Below are positions 1 to 64,000 of a stretch of 64,000 nt of DNA, piece after piece. Position 1 is the first letter of the stretch. Each line of letters opens with the position of its first letter. The stretch is from Rhyacophila brunnea (lineage: Eukaryota > Arthropoda > Insecta > Trichoptera > Rhyacophilidae), in NCBI GenBank assembly GCA_022495005.1, contig JAGYXB010001324.1, positions 2,046,001 to 2,110,000 of the forward strand. Reading direction: 5' to 3'. The notes under the pieces were generated by a model. The model saw nothing but the letters and a program-made list of their open reading frames with translations. It was not told where the DNA came from and made no database searches. Both the position numbers and the translations under genes were made by a program.

Positions 1-148
1 TGAAACAATACAATGCCTTTCCACCCATAAATTATTGGCCATTTTATTCAAATGATCGACTAAAAATGTTGAATTTTAATAAAATTTTACCGCCCATTAA
101 ATCTAAATTCTAAAATGTCGTACAACATCTACATATTTTGTTACTATT
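1..148. other. AT-rich DNA, nothing recognised
   Basis: No open frame, repeat or RNA signal seen before the first retrotransposon fragment. Confidence 0.5.
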
Positions 149-456
149 AAAGTTTATCATCATCATCAGCCGGGGTCAATCCACTGCTGGATGAAAGCCT
201 CCCCAAGCTTTCTCCAACTCTCTCGGTCCTGTGTTGTTCGCTGCCACGTATTTCCGCCGAACTTTACCAGTTCGTCAATCCAGCGGCTTTTAGGGCGAAC
301 CTGTGGCCGTTTCGTACCCCTTGGGTAACATTGGATGACGGCATTTGTCCAGCAGCCGTCCTTTCGGCGAGCAATGTGCCCCGCCCATCTCCATTTCAGC
401 TGTTTGGTCTATTACATCACGTACTCTTGTCTGCTTCCTAACCCATGAAAGTTTAT
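149..456 (-). mobile_element. 5'-truncated RTE-type retrotransposon tail with target duplications
   Basis: This is the last ~290 bases of an RTE-type non-LTR element in minus orientation. It matches the 3' end of the copy at 53343-54903 closely: the residues after the RT domain (a WAGH motif, then a GRP-SRWIDEL stretch) and the terminal GATGAT tail, seen here as a CAT run at 156-167. The insert lies between two identical 9-bp copies of AAAGTTTAT at 149-157 and 448-456, as expected for target-primed reverse transcription with early 5' truncation. Unlike the 54-kb copy it keeps a Trp codon (TGG) where that copy has TAA. It is too short to encode anything. Confidence 0.9.
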
Positions 457-3028
457 AATTACAGTATATTATAAATTGATACATTTTATAATTCGTTATA
501 AAGTCAGTCCGGGTCTTTCTTTGAGGCGTGATATTGTTATTAAATCTTCTCTTTTCTTCCGTTGCGCTTAGAAAACTTTGTCTCTTGAGACAGTCGAGTT
601 AAGAGCATCCGATTAATACACTTTGAATAGTGTTAATGCGGTAGAAGGTATGAAAGCTTTTGATCTCTCTGAATAAGAAAGTTATTTATATAATCCCTCA
701 TATTATTACACTAAGCTATTTTGAAGAGCGTACGTATTTTACGTTTAGCGACCGCGTTTATTAGTTTTTTACTTTTCACCTTTGAAAGCACAAACGACTA
801 TTTAATATATTTAATTCGGAAATAACTCATGTTGTATTCTCAAATCTTCTGAATTATTTATTTGATAAAGTCAAATAGTATTTATATACTTTAAAATTAT
901 TTGAAACAAAAATTTCAAATCTGCATTTGTACCCACAGAAGATGAAAGTAAAATTCCGGTTATATAATGATTTTATTACGATAAACACACACCGTTAAAT
1001 TTGAATAATATCTTGAATAATGACAACTAGTATAAATAGGTAAATATTAATTAGAATTTTTTATTGATTCAAATGCAGTTACTAAGATTTTGAATACCTA
1101 TTCTTAAGTCAACAAAAAAAAATCTTTTTATGGAAGAGATATTGTAATTTTCAAATTTAACTAACAATTTACATTTATGCCAAACTCCATACTGATGATA
1201 TTTTTTATATTTAATCTCTATGAACAATTTATTAAATTTTAATAGACTTTATTTCAAATATTAATATTTATTGTGAAACGTAGTTTGATTCTTAATCAAG
1301 AATTAGTGTGTGTTCTTTCCACTGCTCTATGGTATTTATAATTTTATTTGGATAGACTGAATTATTGTAAGAGTTTGAAAAATTAATTGCATGTCGAAGA
1401 TCATACTGTTGTATACTTACCGCAAATTAAATTCTTGATAGCAGTATTGTGTTACCAAAAATGTTAATGCATTCTACAGTTCAACCTCCATGATTATTAA
1501 ATAAATTTATTATTGAATAAAGCTTTTTGAAATATGCTTTTAAATGGATTATCCCAAAAGATTGGACAAAGGCAGTACTTATATTATTTAAATATTTTTT
1601 TTCTACGAACCTCCGAAAAACTTTCATTATCTCCGTAAGTATGAGAAGCACAAAAGCCAGCATTGACCAATGATTATTTAATTTATTGACTATAAATATT
1701 GAAATCTAATAAACACTTGAATGGCATATTTACTATTATTTATATAGCTTCTAGTAAGTTTTTTGGTATAGAGATGATTTTCATTTTATTAAAGTAAACG
1801 TGGATCCAAAAAAAGTCTGAGTTAAAGTTTTAATTAGATACTGCTTTATGATAGCAAGTCATGGCACTTTACGAAGAACAACCGGAGATTAGAGTACATA
1901 TTATGCTTAAGGCAGATAATGGGTATGTTTTATCAAAATTAAAACATAGGGGAAAAGTTTATGCATCCTCTTATCAGATTTAAAGTGAGAATGCTAAGTT
2001 TAACCCAGCTCGATTACATGCTACGTACACTAAATACTTATTTTATTTATTATAAACAGTTTTATGGAATTACAGCTATTGGCCAATTCATAATTCAATA
2101 CTATATAAAATTGTAAACAGTATGAAATTAATATAGATATTAAATTACTAATAACAACCAATATACATAACGAAATATGAAGTAAAAGTAAGTTCTTATG
2201 TAAATAATAAAATAAAATAACAAAAAAACTATTATAAATATACCCTATTTAACACGTACATAAACATTATACGCACAGTTTTAAAACACAGCATTTGTAT
2301 ACGACAAGGTATCATGACGACCGCAGTTTTATAAGTGATATTGGCGGGAACATGGAAAATAATACTAATTACCAGTATAATGCCAGTGCTATAAATTTAT
2401 AATAGCAATATATAGGTATTTACATAAAGACACACCCATCATAATTACATACACATATATTTTGGAACTATAAAGTTATATTAACACTGTATTTTTTATA
2501 ATATGTGTATTATTTAAACTACTAATTATTTCAACTGGTAGCTTTTAAAATTTTGCTATATTGTGTCGGTCTGATCAATCATAGAGCAGAAATGGCGACG
2601 TAATGGAATATGTTCAATAAATATCAACAATTTAGTTTTATTAACTATGTACTTTAGATATTATACTAGGTAACATGTATTGTAGTTTACTAAGCAAAAA
2701 TCTCTAATTACACTATAACTGGAGAAAAAAATATTCAACCGTAAGGTAAATAAGAGTAAGTATATATTTTTATCAGTTTTATTATTTTTTTTGAATATTT
2801 TGGATTTTTTTTTTTATAGTTATGTCCCATCAAGAATATTCAACTACAACTACTTTTATAGTTATATTTATTAGTTAGAGATACCTTTAATCGAATGGCG
2901 TTTTTCATCTGACCAAATATCATATTTCAAAATAATATACTAAACGTATTTCACTGTAAATCAACCTATGCTAGTTAATCGATTTGAAATTACTCTCGTG
3001 ATAGGTTGTTTATAATATTAGCTTATAC
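457..3028. other. AT-rich non-coding stretch
   Basis: No convincing coding frame, RNA gene or repeat boundary recognised. Short open frames here have biased, low-complexity composition and no family resemblance. Confidence 0.5.
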
Positions 3029-4111
3029 TATTAGTATGTATTCTTCTTCTTCTTCCACGGCGCTACATCCCGGGGTGGGATTTGGCCTCCTCCACAACCG
3101 CTCTCCACTCACTCCGGTCTCTCGCCACACTTCTCCAGGTACCGGGTCTTCCTATATGAAGCCAGTCCACTTCTACGACGTCAGCCCATCTCCTTCTTGT
3201 ACGGCCTCTGGGTCTCTTCCGTTGGGGTAGCCACTTCGTCATGATCCTTGGCGCTCTAACTTCAGGCATTCTCTCCACATGTCCCGCCCATCGTAGTCTT
3301 TGGGACTTACAGTATCTTATGATTGTTTGCTGTTCAATCAGCTCTTCCAACTCGTGGTTCATTTTTATTCTGTAGTTCCCATTTTCTACCGTGGATCCAA
3401 AGATTTTGCGGAGTATTTTGCGCTCGAAGACAGCTAATTTCTTTTCCTCGTTTTAAGTTAAGCACCAAGTCTCACAGCCATAAGTGACCACTGGCCTTAT
3501 AATTGTTTTTTAAATTAGAAGTTTACTTCTTCGGCCTAGAATTTTCGACCCCACCAGTCGCTTGCAGGCATGCCAGCATTTATTCCCGGAGATAAGGCGG
3601 ATTTTTATCTCCTCTGCTGTCTTATTTTAGCTATTTAGGCTGGATCCGAGATACGTGAACTTGTCCACTCCTTCAAATGCATGCTGTCCTATGTCTATAT
3701 TCTGCAGCGGTACCTGATCACGTGTGCTGATCATATATTTAGTTTTTGACTGGTTTATTTGCAGCCCAGCGTTTTCTGCTTTTATTTTCATAGTGCCACC
3801 ATGGTCGATCATCCTGTTTGGATCTGCTTGTAATTACTATGTCGTCAGCATAAGCGCACATCTGCGTTGTACTGTTATCTACCCATCCTCTTATGTTGGT
3901 TTCACGAGATATGGATTCCACCCTTTCAGTTTGCTCATTTTGCACAGTGACAACTGCTTGAGTATCCGTCAGTGTGGTCTTTATTAGTCTTACTAGTTTT
4001 AAGGGAATTCCCAGTATTTTTAGGCTTTGCAGCATCTTATCCCTATTCACGCTGTCGAAAGCTTGTTTAAAATCAATAAACAGGTGGTGGAGTGTTAGTA
4101 TTAGTATGTAT
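3029..4111 (-). mobile_element. GAA-tailed RTE-type retrotransposon, 5'-truncated, with 13-bp target duplications
   Basis: The minus-strand insert is bounded by identical 13-bp direct repeats TATTAGTATGTAT at 3029-3041 and 4099-4111. Its 3' end (left side, 3042-3055) is a GAA microsatellite-like tail, the same as in the second family member at 30848-32198. The 5' end is truncated inside the reverse transcriptase. RTE-type elements typically have short repetitive 3' tails and variable target duplications, which fits. It is independent of the GATGA-tailed RTE family at 149-456 and 53343-54903. Confidence 0.92.
3063..4090 (-). pseudogene. Decayed RTE-type reverse transcriptase, C-terminal part
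   Basis: Read on the minus strand, the fragment begins in the RT palm (motif A region KQAFDSVNRDKML, near 4050-4090). It continues through the catalytic AYADDIVITSRS motif (near 3850), the KTKYM and FTYLGS motifs (3627-3812), and ends with an intact C-terminal segment containing LRWAGHVERMPE (3063-3362). Compared with the copy at 31-32 kb it lacks about 25 residues around the RQGD motif, between the VES and NIRG stretches, and has a frameshift just after the YADD motif plus further breaks between 3363 and 3627. The endonuclease domain is absent through 5' truncation. It cannot make a working enzyme. Assignment to RTE rather than another non-LTR clade is by motif resemblance only. Confidence 0.85.
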
Positions 4112-4228
4112 ATATATATTAATTATATAATGTCTTTAAAAACTAATAATTATTGATTTATAAAAAATTATACAGCTTTATAAAAAGAAATATATACTTA
4201 GGAATACTTATGTACTACATGTTTAAAC

Positions 4229-4915
4229 ATCGGTTAGGTACATGTTCAAATACGCGCGTTAACATGATCTTACTCTATGCTTTATTTATCCTTTGTCAAT
4301 TTATGGCTACGGCCGTATGTTGTAGCTTAGCCACTGGGAAATGCCAATAGAAATTGTGTATTTCAAAAAATACTACCTTATTATTAGGTCAATAATTAAT
4401 TTAAAGCAAAAATTATTCATAGAATGTTTATCACATTTTAATGGTCAAAAACATAGCTTATAATCCAGTATCTTTAAATGTGTAAATCGTGCCCATTTTT
4501 TGAATAATAAAATGCCTAATTCTTGTCAAATTTGGGATCACAGAGATTATAAATATAATTTTTTTGTAAATATTTCACTATTATAATGTCGACATAAATT
4601 TTACTACTAGTTTTATAAATGCTTTTAAAAATTAATAAATAAAAATAAAAAATCTTAACACCACTTTACATGGACGTACTGAAATATGACTATAATTATT
4701 CTAAAACATTAGAGCGAGAGGTTTAAAAGAATACTATTTTATGTAATAAAAATACTTTATGCAGTCATCAAATTTTTAAAATAAATATAAAAGATAATAA
4801 GGCTTCAAAATTATGTAAATATATTATCTACAACGTTTAAGGAATGTCCAGAATCATGCTTTGAAAATAGCATAAAAGCTCCATTTTGACGTACGCTGAG
4901 CATGTCCTCCCTTAA
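4229..4915 (+). mobile_element. Solo right arm of the giant foldback element
   Basis: From 4237 (GGTACATGTTCAAA) to 4911 the sequence follows the right arm of the complete palindrome at 38244-39631, including the TATGGCTACGGCCGTATG word, the GAGCGAGAGG word and the CATGTCCTCCC end. It is followed by TTAA at 4912-4915. The first bases (4229-4236) look like the loop of the full element. The left arm is missing. The copy has more substitutions and indels than the 38-kb arms, so it is probably older. No coding capacity. Confidence 0.85.
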
Positions 4916-7302
4916 TTATGTAGTTTTCTCTCAATTTATTTTTGCTAAATTTAATATTGAACTACTATACAAATTAAAAACAAATTTAAATCTATTGATA
5001 CATCAACATATTTAAAAACAACATTTAAGGTAACATGAAAGTAAATGCTAAAATTTAATACTTACACTATCTATTAGATATATAAAAGAAAAATTCTTAA
5101 ATCCCATAGAAATATTAATCGTAATTTTTATAATGTCTATAAACTATTGTTGCGGCATAAATGTACTTTTAAATATTTCCATTAAAATTAAAACTCTGTT
5201 TGACTTTGTTCGCTTTTTACTTCGGTCCCAGGAGTCCCCTAAGAACAGACTGAAAAGGTCACTGGACAAAAGTTGAGATGTGAATGATTTATAAAAAATA
5301 CGTACTTAAAACCGCTATGCTGACAGCAACTTAAAAATACTAAATACATAGAAAAAATATATCGTGTGTGACTTATTAGAAAATTGTACTACTTATACTT
5401 ATATTTTTAAATTTAAAATTGATACGTCATGTAGTATTCATAAACTACTAACAAAGATGTCTTTATCTTCAGTCTTTTTATAAGAAAACATAGATATCCA
5501 TTGATTTAATATAGAAGTAAAATAAAATCTTTTATGCGTAGGTATATTTATAATTATTTAATAAAAGTACATTTTTAACATAAAATAACTGAATCAAAAT
5601 AAAAGTTGTATACATACGTAAATCTCGTGTGTTCTTCAAAATTGGGCTAATCGCATTAATTAGGTTTCTATGGTTTTCAAGCACTTATCAATTCTTATAT
5701 GCCTTTGAGAAATTGTCTTTTGTCTTGCCCTTTTTGCCTATGGCCCACCTGCATATGATTTGTTTATATATTATAATCCCCACAGCCTAGCTGGTCACTT
5801 CGTAAATACGAATATCATTGTCGCTTTACCTAACGAATTGTTTAATATAATATGTTATGGACACAAAAAATAAATTCTATATTATTTATAACCACTTATA
5901 GTAGGTATTTTATTATTTTTATAGATGATCTCATCATGAACCAGAGATAGAACATTTGTTTCGGCAAGTGACTATAAAAATTAATATTTATATAATATAT
6001 TATATGTATGCCATATTATATAATATAGTCTTTATAAATCACATATATTTTATATGAGTACCATTCCAATAGGTTCTGCTGATTAATTAAGTAAATTGGC
6101 GATTTTAATTTCACAAGATTTTAAAATTTTGAGACATCTAGTTGCACTTCATTCTGAGATTGCTACTTTAAGATGATGTGCTATTGCACCTTACGAATAC
6201 TTTAACTTTAGAGCTATCGTATTCAGAGCTTCGATAACAGGTGATCATAGTGGATACTGAGCCTATCATTTTATCAAAAAATGTAGATATAGGGCAACAT
6301 ACATTCCACCATTGTATCATAATATTTAAGTTGAAGATGCAAAGTTTAACTGGACTCAGTCGCACTCTACAAACCCTTCAAGAACGTTCTAACCCAGTCG
6401 GCCCTTTCAGTTGGCCGACTGATTTGAGCGACCATACTATTTGAGAGTATTATAATATATGCCAATGCCATGGTGCACTAGTAGATAATATCTGGAAGGA
6501 TGTTGGGTGATTTGCGAGCAAAGAGGATCCTTAAAAACATCTTGTGATATCCATCTACTTCATTTATGAAGCGGACATGGATAAAGAAGAATTTGTAACA
6601 TCTAGGTCAGATTTTTTCAAAAATGTTTGAATCGAAAATCGTATAAATTTTAGCGGTGTGCTTTACTTATTGAACTATAGGTGTATGCAGTCACTAATCA
6701 CTCGTAAATTTATGGGATACATTTTACTTTTCCATTGATGTTGGCGATAAACTTCTGAAATTTTGTAAAAGGTACTAACATTATTTCTTATACAGCATCG
6801 GTATATTTGCAAAATTTAGTTTTAACGCATCTTGCTAATATTTATACTATTTTTTGTTCATTGAAATTTTATATGGTAAGTAAATAATTTGCAACCATAC
6901 ACAATATGCCTCTGAGATGTTTTTTGTAATATGATATTATGACCGTATTGAAAAATCAATCGATTTTTTTTCAATTTAATGTAATTTAAAAGTCTATAGG
7001 TCTCAGGTGTCAATTTTTGAATTTTTAATAATTAATGCTAACCAGAATAAATCTTGTAAGTACGGGTAAGTATATCATTCATTAAATAAAAATTATTACT
7101 ATCGATTAAGAATATTTATTGATAGCCTAATAATTAATGGGAGCGTAAACGGCACTTGCTTTGCATATTACGGTGTGCGCTTTTTATGGTTCTTGTGCCA
7201 CGCGAGCAGCGCACGGCCACTCTCAGTGTACCCTGCCGTCGAGTCATTATGAAAAAGTTAGATTTTTATATTTTTACCACCATGTAAAATCTTCAAAGGG
7301 AT
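4916..7302. other. AT-rich stretch with one GC-rich hairpin
   Basis: No gene seen. A 9-bp GC-rich inverted repeat, CAGTCGGCC at 6395-6403 and its complement at 6413-6421 with a 9-base loop, stands out. A slightly GC-richer patch at 7150-7245 has open frames on the plus strand but no family resemblance. Confidence 0.4.
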
Positions 7303-7552
7303 TATCGACACCTCCTACGTATAAACTCGGAATTACAAATTTTTAAATTCCCAATGGTACGATTTTAATCAATTTTAATGAGACCACAACGTTAATTTAA
7401 ATACTTTTTAGTTATGTTTATAAAATGTTGATTGAATTTTTATTTTTCTTTCGATATAATTGTTTTATTATCTTTGAAATTATTTATTAAAAGGCAATTA
7501 AGTAAAAATAGCAAAAACGCAATTCCGGCGTATTATGTAAGAGGTGTCGATA
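7303..7552. mobile_element. MITE with ~30-bp inverted repeats and TA flanks
   Basis: The left end at 7305 reads TCGACACCTCCTACGTATAA and the right end (complement, inward from 7550) reads TCGACACCTCTTACATAATA. The arms pair over about 30 bases with a few mismatches. Each end is flanked by TA (7303-7304 and 7551-7552), as left by Tc1/mariner-type transposases. The interior of about 185 bp is AT-rich and non-coding, so the element is non-autonomous. Confidence 0.75.
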
Positions 7553-9326
7553 GTCGTGTTATTAGATTTTAGTTTTAACGAGAAATATAATATATTAGCC
7601 ACCTATTATCTCCATACTCCAAAAAAACAATGAGAGACATTTTGTTTCCAGATCCAGACGCCTTATAGCTCGGTCATCGTGGGCGTATATACTACTTATA
7701 TAGGTGTGGTGCATATGCAATAATACAAAACTGAAAACAATTAAAATGTGAATAAAAAGTAGTTTAATCATATATAAGGTGTATAATCAATCATAAATTC
7801 GAAATAATAATATCGATTTGTCAAATTTCTCTATCATCATTCTCATGTACAGAACCGTACTTTAGAAAAGTATCTTTGCTTGAAGCAGCTTATGGAGGAT
7901 AATTCCTTCCATGTAGACCAGAAGGACTGGCCTAATTTGCATGCGGGATTACTCGGGAAAAATATCCCGTTTCACACAATTATCGTCATTATGTTATATG
8001 GTTGTGGAGTGTTCGCCAAAGATTTTATCCATCTTCTAAATTTTCCCTCTAGAGAAATAAGCACGTCGTATATTTTTATGTCTAAGCCGCGGCTAATTTG
8101 ATTTTTATTAAATAAAAAATATGTTTTACGAATATCTGCGATGCTTATTATAATCATATTATAATCCTACCATTTATAATGAACTAATATGTGAATGTAC
8201 ATACACGTAAATAATAATTTATGGATATCATGAGCCAAAATTGAAAACATATTTTTATATTTAAATTATAAATTAATACTTTTTTTGTGGTTTAACTAAC
8301 TGTATTCGAAAAAATATCAGCTTAAAAAATTTTGAAATATGTTTCAAATATAGAATTTTCTGATATTGACATATTATATTGAGGCATGATAATTGAAAAT
8401 ATATTATTTTGCACCAACTATTACTTACTATTGAACTGTACTTATAACTTAAACTTTATAGTACTTGTAATATAAAATCTTAGCATAAATAATACAATAA
8501 TTATTATATTATGTGTTTTATATGTAAATAATTTTCATGGTGGTTTAATTTTAGCCTCGGTGTTATGGTTGCGATCGAGTTTGAAATAAATTTAACAGCA
8601 TCGTCATATAATGGGAATCACAATTTTATGTATATTTTTATCACCCTTAAATGAAAACTTTTATCGTTTTTTCCCAATAAAATTGGATTCCTGTAAATGG
8701 ACCGAGAGAGAATATGCAAATTTTCATAAAACCAGGAAACAATAATTGTCTGTATTTTTTTTACGATTTGATGTAAAAATGTCTGTCCGCTAAAATATTA
8801 TACCATGTTATAAATCCCATATTTTTCAGCCTACTCAAATAAAACTCACACAAAATGAAATGTTTATTTTCAATGATTGCAATTTTCACTCAGTACTCTT
8901 CATTATCATGATTTTGAATTTATTATTAAAAACACTGTTGTTATATAACCTAATTTATTTAAATTAATCGTAAATTATATCATATAAACCTTGCCAGTAA
9001 TATACCTAATACGCAATAATAACTTGATAATAACTTAAATTCTATTATAAATGGTGGTATGTGATTAGAAATAATTTACAGAGTTTTGTAATCTATGAGC
9101 AATTCAAAGTTTTGATTGATATCGTTCTTCACAATTCATGTCTCGGTATGATACTTTGTGGTTTATTCCTCGCTTCAGAAGATAGCCTCACATGAAAATA
9201 CAGAAGTTTTAAGAAGTATTCCAAATATTTTATTAACACATTTAGTAAAGTTTATGAGATTTATGACAAAAATTATGAGGCCGTATATTATACGAAAATA
9301 CGTTTATAATATTTTAAATATTCTTC

Positions 9327-9330
<4 letters not shown>
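7553..9330. other. AT-rich stretch, nothing recognised
   Basis: Only short open frames of low-complexity composition, no repeat boundary and no RNA signal seen. Confidence 0.45.

Positions 9331-9359
<29 letters not shown>
9331..9359. repeat. (AT)14 microsatellite
   Basis: About 29 bases of uninterrupted AT dinucleotide repeat. Confidence 0.95.
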
Positions 9360-9362
<3 letters not shown>

Positions 9363-9449
9363 ATATATTACTTTTTAATATTTTAATACCTATTCCGATG
9401 GTAAATTTAATATTAACTTATTTTTTAATATTACTATACAGTGTACACG

Positions 9450-10100
9450 TTCTTATACAATGTATTCGTATACATACTTTTTTAATTTTGAAAAAGCTTT
9501 CGATAGAGTGAAAACATAGTAAAATTATTGAAGTATTGAATTTGACAAGAATTAATGATATAGGCTTTTGACTAGATGTAAATTTATATTGAAAAAAAAT
9601 ACTTACGTCATCAATAAAATCACTAGAAGCATTGAAATTCAAAGATGAGTAAGACTCCGTCTTATCTTTAATATTATAACGATATTAAGAAAAGAAAAAC
9701 TTAAATTCCAATTTAAATAAATGACCTAATAACTTTCAGTACGCGGACGTCACAGTGATCATTGCATACACTCTGAAAGGTTTGCAAATACCTACAATAT
9801 CTTACAAAACAGAGGCACCTAAACAATATAAAATCAAATACGTGAGTTTCAGTAAGTCGCCTATATTATATGACGGAACGTGTACAGTAAATGGAGTGTG
9901 CTATTGGAGAGAGCATAATATACGATTGTATACATGGGTTGCACTTTATATGATAACTGGGACGATATTATCATCGAATTGAAATACCGAGTCAAGCTCA
10001 AGACGATTTTCATATGAAGAGAATACAAAATTTGCACAAGGTAACATACAAGCATTATCAGCGCACCAAGTATCCACATCATGGACCCCACAAGGTGAGG
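9450..10100 (+). pseudogene. Heavily decayed non-LTR reverse transcriptase
   Basis: Plus-strand translation in shifting frames gives a recognisable series of RT landmarks. FEKAFDRVK (motif A) lies at about 9485-9512, then an IIEVLNLTRIND stretch. A QYADVTVIIAYTLKGLQ block at 9738-9788 matches the YADD motif with its second Asp changed to Val. Next come a KYVSFSKSP-like stretch, CTVNGV near 9880, and YDNWDDIIIELKYRV near 9945-9995 in another frame. The region between motifs A and C is shortened, so there is an internal deletion besides stops and frameshifts. The motif wording resembles the CR1/RTE-like endonuclease-RT proteins common in insects, but the clade is not certain. No boundaries or target duplications could be fixed. 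Confidence 0.7.
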
Positions 10101-12445
10101 GGTGAAGGCTGACAGGTCTTTAGCCTGGAGGCCCGGGCTCAGAAGGGGCCCGGAGTGGAAAGTCGACCAAATAATTGAGATAAACACACATCAGAATTTT
10201 GCTCTAATAGTAAAAAGTCGCCTGCGGTGCTATTTTCCTTCAACAATTTTATTATTTAAAACTATGTGGTTGGACGATGCAATTTTTAATTGTGTATCGA
10301 TACTCAAAATTTCATAATTCGAATGGATGTAGATACTTAATAAAATATACAAAAAAACACTAAATATATTAATTTTACCGCGAACACCATTTGAAAAACG
10401 CTACTGTAAAGCGTCACACTGGCTTTATCCTTAGCAATAGGTAGGGGGGGCCGCCAAATATCCTAGACTGAGGGCCCGCTTCAGGATGTGGGGGCAATGA
10501 TCCACATATCTAAAACTACCACTGGTAATACCATACAAATAATATTTTAACAAAAAATCTTGCTTGATAGTATATTATGTCGATAAGACGTAAGAACCGA
10601 TGTATTAAATTGTAATTATGATAAATAATAATTATTATTGAACACAGCAGAGCCAGATTGATTATCGTTTGAAATTCGCGTCGTTTACACAAGACCTGTT
10701 GCCATCACTAATGTGAAAAACATAAGATTTTTTAATATTATTAACAGAGGATTAAAGTTTGGTTGTAGGTACTTTGACGTTAGTAATACGAACTAGATTA
10801 TAGAATTATAGTATATATAGATTATAGAAAAATGTAACTTTGAGAGGCTTGTTTTTTCGGGCCAAAAGAGCGTGTTATAATCACGAGCACCGCCAATAAG
10901 TTATAAAATCAATTCCGTAACCTATATAATTATCATAAAAATGTACGTTGATGTCAATTATTGCTATCAAAATAAATGTGTTTCATTAGACCCGAACGTA
11001 AACGAAGTTCCTGCTATTAATTATTATCTATACCCCGAAATCTATCATCGTAATGTACCATAGCTCTAGTGTCACAGCAGGTATATAAGTAAATGGTAGG
11101 TAGTAATAAAAAATATTCAATATAAATTAGATTTATCATGTAATACAAAGAGTGAAATTTGTAAGAAGGGTAAGTTTTTTTTATAAAGCGATGAAACGAG
11201 TTTCCTTCACAAAATGTTAATAAGCTTCTTGCTGAATGTAATCTGTTTGGCAAGTACCAAAAATCGCTTAGGAATTGTCTCATTCACTTTTGTAATCTTG
11301 GCAACACTCGTGAAAATAAGAATAAAAACTCTTGCGGCAAAGTTATTAACTTACGTTTTTGTAAAATTATTGTTAAGCTTGTATATTTTTATTTTTTTTA
11401 ATTCACCTCATTTATAAGGGCATGCAAAGTAACCACTCAAAATTATTATTAAAATTTTCCCCCGTTATTACTTGGTGAAAAAGCATGATATTAGAAATAA
11501 CGAACACTTACCTATGCTAGATTATTATACTTTTTGTGTACTTAATTTCAGAATTATATTTACTACATGACCGGTTTCACCCTTAAAACATTTTTAATCT
11601 GTATTCTATAGTATTCTATAATATTCTGTGGCATTTTTGAAAACTATAAACAATCATACTTTATACTATTTCTTTTATTCAATGAATAATTCACAAGATT
11701 TAATAATGTACCATCCTAATTATTGAACATACATATACATTAAAAAAAAGATTTTTTCTATTGGTTATATTTTCTCAGGAGTGTTTTTAGAATTATGTTC
11801 AACAATAAAATACAATTGAGAGAGGGTTGGGCATGGAAACGATACCCGAGTGGTTGTGACAAAAGGGTGCAGAAAGTGGTGGTACTCTGGTAGTACCGTA
11901 ACACTTGTCGACACGTCAGTTCATAAACTCGAGTGTTTGTAACGTGGTTACACTAGTGTACATCTAAAAATGTAAGTAGACATCTATTCTCAAAGCTCAA
12001 AACCTAAGGCTCTTGATAAGATACCACATTGTGGTCTGAGTAGTGACATTTACTTTTCACAGAATACAAATTTGACCATCATGTGACTCTTAGTTGACCG
12101 AATGAAGATCCCATTATATCCATGTGTATTACAAGTTCACTCTGACTGACTTAGACTAGCATCGACAGTAGCCATACCACCTAAGCGGCCGTTATCCAAC
12201 ATCGATCTGATTCAATTAAAATTTCCGTAATGATGCAATGGTAATGTTAATGTAATCTTGACCATTCTAATTACATTATATTCTATGCATTATAATATTA
12301 GAGACAGATATTAATTGCACATATGGGGTGATTCACAAACGAATTACGTAGGCACCTAATAATTAATGTTGTATTGCAGAAAGACACTACATTGAAGTTC
12401 ATGACCCTACCAAACTACACCCGGACTTAATCAGGCGTATGACGA
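10101..12445. other. Mostly unassigned DNA with a possible hAT-like end
   Basis: Two GC-rich patches (10105-10165 and 10440-10500) contain GGGCCC-type words. The second, read on the minus strand from 10524, starts CAGTGGTAG and continues into GC-rich sequence, as many hAT-type ends do. No partner end was found. 11820-12190 is mixed-composition DNA without recognisable coding or repeat structure. Confidence 0.3.
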
Positions 12446-12450
12446 GATCC

Positions 12451-12560
12451 TATGTTTGGGTGTGAAGCACCATTTTTTTTGACTGGGAATCTCCAGGAGC
12501 AGTTACCCAAAACTGAGGTTGCCATGCGCTCCACAAATGTGCTTTGACCGAATTTACTTG
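12451..12560. repeat. Dispersed repeat, copy 1 of a pair
   Basis: About 110 bp here and at 37188-37298 share a series of words in the same order and orientation: a GTGAAGCA start, a middle CAGGAGCAGTT, then CTGAGGTTGCCATGCGCTCC (here) or a related string, and a final GTG(C/T)(T/A)TTTGA. Identity is moderate. The parent element is not recognised. Confidence 0.5.
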
Positions 12561-14184
12561 AATTTAACCTAATAGTACCTACACATGGAAGATATGAGCA
12601 TGTAGAGGCCATATAAAAAATTGTAAGCTAATACAAAACTGCCGAATATTCAAAGTGAAGAGATCTTCAAGTTAGCAGTATGACACCCCAAAGTTTCTAA
12701 ATGCAACAAAATTGGTCTTTGTGGCGACCAGGTCGGATGGTCCGATAGACCCAACAGCTGGTTGAACCGGCTTGAAGAGTTCTTCCCTTTTCGTACACAT
12801 TTTAGCACATTCTATAGGAAATTATCCTATATAATTTTGAATAACAGCTAATTACTAGGAATACACCAGCGTATTTTTATAACGTGTTTCCGAAAAAACT
12901 CTAAATAAAATATAAAAAAACCAAAAAATCTGAATTAAAACATATTATAATATCTTCGATTTTTCGTGAACCATTCTAAGTGAACGAGATGAAACAAAAA
13001 ATGCAACCAAAATAAATATTATAAATGCGATTTAAAAAAAACAGAAATCAAATATGCAAGTGATGCTCCATTTTCATTTAGTTCAGTGAACATAAAAGTC
13101 ATAAAACATTAAATGGTTGATAAAACAAAGACATCATTCAGTGTTCAAAGGATGCCCCAAGGTCTGCGTTGCAGCTTCGTTGCATAATCAAAATGGTTAT
13201 TATTTTTTTAATGAGACCGTAACAATCACCACAAATGACGGCTCTGAGAAATACCTGTGGGAAATTACGAAAAGAACAAACTTACCGAAAAGTTGTTAAA
13301 TCACTTTTTTAAATATGTATGTCTCAATTTAGGCACATCAATAAACTGTTACGGAATATACTTAATTTTTTTTATAGAATAATAATTCATTGTTTTTCTT
13401 TTCCATCTTTTGGTTTATACATTTTTTAGTGGATTTTATAGTTTCTAATTTTGTGCATTCCGTTTTCCCATGTTCTTCTCCACCTGACCACTTTCTAAGA
13501 ACTTTGAAAGTATTTAGAATAATATGTTCCATTCTAATAACATAATCCAAATAGTTTTCGTTTCAATGCAATTTGTATCCTTATTTTTAGGATTCCAAAC
13601 ATAATCTCGTACATTTTTTGTTTGTGTCTGGCTGTGTGTGATCTATCCTGGATTCTAATATGTCATAATAATTTATATTAGGAACATTTTGTAAATTCAA
13701 GTTTATCTGTATGTATATTTTTTTTCATTACCGGATTATTTTTAAATAGAAAATTAAGTAAACATAAGTATTTTTTTCTTCAGATGTATCTATAACTTCA
13801 GTTCTTTTTTGCTCGACTATTTGTTTCGGCGATTAGCGCTGCAGAACTATTCATAATAATATATATAAATAAGTTTTACCTTAAAATTGATATCAATAAC
13901 TTGACATAAAACTTAATGGTGAGTTTTCACCACATTCTAACTAAACTTTGAAACTTATTACTTTAGTTTAACTTCGAAGCGGGCTGGTTCTTTCCATACA
14001 ACAACTAATTTTATAATGGCTATACTAAACATTTCATAAGTCACCCTAAATATTCACTAATTGGTAAATACTATTAATTATAATATTATTCAACTCAGCG
14101 CATTCTCTTGATTTTTACTTAGTTTTAAATAACTGATTATTAAATCAATATCATTATCTTTGGTTCTGCAATTTTTGGCTTCCT
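12561..14184. other. Unassigned AT-rich stretch
   Basis: A GC-richer patch at 12718-12785 gave no recognisable protein or RNA. The rest is AT-rich and empty as far as I can see. Confidence 0.4.
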
Positions 14185-14456
14185 CTAGAAACATTCTCCA
14201 TCCTGGCAGACTCGTTTACGCCGCTTTCCATATACTTTAGCCAGTGTCCTCAAATCCCTAGTGGTGAAGTCTATAATCTCAGTTTCAGCCTCAGCAGTTT
14301 CTTGCTCTCCGGGGATGCGTGACTATCCCGCCTTGTTGGTAGCTCTTCTGCCAAACAAGCAAACCCAGTTTTACGTAAACCGTCGCGAGTGGCCCGATCG
14401 ATATATGCACGTGAACTGATCGATCAAATTAAACAGGCGGGTACCACAGGTATTTA
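14185..14456 (-). pseudogene. Coding-like relic, orientation uncertain
   Basis: This 270-bp island is clearly richer in G+C than its surroundings. On the minus strand it can be read as SRAYIDRATRDGLRKTG (14370-14420) onward to about 14310 and then, after one frameshift, as EIIDFTTRDLRTLAKVYGKR ending at a TAG at 14185-14187. On the plus strand 14330-14456 is also open (SSSAKQANPVLRKPSRVAR and on), with a donor-like CAG/GTATTT near 14450. Minus gives the longer reading and uses more of the island. I do not recognise the protein. It may be a retroelement ORF1 fragment or part of a host gene. Confidence 0.3.
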
Positions 14457-17400
14457 AAATAAAATTCCTAATTTTTGAAAGCTCATTTCATTTATCACTA
14501 AGAATTCATTGTCAATTTAAATATTCAGTTTATAGAATTCAGCATTGCAGAATATTTTCTTGAGTTAACAGAAAAAAAGGTTTAAACTCTTCAAATGAAA
14601 TATTACAATTTTATTTTTCAAGCATTTTAAATTATCATAAGTATTAAACGCATGATATTTTTTTAAATATTTTTTTATCCAACGGAATTTAAGAATGTCG
14701 CAATTTATTAAGCACTTCAAGATGTAAAAACTACCAACTAGTTAATTTCGTCATAATTACAATAAGACGCACTTATTGGGTAAAGCACATTGGCGTGAAT
14801 CCATTGGATATTCAAGTCCCTTCGGACAGTCTTTTTCCGAAGATTTTATCAATTATATCTATATATTTATAAATAAAGTAGGTATATATCTGAGGTATTT
14901 TCAAATTATGTATGTTCAAATAATTTTGGTTAAAATATATTGTTATTCTTATATTACAAGCATCATGCTTTTACATTATTATTTTATGGCGTATAATATA
15001 AACAACCTTATTATTTAGTAATTAAAACTGTGGCCACAGTGCAGGTACAATGATAATTATCAAATGCTCGTTAATTTTGCGAGGAAGACTCTTTTGAGTT
15101 AATTAATGTCTGGATGTGTAGCCTCATTGCCGTCAGTAGGTAGTAGTCATTGTTTGGGGTTTATAGGACCTAAACACCGAACACGGGCATAAACTCAAGT
15201 CTGCTTTTGACATTTCTTTGAAAAGAAGCTCATTATGGTAGAATGGCTATTACGATAAACTCCCCATATAGTCTAATATTATATTTCACGCTTCCTTTAA
15301 TACCTGAGTACTGCTAATGTGGGCTACTGTAATATGAAGTCATTTATTTTAGTGATAATTCTAGAACCTAAGTCACTTTCTAATAATCTATAGTATTATT
15401 AATCGTCTGTCATGATTTTTCTTCTCTCAGCGCACTCTTCTTCCAAAAGTTGGCGACCAAATTGTGGGACATCTTCGTATCCTGGTCCAGTTATATTAGA
15501 TCACCGACGGTTTAAACATTGAACGACATAATCACTAGATGTTGCGTTTTTACCCTTATATGCCTCGCACAGGAGTACTGCTTTCTACCCTTTTTACGGT
15601 GGGCGTGCGAAAGGATCAAAGTCAGCGGGCAGCTTTACAAAGGATGCGACGTAGCTACGAGTAGGTATCACCTTATACCAATGCTTTTACTACCATATAC
15701 ATTTTCATGCATTAAAGAATATTATAATATATCTCATTACGTAAAGTATAGCCGTAATATCCAGCCTTTTGTGGTCGATGGTAGCTTTAAGTTATATTGG
15801 CGTATAGGCTTTATTGTGAGCTACTTGATCGTTAAAAATTCCAAACGCTCAAGGAAACTTTGTAAAAGAGTGTTTTATTATAACAGCCAATGTCATATTT
15901 ATATTTTATGCTTCAATTTTGTACAAACATTGTTTTTTTGTTTACTACGGATGTATAGTTGAGTTGCTTAATCGCAAAACCTATTTTAGAAGATTTTTCA
16001 ATGAAATTAGTCTTGAATGTACGCAGGTGCTCTATCGAAAGATGTACCTATCAGTTTTTCCAATCGTGAATTTTCAATTCCGTAGTGTTTCTTTAAAAAT
16101 TCAAAAAATATATATTAAGGTGAGTCGTAAGCTCTCTCTGAGTATAAAAATAACGAGTTACACAGCCTTATCTACGTAGTCGACCAATTAGAACGTCGCG
16201 GTTTAGCAAATAATTAAATCTCTATACAAACGCATCAAAACATTATGACTCTTTAACCGCACTCAGTGAAAAGGTCTTAATTTTGGTCTAATTTTTTTTA
16301 CTAGTAAGTTAATAATGGATGTATCTTTAGTTACTGGAATGCGATCTCAACCAAGAGAATCAAATAAGCATTTGGTGAATCCAGATCGTATATACTGATC
16401 GTATATTGACGTATATACGTATATACTGATCATGCCAAGAGAAATGTTTCGTGGTAGGTATTATACTATTATAAGATGATAATTTGATAATATAAAATAG
16501 TTTAAATTCTAATAAAAAGATTACAAGTTTTAACATAATTTGGTTTGTATCAAAAATATAATAATTATTATAGGAAGTCTCCTTTAAAAAAATATTTTTA
16601 ATCGATTTATAAGTGGTAACGTAATTTCGACTAAGCGAATCCATACGTTTTATCAACTTCCCAGTCTGGATTACTAACGCTCTGCGTAAACAAGGTCACT
16701 TCGAGTAATTGTCTCACAATCTACGGTCATAGTAAATGGATGCTAACAGTATAATATTATGTGTGAAGCTTTGATCGCTACACCCTACTCAGTAACTTAG
16801 TGAAGTTCGGGGCTAATTTAGCTTAAAATATGATTCTGCTGCTTATGAGCCAATGAGAAACCTTCGAATAATGCATCATATAAAATTTACCCGTAATAAT
16901 GCAACACATCAAATTGAAAAATAAACTTTTTAGAGATTTTATCAGCATTTTACTGCAAGTTATGAATGTTACCCTCGAGGATAATAGATATAAATCATTT
17001 AATATAATGTTGACTCGTATTTGAATAACTATGTACATAATGTCAAAATATTTCATGGAGATGACTATCATGCATGAAAAAATATTTTGTGTCGTAATCC
17101 TGTTATGAATGGCGCAATTAATTATTATATGAAATGACAAATGTTAAAAACAAAATATTATGATTAACAATTTACGGATGACAGAAATATATATTTTTAT
17201 TTACGAAGCTTTACATTTTAACGTTTTCAACTTATACACCCTAATTTTTGGCGTAATATTTTAATGTGTACTTATGTTTATAACTGATAAAACAAATTCA
17301 ATATATTGTACACACTTTTTCACAAAATCGAAGATTTCAATCTCATCGAATTTACTAATGTCAAAGAATTGAACAAAATTTAATCATCATTTATCTTTAT

Positions 17401-17902
17401 CAATTCACAATATTTTATTATTGGTTGCTATTATTTCTAAAGAGGCAAGTAGACTGTATGGAATGAGGGTGTAATTACGACCACAAGAAACTGGGGTACG
17501 GGAAGTGTAGATTAACTGATATACGATAAAGTAACACGGATCTTGATATGATCGGTGGTTCTAGTAGTACCTATGGCAGGATATGAATTGTATTTAAGGC
17601 ACGTGTATTAAATATTTAGTATTAGAAAATACGATACACATTTTGATTTTGATCAGCGTATTAGTATCATAGGTTTATTATAAATGGTAACGCGCGGTAA
17701 TTTTGTTCTATCCTATTCGAATTAAATTCAGAATTTTATTGTTAGTTTATTTGAAATATTTACTTTTTATAGAAACTAATTTATTGTTACCTAATTTCAT
17801 ATAAACATAAATTATAACTATAGACCCAATAATATTGCAGTTTTTGTATCTATCTGAAATTATAATATAAGCATCAATTTGCTCTATTCGTCGTGATTAC
17901 CA
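14457..17902. other. Long stretch without a supported gene
   Basis: The longest frame is 147 codons at 15519-15962 (plus), Cys/Tyr/Phe-rich with no family resemblance; I do not call it a gene. A short minus-strand open stretch at 15420-15505 (YEDVPQFGRQLLEEE) looks protein-like but is isolated. 16385-16435 holds imperfect repeats of GTATATACTGATC. Confidence 0.4.
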
Positions 17903-18215
17903 TATGAAGCGCCTAAAATGAGAAAAAATCATATCTACTTAATCTTTGAACTTTATGTACATATTTATTATTTAATTCGTACATTCTAAAGAGTATTTTG
18001 GCTTAGTCATTGTAGAGGTATTTGAAATGCACACCCAACCATATTAGCGGGTTTTGAAATTTACCCTAAATCATGTATCGACGGTTTTTAGCGTTTTCTA
18101 AAGTTCAATATTTAGCCATCATAATATAGGTCACAAAAATAACCATTTAAATACATACCTAACTCAACATTTTTCAAAAACCGTTTTAGGGGGTTTTGGC
18201 ACTAGGCGCTTCATA
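17903..18215. mobile_element. MITE with 11-bp inverted repeats and TA flanks
   Basis: The left end TGAAGCGCCTA at 17905-17915 is exactly complementary to TAGGCGCTTCA at 18203-18213. Both ends are flanked by TA. The 309-bp interior is AT-rich with no coding frame. Short inverted repeats plus a TA duplication point to mobilisation by a Tc1/mariner-type transposase. The arm wording differs from the other TA-flanked MITEs here, so it is a separate family. Confidence 0.65.
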
Positions 18216-19336
18216 TATTATGTGCATTTTGTATGTAGAAAATTATTGTGGTATTATTTATCGCAAGTCAAGATAGACGTTAAATAATCGCTTATTTTCA
18301 AGTCAATGAGTCACAATCACGGCACTGAGTACAAGAGTATACGATAGTGATTCTGACAAGACGTTATCTTCATAACATATGTTTCATTTAAGTTCTAACT
18401 GGATGAGTGACTTTGACGTCACTTGATTATAATATTATATTGCGTCATATGTTATTTTGAATAATCTGCATGCTATTATTGCAAGTTTGGTATATTACAA
18501 CGGCAACGTCTGCACTCTGGAGCAACTCAGACTTTCCGTCCAATTTCATTAAAGTTATATCAAACTGCTCAAAATGTTGCCGCAACGGGTTTGATAATGC
18601 GACAAAGCATGCTGCAATAACGTGTACCAGATATAATATTACGTAAGTGGTAGAGACTGCAATATCAAAATATATTTTTAATTATATGAATCAGGTTGAC
18701 ATACAAAATACGGAATATTAATTTACCTACTTATGAAGCCATATAAAATAAATATAATAAATAGGTTTTTTTTTGTTTTTTTTTTTTATATGTATCATTT
18801 TTTTAGCGTTTTGAAAAAAAATTATACCTACCTTTCAACCATGATTTAAAAAACTAATATAAGAATGTTATTGAATTTATATTGCTAATAGATATTAGTT
18901 TGCTATAATTATGACTGAAAGAAACACAATACCACCAATATTAAGGCTATACCTAAGTTGGGGCATGGTCTAAAAAGATCGTCGCTAGACGATGCACGGA
19001 TTGCGGGTCGCGGGTGCAAATAACGCGTGTGAACGAAATATAATTTGTCTTATAAATCCAACATGCGTCCATTTAATGTTATGTTTATTGTTCTATTAGT
19101 AACAATAATAATATATTCATTGACATGTTTTCTTTTTCAAGTAAATGGGTAACGTTTTTAGTCATCTTTACACGATTTAAGAATTAATACCCCCATCACC
19201 ATTACGAAAAAAATTGACGTATTGACTCCTCGACGTTGGCTCTCCGAATGCCAGCGAGTCCAAAATTTCGTCGCGCCTATAGTTGAAAATTATTTGCCGT
19301 TTCACTGATGTATCGTCTTAATATGTATTCACATTA
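18216..19336. other. Unassigned stretch
   Basis: GC-richer patches at 18490-18630 and 18960-19030 show no recognisable coding, repeat or RNA signal. Confidence 0.4.
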
Positions 19337-19527
19337 GGCGGCTCTCGTGGTGCAGTGGGTAAGGCGCTGGCCTTCCACCCGAGAGTTCTGTGTTCGATTC
19401 CCGGTCATGACAAAAATATTGATGTGTTTTTCTCAAAGCCTGGTTATTTGTGATTGTTCAAAAATTACTAACAAACCACCGTGTACGAAAAATCAAGGAC
19501 ATGGTTATTAATAATTCTAAAAAAAAT
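19337..19527 (+). mobile_element. tRNA-derived SINE (family B), complete
   Basis: The head is tRNA-like: an A box TGGTGCAGTGGG at 19348-19359 and a B box GTTCGATTCC at 19392-19401, spaced as in a polymerase III internal promoter. An unrelated body of about 120 bp follows, ending in an A-rich tail at about 19518-19526. The head also reappears truncated at 35301-35350. SINEs of this kind carry no protein and rely on a partner LINE. The partner is not identifiable because the tail is a plain A run. Confidence 0.8.
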
Positions 19528-19615
19528 ATGTATTCTCATGAAATGCTGTGAGTATATCAAAATAATGAAAATATCATTAATTTCATTCACATTATGCACT
19601 ACCAAAAAATAAGTA

Positions 19616-20287
19616 TTAAGGGGGGACATGCTCGTCGAAGGTCAAAATTGAGTTTTTATTGTATTTTCAAACCGTGATCCTGGACACTCCTTAAACGTTG
19701 TAGATAATCTATTTATATAATTTTGAAGCCTTATTATCCTTTATAGTTATTTTAAACATTTGATGACTGCATAAAGTATTTTTGTTACATAAAATAGTAT
19801 TCTTTTAAACCTCTCGCTCTAATGTTTTAGAATATAGTCATATTTCGGTACATAACTGTGCAGTGGTGTTAAGGATTTTTTACATTTATTAATTTTTAAA
19901 CGCATTTATAAAACCATTAGCATAATTCATTACGAGATAATTTTTGTAAAATATTCACGATAAAAAATTATATTGATAATCTCTGTGATCCCAAATTTGA
20001 CAAGAATTAGGCATTTTATTATTCAAAAAATCAGCAAGATTAACACATTTGAAGATGATTCTAAAGATACTTATTATAAGCTATGTCTTTGACCATTCAA
20101 GTGTGATAAACATCTTATGAATAATGATTGCTTTATAATAATTATTGACCTAAGAATAAGGTAGTGTTTTTTTGAAATACGCCATTTCTTTTGTCATTCC
20201 CCAGTGGTTAAGCTACAACATACTGCCGTAGCCATAAATTGACAAACTATAATTGAAGTAGGAAGTAAAATGATATTAACGCGCGTT
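19616..20287 (+). mobile_element. Solo left arm of the giant foldback element
   Basis: After TTAA at 19616-19619 the element starts GGGGGGACATGCTCGTCG and follows the left arm of the full palindrome at 38244-38922 very closely to the GCGCGT near 20286. There the homology stops abruptly, about 20 bp short of the loop. The right arm is absent. This copy preserves the terminal G run that the 38-kb left arm has lost to substitutions, so it helps define the true element end. No coding frame. Confidence 0.88.
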
Positions 20288-21290
20288 TTATAGGGTAGAC
20301 TTCAGGAATTTTTTCCTATTATTTTACACAAGATACATTCCTACATTATTGATGCTAGTATAAAATTCTTAATTATTATTAAACATAATTTAGATATCTT
20401 TGCATACATCCATGGATGGGATTTCCACCGAGTACATTAAGTACTTCAATATTATTTTAGATAACTACAGTAATAGTATGTTTGGCAAAACTATATCCTG
20501 TACTAATGTGGACCCATACGGTCGTCTGGAACGCTGCTAATGCTAATGATAAGCTAGTATTTGCCCATAACAAATATTATGGCCAAATAATAGCATATCT
20601 GTATCATTATCACAAGCGCAACAGCTTGTGCATCACAACGTCCCCTAGACGTCCTTCTCTTACCAAACACTTTGACCATGGAAGCACGGATACTCGATAA
20701 AGGCTAAAAAATCTATCACTTAACTATTTAATTTCATCCGATTTGTTTTGAATTTTAAACAATGAGAAATATAGTGGATATTTATTACGAAATAATAATA
20801 AAATTATTATACCAAACTCAATTTCGGCAGTAATATCCACAGAATAACTCTCCTTTTGGGGAATAAGTCGGAACCGGTTTCTGACAGTCTCATAAACTAT
20901 AATTTAATTTGATAATACGTATTAAATTTGATTTTATTCTGTATGTCAAAATTAGATAAGTAATCGATTGTCCCAAACATCTTCCCTGTATATAGTTTGC
21001 TTGTTGAATTACAAGAAACGATAACGCAGGTGTGTCGCTAGATTTCAAAATTAGCCAATTCCACCTTTAGGTATTTATTACTTTTTTGTGAATTGTTGAA
21101 GAACTACTGCTTTCTAACAGTTCTGCATTATCGAAATGTGGAATTTATTAATTTTAAATATTCTTTAATCGAAATAATATAAACTTTCACCCTTGTGACT
21201 ATGTACTTGAGAAAAAAAAACTGTTTTTCTCCTATTCATCCATTATGAACTTGGCTGATTTTGAAATCTAGCGACATAGATACCAGTGGT
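20288..21290. other. Unassigned stretch
   Basis: An open frame at 20482-20700 has no recognised family. Nothing else seen. Confidence 0.4.
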
Positions 21291-21820
21291 AAAGGGTGAA
21301 GGAGAGCTGTGGAGATCCAACATAAATCATGCAGACTAAACTTTATCAGAACATAATTATTGTTTTCATTGAACTAACAATATAATTTGGAGATAGTGTC
21401 GAAAATTAATTAAATCCCGCGTAAATTAAGCCATAATAGAAAACAGACAAAAATATTCATGTGCCTATAAACAATCTCAAATTTTCCCATTTAATAATAT
21501 ACAATTTAAAATATTTTATATAAAGAAGAACGTTTTTTTATCTATTATGGCTTGGTTTTAAAACCAACCACTACCGTCTATAAAAAAATTTGCTCTTAAT
21601 TCAAAAAAAAATAATAAGTATTGCTGACAAAGTGTACACTGTTTTAATCGGATCTCTAAAGCCAAACTCAACTATTAAGGGTTAGCATAGATAGTACTTA
21701 ATTTAATTTTAAATGGTATCACCACCATCTATCTGAAATTTGTATTCTTTGTTCAATGAAAACAAATGACTATGACTGACAAAGTGCACTATTTATGTCA
21801 GCACAGCCTACCTCCACCCT
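21291..21820. mobile_element. Inverted-repeat element, ~530 bp
   Basis: The left arm (about 21291-21375: GGGTGAAGGAGAGCTG at the outside, TTGTTTTCATTGAAC at the inside) pairs with the complement of the right arm (21751-21820: outside GGGTGGAGGTAGGCTG, inside TTGTTTTCATTGAAC). The arms have diverged, at perhaps 70-75% by eye. The interior has no coding frame. A related left-arm copy lies at 33550-33725. The class is unknown, and I could not fix the target duplication. Confidence 0.6.
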
Positions 21821-22410
21821 CAAATGGCAGATCATATATATCGACGCCCGGTTCATTCTCATTCGGCCTGTTGCCGAAGCAAAGTTATTGCTTGTCTACA
21901 TTAAATCAGTTTAAATATTGTTAGTTCATCACGTTGTACTGTATTATATAAAACCGTCATTCCCTACCACTTTAATTATTAAACCTGCCGTAAATCATAA
22001 TGCTAACTTGAGCTGTTCGCTAACATAACCTCTTGACGCTGAGTTTTCCCCTCTTCTATACTATACCATGCGCAGATATACCCGCGGGCTAGCTCGTACA
22101 TTTCATACGGCGCAAAGGTTAAACTCAACGTTTGGTGGTTTGAATTCGTCTCATTTTTCTATAGACATATCAGTAGGTACTTTGCTTTTATTTTAAAACG
22201 TCATAATTTCATAATAGCAGTTAATAATTTCACGTTATTTCCAATTGAAGTAGATAAACCAGATCCTGGTGTTCATTAAATAATTTCGGTACTACATAAA
22301 TTTTGTTTTTTTTTACTTTATGTATAAATTAACACAAACACCTATGTTTAAATTTTTTGATGTTATACTTCTTTTGGCGCGTTTGGGAAAACATATCAGA
22401 GTGTATCTTT
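21821..22410. other. Unassigned stretch
   Basis: No gene or repeat recognised. Confidence 0.4.
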
Positions 22411-22506
22411 GGCGTGTGATGAAGTTGCCCGCGCCGATGCAACAGATAATTTATTATTGGCGTGTGACGAAGTTGCGCGCGCCGATGTAACACATAATTT
22501 ATTATT
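22411..22506. repeat. 48-bp tandem duplication
   Basis: Two adjacent 48-bp units start with GGCGTGTGA at 22411 and 22459. They share a GAAGTTGC, a CGCGCCGATG and an AATTTATTAT block and differ at about five positions. On the minus strand the period of 16 codons gives two related 16-residue blocks (INYVLHRRAQLRHTP-like) inside an open frame from 22544 to 22329. I do not claim that frame is a gene. Confidence 0.85.
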
Positions 22507-24431
22507 TTGGTCTCAAGGATACATGCGCATGCGCATAGTGCCATTTAGTTTGTCGTTTAATACAACCAAGTAAAGAGCACGTGTTGTAAACATAACCAAT
22601 ATTGTGTCATAAAAATATATATGTTTGTAAACAGATTTCTGGAGACTAACATTTTACACTGTTCATTTATATTCATAAAACTTTATTTATATTCGAGTGT
22701 ATATTTATTTTTCATTGTAAAGATTGTGTACCAAGATTTGAGGCTATATTTATGTAAGTATTATTGATGAAAAAAAATATATATCAATAAATAAGTAAAT
22801 TTTATGAATGTTGACTTGGTAAATAATTTGAATTCATCATGGACACTTCTGAATCGATTATAACCGCTGTATGACAAAGTTGGTTTTGAGTGAGTTTTGG
22901 TCCAATATAATTATAAAATTACAATTTTCATGTGCTATATGAGACACAGATGAATCGCGTACGTTTTCATCAACCTAATCGACTGTAATATTAATAGACT
23001 CAGGTAACGACTTATTTCGTTTTGTTACGCCAAATAAGTATAACTTCTAACGCGCGTACATAAGTACACAAACCATTTTTTTTAAATCTTACTCTCTCTA
23101 TATCTTATTCTCTATAATCGTATAGGTATCTACATGAACCTTGTATCGTAATTTTCTGCCTTTCTTTACATAAATGGATATTTTACAGATTAAAAAGTAA
23201 AGCTACGAAACGTGTTTTTACTTATTCGCAGCAAATCAGCAGCCTTTTATTCATGAATATATTAAATAAACTATTGAATATTTTATTTAACGTTCAACAT
23301 TTAGCTTTTTTACGGTAATATTTATTTATCGACATAGTCAACGATATATTATATTCATTTTATTTATGTATTTTATTAAAAGGTTCATATTGGAATATTT
23401 TTTGAAAAATTAAATAATATCATAATGAATAATTATAATATCGAGACCCCAATTAAAAAATAGTTTTGTTTAATTCAGCAGTATGGCAAATACAAAAAGA
23501 CTATTTTCATTAAATTATTGAACATTGAATATATATAATATTTATATGAATTTACGTAAAATAACACCAAATACAAATGATTTTATACCCTTTTAATGTA
23601 GACATCAAGAACATCTCAAACATGTAACACATAATTTATTTTTTCACACAAAAATAAACGCACTCGAAACTCGATACTCCAATCGTGACAATTAAACAGT
23701 ATAATATTATAATTTAAAATTGTTCTGTTGCCTAGACAGCGAATTTATTATTGTCGGCCATTTGCAATTCAAAATTAAACGTCATAGTGGTAGTTGTCAC
23801 TTTAAAAATAAAAACAACGATAAATAATTATATAATTTTGTAATATCAGTTAAAGTGTACAGAAATAAACAAACGGCGTTCCAATAAGCGGTACTTTTTC
23901 TTGAGTGTGTAATTTAACAAGATAATTAAAAGCTAATCGAAGAATCTCGTTTATCACGAGTTTTTTTTTTTGTTTTGTTACACCAAAGAAGTATAACTTC
24001 TAACGCGCCATACATTTCGGCCCACCAATTTTGAAACTGTCTGCCAGAATTACTACTACTAGATCCATCAAGTGTTTGTTTCTTATTTGGTGCAGCCATT
24101 TTTTGTGGGTAGACATGAAACTGTTTGTTCATATATTAATTACCTAGTTTGGTTCTTTACACACAAATTGACATCAGAATTGCTCTGATCATATGATGCA
24201 TTCTCTTGCTATAGTAGTCTCAAGCATTGTAAATAGATCAAAATTAAATGTTCGCGGTAAGGCACCCCCCGCCGCCTGATGAGGTTAGTGCGATAATATT
24301 ATATGTGACGCATAAAGCCGCTTAAGGATTGACCTATGCAATTATGTTCACATTAAATGTAATGCTTGTTCTTTAAGAGTATTTGCCTGCTATTTTTTAT
24401 ACAATGTAATCTGTCATTTATTATAATTATA
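22507..24431. other. Unassigned stretch with a 44-bp direct repeat pair
   Basis: TTTTGTTAC(G/A)CCAAA(T/G)AAGTATAACTTCTAACGCGC occurs at about 23025-23058 and again at about 23973-24006 in the same orientation. The minus-strand open frame 23926-24132 runs through the second copy and shows no family resemblance. Confidence 0.5.
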
Positions 24432-24890
24432 GGTGTTTTACAACGTTTTTATTATCTCGTATTATTGTTTGTCCGGTGGTTATTTGTCCAGTACAAATCT
24501 TGCAATCGATTGTTAACTAACTTCCCGACTAGCTAGATATTTGAAACTTTTAGAATATATCAGAAGACGATGAGAATGCGTTCTTTTAATACTTTTAGCC
24601 ATCTTTAAGCAGATTTTTTCTTTCTTTACTTTCATTTTCAGTTAATTCTGTTTTGTATGGAAAGTTATTTTAGAAAAATCCGTAAAAAGTGAAAGGCTAT
24701 TATTGGTTGCTAAGGAGTCCTAGTAACTTAATTATTAATATATACGTGGGTAACTATGGAAACTATATTTGTTTGTTTTTATTTACTTCATAACAAGTAA
24801 GAGTTTGAGCATATTAAGCATAATAAGTCAACAGAAAATTTAAAAACGTTGTATATAAAAAGTTCTTTTTATCTTGTAATTATTTTCTCT
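24432..24890 (-). repeat. ~450-bp dispersed repeat, copy A
   Basis: Three copies occur: this one (minus), 43810-44290 (plus) and 56685-57135 (plus). Shared landmarks in order (plus sense) are an AAATTTTCTG block, a CCATAGCAACGCAC block, TTAGCAACCAATAATA, TTTCCATA(C/T)AAAACAGAATT, AAAGTTTCAAATGTCTAGC, TAGTCGGGAAGTTAGTT and ACAAACAA, with an AAAACGTTGTAA end. No terminal inverted repeat and no coding frame. Non-autonomous element of unknown class. Confidence 0.75.
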
Positions 24891-26687
24891 TGAAACGCGT
24901 GCCATGTAAAATCATCTAAAGTTGATATAGATAACTTGTCGTAATAAAATGAGCAACAAAAGTTTCAATAATCAGGAAGATAATAATACTTACGCTACAT
25001 GTTGTTTGAATCTTATTTTTTTTTAGTTTTTTTTTTATAAATAAATATTCTATTCGATTGGGTTTGTTAGAGACAATTTATTTCTTTCATATCTCGTACT
25101 TTGAATATTGATACATATTTTTACACCCCCTATTTTTAAACACTTAAAGTTGAATGTGTCACATAAAGCTTGACTATTGTGACTTTGTGTATATCATAAT
25201 TTTCCCACGACAATCTTTCTGTTCATCATCAGTAATAAACTTCCGCCACACGAATTACTAAATTTAATAAATAAGCACGTGCGATTAAAACATCCAAATA
25301 TTGTATAATATTAATCTCCTATCAAAACAATATAATAATAATACATCTTATGAAGAAGAGTGGCTGTCAAATACCTAAGAGTCAGAGGATGTTAAAACAA
25401 AAAGCCCGTTGGTGAATTGCAATTGTCCAAAGAAAATAATACTCTCCGGTACGATTCTTCCATTCCTTTCTATATAATTTTCCTTGTATGAAACAATCGG
25501 AATTCTAAAGCTTTCATACTCCCCCGAGATAGTGGTAGGTAGATATCTCTATACGTTGTTAAGGAAAGAAAATAAGCTGGAAAACGCGTCTTGTTGCTTG
25601 CTAAGTTTTATTGTTGGTAGTGAGTTGAGTAATATGGTTTGCTTTTAATAGACGGTAAGCATATTTATAATGAAAGCCATACAAATTCTTAAGTGCTTTA
25701 TTATAGCTGTCGAGACTTCTTAAAAACAAACTTTGGCATACCTAACAAACAGAATAAGAGATAAAAGAAGAGTGAGCAATCAATAAAATTAATACTATAA
25801 TATCATAAGCTACTAACAAAATGACTTATTTGAAATTTTGATAATAATATTCTATGCTCTCATAAAATATTAATTTATTGCATTTGATTCCAAACTGATA
25901 AATGAACAAACAATAAGTACCTATATTGATTTGCAAAAGAATATAAAGAGCTATAGGATAGATCTTTATGAGAGTTCATGGTAATAATAATAATTAACAT
26001 CTCATTATTTTTTTATTATGTTGTATTTTGGCACGTCAACATGACAAGAGAGCAATAAAAAAGATAAATCTCATGTCCGCTTTTCTGGGCATTATCTGGG
26101 CCTGCCGTATAAACGGAGTACGTACGACGAATGTTCGTTAAATATTTATTCAATTGGACCAATCACAGATGCATGAAAAACAACATGCACATTTTTAGTG
26201 TTCAGCCACTGATTTAATCCGCCACCATAGGTATATTATAATTTATATGTTCGAATCCAAATCATGAAACTTATAAGATGAGGCATTTTCCAGTAAAAAA
26301 TCTATTCTCCTGAAAACACTTTTCGCGGCGGCTTTCGAGGCGGCTAAGATTCCCATCGGATATTAAAATATGTAATAATTTATTATTAACTACCCATATA
26401 GATTATTCTACACATGATCTTTATAATACTAAAAGACTCACGTAATATTTACATGCTATATATGTACCTACATATTTATCAAAATTCATTTATAAAATTT
26501 ATAGTAGCAACCTACTTACGATACAAATATGAAAGAATGAATTATTAATCTATATTTTGGATAATTTTCTATTGGTGTTGGTTTTTCAATATCCGTAATT
26601 TAATGTCAAAATTTTAATGTCTTTATTTTAATAATATAATTATTATTAATTAACTGGTTTGAATTTGATAAAATCTTATTTTTTTTC
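24891..26687. other. Unassigned AT-rich stretch
   Basis: No gene, RNA or repeat boundary recognised. Confidence 0.45.
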
Positions 26688-26920
26688 GACCATGTCCGAT
26701 CCAAATAGGATCATATGGGCCTCCACAGAGTAGAGGTTTGTATTAACAGATTTTGTTTTTTACGATAAATGGATGTCAGCCACTTGCTCAACCTATTAGG
26801 TCCATACCCTGACTCACACACAAATTGAAAAACAATATGTGTACTTGCCAGACCCAGGATTCGAACCTAAGACCCACGGCGTGACAGTCTAACGATTAAG
26901 CTGCGCGGCCACCGTGGGTG
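26688..26920 (-). mobile_element. tRNA-derived SINE (family A)
   Basis: Read on the minus strand from about 26920, a tRNA-like head begins CACCCACGGTGG and has a perfect B box GGTTCGAATCC (26857-26867). A body with a GTAAAAAACAAAATCTGTTA block and a GTGGAGGCCCATATGATCC end follows (26690-26790). The same head and body order is seen at 60421-60600, and parts of it at 46327-46480 and 45180-45280. The A box is less clear. No coding capacity. Confidence 0.75.
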
Positions 26921-28527
26921 AATCTTATTACCTGTACATAATAATGTGAGTTACTTACCAATATATTATTATATAAGAAAATATTATATTTCAAGCTAAT
27001 GATAAAAAAGACTCTCAAAATTTTAAGAAATTCTTTATTTTGACGATGGGTAATTAATTTGTAAATTTGAATATTGTATCGAAATTATAATTGATTGCCA
27101 AACAGATAGATATACAACGTTTTCCTATGAATAGCACAAACTTAAATATGAATAGTTTTACTTTTGATTTTATAGAATTTTTTTGAGAAACAACTTTTTT
27201 ATATGAGTTGTTTTTTTAAATTAACTTTATTTTAGTCATTCAATTTGACATTAGATATATTTATTACATGCGTTGTTTTAAAATTAATGATTATATGAAT
27301 GGATTATAGACATAGATTTTCAATAGTTCATACATATTACGCATAAATGTTAGATTAAAAAAATCTCTCTTCCGTATTTATATTTTGATTGTCTTAGTTT
27401 ACAAAACTTGAAACTTTTACAAAGATTTAGAAGTGAACGGAACAAACAAGGAGATTTGCTTCGAGTAATCAATGAAAGTTCATTATTTTATCTCAGTTAC
27501 GCTCGCACTAGCTGTTTTGGAATTCTACAGTTTTTCAAGGTATTCCTATTTTACGTTTGCCTGTTTCAGCTGAAAAGTGAGTATAATTACCTGATCGTAT
27601 TAAATGTATCAAAACTTTTCTTAGATTACAATTTATATTGTGTTTGTTAAGCGTTAGTTACTGATTCACTTCGAAGATTACTTAAAACAATATAAGTATT
27701 TAAAATTCAAGCTGGAATTTATTATATTCTTTTTACAATGACGATTAAGTCAAATTAACCCTTGGTTTGTTAATTGTTCTATATTCCCTTTTTTATTAGT
27801 CTCGAATATATCATACGGTGTACATGTATAAAAGAGCCTGAGTGCCACTGCATAATATGTTGTATAGTTTTTCGTGTCTTATTCTTCCTAGCCCTCTCTT
27901 CCTATTTCAGTTCAAAATTTCTCTCAGTATTTTCTTGTTAAATAAACCATTATATTTTTATTAAATATTTTAGTCGCTTTACATACCATTTGAAATTCGT
28001 AGTGAACTCTAATATTATATACTATCATATTAAATTAAATATTGGTCTAAATTTACCTGTCTGTAACGCATAAGCTGTCCATCTCTGTTGTGCGATCGCA
28101 TAATTAGAACACTTATGTACGTTGCGTTTCTCTCATGCGCGCTACACTTAATTGTTTAGTCACATACCTATATGCATTTCACTCACATGCTTGCTCCCGT
28201 TTTTTTACTCAAAACTCATGTGGCCAATTTTTTTCCCGCCAAATTTAACTAATCCATTTTAAAATCTAGCTCGAGCGCTTTTTTATCCCTTTAGTTTAAA
28301 TATAACAAAAAGTATAAAGAAAAGAATTTCCTATTATGCTACTCGCATATTAAAAAAAATTAAATACAATAAAGTATAGTTATATGTAGCTAAGTACTTT
28401 ATATTTATTATGTATATGATAGAAATATACAAATAATCATGATATTATAAACATACATTATTTTGAAAAAAAATCGGAGAAAATAATATATTATAACAAA
28501 TAGAAAAAAATCTTTTTTTTAAAATAC
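26921..28527. other. Unassigned stretch with a possible promoter/LTR-like segment
   Basis: At 27827-27834 there is a TATAAAAG box with an AATAAA signal about 115 bp downstream (27941-27946), the spacing seen in short LTRs, but I found no second copy and no TG...CA boundaries. Everything else is unassigned. Confidence 0.25.
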
Positions 28528-28602
28528 GACACTCAGCAGGAATCGAACCTGCATCTCTCGGGTTCCACGCCCATGTACATATACCACTATGCTATAGGCG
28601 TC
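28528..28602 (-). tRNA. tRNA-like sequence, probably a tRNA-derived pseudogene or SINE head
   Basis: On the minus strand a 75-base segment has an A box TAGCATAGTGGTA (28582-28594) and a perfect B box GGTTCGATTCC (28539-28549). Its ends GACGCCT and GAGTGTC pair at four Watson-Crick and two wobble positions with one mismatch. The T arm (GCAGG/CCTGC) is perfect. The anticodon stem is poor: a GGG/CCC stem would close a CGTGGAA loop, which lacks the invariant U at position 33. TTTT follows within about 8 bases, as for polymerase III termination. A functional tRNA is unlikely; a tRNA-derived element or pseudogene fits better. Confidence 0.5.
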
Positions 28603-28877
28603 ATACTTAATTGCGACAAAATTTAACTAATGGCTCTTAATACTCTCTGATGCGCTTTCCAAATTGAGTTACTATTCGGCTTTTGTATTTTAAATCAAAA
28701 TTAGTAGCAGTAACTTTAATTACTAACCGACGTCATGGATTACTCTAAGATTTTTTGTTGTAACTTAGTTGAACTTAATTAATTTTGTTACATAATTAGA
28801 ATGTTAATTTATTAAATCTTGTGAATTATTCGTTGAATAAAAAAAATAGTTAAATATTTATCATGATTATTTAAATA
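28603..28877. other. AT-rich DNA
   Basis: Nothing recognised. Confidence 0.5.
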
Positions 28878-28993
28878 TATTGTTGTTTTTATTTAATAAA
28901 ACGCAATTTTTTTTATATAGTACTTATTCCACTTTAAAGTGGAATAAGTACTATATAAAAAAAATTGCGTTTTATTAAATAAAAACAACAATA
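28878..28993. repeat. Perfect 116-bp palindrome
   Basis: The sequence is its own reverse complement over 58 bp on either side of the ACTTT/AAAGT centre (between 28935 and 28936), with no spacer and no mismatch, including paired runs of eight T and eight A. Pairing stops at 28877/28994. It contains no coding frame. See findings for the biological and artefact explanations. Confidence 0.97.
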
Positions 28994-30834
28994 CAATGCA
29001 GTTCCACCATGAATTGACAGTTAACAAAATAAAAGAAATTATTTAAATATAATTGTAGATTTGCAGATTCATATTTGACATCAAATTTCTCATCTTTTTG
29101 TTAGTATTTTTAATGTGTGGATTTTTGGTTGTATACATAACTGTAAAAAAAAGTTCAATTTTTCATAAATAATCAAGAGCTTTCGATCACGTTACAATGT
29201 TATTTTCCAAAAGCTGCCCAAAATAACACACAATGAATACAAATATTACTTACGCAGCAATGTGGAGTTACAGCCTTAGTATTATGACAGTTATGCACTC
29301 ATTTATTTTTCTATATCGGTAATTTCTATATTAAGCATGAGAGGGACTATTTATTTTGATTTTAATGATACCCTTAATATAAACCAGATTTAAATCGAAA
29401 TATCTGCTCATCCGTTCCTCCGCTCGGAAACAATGAATAAGAAATGAATTAGATATATCTAATAAATTTGCGCACTTTATCCAGCATGCCAACGTTTTTT
29501 TGTATTTGTATTTAATCATTTCTCGATCCACTTTCAATCGTTCATTAGTTTAATGAGCAATTTGTATGGACCGATCGAGAGAAAGAAAGGCTTAATCCAA
29601 TTTGCTTGTTATGTCTGTTGCTTTCTTCTGAGATCCCCCTGCTCCCTTTACTCTCGTCCTATTTACCACCACCCTCGTCCTCATTCAGATGGTCGCCAGC
29701 CAACCAATTCCAGTAAATCAAATTGAGCGCGGGATGAGAAGCGGAAACGTACTTACAGTCAATAAATAAACTTACACGATATGTTGTATTGGTTTTAATT
29801 GCCCAGTAGCCAGGCTATTGGGTTAAATAAATGAGCAAAAACCGTTTTGATTATAATTGCAATGATCGTACGTACATACCTATCCCAAAACCGTTTATCA
29901 AACTTTTGTTTTTTACCACAATATTGTAAATATAACATAAGCATGTATATAAATCCGAATTCCACAAAATAAACACTCAAAATTTGACAATATTGCTTCA
30001 CTATAGTGAGTTATTATAATGCATTATGAAGACTCAGAGCAACTGTATACAAAGCTTTCAGCCGATCATATATTATATTATATAGGGTGTGTGTGACTTT
30101 AAAAATAACGAGTATGTTGCCACATCTGAGATGAAGTTGCAATTTTGGACTTCATTGTATTTCGCTTGGTCATGGATTTCTCCAGATAATCTCAACGTGA
30201 TGTGTATTTATTCCGGTACCATTAACGACTGTTTAATACTATCATAATATAATATGAGTGATCTACGAAATGCTGGAATAACGTAGACAAAAGATTGATG
30301 AGTGACTAAAATTCTTGAAGGCGTTGCATAGTGCTTATATGATGCATATTACCTATATCTAATCAGCGGACATGTACAAATAATAAGTAGAATAATACTG
30401 TTTGCTTTAGTTAAAATTCACTGTATAATATTGACTACAATTAATAATAAAAATATTCCACAATATAGAAACTTATTCTATCTATGTACATACTACAATA
30501 ATTTTAGCAAATGTTTATAAATCAAGTTTAATTCAATAGTAAGGGTAAAAAAGTCGATATTGTAAAAATATTAATACCTACTGCCAAACAACTTGCACAT
30601 GAGAGAGGGTTTTATATTTTTTTACGCAAAATATATACACTTGTACACAATATCCTAATAAAATCTGATTACCTCACTGAACAAAGGTGATTTTAACAAT
30701 TAATAGGGTTTAACTATTTCAACAGATTTGAAACATATTCTAATACAAGCATCAATAATTGTCTCTTGTAAATATATCTAAAGCCATTAAACTTAAAGCT
30801 CTCTCGATATCATAAAATATCAGGATACCTGGAG
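28994..30834. other. Unassigned stretch
   Basis: A GC-richer patch at 29630-29745 yields no recognised protein or RNA. The remainder is AT-rich. Confidence 0.4.
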
Positions 30835-32211
30835 TGCGCTACGATATTCTTCTTCTTTCTCGGCACTACATCCCGGGGCGGGATTTGGCCTCCTGTAAAT
30901 TGTCCTCCACACGCTCCTTTCCCTGGCTGCTCCTCTCTAGTCTCCAGCCCTCCCCATCTTTCTCCAGTCCTCTTCGATACAGTCAGCCCACCTCTTCTTT
31001 GGTCTGCCCCTAGACCGTTTCCACTGTGAGATTCACTTGGTCATGATTTTTGGCGTCCTGTGCTCAGGCATTCTCTCACCGTGTCCAGCCCACCTTAGTC
31101 TTTGGGATTGACAGAATTTCACCACCGTTTCATGTTTTATTAACTCTTCTAACTCATGGTTCATTTTTATCGTGTAACTTCCATTTTCCAATGTGGGCCC
31201 GAAAATTCTCCTGAGGATCTTTCTTTAGAATATGGCCAGTTTATGTTCTTCCCTTTGAATGAGGCACCATGTCTCACAGCCATAGGTAGCTACTGGTCGA
31301 ATAACTATTATGTAGATAAGCAGTTTGCTATTCTTGCTTAGGATTTTCGAACTCAGTAGACCCTTACAGGCGTAGAAGCACTTATTAGCAGCTATGAGTC
31401 GTATGTTCACCTCTTCTGTTGTTTTATTGAGTGTGTTTAGGTTAGAGCCCAGGTACGTGAAGCTCTGAACCTCTTCCCATACCTGCTGCTCCACACAGAT
31501 ATTTCCAGGTGGACCCTGCTCTCGCGTGGATACCATGTATTTTGTTTTGCAGGCATTTATTTCTAATCCAAGCTTTTCCGCTTCATTTTTCAATGTTGTG
31601 GCATGGTCGATCAGTCTTTGTTTGGATCGGCTAGTTATGACTATGTCGTCAGTATAGGCGCACATCTGGGATGTGTTAGAGTTAAAATAACCCCTTATGT
31701 CAACCTTACGGGCTATGGCCTCGAGAACCAGGTTGAACATCATGATGGAGAGTGCGTCACCCTGCCTTACACCAGACTCAATCACAATATGGTCCGTTAG
31801 CTCATTTTGTATGTTTATGACGGCCTTTGACTCAGTTAGGGAGACATGTATCAGTCTTCCAAGCTTTGAGGGGATTCCTAGTAATTTTAGTGCATGCAAC
31901 ATTTTTTCTCTGTTGATACTGTCAAAAGCTTGTTTGAAGTCGATGAAGACATGATACAAAATCATATTATACTCATACGCCTTTTCCATAGTTTGCCGCA
32001 TCAGGTAAATATGATCAATGGTGGATCGATTGGGGCGGAATCCGCACTGGTATTCTCCCAAGATGCTCTCCGTATACCTTAGTAATCTTGCATATAGAAT
32101 ACTGGAAAAAACTTTGTACGCTGTGTTAAGGAAAGTGATACCTCTGTAATTCTCACATTTAGTCTTATCCCCCTTTTTAAGTATTGGTACTATAATACTG
32201 CGCTACGATAT
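30835..32211 (-). mobile_element. GAA-tailed RTE-type retrotransposon, 5'-truncated, best-preserved copy
   Basis: The insert 30848-32198 lies between identical 13-bp direct repeats TGCGCTACGATAT at 30835-30847 and 32199-32211. The GAA-type 3' tail is at 30848-30860 (plus sense TTCTTCTTTCT), like that of the copy at 3042-4098. The 5' end is truncated within the RT, so the endonuclease domain is missing. The exact duplications and a mostly open RT frame suggest a fairly recent insertion. Confidence 0.93.
31225..32197 (-). pseudogene. RTE-type reverse transcriptase fragment, about 320 open codons
   Basis: The frame is open from the truncation point (32197) to 31225. In order it carries ILKKGDKTKCENYRGI (RT motif 1 region), CGFRPNRST (motif 2a), FIDFKQAFDSIN (motif A with its catalytic Asp), SGVRQGDALS (motif B), AYTDDIVITSRSK (motif C), KTKYM, FTYLGSNLN and YGCETW. 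Motif C reads YTDD rather than the usual YADD; both catalytic Asp residues are kept. Downstream, 30870-31224 decodes the usual C-terminal segment (LRWAGH and GRPKKRWAD blocks) but with stops and frameshifts. As a 5'-truncated insert it has no promoter of its own and no endonuclease. Confidence 0.9.
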
Positions 32212-33549
32212 AGCCAGTGCAATAACGGAAATACAACTGAAACAACACAGATGATTTGTAAGTAAATAAGAACATAATATTTACTTGATTTTTCTGAAAA
32301 ATCTTGTTTGTCAAAAACTTTTGTATTTGTAAATATTATAACAAAAGACTTTAAGTACAATAAATAAAAAAAAATATCCATCTAAGTACTTGCATACATA
32401 CATACTTTCGATGCTTCACCATGAAATGTTTCAAAAAATTTAATTAAATTAAAACTTCGTTGGATCTAATTAGGTATGAACTTGAAGTAACAGATAGCTA
32501 ATTAAATTAAAAACTAATTATAACTCTCAAAACAATAAAAAATTAAAACGATTGGCTATTGTTTGTAAAAAAACAGTTGATTAAAACATTATTTTATCAT
32601 CCTATTGTAATAATAGTATTTTCAAGAATTGCCACATTTATTACGAAGGTATATTTATATTGGTAAACATAGAAATACCTACCTTTATTTTGTAATTACA
32701 AACGTACCTAGATTAAATGGTTCATGAATGCAAGTTCGTATGAATTATTAATTCAACCTTTTGTGATTATATAATATGTATCTACATAGTAGTAACATGT
32801 GTGTTGCATTCAAAAGCTAAGCAATTCACACTTAGGTACATAACTGGGAATATTCCTGCGGGAATAATCTCAGTCCATGTTCCGACCTGCATTGTTTTCC
32901 TAGCGTACCACCTAAACGCTGTACAAACATCAATGTTATTTAAATGGATAGCACTCGACGAGAAGTTTGTATAATTTATGAATGGGGAGTATTATCAACG
33001 CTTTTCTGTAAACAGTGCAGTCGTACGTATATAATATTATGTCCGGAAACAAAAACTATTTAAAAGTTATATAAAAATTGTTTACAAATATTTGAAATAT
33101 TTTAAAAACTTATCTATCCATATTTTTTTCCACTGCGGGAGGCAAACATGTGCAAATGCACTAATAAAATGCAAGTCTAGAGATATTTTCCGGAAAACTT
33201 TTACAATTTTACTGAAAGTACGCATTGCCTCATGGAGTTGTAGCTTTTTTTAACATTTATTTAATAGCTTTGTTTAAAATTTTATGTGGACGTACTAAAC
33301 TAAATTAATTCTGTAGTAATTTCTGTGTGGTAATGTTTGCAGGTGCGTTGAATTTCAAGTAATTAACATTTTTTCACGGGTATCTGTAGAGGGAAAAAAC
33401 TTTCTACCTCTTCAGTAGATAATAATATAAGAGAACATGATTTGAACAAAAAGGAAAAAAATGGATATATTATGTATTGTACAAATAGTTCAAATAGATG
33501 ATCCTTATAATATAAGCATGTTCTTATTTTCCGAAATTTGTATCAGTAG
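32212..33549. other. Unassigned AT-rich stretch
   Basis: No gene, RNA or repeat recognised. Confidence 0.45.
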
Positions 33550-33725
33550 CGAAGGGTGGAGGTAGGCTATAAAAATTCTACATAATTAGTGCTCACTAAA
33601 CTTTGTCAATCATACGTCTTTGTTTTCATTGAACTAATACTACAAATTATTGTAGTTAGTGTTGGTTCTTTTAAAAAATCAATTATACCCTGCGTAATCA
33701 ACTACAGCCTTATAAATACGCAGAG
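33550..33725. repeat. Partial copy of the 21.3-kb inverted-repeat element
   Basis: GAAGGGTGGAGGTAGGCT at about 33552, TTGTTTTCATTGAACTAA near 33620-33637 and a CCTGCGTAA(T/A) block near 33690 follow the left arm and first part of the interior of 21291-21480. No right arm was found downstream. Confidence 0.6.
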
Positions 33726-35300
33726 CGAATACATATAACAGTTTTCATAGTAAATAAATATATTACAATTAGAAAAAAATACCAGGTATCAATGCCACCT
33801 GTCAATATTATATGATGTGGCAATTTGCTAGTACTAACTGCACTGTAAGAATCTGACAAATTATGAGAGTATCTTATTATTTGGTTTCTTTCACGACCGA
33901 TTAAAATCAATGATTCCTTTATTCGCGTGTCAGGTTATTTTTAAATTTTAGAAATTACGTTTCGAGTAAGTTTTCTCTCACATTTTCCCTTGTAGGTAAT
34001 ACGTTTTCTCTCTTTTTACAATATAATAATTAATATAATATATTTTCTCTCATGCATTAAGATAGACAAATAGATCAAGAAGACAAGTAGGTATATATTG
34101 TAATTATTTTAATATGCATGAGTTTGGTTTTTAATGTATTTACGTAAATATAATGTCATTATCATCATTTTTAATTATTCCACTTTTACGTCTCTACTTA
34201 GTTGCAGAGTTTCCTAAACTTATTTTACCCATTGCCCCCTTTTTAGAATGTAAATCTAACACTATTAAGCAAACATTTCCATTATTTTGTGTTTATATAT
34301 ATATATGTATAGATACCGAATATAGTAATAAAAGATGTTGTAAATCAGATACCCAAATACTTAAATTATAAAAGTATTGTTAAAAAAACAACCATAATAG
34401 TATCAGCGTAAGGTAATTTGAATAAAAAAGTAACGAATAAAATTAAATATATTTCTAATGAGAAGGATTAACCTAGTGCATTTTCACCTATTTATTTATT
34501 AGTAGCACATATTTCTTCAGACACATTCGTTGTCAAACAGACCTGTTGGCAGATATGAGTGCATATCAGTATAATTTGCATTTAATGTGTTTATTTGAAA
34601 AATATAGTAATTACTAGGAATATAACTCTATGTCACACAATTCGTACAACATGTTCGAACAGTTTTCTCAAATTTTTTTCGACTTTATTATTGCATCCAC
34701 CACTTATTTATTTATATCAAACGCCGGCTAATATTACTTTCTAGGCTACTACTGCTCCTCTGGATTGACGGTATCGCAAACTTTAGAAAACACTGACTTA
34801 GACGATGCTGACGTCAAAGATTCGAACACGTATACTTATTCTTGGGTACCGCTGTATGAGTAAATTTTTCCAATGATTGTCTCTTCTTCGATAAATATGT
34901 CTCGTTCATTTTCATGTACAGTTTTAACAAACTACATTACATCACAGCATTATTAAATCACTTCGTTCAATTCAAGTGTTCACACAGCGTGCACTCTACG
35001 TAATCACATATACATGCAAAACATGGAGTTTCAGTAAAATATAATCGCAGAAACTTGGGGTGACATATTATATAATATGCTTTACTGCATGCTGTGTATA
35101 ACTAGAGATGTCTAAAAAGTATCGATATTTTTATCAATTTTTTCAATAAGTACTTTGGAAAAATTAATTATCTACGGTGTTACCATCGTAATAATAGATC
35201 GATGGTGTCATTTGTGAATTTATGTTTTATTAAATTTAAACTAGGTATTTCTTTTATTCAACGAATAAAACACAAGGTTTGAGATTGTAACATTCTATAT
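33726..35300. other. Unassigned stretch
   Basis: No gene or repeat boundary recognised. Confidence 0.45.
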
Positions 35301-36057
35301 ATTAGGCGGTTCTCGTGGGGCAGTGCGTAAGGTGCTTGCCTTCTGTCAGAGAGTAAAATGATGTTAACGCGCGTGTTTGAACATGTACCATTTAAAAAAA
35401 ATCCTTTAGGTAGGTACATGTTCAAACACGCGCGTTAACATAATTTTACTCCCTATTTCAATTATAGTTTGTCAATTTATGGCTACGGCCGTATGTTGTA
35501 GCTTAACCACTGGGGAATGCCAAAAGGTAAATAATTATTATAAAGCAATCATTATTCGTAGGATGTTTATCACACTTGAATGGTCAAAGACATAGCTTAT
35601 AATGAGTATCCTTAGAATTATATTCAAATGTGTTAATCTTGCCCATTTTTTGAATAACAAAATGCCCAATTCTTGTCAAATTTGGGATCACAGAGATTAT
35701 CAATATAATTTTTATCGTAAATATTTCACTATAATAATGTCAACGTAAATTATATTAATGGTTTTATAAATGCGTTTAAAAATTAATAAATTTTAAAAAT
35801 CCTAACAACACTGCACATGCATGTACTGAAATATGACTATATCCTAAAACATTAGAGCGAGAGGTTTACAAGAATACTATTTTATGTAATAAAAATACTT
35901 TATGCAGTCATCAAATGTTTAAAATAAATATTAAGGATAATAAGGCTTCAAAATTATATAAATAGATTACCTACAACGTTTAAGGAATATCCAGGATCAT
36001 GCTTTGAAAATGCAATAAAAGCTCCATTTTGACCTACGCTGAGCATGTCCCCCCTTA
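35301..36057 (+). mobile_element. SINE head fused to a foldback element lacking most of its left arm
   Basis: 35301-35350 is the first ~50 bp of the family B SINE (TTAGGCGG(T/C)TCTCGTGG). At about 35345-35351 it switches, over a shared GAG/AGT, into the inner 39 bp of the foldback left arm (35351-35389). The loop (35390-35412) and an entire right arm (35413-36054) follow, ending CATGTCCCCCC and then TTA at 36055. The outer ~640 bp of the left arm are gone. Either a deletion joined a SINE lying to the left to the inner arm, or a template switch did. Confidence 0.85.
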
Positions 36058-36800
36058 TGTTTGTATTTAACTAAGTATATTATGTAAATATGCGTGAGCT
36101 TATAATATTCAGAGGTACTTTATGTAAATGAATCTTTTCACTTTAGGTATGATTATAAAAAATTTAATATTTTAAAAAGCAAAAGGCACTTTTTACTAAA
36201 CAAAATTAGGTGGGTAATTTTTTATTCTCATAAATTAATTTATGTACAATTTTTAACTCAACAAAATATCTAAAAGAAATGTGCTAAGTAATTAAAACTC
36301 ATAGGTTTTATGCAGAAACTCATAAAACTTTAAGAGAAAATGTAAAAAAGTCTTCTGCTACCATAAACTGGTCGTAAAAGAAATCGCGTTTCTGTCGGAA
36401 AATATACTCCAGGGGCTTACTTTTTTCCACTCTGCTTGTCCAAGCGAGTGCGGTCACTTGCTAAACCTTTTACGGGAAAACCTGTTTACGGAGGGGAAAT
36501 TTAGTCTACTTCGAAAAACCCTTCCTATGAATGATTGTTATTACTGTTGTCGGAAGATAACTTCCTTTATTTCAGACCAAAATTTGTATGGTACCCGCGT
36601 ACCCACATGGTTTATTGATGACGTGTTATCTACATACTCAATTTAACGCCCAAAGCACATATGTAGCATAGAATATTATATTATTACAGTCAAATTAATA
36701 AAAATAGTGCAAATGAGTTGAATACGTACCTATTGGGATTTGTATTTCATAAATTGGAACACCTCAGAAACATATCTATTAGAATATGTATTTATATAAA
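36058..36800. other. Unassigned stretch
   Basis: A slightly GC-richer patch at 36405-36620 has an open plus frame but no recognised family. Confidence 0.4.
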
Positions 36801-37150
36801 TGAAGGCGCCCCCCGAAAAGGGGTCTATATGCAAAATCAAAATTGTCCACGAGAGGGAAAAAACGTTTTATTCGATAATGCGGACTTTTAGAATGTATCT
36901 GTGATAATAATTATGTTCATGAAAATATTCTTTATCATTGGCAATTTTTTTTCATTTGGATAATAAAAATAATCATAATATAGACCCTTCTTCTACGGTA
37001 ATCATTTTAGTGTTGCTAATATCTCAACAAGTGTGGCAGTTAAAGTAATAAAACTTTCCAATATCGTGAACAATGATATAAAACCGTTTTGGTGAATAAA
37101 ATCACTTTTTGACATGATGTATTATGACCCCTTTTCGGTGGACGCCTTCA
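36801..37150. mobile_element. MITE with 24-bp inverted repeats
   Basis: The left end TGAAGGCGCCCCCCGAAAAG at 36801 pairs with the complement of the right end at 37127-37150 (TGAAGGCGTCCACCGAAAAG). Both continue into GGGTC, giving 24 bp with two mismatches. The interior of ~300 bp is AT-rich and non-coding. The flanks (ATATAAA on the left, AATATAG on the right) do not give a clear target duplication, so the superfamily is open. Confidence 0.75.
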
Positions 37151-37187
37151 AATATAGATACAGTATAAACTTAGACCCACAAGTCTA

Positions 37188-37298
37188 ACGTTTGAAGGTG
37201 AAGCATCAGTTAGTAGTTTTGTATGGCTGGAAATATTTCAGGAGCAGTTTCATAAAACTTAGGTCGCTCCGCACTCAAGTGTATTTTGATTGAGCTTA
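37188..37298. repeat. Dispersed repeat, copy 2 of a pair
   Basis: Partner of 12451-12560, with the same succession of words (GTGAAGCATC, ATGGCTGG, CAGGAGCAGTT, CTCCGCACTCAAGTG, TTTTGATTGAGCTT). Parent element not recognised. Confidence 0.5.
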
Positions 37299-38239
37299 AA
37301 TTAAATTATTTAACATATTAACGACAGATTTAAAGGAAATTGAGAAAGAACAGAGTTGACATAAGGTCATTCTAGTTCTAAATGCGATTTATCAGTTTTG
37401 GGTAATTCATGTTTGAAGATTGAATGCAAACATATTTTATATAATATATAATGCAGGTATAGAATTCCGGATAGCAACGATTGATCAACATGGCAGTCTA
37501 TACATACATATTATTTTTATGATGATTATTGATATTAATTAGAATGGTCATTGTCAAAAATATAAATAATTTGAAATGAATATCATTTATTACCAGAAAG
37601 CTTCTACAATAAATAATTATAAAATGGGAATAATATAATATTATGCAATTATCTTAACATTATTAATAAAAGTATTTAAAGTTGCCCGAAATATGTTAGT
37701 ATATCAAGTTATAGGAAAAGATCTAACTTACAAGTTGCACCATGCCGAGTGAATAATGCCTAGTGTTAGAAAAACTTTTATGTTCAAAGCGAGCTTTCCG
37801 ATTTCGTGTATGAATGAAACATTACGCTCATCTCAGTTGTGATTTTAAATACATACCTAACCATTTGTGAAATTGGTTCTAGCGTTATTTATTATCTGGC
37901 AATGATTTTGACAAAAATATACTTAATAATGTTATCATCCGTGAGTTACTGCTCTAGCCAAGTGAATCAAATACAGATTAAATACTTGGCTTGGAGAGCA
38001 AATCTTTTTCTCTAAATTTTGTTTATCTGATCTCTACCCATTCGAGTAACTGTTTTAGTAAATATGTATTTATTTGTGCGGATAATTTGTAATAAAAATT
38101 AACAACTTTACTGAAATGGGGATTTTTTTTTTCATGAAAACATAACCATAAAAATATGTGGGTAAAAAAAACCTATAAGGTTGTTTTTTAATTACTAAAA
38201 ACCATTTATATACTTAGTGGCTTCTTCGGAAAAAAGCAT
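37299..38239. other. Unassigned AT-rich stretch
   Basis: No gene, RNA or repeat recognised. Confidence 0.45.
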
Positions 38240-39635
38240 TTAACGGCCCACGTGCTCGTCGTAGGTAAAAATTGAGTTTTTATTGTATTTTCAAACCATG
38301 ATCCTGGACACTCCTTAAACGTTGTAGATAATCTATTTATATAATTTTGAAGCCTTATTATCCTTTATAGTTATTTTAAACATTTGATGACTGCATAAAG
38401 TATTTTGTTACATAAAATAGTATTCTTTTAAACCTCTCGCTCTAATGTTTTGGAATATAGTCATATTTCGGTACATAACTGTACAGTGGTGTTAAGATTT
38501 TTTACATTTATTAATTTTTAGACGCATTTATAAAACCATTGGTATAATTTATTACGAGATAATTTTTGTAAAATATTCACGATAAAAATTATATTGATAA
38601 TCTCTGTGATCCCAAATTTGACAAGAATTAGGCATTTTATTATTCAAAAAATCGGCAAGATTAACACATTTGAAGATGATTCTAAAGATACTTATTATAA
38701 ACTATGTTTTTGACCATTCAAGTGTGATAAACATCTTATGAATAATGATTGCTTTATAATAATTATTGACCTCAGAATAAGGTAGTGTTTTTTTGAAATA
38801 CGCCATTTCTTTTGTCATTCCCCAGTGGTTAAGCTACAACATACGGCCGTAGCCATAAATTGACAAACTATAATTAAAGTAGGGAGTAAAATGATATTGA
38901 CGCGCGTATTTGAACATGTACCGTTTAAAATTTTTTTTTAAAAAAATCGGTTAGGTACATGTTCAAACACGCGCGTTAACATAATTTTACTCCCTACTTT
39001 AATTATAGTTTGTCAATTTATGGCTACGGCCGTATGTTGTAGCTTAACCACTGGGGAATGACAAAAAAAATGGCGTATTTCAAAAAAACACTACCTTCTT
39101 CTTAGGTCAATAATTATTATAAAGCAATCATTATTCATAAGATATTTATCACACTTGAATGGTCAAAGACATAGCTTATAATAAGTATCTTTAGAATCAT
39201 CTTCAAATGTGTTAATCTTGCCGATTTTTTGAATAATAAAATGCCTAATTCTTGTAAAATTTGGGATCACAGAGATTATCAATATATTTTTTATCGTGAA
39301 TATTTTACAAAAATTATCTCGTAATAAATTATACTAATGGTTTCATAAATGCGTTTAAAAATTAATAAATGTAAAATCTTAACACCACTGCACAGTTAAG
39401 TACCGAAATATGACTATATTCTAAAACATTAGAGCGAGAGGTTTAAAAGAATACTATTTTATGTAACAAAAATACTTTATGCAGTCATCAAATGTTTAAA
39501 ATAACTATAAAGGATAATAAGGCTTCAAAATTATATAAATAGATTACCTACAACGTTTAAGGAGTGTCCAGGATCATGATTTGAAAATACAATAAAAACT
39601 CAATTTTGACCTTCGACGAGCATGTCCCCCCTTAA
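38240..39635. mobile_element. Complete giant foldback element with ~680-bp inverted arms
   Basis: The whole 1,388-bp element (38244-39631) is one long inverted repeat: left arm 38244-38922, loop 38923-38953 (A/T runs), right arm 38954-39631. By eye the arms agree at about 95%, with single-base changes and a few 1-bp indels. Both ends are flanked by TTAA (38240-38243, 39632-39635). The right end and the 19.6-kb copy show the terminus as GGGGGGACATGCTCGTCG; the left end has changed to CGGCCCACGTGCTCGTCG. There is no coding frame, so it needs a transposase from elsewhere. TTAA duplications are known for piggyBac, Kolobok and Sola3 elements; which one applies is undecided. Confidence 0.92.
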
Positions 39636-40650
39636 AGTTCCTATATGAAACATTTATTGCTATTTTCATTGTATATAATTATTATGCATAATATATTACG
39701 TTGAAAGTGCCTTTTTAATGTTGCTATACCTACTTAAATAATATATATACCTACACCTAAATATAATATTACGTAGTATTTAGTAAATAATAATTCCTCC
39801 AACATTTTAAATAGTCTATGTTGTGTATTTTGATATCAATTATTTATATAAATTCACGAATATTTATGGTATTCATTGACTTTATATTTTGATTTCATAA
39901 GCAAGATGGTAATTATTTAGAAGATTTTATGTTGAATGGATATGACTCCAATTATATATAGGAGGCTTGAAGTTGTCTGTAATGACACTGAACATATATA
40001 TTGTTGCGAATGGTAAAATCATATGCAGAATTTTAATATAATTAGACTTATTTCTATAAACCTTTGATGAGTGTATGTATAATATAGGCTGTATAGAAAC
40101 ACTACTAATTGGAATTGGGATTTAATGTTCAGAATATTTATTATCATAAGTAGAAGTAATATTATGGACGATGCTTTGGGCTAGAAATCGACACCACTTC
40201 TTAAGTAGGCACTGAAGCGTTCTGAGAAGGTGTTGCTGACTCTAAGGGCCGTATAGAAAGGTGAGGAACAAGTGGGCAATAAAAACACCTATCTACTTGA
40301 TTATACTGAAATATTTATAATTATAGTTATACATTGTCGCCAGAATAATACCATATGTACTGCTTGCAAATGTACCATGCATAGATTTTGGAAATAAACT
40401 AATGGAGTTTGTATATACCTACATCAATACACCGAAATAGTTGGCCATGAAATTTAAGCTAATCCGTGTCATAATCGCTTAGAACATCAGGACAGAGAGT
40501 ATTTTTTTATAACTGTCGACTTGAGACATTTCTATGCCAATCAATGCAATCGGCATACTAAAACTTGCAAATTTTCAATCGATATAATATTTGTGATATT
40601 TAGAATTTAGTGGGCCCACAAGTATTTTGACAAAAAGAGGAACCGACTAC
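39636..40650. other. Unassigned stretch
   Basis: A GC-richer patch at 40180-40270 is not recognised. Confidence 0.4.
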
Positions 40651-41650
40651 ATCATCATCATTTGTGGCACCACAGCCCTTGGCGTGTCACAAGCCAATGC
40701 CTCCTTCAAAAACTCTTCCACTCTCAAGTTACTTTGACCGAGCATTCTCAAATTTCTCAACTCATCATTTTAATTTCGACGGTCTTCTCTTACCCTCGGA
40801 AGTTGCATACATGGCCCATCTCACTGGTATATCTCCCGGCATTATATCCACGTGACTGGCCGATCCAGTCTCTGCACTTTCATATGCCACATGATCTTTT
40901 CGCCCCTATTAAGTGTGTACAGCTCCTCATTATGCATTGACCTCCAAATGCCACTTTCTTGATAACTCCAAAGATTCTTCTTAAAACTCTCCTCTCAAAG
41001 ATATCCATATTTATCTCATTCTATGCAAAAGGTTGTTTTGGATATCCTGTGCACATGTTTTTCAGAAACCTTTGGAGACAAAAATAACACCTGTTGGCGA
41101 GGGTGATCCGGCGATTAATTTCGTCGCTTATCTTATTAGTATTTATGTCGAGGGACACTAGATAAACAAATAAATCCAGAGTTTCAAAAGCATCGCCGCC
41201 AATGATAAAGGCGTTATTATCATATGTTGTACTGTGGAGAACTGGATTTATTTTGTTTTACTTTCGTTTACCCGGAGTTTGCAGCAGCTGACTTCACGGA
41301 AAGAAATACCACCCTTTTGAGGGCATTTTATGGGCATTGCTATGACATCATTATCATCGTCATATGCCAATAGTTGAATAATTGGTTTATGAAATATTAT
41401 GCCATTGGCATCCAATTTTGCATCACGGATAATCTTTTGAAGTATAATATTAAATTGTAAACAGGCAAATGCGTCCCCCTATCTAAGTCCGTCCATTGTA
41501 AACAGAGGTGATGATAATCTATTTTGGACCCGCCCATTTGATTCAACCCCTGGCATGCTTAATTTGACCATATTCACGAGTTTTTGTGGTATATTTAGCT
41601 CCCCCATAGCGGCATATAATTTGTTTCTGTGCACAGTATCATAATATTAT
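40651..41650 (-). pseudogene. Old RTE-type retrotransposon relic with a GATGAT tail
   Basis: Minus-strand reading, with several stops and frameshifts, gives the RT order YDTVHRNKLYAAMGELNIP (41590-41640), a GLR-GDAFACLQFNIILQ motif B, LLAYDDDNDVIA motif C (41340-41375), KLRVNESKTK, FVYLVSLDINTNK and a C-terminal NRRITLANRCYFCLQ. Motif C has Asp in place of Ala in YADD. The left end (3' of the element) is a CAT run at 40651-40661 after GTGCCACAAAT. The same GTGCCA(..)AATGATGATGA end is present at 58002-58020, so the two are one family. Divergence is high and no target duplication could be recognised. Confidence 0.8.
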
Positions 41651-42155
41651 GCCACTGACCGCATAGTATACATACTACTCAAGGTATAGTTGACCACGGA
41701 TATGTGAGGATGTTGTTGAGAAATATAAATCCTTATATAGAAAATTTCTGCCACAATTCCACGCTCATCCTTGTCAATCACTTATTTATTATTTTTAATT
41801 TAATTTATTTGATGACTAATTAATACTAAGCAGTATATGTGTAATATATGCAATTGAGGACCTTGATGGAAGAACAACTTAAATCACTTAAAGCGGTTTT
41901 TAAATCCGTGTTGTATTTAGCAATATTCATACCCTGACTACCTGCTTTCGAAAATTTATGTCTGTATTTAGTCAATAAAGCTCGCTATATTCATTTAAGT
42001 TGGGACACTTCACAAGTGATTCTTCCATCTCAAATTGTGCGGCCATTTTGATGGTATTATAACCTCACTTTCATCTGCCAGATACTGTCCTGTCGTTGAT
42101 ACTTTAACAAATCTTTTTATTTTTTAACCATAAACAGACTTTAACAGTAGTAATT
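41651..42155. other. Unassigned stretch
   Basis: Nothing recognised. Confidence 0.4.
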
Positions 42156-42530
42156 ATGAATGATTATTCTTATAATGATGATTCAGACAGTAATAATTAT
42201 TATGATCCCCAAAGTGGAACAGTTTCATATGCATCTCAAAGTGTCAATATTGTGTAAAATGCTAAAATTGTAAAGAAAATTGGAAGAAGGAATTGTTAAA
42301 AAATAAAAAAAATTGGTGTATCGTATACAACAACTACTGGTAAAAAACTTAATTGAAAGTCTTTTGCATGTGTCAAAAAGTGTTGTCCAGTCCAAAAAAA
42401 TGCTGATATAAAATACGATCCGTATTTCAAAATTAGTTTTTGATAATTTTTGGAGAATTGGTAATTAAAATTCCCAAGGCCTTTGGTACTTATTGATAAA
42501 ATAGTAGTAATACAAATCCATGAAAATAGA
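42156..42530 (+). pseudogene. Decayed gene of an uncharacterised family
   Basis: From an ATG at 42156 one frame reads for about 95 codons with only scattered stops. An acidic, Asn/Tyr/Ser-rich start (MNDYSYNDDSDSNNYYDPQS) is followed by a basic segment with GRRNC, then GVSYTTTTGKKL, then KSFACVKKCCPVQKN and YDPYFKIS. After two stops comes FLENW and, in a shifted frame, NSQGL-YLL. The layout (basic region, a G-x-x-Y-x-x-x-x-G-K block, then paired cysteines and an F-x-x-F-W-like segment) reminds me of uncharacterised insect proteins that are often multicopy, but I cannot name the family or give a function. Stops follow VNIV, RRNC, KKLN and KISF, so the gene is dead. It could be a host-gene retrocopy or part of a transposon. 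Confidence 0.45.
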
Positions 42531-43809
42531 TAACATTTCTCGAAAATCAATAAATATTTTTCATTTTATAAATTGAATGAATGTGTGAACATTTTTTTTC
42601 AAATTTTATTAAAAATAAACCTTTGGAATTTTGGGTTTTGGAATATTTTGTCACCACCCTACCTACACATAGTTTACCATTCTTTCCACTTTATTTCCAC
42701 TTTTCCAAATATATTTTTTCTGATGTTATACCAACTTAAGATATTGGGTCAGTTTCATTAATAATTTGATAAACTCTCTTGTTATTATCCCGTTATTAAA
42801 TATTAGAAAATTCTGATGTAAATTTAATATTTTTCCATACAAAATAGATGCTATGTCAATCTATTATCATTGTTTAGCCTCAGTATTTGTATGAATAATG
42901 CATGAAAATAAGATTGTCAGGCATTATTACAAAAAATATCCTTACAATATAATAGGTACCCTAAAACTTTTTTTCGAAAACTTTGAATATAAATTTTATT
43001 TATGTAACTAATACATTGGTAAATACAAAAAAACATCAAAATTAAAAACAACAAACAAACCTACCTACCCAACTGAATCCAATTTTCAGACTTCTTTGAA
43101 TTTATTTTTGTTTATTTTTTTGCATAATTTGTACCTACCGTATAAATAACAAGCTCAACGAAACAAATTACTTTTATACAAATTACCCCTAAGCTCACAT
43201 AAACCTAACCTACAGCGATAAGATAATTTGAAATGTAATTCAGTATCTATAATTGTAATCAAATTTATCGATATCTGTAGTCGTTCTACCAATTATGCAA
43301 CATAAGCTGTTGGACCGTGGTACAAGAGAAATTATACACGAGAATTAATAAATATACATCCATAGATGTGACGCCATCATATATATCTATGTGGTATGTC
43401 TAGACTTGTTTGATCTTCGATAGTTTTCCATAATAGTGTGAATTTATTGGCGAAACATTTTCTCCCAAAAGATATTCTAATGGCTTTGTTCCAAAATATA
43501 GTGAAATATTTATGGCATTTGTCATAAAATACAAAACAATATTAGTATAGTGCAGCTTATGTAACGTCTACGATATCATTATTATATTATATTTGCTGCG
43601 ATAAATGTGTGTTCAATATTATTTGCGGCCTATTTCAAATACCACATTATTAATAGTATAATGAATCTTAATCCTTGAGTAAATCCGTTATTAATTTTAC
43701 TCGTTTCTACTCAATAATATATTATTTATTCAATATGCTTATGAATCGAATAATATAGTTACCTCCTATTTAGAGTTTTTTGTAAACAATTGTATTTAAT
43801 GAAAATAAT
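42531..43809. other. Unassigned AT-rich stretch
   Basis: Nothing recognised. Confidence 0.45.
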
Positions 43810-44290
43810 TACAAGATAAAAATTACTTTTTATATAGGTACAATATTTTTAAATTTTCTGTTGAATTATTATTATGTTCAAACTTGTACTTGATATGAAG
43901 TAAATAAAAAACAAACAAATATAGAATGCTGAAATATCATTTTGACATTTCATTTTGATTTCCATAGCAACGCACATATATATTAATAATTTAGTTGCTA
44001 GGACCATCTTCTTAGCAACCAATAATAGTCTTTTACTTTTTACGGATTGTTCTGAAATAACTTTCCATATAAAACAGAATTAACTGAAAATGAATTCAAT
44101 TCTGCTTAAAGATGGCTAACAGTATTAAAAGAATGCATTGGCATTGTGTTCTGATATATTCCAAAAGTTTCAAATGTCTAGCTAGTCGGGAAGTTAGTTT
44201 AAAATCGATTGCAAGATTTGTACTTGACAAACAACCACCTACAAACAAAAATACGAGCTTATCAAAACGTTGTAAAAATCTAATTGATTT
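43810..44290 (+). repeat. ~450-bp dispersed repeat, copy B
   Basis: Shares the ordered landmarks given for 24432-24890, including CCATAGCAACGCACATATAT near 43970, TTTCCATATAAAACAGAATT near 44060 and CTAGTCGGGAAGTTAGTTT near 44190. The open frame 44112-44315 lies over the repeat and is not a gene. Confidence 0.75.
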
Positions 44291-44870
44291 AAGTTTTGTA
44301 CTATTAAATAATTAACTGTGTTCGTTTTTAGTGTGTATGAGTTCGCATAGTAAATAAAAAATTACTCAAGTGGAATAAAACACAAATCAATTAGAAATGT
44401 AATTCAAATTATATTAAGTACCACCGGTTGATAGTATTAATGTGTTTATTGAAATTATATGTCTTGCGATCATGTCAATAATCAAATGTATATTACTGTT
44501 ATAACGTTACATTACAAATGTATAATCAACTGTTATTACGACCATCTTTCTAGAAATTTGTTGTTCACTTCTGTTCTTATTAATTATAATCATATTTTGC
44601 CTGCTATCGTGTGGCATGGTTTTAAATCCTCGTGCGAAAATATATTGATTTTTATCCATCGGTCAATTATTATTATATGGACTAAAACTGTATCCTCGTG
44701 TCAGGCTTATCAGGCACCAATAGAAAATTTATAGAAAATACTATTTTTACTGAGTACCTATAAAAATGCGTAGTAAACTAATAAAAAATATAAACACAGT
44801 GTATTGCATTAGTGATTAATATTATGTATTTGAATATTTTGAACACTAAACGCGACATTGACGCGTGAAA
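44291..44870. other. Unassigned stretch
   Basis: Nothing recognised. Confidence 0.4.
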
Positions 44871-45031
44871 ATATAAAAAAGGACGTAATTCGTAAGTGGA
44901 CCTAGGATGAGGACGGGGAAGCTGATTGAGTCTTGTACTAATTGGCAATCAGAGTCTCAGGAAATGGGCCTCATGCACTGATTGTTGTCAACGAAATAGC
45001 TTCCCTGTTTCATCGTCGATGTCTCTCCCGG
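44871..45031 (-). other. GC-richer coding-like segment
   Basis: The minus strand is open from 45031 to a TGA at 44957-44959 (FVDNNQCMRPIS before the stop) and stays open in the same frame beyond it (DSDCQLVQDSISFPVLILGP) to about 44870. Composition differs from the AT-rich surroundings. It could be a further exon of the gene suggested at 45371-45533, or chance. No family recognised. Confidence 0.2.
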
Positions 45032-45179
45032 TTTAAATTACAACATTAGCCGTACCGCACCAGGTAGTTGGGAAACAAACATTATCAATGTTACACTTGT
45101 AGGATGTTTAAATATATATAATATATATCTTTATATATTATAATATATTTTCTTTTGAGAGAAATGAATGTTTCTGTTT

Positions 45180-45280
45180 CTGTGAGCCTAAATGATATAC
45201 AATTTTTCCAGACTTGAAATTCGAACTCGAGACCCACGACTTTATAATCGGATACGTTACCATTCATCCATCGTGGGAAC
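45180..45280 (-). mobile_element. tRNA-like SINE fragment (family A-like)
   Basis: The minus strand starts TTCCCACGATGGATGAATGG, has a B box GAGTTCGAATT (45218-45228) and a GTCGTGGGTCTC block matching the head layout of the SINE at 26688-26920. The body is short or lost. Confidence 0.6.
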
Positions 45281-45370
45281 GTGTAATTATATAACTGTCA
45301 TACAGATAGTATAGATATGTATTTATGATAATTCTCGTTAGGACAATTTTTATCAATTTACATGTTATAC

Positions 45371-45533
45371 CTAAGCTTTCAATAGTACCTCGGTATGTAC
45401 CACTATCTTGGCCTTGCTCGTTCGTTGCCATCATCTCAATAATAACATCGTATGGAACATTCACTGGATTGGATGATACATCTTTCGATAGAGCTACGTA
45501 CTTATTAAAACCGACTATATTCAGGCTGTCGCA
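45371..45533 (-). CDS. Candidate internal exon of an unidentified gene
   Basis: The minus strand is open over all 163 bases, with protein-like, non-repetitive content: LNIVGFNKYVALSKDV, then NPVNVPYDVIIEMMATNEQ, then GQDSGTYRGTIESL. It is bounded by an acceptor-like AATTTAG at the upstream side (45534-45540) and a donor-like TTAG/GTATAAC at the downstream side (45364-45371). Phase runs from 0 at the acceptor to 1 at the donor. G+C is above the local background. I do not recognise the domain. If real, it is the only host exon I can support here, and the SINE at 45180-45280 would lie in its downstream intron. It could also be a decayed copy, since no other exon is established. Confidence 0.4.
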
Positions 45534-45540
45534 CTAAATT

Positions 45541-46326
45541 GCGAATTATAGGTTGTGCTAGGCAAATTATTGATTATCTTCTAACAATCTTATTACAATA
45601 ATCTATTGATAAGTGAGAACTCTTAATTTCTTTCTATAGTGAATCTACCATTTGACAGTTATCGATCATTTGTGAAAACCATCCATTTCTGATGTGAATT
45701 TCATCTTTTTCGAAGTTGTCGACACTTAGTGAAAATAGTGTATAATGTGCGAGTATATTTTTATTCTCCATATAACAATAAGCAATAAATATTATTTATA
45801 GTAACAATTTATTGAAAAATATATTCCGTGTAAATTTCATCAAATACAAGCTCATAAAATCGTTGCAATATACAAAACGATATTTGAAATTAGTTTTACT
45901 TATTTTTTATTGGAGCAAAGGGAAACCACAAGGTCATGCCACTTGCTCTATGTCCATCAACACGTCTTGCGCCTTCCGCTATATGAAACTTTCAGCGCGT
46001 AGAGCTTTTGTAGCACCGCTGCAGTCGGCCTCGGTGACTGAATCCTAAAGACTTTGATACAAGATTACGGAGTCTCCCACTTTCTGGCAGATATATCCAA
46101 GCCACGTGATTACGTCAATCAGCGAGGACTAACATGTCACTCAAGAATGAGACTGTTTGTAATGCGGTGGATAATAAAAAAACAATATTTATGATTTATA
46201 CTAAATTATTGTAAACTTGTAATACGAGTAACAGTATTTTATTTAGTAGAGACGTCAAGTTACTTTAATTTAAACTAATATTTAAACCAGGTTAGTTAAC
46301 TATCTGTCATAAGTCAATATGTAGTA
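45541..46326. other. Unassigned stretch
   Basis: A GC-richer patch at 45930-46140 has open frames on both strands (for example minus QSPRPTAAVLQKLYALKVSY) but no recognised family. Confidence 0.35.
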
Positions 46327-46480
46327 AAATACCATGGTCATCCCTAAACGGAACATATTGGGTTCCATAGAGTGGAGGTATTATTATTAATAGATTATTT
46401 ACAAGGTATGGCTGTTATCCATTTGTCCGACCAATTAGTGAGACCATTTGAAAAAAAACACACGTATTTTTGCCAATTTA
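46327..46480 (-). mobile_element. Partial SINE (family A body)
   Basis: ATGGTCATCC, GGGTTCCATAGAGTGGAGG and a TTATTTACAAGGTATGG block match the body order of the SINE at 26690-26800. The tRNA head has decayed beyond recognition. Confidence 0.65.
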
Positions 46481-47397
46481 ATAGGTGGGCGCTTTAAAAG
46501 CTCGGCAACAGTGGTTGAATTTGTGATTCACACCGTAAACATTTTAATATTTTTTATTAGAAAATTGTATTTCGTAGGCATGTAAAGCATAAAAATGTAA
46601 TTAGCTTTGGCAAAATTTGATTTAATAATTAGAAAAGAAAATTTTGGAAAAATGGCAGTATTTTTTTCTGAAAAAAAGGCAAAATACAATTTATTAAGAA
46701 ATTTTCAGCTATGTAAAATGTTACATTAATTTAAAAATTCATTGTCGAAATTGAGAATTTTATATACAAAAAACGCGAAATGAAAAATTTATTTAGAGGC
46801 CAATTTGAGTTTTCCTGTGAGTAAATCCGAAACGTGTTGGCTTTAGGTTACCGGCCTCATTAATTTCCGTCGCCTCTGAGATTTCGTAAGCAAATTAAAT
46901 GTTGCGAAATGCTCCAAGTCTGGAAAAGCCTTAAAAACCCTTCACATCATTTACGCCTACGCTATGTGAATTTGTGTTTAGAAAACGTTCATCATAATAT
47001 ACAAATTTTCGTTATTTACGAAACGTACATTACTGATGCTTATGTGTTTTTAATGTTGTAAAAATATTGTTTACGCTCAGAGAAAGCTTTATCGGAATGT
47101 TTTCTTTGTAATATTTTACTAAACATATTTTTATTTTTAAGTAAGGATAAACATATTAGGATCTAGAAAATACAATTTAATCTATTAAGTAATCTTCTTA
47201 TATCGTTTTCAAAAGAGTGGCTTTTCAATACAAAATAATATTAATGAAAACAATTTACAATTACTAAATGTTCGTTTTAGAAACTAGAACACGATACTGA
47301 AGTTCTGAAGATGAATATTATAAACTTAGTTTGATCTGACAATTTCAATTAAATTGTATGGCTTCAAGATAATATGCAGATATATTATATAGAATAC
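46481..47397. other. Unassigned stretch
   Basis: A GC-richer patch at 46795-46970 shows no recognised coding or RNA signal. Confidence 0.4.
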
Positions 47398-49505
47398 TAG
47401 CTGAAGTACCCGGCTTTGCACAGGGTCGCTTCGTGGGTATATTTATCTTAGATATTTAAAAAATAATAAGAGGTAATTGTATTTTTGATATTAAAATATC
47501 TGTGTTATACAATATGGCAATATGAAAATAATTCTAATAGGAGTAAATGTCAAACAAAAGACCACTAAATTAAAATCGAATCCAAAATATGCAAACGTTA
47601 TTAACGTTATTAATATGTAGTAAAAAAAATCAAAATTGCATTGAACAAACAAACAATAAACGTTGAATTTTATATAATACTAATTTAGAAACCTTTGCGG
47701 GCGTGCGCACAACAACTGGTCAAAGTTTCATCGCAATCCGATGAACGGTATAAGAACGCATACAAATAGAAGAAGAAAAAGATGGTTGTACTAATTCAAA
47801 AACCTTTGCGGGCGTGCGCACAACAACTGGTCAAAATTTCATCACAATCGGATGAATGGCATAAGAACGCATACAAATCGAAGAAGAAAAAGATGATTCA
47901 GAAACCTTTGCGGGCAACACTTGATCAAAATTTCATTGCAATCGGATGAATGGTATAGGAACGCATACGAATAGAAGAAGAAGATGATTTTCTAATTCAA
48001 AAATCTTCGTGGGCATGCGCACGACAACTCACCAAAGTTTCATTGCAATCGGATGAATGGTGTAGGTACGCATTCGAATAGAAGAAGAAGATGATGGTTG
48101 TACTAATTCAGAAACCTTTGCAGGCGTGCGCACGACAACTCACCAAAGTTTCATTGCAATCGGATGAATGGTATAGGAACGCTTACAAATAGAAGAAGAA
48201 GAAGATGGTTGTACTAATTCAGAAACCTTCGCGGTCTTGCGCACAACAACTGGTCAAAATTTCATTGGAATTGGATGAATGGTATAAGAACGCATACGAA
48301 TAGAAGAAGATAGAATAGAAGAAAAAGAAGAAGAAAATGGTTGTATCAATTTGAAACCTTTGCGGGCGTGAACACAACACTTGATCAAATTTTCATTGCA
48401 ATCGGATGAATGGTATAGGAACGCATACGTATAGAAAGAGAAGCAGATGGTTGTACTAATTCAGAACCCTTTGCGGGCGTGCTCACAACAACTGGTCAAA
48501 ATTTCATTGCAATCGGATGAATGGTATAGGAACGCATAGAAATAGAAGAAGATAGAATATAAGAAGAAGATGGTTGTACTAATTCAGAAACCTTCGCGGG
48601 TGTTGGCACAATTACTGACGAAAATTTTATTGCAATCGGATGAATGGAATAGGAACGCATACGAATAGAAGAATATAGAATAGAAGAAGAAGAAGAAGAA
48701 AATGGTTTTACTAATTCAAAAACCTTTGCGGGTGTTACCACAACAACTGACGAAGGTTTCATCGCAATCGGATGAATGGTATAAGGACCATACGAATAAA
48801 AGAAGATAGAATGAAGAAGAAAAAGAAGGTTGTACTATTTTAGAAACCTTTGCGGATGTTAACACAACAACTGACGAAGGTTTCATCGCAATAGGATGCC
48901 TGGTATAGGAACCATACGAATAAAAGAAGATAGAATGAGGAAAAAGAAGAAAGTGATGATTTTTCTAATTCAAAAACCTTCATGGGTGTGCATACAACCA
49001 CTTACCAAAATTTTATTGCAATCGGATGAATGGTATAGGAACCATACGAATAAAAAAATATAGAATGGAGAAGAAGAAGAAGAAGAAGATGATGATTTTT
49101 CTAATTCAGAAACCTTTATGGGTGTGCATAAAACCACTTACCAAAATTTCATTGCAATCGGATGAATGGTATAGGAACCATACAAATAAAAGAAAATAGA
49201 ATGAAGAAGAAGAAGAAGCTGATAATTTTTCTAATTCAGAAACCTTTATGAGTGTGCATGCAACCACTTACCAAAATTTCATCGCAATCGGATGAATGGT
49301 ATAGGAACGCATACGGGACAGACAGATAGACAGACAGACAGACAGACAGACATTCATTTTTATATATTAGTATAGCCTATACTCTTTGCGCAAGTGCAAG
49401 CAATAAGTTGACAAAGTTTTATCGCAATCGGATGAACGGTATGGCTGCGCATTAAATACGAACAAACAAACACACAAACACACAAATATTAATTTTTATA
49501 TATTA
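47398..49505 (+). repeat. Interspersed repeat with an internal 15-copy tandem array
   Basis: The element begins ACTAGCTGAAGTACCCGGC at about 47395, a start I recall from many insect interspersed repeats, and ends with a GACAGACA run and TTCATTTTTATATATTAGTA near 49360. A second, shorter end copy finishes at 49505. Between them, about 15 units of roughly 95-140 bp each carry a CCTTTGCGGG block, an ACAACTGGTCAAA block and CAATCGGATGAATGG, followed by GAAGAAGA-rich linkers of variable length. Units in the left part keep the GCGGGCGTGCGCAC wording; those after 48960 share ATGGGTGTGCAT and ACCACTTACCAAAATT. Open frames across the array (for example minus 48496-48762) are products of the repeat. 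Confidence 0.85.
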
Positions 49506-50049
49506 GATATTAAACATATCCTGGTTGTTATTTAATTAAAATTATTTTTATAACTAAAAAAATAGATAAAAATTAAAAATAAATATTTGCAAGTATTAGA
49601 AGAATAGATATTCATTTGCTGTAGACTAATATAATAAATTAGTCAATTAAGTCAAAAGGTCAAAAGAAATAAACACATTTATTGGGGTAGGTATCGAGGA
49701 GGTTACTATTCAAAAAGGGACGCCTCCTTAGCAAAAGAGTCACAACTTAGACCTAAAACCACGCACAGTTTGCTGTTATATATTTTTTTATATCATGAAA
49801 TGTTACTGAGTATTTATGCCTTCAAGATTTGGCGATATAGCTGATGAAGCCTTAATATTTAAATATACAGCATGCCTGTTATTGAATTCCCTAAAGCTAA
49901 CTTATTGGATTGTCGGATCGATTTTTGAAGTTATTCGGGAGTTATTTATCTCTTTCAGGGGCAAATTATGAAATCCATTAGGAAAAATTTTTCTCATGAC
50001 TATTTCTTTATGCTTGGTGGATGAATAAGACAAAAATATATTTTTTTTT
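49506..50049. other. Unassigned stretch left of the piggyBac element
   Basis: Nothing recognised. The true left end of the piggyBac element may lie in or near here. Confidence 0.35.
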
Positions 50050-50082
50050 TTTTTCAACATTCGATAATCTAGAAAAATATGT

Positions 50083-50098
50083 GTCCTCATATGGGGAC
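50083..50098. promoter_or_regulatory. 16-bp subterminal palindrome, copy 1 of 4
   Basis: GTCCTCATATGGGGAC, an imperfect palindrome, matches the sites at 52416-52431, 52476-52491 and 52826-52841. Placement near both ends and in the leader suggests transposase-binding sites. That role is inferred. Confidence 0.5.
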
Positions 50099-50260
50099 TC
50101 AGCACATGTAAGGTTGTATTTTTTGTTTGTATGCAAGTTTGTCATTTGAAATTAAAATGGAAAAAACGTTCATGGGATATGGAGTATACTATTTATTTTT
50201 AAACAAGCAAGTTAAACATTAAAATTTTACATGTTTTAAGTAGGTAGGTATAATAAAAAT

Positions 50261-52043
50261 TTAGTTTGTATGAAATGGTTCCATACATTCTGGGCAAAGA
50301 GGCACTTTACATTTTTTACAATTATATCTGGTCTTTTTATGGCAATTTTTTTCATGGCATCTTGATGCAAAATTTGCCGTGGATTTCCCAGGGTAATGCC
50401 CTTTATTATCAAACCTCAAATCAAATGGCGCTTTGGATATTTGACGTTTTTTGGGTGGAGGAGTGGTTGAACACGGGCGTCCTCGATTTTTTCTATCACT
50501 AGTTGTTTGTCCTTGGTAAATAAGTGACATCGCCACTTCACTTCGGAATTCCAAGAGTTCTTTCTTACTGTTAGGGTATGCTAAGCGCCATAACAGCCAA
50601 GCATTAGCAATGGTGGCATTTAACATGTGATAAAAAATTCGCAAGTACCATCTCTTATTTTTTATTGAATGTCTGTATAAGGCAATGAAAAAATCAAGCA
50701 AGTCTACCCCTCCCATATTGTATATTGTATATTTGAACTATACATGGTCGTGGCACCTTTTTTCTCCTTGCTACTCTCCTCCATCTATCGGCTTCATCTG
50801 TGGGCTCGATTCCACAATATGTGGATATAATGTGAACCACGGAATTATCAACCCATTGTACCACACTAACGTTATCGCTAGATGTCGTAATCGTATGTGT
50901 GCCTCGTCCTTCTTTTTGTATGTCCGATATGGTCTTCAGTTTACTGCGAGCATCACCGAGTCGATTAGCTCGACAAGTTCTAATACAATATACTCGATTA
51001 TTTTGGAGATGTTGCATGATGGGTACTGAAGTGAAGAAATTGTCAAAACAAAGTTTGTGGTTCTTATGGTACAATGCTTGAGACAGTCGCAAAATCACAT
51101 CTCCAGTTGCACCAAATGCTGATGCAGTTGGCTTGTTTGAAGCTCCTTGATAAATTTCAAACTCGTACATATAACCTGAAGCTCCAGCTCGAACCCAAAC
51201 TTTTATGCCCCAAGGATTTGGTTTTGATTTTTTAAACTGCTTTATAATAGACCTACCTTTAAATGGAATGATCATTTCATCTATGGATTGGTGTTCTTCT
51301 GGTGATACAGCATTTGCAAATGTTTCAGATAGCTTTGTTAGTATTGGCTGTATTTTAAATAATTTGTCTGTGGTGCCAGGCATGTCCGCATTGTCGACAA
51401 AGTGGATATAACGACGGAATAATTCAAATCGTTTTACTGACATACTATCAGCAATAATGTCACATCGCAGACCTCTTTCCGTTGACCAGTACTGCCTGAT
51501 CCTGGCATATCTGATATAGGTCATTATTATATTCATGCCCAAAAATATTTTTAATTCACCAATCGTCATTTTAAAGTTATCATATCCATTTTGAGTAGCA
51601 TATAAATTGGAATTAAGTACAATAAGATCCATTTAATCGTCTGGCCAAAGCTGTTTGAAGAAGTCAATAGGCCTTTCTCCGTGAAATAACAACTCATGCT
51701 TTCCCTGAAATTTAGGTGCGTTATTGGCGTGCATATTTTCCTTGCCTGAATACCATAGAAGTGGTCGATCCGGCATAGGGAATACCGGAGTAGTTTCAAA
51801 TTGTCTGGTTGCAGATGGTGAGGTAGCTGAGGTCTCAGCATGCTCCTCCTCTTCTTGTGCCGCTGGCTCATCCTCATCAATAATCACATCATTGACATTT
51901 CGTATATTCCAATCTGGATCAATAGTATCATCATCATCAGAGACATTGTCATCCTCAGAGTCCTCAGGAAACTCAGTTACAATTTCCTCAATCTCCTTCT
52001 GTGTCAGAGGTCTATATCTGTAATATCTTTCGCTGTTATTCAT
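50261..52043 (-). pseudogene. piggyBac-type transposase, broken by one stop codon and one frameshift
   Basis: The start ATG (52041-52043) follows an acceptor-like TTTGTTGTTACAG, suggesting a leader intron. The N-terminal part (to 51636) is acidic, with runs of Asp and Glu, and ends HGERPIDFFKQLWPDD before a TAA at 51633-51635. The same frame then continues for 312 codons with the piggyBac catalytic core: the first Asp in QSIDEMIIPFKGR (near 51280) and the second in CFDNFFTSVP (near 51043). Near 50717-50735 a one-base frame change, beside a repeated ATACAAT, leads to MGGVDLLDFF with the third Asp (near 50703). The protein ends with a Cys/His-rich domain (CHEKNCHKK through KCKVPLCPEC), as in the family. 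Apart from the stop and frameshift the gene is whole, about 600 codons, so inactivation looks recent. Confidence 0.93.
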
Positions 52044-52099
52044 CCTGTAACAACAAAATTAAGGAGTTAAAAAATATGTATGAACATTGTTCACATATA

Positions 52100-52350
52100 T
52101 GAGTACCTTGGTATCAAAGTGGGACATACGCCACCTCCCACTAAATTCATGTTTTAATTGATAATGGTAGTAAAAATGATGTTCTTTTCAAAAAATCCAC
52201 TAAAAGTATCAAAAACGGTAGTTTTCATAGAGATTTTTTAGTTTAAAGTTGGTATGTTATATGAAAAACGGTCACTTTTCACACTTGTTTGTCAGTCTCC
52301 TGTAAAATTTTGTAAATGGCTTATGTCCCACTTTGATACCAAGGTACTCA
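52100..52350. mobile_element. MITE inside the piggyBac leader, TA flanks
   Basis: TGAGTACCTTGGTATCAAAG at 52100 continues to ACATA at 52128 and is exactly complementary to 52322-52350. The pairing continues a further 3 bp outward through the TA flanks (52098-52099 and 52351-52352). The 193-bp interior has no coding frame. A TA duplication indicates a Tc1/mariner-type family. Its position places it younger than the piggyBac insertion, unless the parent piggyBac already carried it. Confidence 0.85.
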
Positions 52351-52409
52351 TATGTCCACTTAAAATATATATATATCACAAATACATAGCATTTTTACCA
52401 ATATGAAAT

Positions 52410-52497
52410 CTATCTGTCCTCAAATGTGCACTCAGCACATTAACGGACATTTATTAGGTACCATTCATGCTCTGAGTGCACATATGAGGACAGATAG
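52410..52497. repeat. 88-bp hairpin with 26-bp arms in the piggyBac leader
   Basis: CTATCTGTCCTCAAATGTGC (from 52410) and the complement of 52472-52497 pair over 26 bp with one mismatch (an A opposite an A at the CAAATG/CATATG position). Each arm contains one copy of the GTCCTCATATG-type site. Confidence 0.85.
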
Positions 52498-52825
52498 AAA
52501 AAACAAGATTTTATATGAAAAAGATGCAATTTTCAACAAAATTTATAAAATAGGTTATGCAATAAACATGTTAACATTATATAAAAAAATACTTACTTGA
52601 GTAAAACACAATCCTCAGAGAAAAAAACGATAATTAGTTTCACACATTCAGCTTTCTGACAGATCAAGCCAATGGCTGACTTATAAATGGCAATAATAAA
52701 AATACAGGGCATATATCATCCATCTATTGATTTAATTAGAAGCTTCAACACTTATATATTCAATTAGTTTGACTACTTACCCATAGATGGCAATAATTTA
52801 TTATTTAAACATAATTTTACTATGT

Positions 52826-52841
52826 GTCCCCATATGAGGCC
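52826..52841. promoter_or_regulatory. 16-bp subterminal palindrome, copy 4 of 4
   Basis: GTCCCCATATGAGGCC lies 16 bp inside the piggyBac right terminus. Compare GTCCTCATATGGGGAC at 50083-50098. Probable transposase-recognition sequence by position. Confidence 0.5.
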
Positions 52842-52857
52842 AGATCCCATGAAAGGG

Positions 52858-53342
52858 TTTAGGAATCGTCAACAAGACGTATCGTATGGCCTATATCAGT
52901 CACGAATATTTAAAACATTTTCTGGAGTTCGTCAGAGCTCAAACTTGGGGCTGTTTGCTGTTCACGAATTTTATAAATGACATAGTATTGGACTATTGGT
53001 AATAAAAAATGCTATGTTTTTGTTGTTCGCTGATGACTTGAAACTCTTTTTGGAAGTTGTCACATTGGATGATTGTCGTCAGCTCCAACTTGTTATAGAT
53101 AATATGTCAGATTGGGGTGGTAGGCGTAACAAACTAGAATTCAATATTGATAAATGCAATCTTTTGCATTTATCAATATTGTTCTTTCTTTCTTCTTTCA
53201 ATCTTTTTTTACCAGAGCCTCAAAAGTGTTGTTTTTCCAATGTTCGATGCATAGCAGAGTTCTGTCACGAATATCATCTGTAAGGACCTTGGCATTACGT
53301 TTGAAAGTAAGCTAACATTTATTAGCCATAAAGTTAACATTT
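52858..53342 (+). pseudogene. Jockey reverse transcriptase, part before the RTE insertion
   Basis: Plus-strand reading gives YGLYQSRIFKTFSGVRQSSN (motif B region, 52890-52955) and NAMFLLFADDLKLFLEVV (motif C, 53005-53060, both Asp residues kept). Then comes DDCRQLQLVIDNMSDWG, then NKLEFNIDKCNLLHL, and finally LGITFESKLTFISHKVN (53290-53340) in another frame. There is a stop just after the motif B region, an unexplained AT-rich interruption at 53165-53270 and at least one frameshift. An 18-bp inverted copy of its own sequence sits at 53164-53181. Confidence 0.85.
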
Positions 53343-54903
53343 CTTACCAGATTTGTTACCAGATCTTCCGATGAACGGAGAATATGGAGATCCTCTTCCC
53401 GAGGTTACTACCACAGAGGTGGAATATGCTATAATGTGCATGAAGAGTAGGAAAAACCCGGGAGAAGATGGGCTGACTATCGATGTTCTCAAACGGGCCA
53501 GGAGGACGGTGAGCGATGTGCTCGCACGTCTGTTCACGTCTTGTCTGCACGAAAAGAACATCCCAGAGTCATGGAAAAATGCCTCCATTATTATTCTCTA
53601 TAAGAAAGGAGACACTGAAGATCTGAAAAACTATCGATCAATTAGTCTACTGCCAATTCTGTATAAGGTTTTCACGAAAACACTCTCAAACCGTCTCGAA
53701 ACAGTTCTAGACAAGAACCAACCAAGAGAGCAAGCCGGATTCAGAAGAGGCTACAGTACTATGGATCATATACAGGTCGTCAGGGAAATCATAGAGCGCT
53801 ACCAGGAATACAAACTGCCATTATATCTTGGTTTTATAGACTATGAAAAGGCGTTTGATTCCATCAAAAAATTCTCAATTATAGACGCCCTTAGCAACCA
53901 AGGAATTTCCAGACGCTATATAAACATATTGAACAGTATATACAGTGATGCCACAGCATGCGTGAAACTCCACAAACGGTCGTGTAAATTCCCATTAACA
54001 AAGGTGTCCGGCAAGGTGATACCATTTCACCTAAACTATTCACCGCTACTCTTGAGGACTTATTTAGGAAACTTGATTGGGAGGAAAAGGTGTTCCAATT
54101 AATGGGGAGCACCTCAGTCACCTGCGCTTTGCAGATGATATTGTTATACTCTCACAAGACCCGAAAGACCTCCAAGGTAGAATGCAAGAACTCGCGGATG
54201 TCAGTCAAACGGTCGGTCTAAAGATAAATGTCTCAAAGACAAAAGTGATGAGGAACTGTTTTTCGGACCCTGCGATTATCTGTATTTCTGGCACCCAACT
54301 CGAGCAAGTCAGCAGCTACGTCTATCTCGGACAGCAGGTGTCCATAGACGGAAGCATGCACGATGAAATTGCTCGAAGAACAAAGCTGGGATGGAGTGCT
54401 TTCGGACGTCTGAATATTATCTTCAAGAGTGACCTACCATTATTTCTTAAGCGTAAGGTGTTCAACCAATGTGTGCTACCCGTGCTCACGTATGGCTGCG
54501 AGACGTGGACCCTCAACACGAGAGATGTCCAAAGGCTAAGAGTCACACAGCGAGGCATGGAGAGGTGCATGTTGGGCATCACGCGAAAGGACCGTAAGAG
54601 GAACGAATGGGTTAGGAAGCAGACAAGAGTACGCGATGTAATAGACGTTGCCAAACAGCTGAAATGGAGATAAGCGGGGCACATAGCTAGCCGAAAGGAC
54701 GGCCGCTGGACAAATGCCGTCATCCAGTGGTACCCAAGGGATACGAAACGGCCACAGGGTCGCCCTAAAAGCCGCTGGATTGACGAACTGGTAAAGTTCG
54801 GCGGAAATACGTGGCAGCGAACGACACAGGACCGAGAGAGTTGGAGAAAGCTTAGGGAGGCCTTCATCCAGCAGTGAATTGACCCTGGCTGATGATGATG
54901 ATG
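53343..54903 (+). mobile_element. RTE-type retrotransposon (GATGA-tailed), 5'-truncated, nested in Jockey
   Basis: The insert is bounded by AAAGTTAACATTT (53330-53342) and AAAGTTACCATTT (54904-54916), a 13-bp target duplication with one difference. It begins within the RT N-terminal region and ends with a GATGATGATGAT tail. It belongs to the same family as the fragment at 149-456, which matches its last 290 bases. Confidence 0.93.
53353..54877 (+). pseudogene. RTE-type reverse transcriptase, two frameshifts and one stop
   Basis: Frame one (53353-53990) holds KSRKNPGEDGLTIDVLKRAR, then YRSISLLPILYKVFTK, QAGFRRGYST and LGFIDYEKAFDSIKK with the motif A Asp. Near 53985-53995 one base has been lost. 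The next frame gives KGVRQGDTISPKLFTATLED (motif B). At about 54088 an A-run shift returns to LRFADDIVILSQDPKDL (motif C, intact catalytic pair), INVSKTKVM, YVYLGQQV, YGCETW and GITRKDRKRNEWVRKQTRV. A TAA at about 54672 replaces the Trp of WAGH. The rest (RPKSRWIDELVKFGG to a stop near 54877) is open. The endonuclease domain is absent. Confidence 0.92.
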
Positions 54904-54916
54904 AAAGTTACCATTT

Positions 54917-55465
54917 GTAACAAGGCGCTTACGATGTTGAGTTTCGTCATGTGTACTTCCGGGGTCTTTTTGGATGTTACGGTATTAAAACTTTTGTTTA
55001 ATTCTTTAGTTTGAAGCAGGATTGAGAGTGGGTCTATTGTTTGGGCACCGCATCAGTTGAAGTATGGCCTTATGGTCGAGTGGGTTCAGAAGAAAATCTT
55101 GAGATTCCTTTACTTGAGGTTGTATGGATACAATCCGTGGCTTTATCCAACTGACTTTCTCTTAACCCAATGCTTACGGGCCGCACAAAATTGTGTTTTT
55201 GCTAATTGCTTTTCAAATGCAAATTAACACGTTAATTACAAAATTAATTAAAAGGCCCCGTAAGCATTGTGTTAAGTATACTTACATACTGCAGTCTGCA
55301 ATTTAGAAGAGATCTTTATTTAGCAACGTATTTTTTTAGACGTATACAAGGTATAAATGAGAACTCTGCCATTCTGGGCAGTGTTGACCTGTGTGTCCCT
55401 GATAATTATCTAAAAAATAGGAAGCATCAGTTGTTTATTCTACCACAACCAACCTGCCACTGGTA
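54917..55465 (+). pseudogene. Jockey C-terminal segment, interrupted by a MITE
   Basis: The reading resumes after the RTE insert: CNKALTMLSFVMCTSGVFLD-type sequence with a stop or two, then IVWAPHQLKYGLMVEWVQKK and YGYNPWLYPTDFLL at 55160. The frame is cut by the 106-bp MITE and, once the MITE and one TTAA are set aside, carries on without a stop as LTYCSLQFRRDLYLATYFF and further to a TAA near 55463. That continuity supports both the Jockey assignment and the exact MITE boundaries. Confidence 0.85.
55162..55275. mobile_element. 106-bp TTAA-flanked MITE in the Jockey reading frame
   Basis: TTAA at 55162-55165 and 55272-55275 flank an element starting CCCAATGCTTACGG and ending in the complement of CACAATGCTTACGGGG. 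The start CCC after TTAA suits a piggyBac-mobilised MITE; the piggyBac 2.3 kb away has different termini. No coding capacity. Confidence 0.85.
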
Positions 55466-55970
55466 ATGCCGATTGGGAGGGCAATAACTATGTTAAACCA
55501 AATTGCTTTGGGTGTTCATATATTCCACTTGTGTGAGTGTGAGTTTAGGTGGACACTGTTTTATAAATTCTTAAAATAGGGGCCCACTTAGTTCTTTCGG
55601 CGTGCTTCCATGCTTTATAATTAAAAATTTTTTATATTTCATTTTTTTTATGTTGTACCTTTTCCTTTACTTTTCATACTGTTTTTGTGATACTGGATAT
55701 ATTTGTTTCTTCTTTACACTGTTTCTTTGTTTATAAATGTCATGTTGTGAACGTCTTAAACTTATAAATGTCCACAATAATTTAAAAAAAAAATTAAAAT
55801 AAAATAAATTAAAATAAATGAATGGAAAGTATTTTTGTTGCATTATTATGACAATAGTACAGCAATTTCCAGATCAACGTAGCATCAAGGAAATATCAAC
55901 TTTAGGTATCGGTAGCAGAGGAAGACGATGGAATTTGGTGGTTTAAGAACCTCCAAGATTGACATGAGTG
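55466..55970. other. Jockey 3' untranslated region, then unassigned DNA
   Basis: To about 55820 this is the 3' part of the Jockey element with an A/T-rich tail. Beyond that nothing is recognised up to the next transposon. Confidence 0.5.
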
Positions 55971-56440
55971 TAAGGCATAAAGTCCACTAAAGCAGGCTTG
56001 CGGGGCGCTCGCGCATTTTCTATGTGAATCATCGAAAATACAACGTAATCAAATACGCCAGCGCACACTGGACTTGACGACGCATTTTGTCCGCCTGCCC
56101 CATGAGTCACCGATTTTCGCTTCTCAGCGATACGAATTAACGAAAATACAACGTAGTCCATTCATTGAACACGGCAATCAAAATCACGCTCCTCGAAGCG
56201 TCGTCGATAGACAGGCGAGAAGCCATTATTTAAGAACAGTGAACTCTTCGTTTAGTTATTGCGTGTCCGATATTAATTACAAGCCCCGAGAATTTAATAA
56301 TATTTTTATTGCTTTGTTATGAGAGACGCTGATAATAATAATTATTTTGTGCTCCTTGAACCCCTGGTAATGCGCGGGTAGGAGGGGGCCTACTCATTAG
56401 TGAGCGCACCGAACGCTTTTTTGGTGGGCTTTATGCCTAA
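55971..56440. mobile_element. Harbinger-like MITE with TAA duplications
   Basis: The left end GGCATAAAGTCCACTAAAGC at 55974 pairs with the complement of the right end at 56437 (GGCATAAAGCCCACCAAAAA). Similarity continues over ~38 bp through GGCTTGCGGGGCGCTC versus GCGTTCGGTGCGCTC. TAA is present directly on both outer sides (55971-55973, 56438-56440). A 3-bp TAA/TTA duplication with GG-starting inverted repeats is typical of PIF/Harbinger. The 464-bp interior is GC-richer than its surroundings but encodes no transposase. Confidence 0.8.
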
Positions 56441-56684
56441 CTCAAAAGCACTATAGCAGGTACAGTGTGATTAAGACAAATTCGTCCGGATGGAAATTGA
56501 CCTCTTATAAGGGATAGTACAAGAAGAAAAATAAGGCATATAAGGCGGTTCGGTTTTTGTCAATTTCGAGTTTGCTACTCATGATGAACGTGTAGCAAAA
56601 ATATTCTTAACCTCTAATAGATACTTTTTTATATAAAGAAATATTACATTATAATTCTTTTAATAACTTAGAATAAAATAAGTA
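56441..56684. other. Unassigned DNA
   Basis: Nothing recognised. Confidence 0.45.
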
Positions 56685-57135
56685 CAAGATAAAAAGAACT
56701 TTTTATATACCACGTTTTTAAATTTTCTGCTGAATCATATAAACATGACAATTCTATGTATTCATAAATACTTTTTTTTGTACTAGATAGAAATACTGAA
56801 TAAATATAGAATACTGAAATGTCATTTCGAATTCCATAGTAACGCACGTATATATTAATAATTTAGTTGTTAGGACCCCTTTAGCAACCAATAATAATAA
56901 CTTTCCATACAAAACAGAATTGACTGAAAATTAATTCAATTCTGCTGAAAAATAGCTAAAATTATTAAAATAATGCATTGTCGTCGAGTTAAGATATATT
57001 CTAAAAGTTTCAAATGTCTAGCTAGTCGGGAAGTTAGTTAAAAATCTTCAATCATCCAATACAAATCTTGAACAAACAAAAAAAAATCTGTACCGGACAA
57101 ACAAGAATACGAGCTAATAAAAACGTGGTAATAAA
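56685..57135 (+). repeat. ~450-bp dispersed repeat, copy C
   Basis: Same landmark order as 43810-44290 (CCATAGTAACGCACGTATAT near 56833, TTTCCATACAAAACAGAATT near 56900, CTAGTCGGGAAGTTAGTT near 57021), with a shortened TTAGCAACC block. Confidence 0.75.
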
Positions 57136-57807
57136 CAATTGCGGTTTTTCAAGTAATGCCTTCAATTTATTGATCTGTTATGCATTAGATCGATACGTAG
57201 ATAAGAGATTGATTCTAATTAGAGAAACCGCAACTTCCGCTGATAACAATAGCATCCTCTGATATCAATAATATTGTCAATTTAAATATTGATTCATTTA
57301 TTCTAATTAATTCTAGAAAACCACAAAACAATAAAATATGTTATTTGTGTTTGATAATTGGAAACATCTAGAACATTATTCATTTTCTATATGAACGATT
57401 GCACACGTAATTAATTTGTTAGTTCCCTGTCGACCATTGTACCTCACATATTGTAAGCTGGCTTTCTGTCAGTTGTAATAAATCTGTATTACTGTAATTC
57501 TTCACCGTTTAATAAATCGAACATCTATCAGAAGTTCTTATCTTTCAATTTGATATCTCTTGTGATTATTTCCGCCCTCTTTCGCTATTCCTGACAAAAC
57601 AAAAGAGACTTTAACAGAGTCCTATTTCATAGTCCTCTGTATAATAATAATAAAATAGCAAATAATACCTTACAAGTATAAAGACTATTTAATTTCGTAT
57701 ATTACGAAACCTAAAAGTACTAGTGAAAGTGATTAACTATCTTACTTAAACTACTCCGCTTTTTGGGGACGTAACAGATCGATGACGAAAATACTCACTG
57801 TAAAACG
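57136..57807. other. Unassigned stretch
   Basis: A segment at 57420-57535 has two AATAAA signals and looks faintly LTR-like, but no partner or boundary was found. Confidence 0.35.
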
Positions 57808-58001
57808 TTGGCACTAAAAAAATTCATGAAAGCCCTGATATGACAAATTGGATGCATATTATTATTCAAGCAATAAATGACGATGAAGAGGAAGGGACAA
57901 TGGAAAGTGAGAATAAATCTAAATGTCGTCTTCATCCAGTATTATATAGATTTTGGAACGATGTATATAATAGAGACTTACTGCCAGACTTTTTGCAATA
58001 G
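57808..58001 (+). pseudogene. Coding-like island truncated by an RTE insertion
   Basis: One frame is open from about 57800 to a TAG at 57999-58001. Its content is protein-like and not low-complexity: GTKKIHESPDMTNWMHIII, then QAINDDEEEGTMESENKS, then CRLHPVLYRFWNDVYNRDLL and PDFLQ. An ATG at 57840 would give 53 residues. The TAG lies exactly where the CAT run of an RTE 3' tail begins (58002), so the original frame probably continued and the stop may be a product of the junction. No family recognised. Host exon, old gene copy and transposon ORF remain possible. Confidence 0.4.
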
Positions 58002-58460
58002 TCATCATCATTGGCACAAAAACCGTATACATCTTTTTCTTACTGCCACCCACAAACGCCCGCCACCGACATACACTAAAGAATGATATGTATCGTTCTA
58101 CACAGTTCAACCACCACCTAGCTAGCTTAGGGAGAATCTCATTTTTCTTTCTTGTTTTTTACGAGGACTCTACTTTATGTCGTGTGTCGCCCATCCTTGA
58201 AACATGACCTACCCAATTGAGTCATTCCACTTTCACGCGTGAGATGACAATGGGGGTCTCCCATAATACGCACAGTGGTTCATGACTACGTCTATTTCGC
58301 ATACGCTTCAATATCTTTCTATCACAGATATTTCTGTTTATCTCTTGTTAATAAAGCCCAGTATTCCGACCCATAGATCAACATGGTTACTATGAGGGTT
58401 ATTTGTAACGTATTTTAGTTCTCCTTGAGAGGAGTCTTGATCTGAAGTATTCTTCTTGGT
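58002..58460 (-). pseudogene. RTE-type retrotransposon tail, decayed
   Basis: The left edge TCATCATCATTGGCAC is the complement of the GTGCCA..AATGATGATGA end seen at 40651-40670. Further right, the minus strand gives VGHVSRMGDTRHK (58160-58200), RVKVE, and LIYGSEYWAL (58340-58380), the usual RT C-terminal succession, with several stops. The 5' limit near 58460 is uncertain and no target duplication was seen. Confidence 0.7.
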
Positions 58461-60420
58461 TTTTACCGTTTTAAGGTGTAGGTAATTAGCATTATGATAA
58501 TAATATTAAATTTTTTATTTAAATTTTGTACCTGCAGCATCAAGTTCTACTTATCTTATAATTAGGTTGAACATTGGGTATATGGTTGTTACCGGAAGAT
58601 CGCAAAGTGATCCTCAGCTATTATTCGGCATAGTTTTGGTGTAATGAGTACTTTGCTAACAATACTGCCCATGCAACACTAAGCATACTCGTATCACGGC
58701 TATAATCACGGTGGCATCAACAGTATACCGCGTAGTTCTACACAACACAAATTGCTCTAATAAAATATTACATTCAAAGGGTTACAAACCTTATTTAAAG
58801 TTTTGATATTAAAATATTTTACAGCATTTCTGAAATTGCTGTAGGTATTTGAATTCATAGCCAAAACAAAAATTTTATGGTGACTTTTCAATACCAATGC
58901 TATACCTATGAGCTTGACATATTTTTAATAGATAATTTTAATATATTTAGTATATATTATGTTTTTTCTGAACCCATATTATATGTTTCATGATTCATCC
59001 CATTTTCAGCAAGCCGTGTAATATTACTCAATCGTTTCAGTATGGATTGTTGAATTTTTACTCATCATTGCTGCTTATTACCATAATATGACAATAAAAG
59101 TTAATACTATATGAATTGAGCAACGTAGCACAATGGACATAACATTGGATAATAATAATAATTTATTTACAGTTTCCATAAATTTTATTCATAATCGTGT
59201 TGCGTACATTGGACGCTAAAGACGAGCCCAGCGCGTAATGATTAAGGTGGAAATTCGATATAATTAGCATGTTATTTTAATGTGGTAATTAAATAGTAAT
59301 TATCTAGTCAGCACTCAGTGTGTTAAGATGCGAGAGCTTTGGGCGAAGATAGTATGGTTTGTTACAAAAATCCGCGATGCTAAATGAATAAGAGTTAATT
59401 TAAATATTACCTACTGCATAAGTCGTTTTGTAGCGTATATTCCATAATATTGTATAAGAAAAGTATCCTTCGTCTATATAGAGAGGGATATTTTCAATAT
59501 AGTTGATAACGCCAATACCTTCTGTAATCCTTTGAGCTCAGGTTAACTTCCATTGATCTTGGGTTAAGTAAGTTTAAAACGATACAACTTATCACGTGTT
59601 AAATATTTATTAGTACGGGAATTACCGTCATACAAAACATTCAAAATTACGATTTTATATGAAATTTACTGAAACACCTTGCATCACCTTCAAGAATACC
59701 TGTTGCTCGACAGTCTTCTTAAATCTTCCCCAGGTCAGTATACCGACGCCATCGAAACTTTTGTGTTTTATTTATTAAATGCTAAATAATATTATATTCG
59801 TTTATAAGTCTTACTGAAGCACTATTATGTCGGTGGTAATACCTACTTCTAAATAATCAAAAACTATAATAGATATATAATATAATACTATATCGGGAAT
59901 ATATATAAAACTTTTTTGAAAAATATTTTATTTTCCCCTCTTGTCAAGTTTCCATTATATAAAAATTCCACGTAGATTAAACGGAAGACTAAGGCTTTAA
60001 TAAAAAAAACCACACACAAGTATATCAAAAGTTTTAACGACACCTTGCGCTCGTATAATTTCGCTTTACGCTGCTACTTGAATAGTATTCTGGAATATTG
60101 AACGTGTTATTTAAAATTTAGATCACATCCTCCGACTGGTCCAAGTGAAGCTCGAACTTCCCATCACAAATCCAGAATTCCAGAAAAATCCAGAACAAGA
60201 AAAAACACATTCGTTCTTTATATTCTTATATCATAACTTATTAATTCAAGACACACAGCAAGGTGAATGAATTGGCTTTGAATACCTGAATCTTGGTCAA
60301 TTTAAATAATTTTGCAAAATAAACTGATACTTCTCGACTCTGTGACTTGTCGACGAGAAGCCACTCTATATTTACATAATATATCATGAGGAAATCAATA
60401 TTCACTTACCATCTATATAA
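58461..60420. other. Unassigned AT-rich stretch
   Basis: Nothing recognised apart from one ATAATATTAT word at 59786-59795. Confidence 0.45.
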
Positions 60421-60600
60421 GCACCCACGGTGGTCTAGTTGGTAGTAAAGCAACCATCTCTGACGTAGATTGCGGGCCTGATCCCGCGACTAAATAAACA
60501 AATGCATGTTTCTTGATCAACTGATTAAGCGAATAGCTTACAACCGATTGTAAAAAAAGTATGTTAAATAATCTCCACTTAAGGCCATTGGACCCGTTTT
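60421..60600 (+). mobile_element. tRNA-derived SINE (family A)
   Basis: The head CACCCACGGTGGTCTAGTTG contains an A box TGGTCTAGTTGG (60431-60442). The B box is degenerate (GGGCCTGATCCC, 60474-60485). The body has TTGTAAAAAAAGTATGTTAA and CCACTTAAGGCCATTGGACC blocks, matching the order in the copy at 26688-26920. Confidence 0.75.
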
Positions 60601-63405
60601 TTCCTGTCTTCTCGGAATCGCGGAAATGATAAGCATATTTAAAACGAATTGATACACAATAAACTCTTTATTTATTTAAAATCTAATAAATAGTATTCAA
60701 CTAAAACGTTCTGTGTCATTAAAATTTTTCGAATCGCTTTACTTTTTAAAATAAATGACAAATAGTAAGTCCTGTTTTCGAAATTGGTCAAAACTACTGT
60801 CACGCCACAATGAATGTTGAACTTAATAATATTTTTTCAGGTATATATTGTATAAAAGAAATGGGTAAAACAATACATTTCATTGATTAACTTACGTACT
60901 TTTTTTAATTTCAGAAAAATAAAGATTTTAAAGCCATTTTAGTTTGAGTATACATCAGCCAATTTTGAATGATTTTTTCTCACAAAATAATATATACTGC
61001 ACAATAAAAATATTTTTTTATTATAATATAACATTTCCGTAATACTATAAATAATAATTTATAATAAAAAAATAAATAAAACCCCATAAATTCGGTACAA
61101 TTAGTGACGCTATATTACCAAAACACGTCGTACATTTTCATGTATTTATCCTGTTTTCAGACAATTTAGAAATATAATTATTTTGCAAAATTAACAAAAA
61201 GAGACCATTTGATCGATTAATTTATACAGTTTTTCTAATTTCTTATTTCTAACGTTAGTACATGGTTAGTACGATCTGGAATTTCAACGGGTAAGGACAC
61301 GTCTTTTTTTTCCCAAAATTATGGAAAAATGACCTCTACTCTCTTTGCAGTAACAATCAAATTGGCAAGTCGCAATTATTTGTATCATTCTATTCCGAAC
61401 ACAGGACGCATGCCAGGTGCTATAATTTGTGTTGACTAAAATATCAAACATCATATAGTACCACTGAATGTCAAACTGAAAAAAATGTAGTTTTATTATA
61501 TTATTTATTATCTTGTAATTGAAATGGTTGCAGCATGTGAGATATTGTAAGATAATTGAATGTAATAACCACGATGGCTACAAGGAAGTACTGAAGGTAT
61601 TCGTTCGGTGACCCATTTATAAAAAAAAAATATTTTGGTCTTGAGCAGTTTAGATAAAATATAGGTGGACTTTAATTGTTTTGATAAATATGTACCTACT
61701 TGGTTAGGCTTTAAGCGATTTGAAAAACTTTGCATGTACTTAATACAGTTTTTATGTACCTGGGTGGCCATGTTTTGTTATTTTCAAAGGGACGTACGTA
61801 TCCAGGAGTATGTTTATTGGCATTATCAAAATGCGTTTTCCGCTGTATCCGCTTTAACCGAACAGTACCGAAAATTTAAAGTAAAATACGTTTTCGAATG
61901 CTGTCATCGTAATGGCCACTGAAACATGTGTCACAATTTTATTAATCGTTAAAATAATAATAAAAAGTCTTTTGGGGCACAAAATCACGTATATGTTTTA
62001 TGATATATGTATTTTTCAGATGGTTTGTGGTAAAATCTTTTTTTTCATACTGCCACAATTCAACTATTCATAATTAATTGTTTGTTAAATTTTTCATAGT
62101 GATCTTTGACTTAATAGGTAGGTGATAAAGTTTTTACCTTACTTTATTGTATTAATTTATTGTTAAGTGAGAATTAGCTGCTTTCGTTGTCAGTGTGTAT
62201 TTGATGAGTGCGCATAGTGCCTGACGATGTCCATTAGAATTTAATATATTTAATGCCGAGTTGAATTGAATGGAATCACCTTAGGCATTTATTAGTAATT
62301 ATTTAACACAAGTAAAAAGTATATTGAGGTAAGAACCTAGTTCATTGAATAATAAAAACAATATTACTCTTTACATCACAACTGACAAGATGTATATGAA
62401 TTGTATATTTCCTGAACTCGTTGATCCTAGACTAACACGGTTGATGGATATAAGAAACCCTCAATATAATAATTTATATTAGATGCTATCAATAGAGAAG
62501 AAAAAAAATTTAAAAAATAATAATATTTAATAGTTATTCAAATACATTACATACCGTTAAGCCTGTACACTAATTAAAAAACCAATTATTAATTTTATAT
62601 ACACTAATGTTCCGAAATCCTCCGCGGCGACCAAAACGTACTGCCGTCAAATACACGTTATTATAATAATGGTTTCTTAAATCTTGATTGTTGCGTACTA
62701 AATTTAAAAAAAAATGTGCCTCGACAAATATTCATTGAATTGCTTTCTTTTATGAGTCAAGTTTTTATAATTCAATAAAAACGCAATAATAACAGACATC
62801 TTTTATGCCATCTTGTGAATGTTTTAAACTTATAATTTGTAATGTTAGCTCATGAAAAAATGAATAACTTTTGTATTCATACACACCGATATATATAAAT
62901 AATATACCAATTTGAAACACCTCAGAAACATACATAAGTATTAGATTTTTTTTTGAAAAATATTTGGACTGAATTTGAACCTACAATATGATAGGTTCAA
63001 GAAAAGGTGTCACTTCACAAATTCAGCATATCAATAATATGAGGATCTTATTTGGAGGTCATTTTTTTTTATTATTATAATTTATTCTACCTACCACAAA
63101 AATGTTTATAAAATATGTTAGAAAAAAAAATATTAATAATTCAACACTTTTAAAACCTCTGATTTCGTATCATCTCCTGGAGACGCCGAGGGAAGCGATT
63201 TTTGTTTTTTTTACTTTGATATGCGCTGAAGCTTTTGGCTAATTGTTGAGGCGCTTACGTCAAATTTGATTCTTACGAATGAACCCATAGGCCTTAACAA
63301 AAGCTCATAATGCTACATATATAAGCGATTTCGTAACATATTTTAGTATTTTACTACTAATGTAATATATTCAAATACCTGCAGTTTATCAATGACACAG
63401 TATAC
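60601..63405. other. Unassigned AT-rich stretch
   Basis: Open frames near 61508-61922 overlap on both strands and show no family resemblance. A short TTGAAACACCTCAGAAACAT word at 62911 recurs at about 36755, which may be an eroded repeat. Confidence 0.4.
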
Positions 63406-64000
63406 CAGTGGTCAACAACCGGTAGCCCATGAGCCGCATGTGGCTCGGACGTATATTTTTACGTCCTATAATGGTTTACCATTCTTACGTATTATAGAGT
63501 CAACATATTGTGATCATGCAAAATATATTGAATTATTTAAATAATGTTTTTGATATTATCTTTTAATATGTTGTAAATGGGTAACAGCAGTTGGATGGCA
63601 AACCAAAAATACACTTCGTTGATATTATTGAAGATTTACTAACTGAAAAAGCGAACTAAACAAACTAACTTTATGAAGAAATTTTGGAATAATAACGTAA
63701 AACAATATATTACATACACAAGTATTTTTAGAATTAACTATCTTTTCGACTGACTCATAAACATGACGTGCACGCTCCAACCGCAGGTTTTAAAGTAGGT
63801 AAACAGATAATTTGGCTAAAGAAAATTCACATTTAGCGTGGAAATCGTGTTTATTATTTTTGTTTCTATTTTTTTTTCATTTGGTTTCTTCTTTATAAAT
63901 ATTTAATCCATATTGCATACTTTTAAATTGAAAATTATTTGTTTTGAAACTCTCTATCTTTATTAATATCTCTATTATTAAATGCGGCTCATTAGCCAAT
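63406..64000 (+). mobile_element. hAT-like element, right end beyond the window
   Basis: CAGTGGTCAACAACCGGTAG at 63406 is a typical hAT-type terminus, followed by CATGAGCCGCATGTGGCTC. The last bases of the window (AATGCGGCTCATTAGCC) are the inverted counterpart, so the opposite inverted repeat is just starting at 63982. The length of about 600 bp with no long frame implies a non-autonomous copy. The 8-bp duplication cannot be checked because the right flank is missing. Confidence 0.65.

Follow-up and report, generated by a model that had tools for sequence, protein, structure and literature searches.

The palindromic element spans 1397 bp (38240-39636) of the window, that is, the whole stretch of 64,000 nucleotides that was analysed. 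Self-alignment resolved a left-type arm of 683 bp on the plus strand (38240-38922), which carries the terminus variant CGGCCCACG, and a right-type arm of 683 bp on the minus strand (38954-39636), with the terminus TTAAGGGGGGACATGCTCGTCG; the family ends are written as GGGGGGACATGCTC. Between the arms lies an A/T-rich loop of 31 bp (38923-38953), in which four of the 31 bases are G or C and whose edges read GTTTAAA on the left-type side and, taken from the other strand, TAACCGA on the right-type side. The sequence places the two copies of the TTAA target at 38240-38243 and 39632-39635, and unoccupied relatives of other copies have these 4 bp once. Of 697 aligned columns, 661 match between the arms (94.84% identity); the arms differ by 36 substitutions and small gaps. 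The inverted self-match of the element scored 2183 bits, whereas the best among 20 first-order Markov resamples of the window reached 42.8 bits, which excludes a chance origin of the palindrome. No coding frame was found in the six frames of the element, where the longest stop-free stretch is 59 codons. The architecture given in a preliminary description of this DNA, with two long arms closing on a loop of 31 bp, TTAA at either end, and the lack of a coding frame, was confirmed, with arms of 683 bp and 94.8% identity.

The element belongs to the younger of two subfamilies, and its arms deviate from the family majority by 2.8% and 2.3%. The earlier reading as a young insertion holds for the subfamily membership and not for a pristine state of the copy. 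The left terminus (38244-38252, CGGCCCACG) is a linked variant, carried by 12 of the 33 left-type ends and by 2 of the 33 right-type ends. An interpretation of this terminus as a cluster of changes private to the element (P = 5e-6) was considered and dropped, because the variant occurs on 14 of the 66 sampled ends.

A BLAST search with the element, with which a profile search agreed, detected three further arm copies within the window, each one-armed; the preliminary description had overlooked them. A left-type relative of the young subfamily, 1.0% from the majority (19616-20289, plus strand), stops about 15 bp short of the loop, and a right-type relative of the old subfamily (4229-4915, minus strand) stops 8 bp into the loop. 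The third copy (35351-36058, minus strand) comprises a full right-type arm, a 23-bp loop, and a 39-bp left-type stub of the second arm. All three have the outer end GGGRGGACATGC in common, preceded by TTAA in the first two and by ATAA in the third. In each of them the inner end falls no more than 77 bp from the centre, which would have a chance of 0.0016 if end points were uniform, in a post hoc calculation with n = 3.

At a GAGT present in both, the stub of the 35351 copy is fused to a broken SINE-like head (35303-35354, plus strand), 83% identical to 19335-19386. The fused piece corresponds to the first ~50 bp of the repeat, whose relative begins at 19333 and has A- and B-box-like motifs by eye; neither ARAGORN nor Rfam called it a tRNA. 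The remaining SINE-like part was absent beyond the other side of the 35351 copy (scores of 17 and 18, where shuffles averaged 18.4). The SINE-like repeat kept its head and lost its tail beside a broken arm, which indicates that a deletion followed insertion at the 35351 copy. The structure of these copies indicates that the one-armed forms are decay products and that at least one arm was lost by deletion.

The search of the insect's own genome with the left arm covered 1.087 Gb in 2118 contigs and returned 3140 first-look candidates, 40 of which were scored, giving 49 match rows. The locus sample comprised 39 loci fetched from the match list and the window copy. As these 40 loci represent the top matches to a single intact arm and not a random sample, the share of intact copies is inflated, and the end points of the broken copies should likewise not be read as typical. 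Facing arms were detected in 36 of the 40 loci, and both arms with both outer ends in 33; these 33 full palindromes sit on at least 28 separate contigs, with differing flanks. Among the other loci, L029 and L046 are cut off by a contig end within the second arm or immediately next to it, L036 has a second arm reduced to 160 bp, L016 has about 850 bp between the arms, L025 is rearranged, and L031 and L042 are one-armed. At L037 (837-2985), an older one-and-a-bit-armed copy stands back to back with a young full palindrome, with one TTAA in common, as if one copy had inserted at the target of the other. The preliminary description had made its reading depend on other genomic copies with both arms and a TTAA duplication; such copies exist, as 22 of the 33 full palindromes have TTAA at both ends. 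Judged from these copies, the palindrome is part of a genuine mobile repeat family. Collections of viral and prokaryote contigs gave 0 matches in five pattern scans with the terminus and two inner stretches, in line with a repeat of eukaryotic origin.

TTAA adjoins 52 of the 66 ends of the full copies (30 of the 33 of left type and 22 of the 33 of right type), against a background in the window of 1.1% per position. The 11 full copies that do not have TTAA at one or both ends (L009, L019, L022, L023, L026, L028, L033, L040, L041, L043, and L045) all miss it at the right-type end, and three of them also at the left-type end. A simple TTAA duplication does not explain this right-end bias. For L023, the flank matches a host repeat up to the element, beyond which nothing aligns, and this suggests a loss of host bases. 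Three copies have unoccupied relatives, all of them diverged paralogues, which are colinear across the insertion point and have a single 4-bp target. For L047, compared with two places in L010, TTAA is intact in both, with the second alignment stopping 2 bp past the target; for L030 against L042, and for L017 against positions 10075-10509 of the window, the 4-mer of the relative is altered from TTAA. The family therefore has the properties of a mobile foldback-type element: long inverted arms make up most of its length, and copies lie at unrelated sites with a target duplication, as seen for these three copies with paralogous unoccupied sites. The terminal dinucleotide is GG at 51 of the 66 ends, CG at 14 (the CGGCCC variant), and TG at one.

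All 33 full copies could be typed as having one left-type and one right-type loop edge, 30 automatically and three (L023, L033, and L035) by hand. With the loop edge excluded, 4 of 47 inner arm columns (637, 654, 657, and 660) separate the left majority from the right one, as does 1 of the 636 columns of the body (584; column 0, also listed, is flank). With loop edge and flank included, 10 of 53 inner columns are left/right-different versus 2 of 637 body columns (P = 1.8e-10), a comparison in which six loop-edge columns differ partly by construction, because the loop edge was used for typing. Left/right specificity is thus confined to the inner ~50 bp and the loop.

In the body, the distance between arms is 3.78% within a copy and 3.83% between copies (33 full copies). 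Its own partner was the nearest relative for only 1 of 66 arms, and permuted partners gave P = 0.25; for whole arms in the 30 automatically typed copies, partners are 5.05% apart and non-partners equally so. A smaller test among the copies in the window pointed in the same direction, as none of the 38 variable columns has a derived state common to the two arms of the element alone, although a tree grouping these two arms was not rejected (AU p = 0.109). As partners are as distant as strangers, no sign of conversion is seen once a copy has inserted, and the arm bodies of the source were nearly identical. Conversion between the arms, which the preliminary description had proposed for their close match, was therefore rejected for the time after insertion; the bases of the older subfamily record an earlier equalisation, in the source lineage.

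Two right-type copies, at 4229 and 35351, have 22 bases in common that differ from the younger majority. Four older fetched loci retain parts of both arms, and old states appear in both arms where they can be read: 10/11 and 15/19 in L011, 6/7 and 11/20 in L033, 19/22 and 5/5 in L037, and 14/18 and 7/7 in L046. The least convincing of these arms is the second one of L033, which shows 8 young states. In the same order, the older pairs have 12, 7, 6, and 15 non-young states common to both arms; the mean for young copies is 0.97. In the 35351 copy, where the arms overlap over 42 columns, there is one common non-young state. Old diagnostic bases in both arms mean that changes passed through both arms in the source lineage. 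The stub of the 35351 copy has the left-type state at a single one of the three informative columns. The other two left-type states are therefore later changes that did not leave the left side; on these columns, joint arm change did not happen in the inner region. The copies thus split two phases that are hard to separate elsewhere, a joint change of the arms within the source lineage and their separate drift once a copy has inserted, and how foldback elements keep their arms alike becomes testable by sequence alone. Foldback elements are already known as a kind, and the new point here is the pattern of arm homogenisation. A palindrome of about 1.4 kb was kept through at least two subfamilies although long palindromes are fragile, and the one-armed copies form a natural record of palindrome breakage in an animal genome.

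We consider it very probable that the element is a non-autonomous foldback DNA transposon, with ~680-bp arms, a small asymmetric loop, and no gene, that inserts at TTAA with a 4-base duplication and depends on an outside transposase. It would move by cut-and-paste, and its TTAA target and GG...CC ends suggest mobilisation by a Kolobok-type transposase. In the source lineage, the arms would have been equalised by copying one from the other. Arm loss would begin with breakage near the palindrome centre via hairpin or cruciform processing, a breakage route reviewed in PMC7999016, and would be completed by end joining. More tentatively, and with less than even chances, the family may rebuild its own mirror: a second-arm stub near the loop would fold back and prime outward copying of the first arm body, yielding new source copies. 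Fold-back priming from short inverted repeats is described in PMC7999016. Each such rebuild would leave the bodies identical and the inner ~50 bp left/right specific, and would carry subfamily changes into both arms at once. Under this reading, the 35351-36058 copy, with its arm, loop, and 39-bp stub, would be both a decayed copy and a potential intermediate of rebuilding. The foremost alternative for the arm pattern is gap repair with template switching, which has been invoked for the structural variation of Galileo (PMC4168063); exchange between copies is another.

As for the superfamily, the GG...CC ends fit Kolobok better than piggyBac, and the putative placement is drawn from the target and the ends. 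Kolobok elements are described as having a TTAA duplication and 5'-RR and YY-3' ends, unlike piggyBac (PMC9587614), and the GG dinucleotide at 51 of 66 ends and the TTAA at 52 of 66 ends, together with the unoccupied relatives, agree with this description, except in the 11 of 33 copies that miss TTAA at one or both ends. Kolobok and the Xenopus T2-MITE resemble the element in their TTAA duplication and purine-rich start (RR; AGGRR in T2-MITE; PMC6004289, PMC9587614), whereas they start with AG and the element with GG(G), and the element has ~680-bp arms and no transposase linked to it. Insect Kolobok MITEs average about 386 bp in iMITEdb, where consensus sequences above 800 bp were discarded (PMC5199201); at 1397 bp, the element lies outside that MITE size range of less than 800 bp. 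Foldback-type transposons (FB, Galileo, and Tetris) are described as having, like the element, non-coding copies that are almost wholly long inverted repeats, and the Tetris copies reported in PMC4079207 are without a transposase. These systems differ in that Tetris has target duplications of 8-10 bp and is assigned to Mutator, and Galileo belongs to the P superfamily, whereas the element uses TTAA. Mobilisation by piggyBac is unlikely in our view. It would account for the TTAA target, which piggyBac MITEs also use, and the window contains a broken piggyBac-type transposase 11 kb away (50261-52058, minus strand; DDE_Tnp_1_7, E = 1.2e-58 in the middle frame), interrupted by an in-frame stop and a frame break, which is closest, among named relatives, to proteins of fish (about 50% identity). 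However, the inverted repeats around this relic, the one piggyBac copy of the genome that was compared, are unlike the ends of the element, and the contrast between Kolobok and piggyBac ends in PMC9587614 favours RR...YY.

The origin of the palindrome could also be sought in a one-armed ancestral unit from which inverted dimers formed repeatedly. The common outer end of the one-armed copies, their number (three of the four copies in the window), and the arm-loop-stub form of the 35351 copy, which could self-prime a second arm, would suit such a unit. However, the inner sides of the one-armed copies in the window are without a second end of the TTAA type, and the SINE-like fusion shows that sequence was lost from one copy after it had inserted. 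All 33 full copies and the old 35351 copy have the same asymmetric loop edges, so the centre is old, and we regard repeated dimer formation as highly improbable. Long palindromes can also arise as read artefacts (PMC12870357), and two of the 39 fetched stretches, L029 and L046, reach a contig end at the second arm. Nevertheless, the arms are about 5% different, the ends are sharp at TTAA, and the same palindrome recurs on other contigs with other flanks, which excludes an assembly fold-back as the source and leaves this explanation a negligible probability. A hairpin-RNA locus, kept because its diced transcript gives small RNAs that silence the family, is very unlikely. The predicted fold of the single-stranded RNA is one long near-perfect hairpin (-1012.5 kcal/mol), in line with the ~680-bp duplex that the preliminary description expected upon transcription, and a role of the candidate transcript as a Dicer substrate is a possibility. 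Drosophila hpRNA loci are likewise built as long inverted repeats from which a hairpin RNA could arise, whereas the element is a repeat family, with thousands of candidate copies instead of one kept locus. Its arms drift freely, and the 36 arm mismatches have no G-U excess (7 G-U versus 10 A-C on the plus strand), which rules against selection for RNA pairing. The non-autonomous foldback transposon is thus the reading that we retain.

Several further features were recorded in the window. A sub-threshold match to mir-929 in the flank at 35225-35295 (19.2 bits, with a gathering score of 56) was taken as chance, and Rfam otherwise reported one tRNA. A perfect 116-bp palindrome with 58-bp arms and no spacer lies at 28878-28993, and a minisatellite-like array with a unit near 111-130 bp at 47678-49315. 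A repeat family of about 450 bp is present at 24436-24887, 43801-44277, and 56675-57141, and copies of it also flank the L023 and L043 palindromes. Non-LTR reverse transcriptase fragments were found at 3063-4122 and 31225-32202 on the minus strand and at 53338-54673 on the plus strand. The fragment at 31225 is 97% identical to a metagenome protein, and the reverse-transcriptase and piggyBac matches include aphid, spiders, beetles, moths, and fishes, among others.
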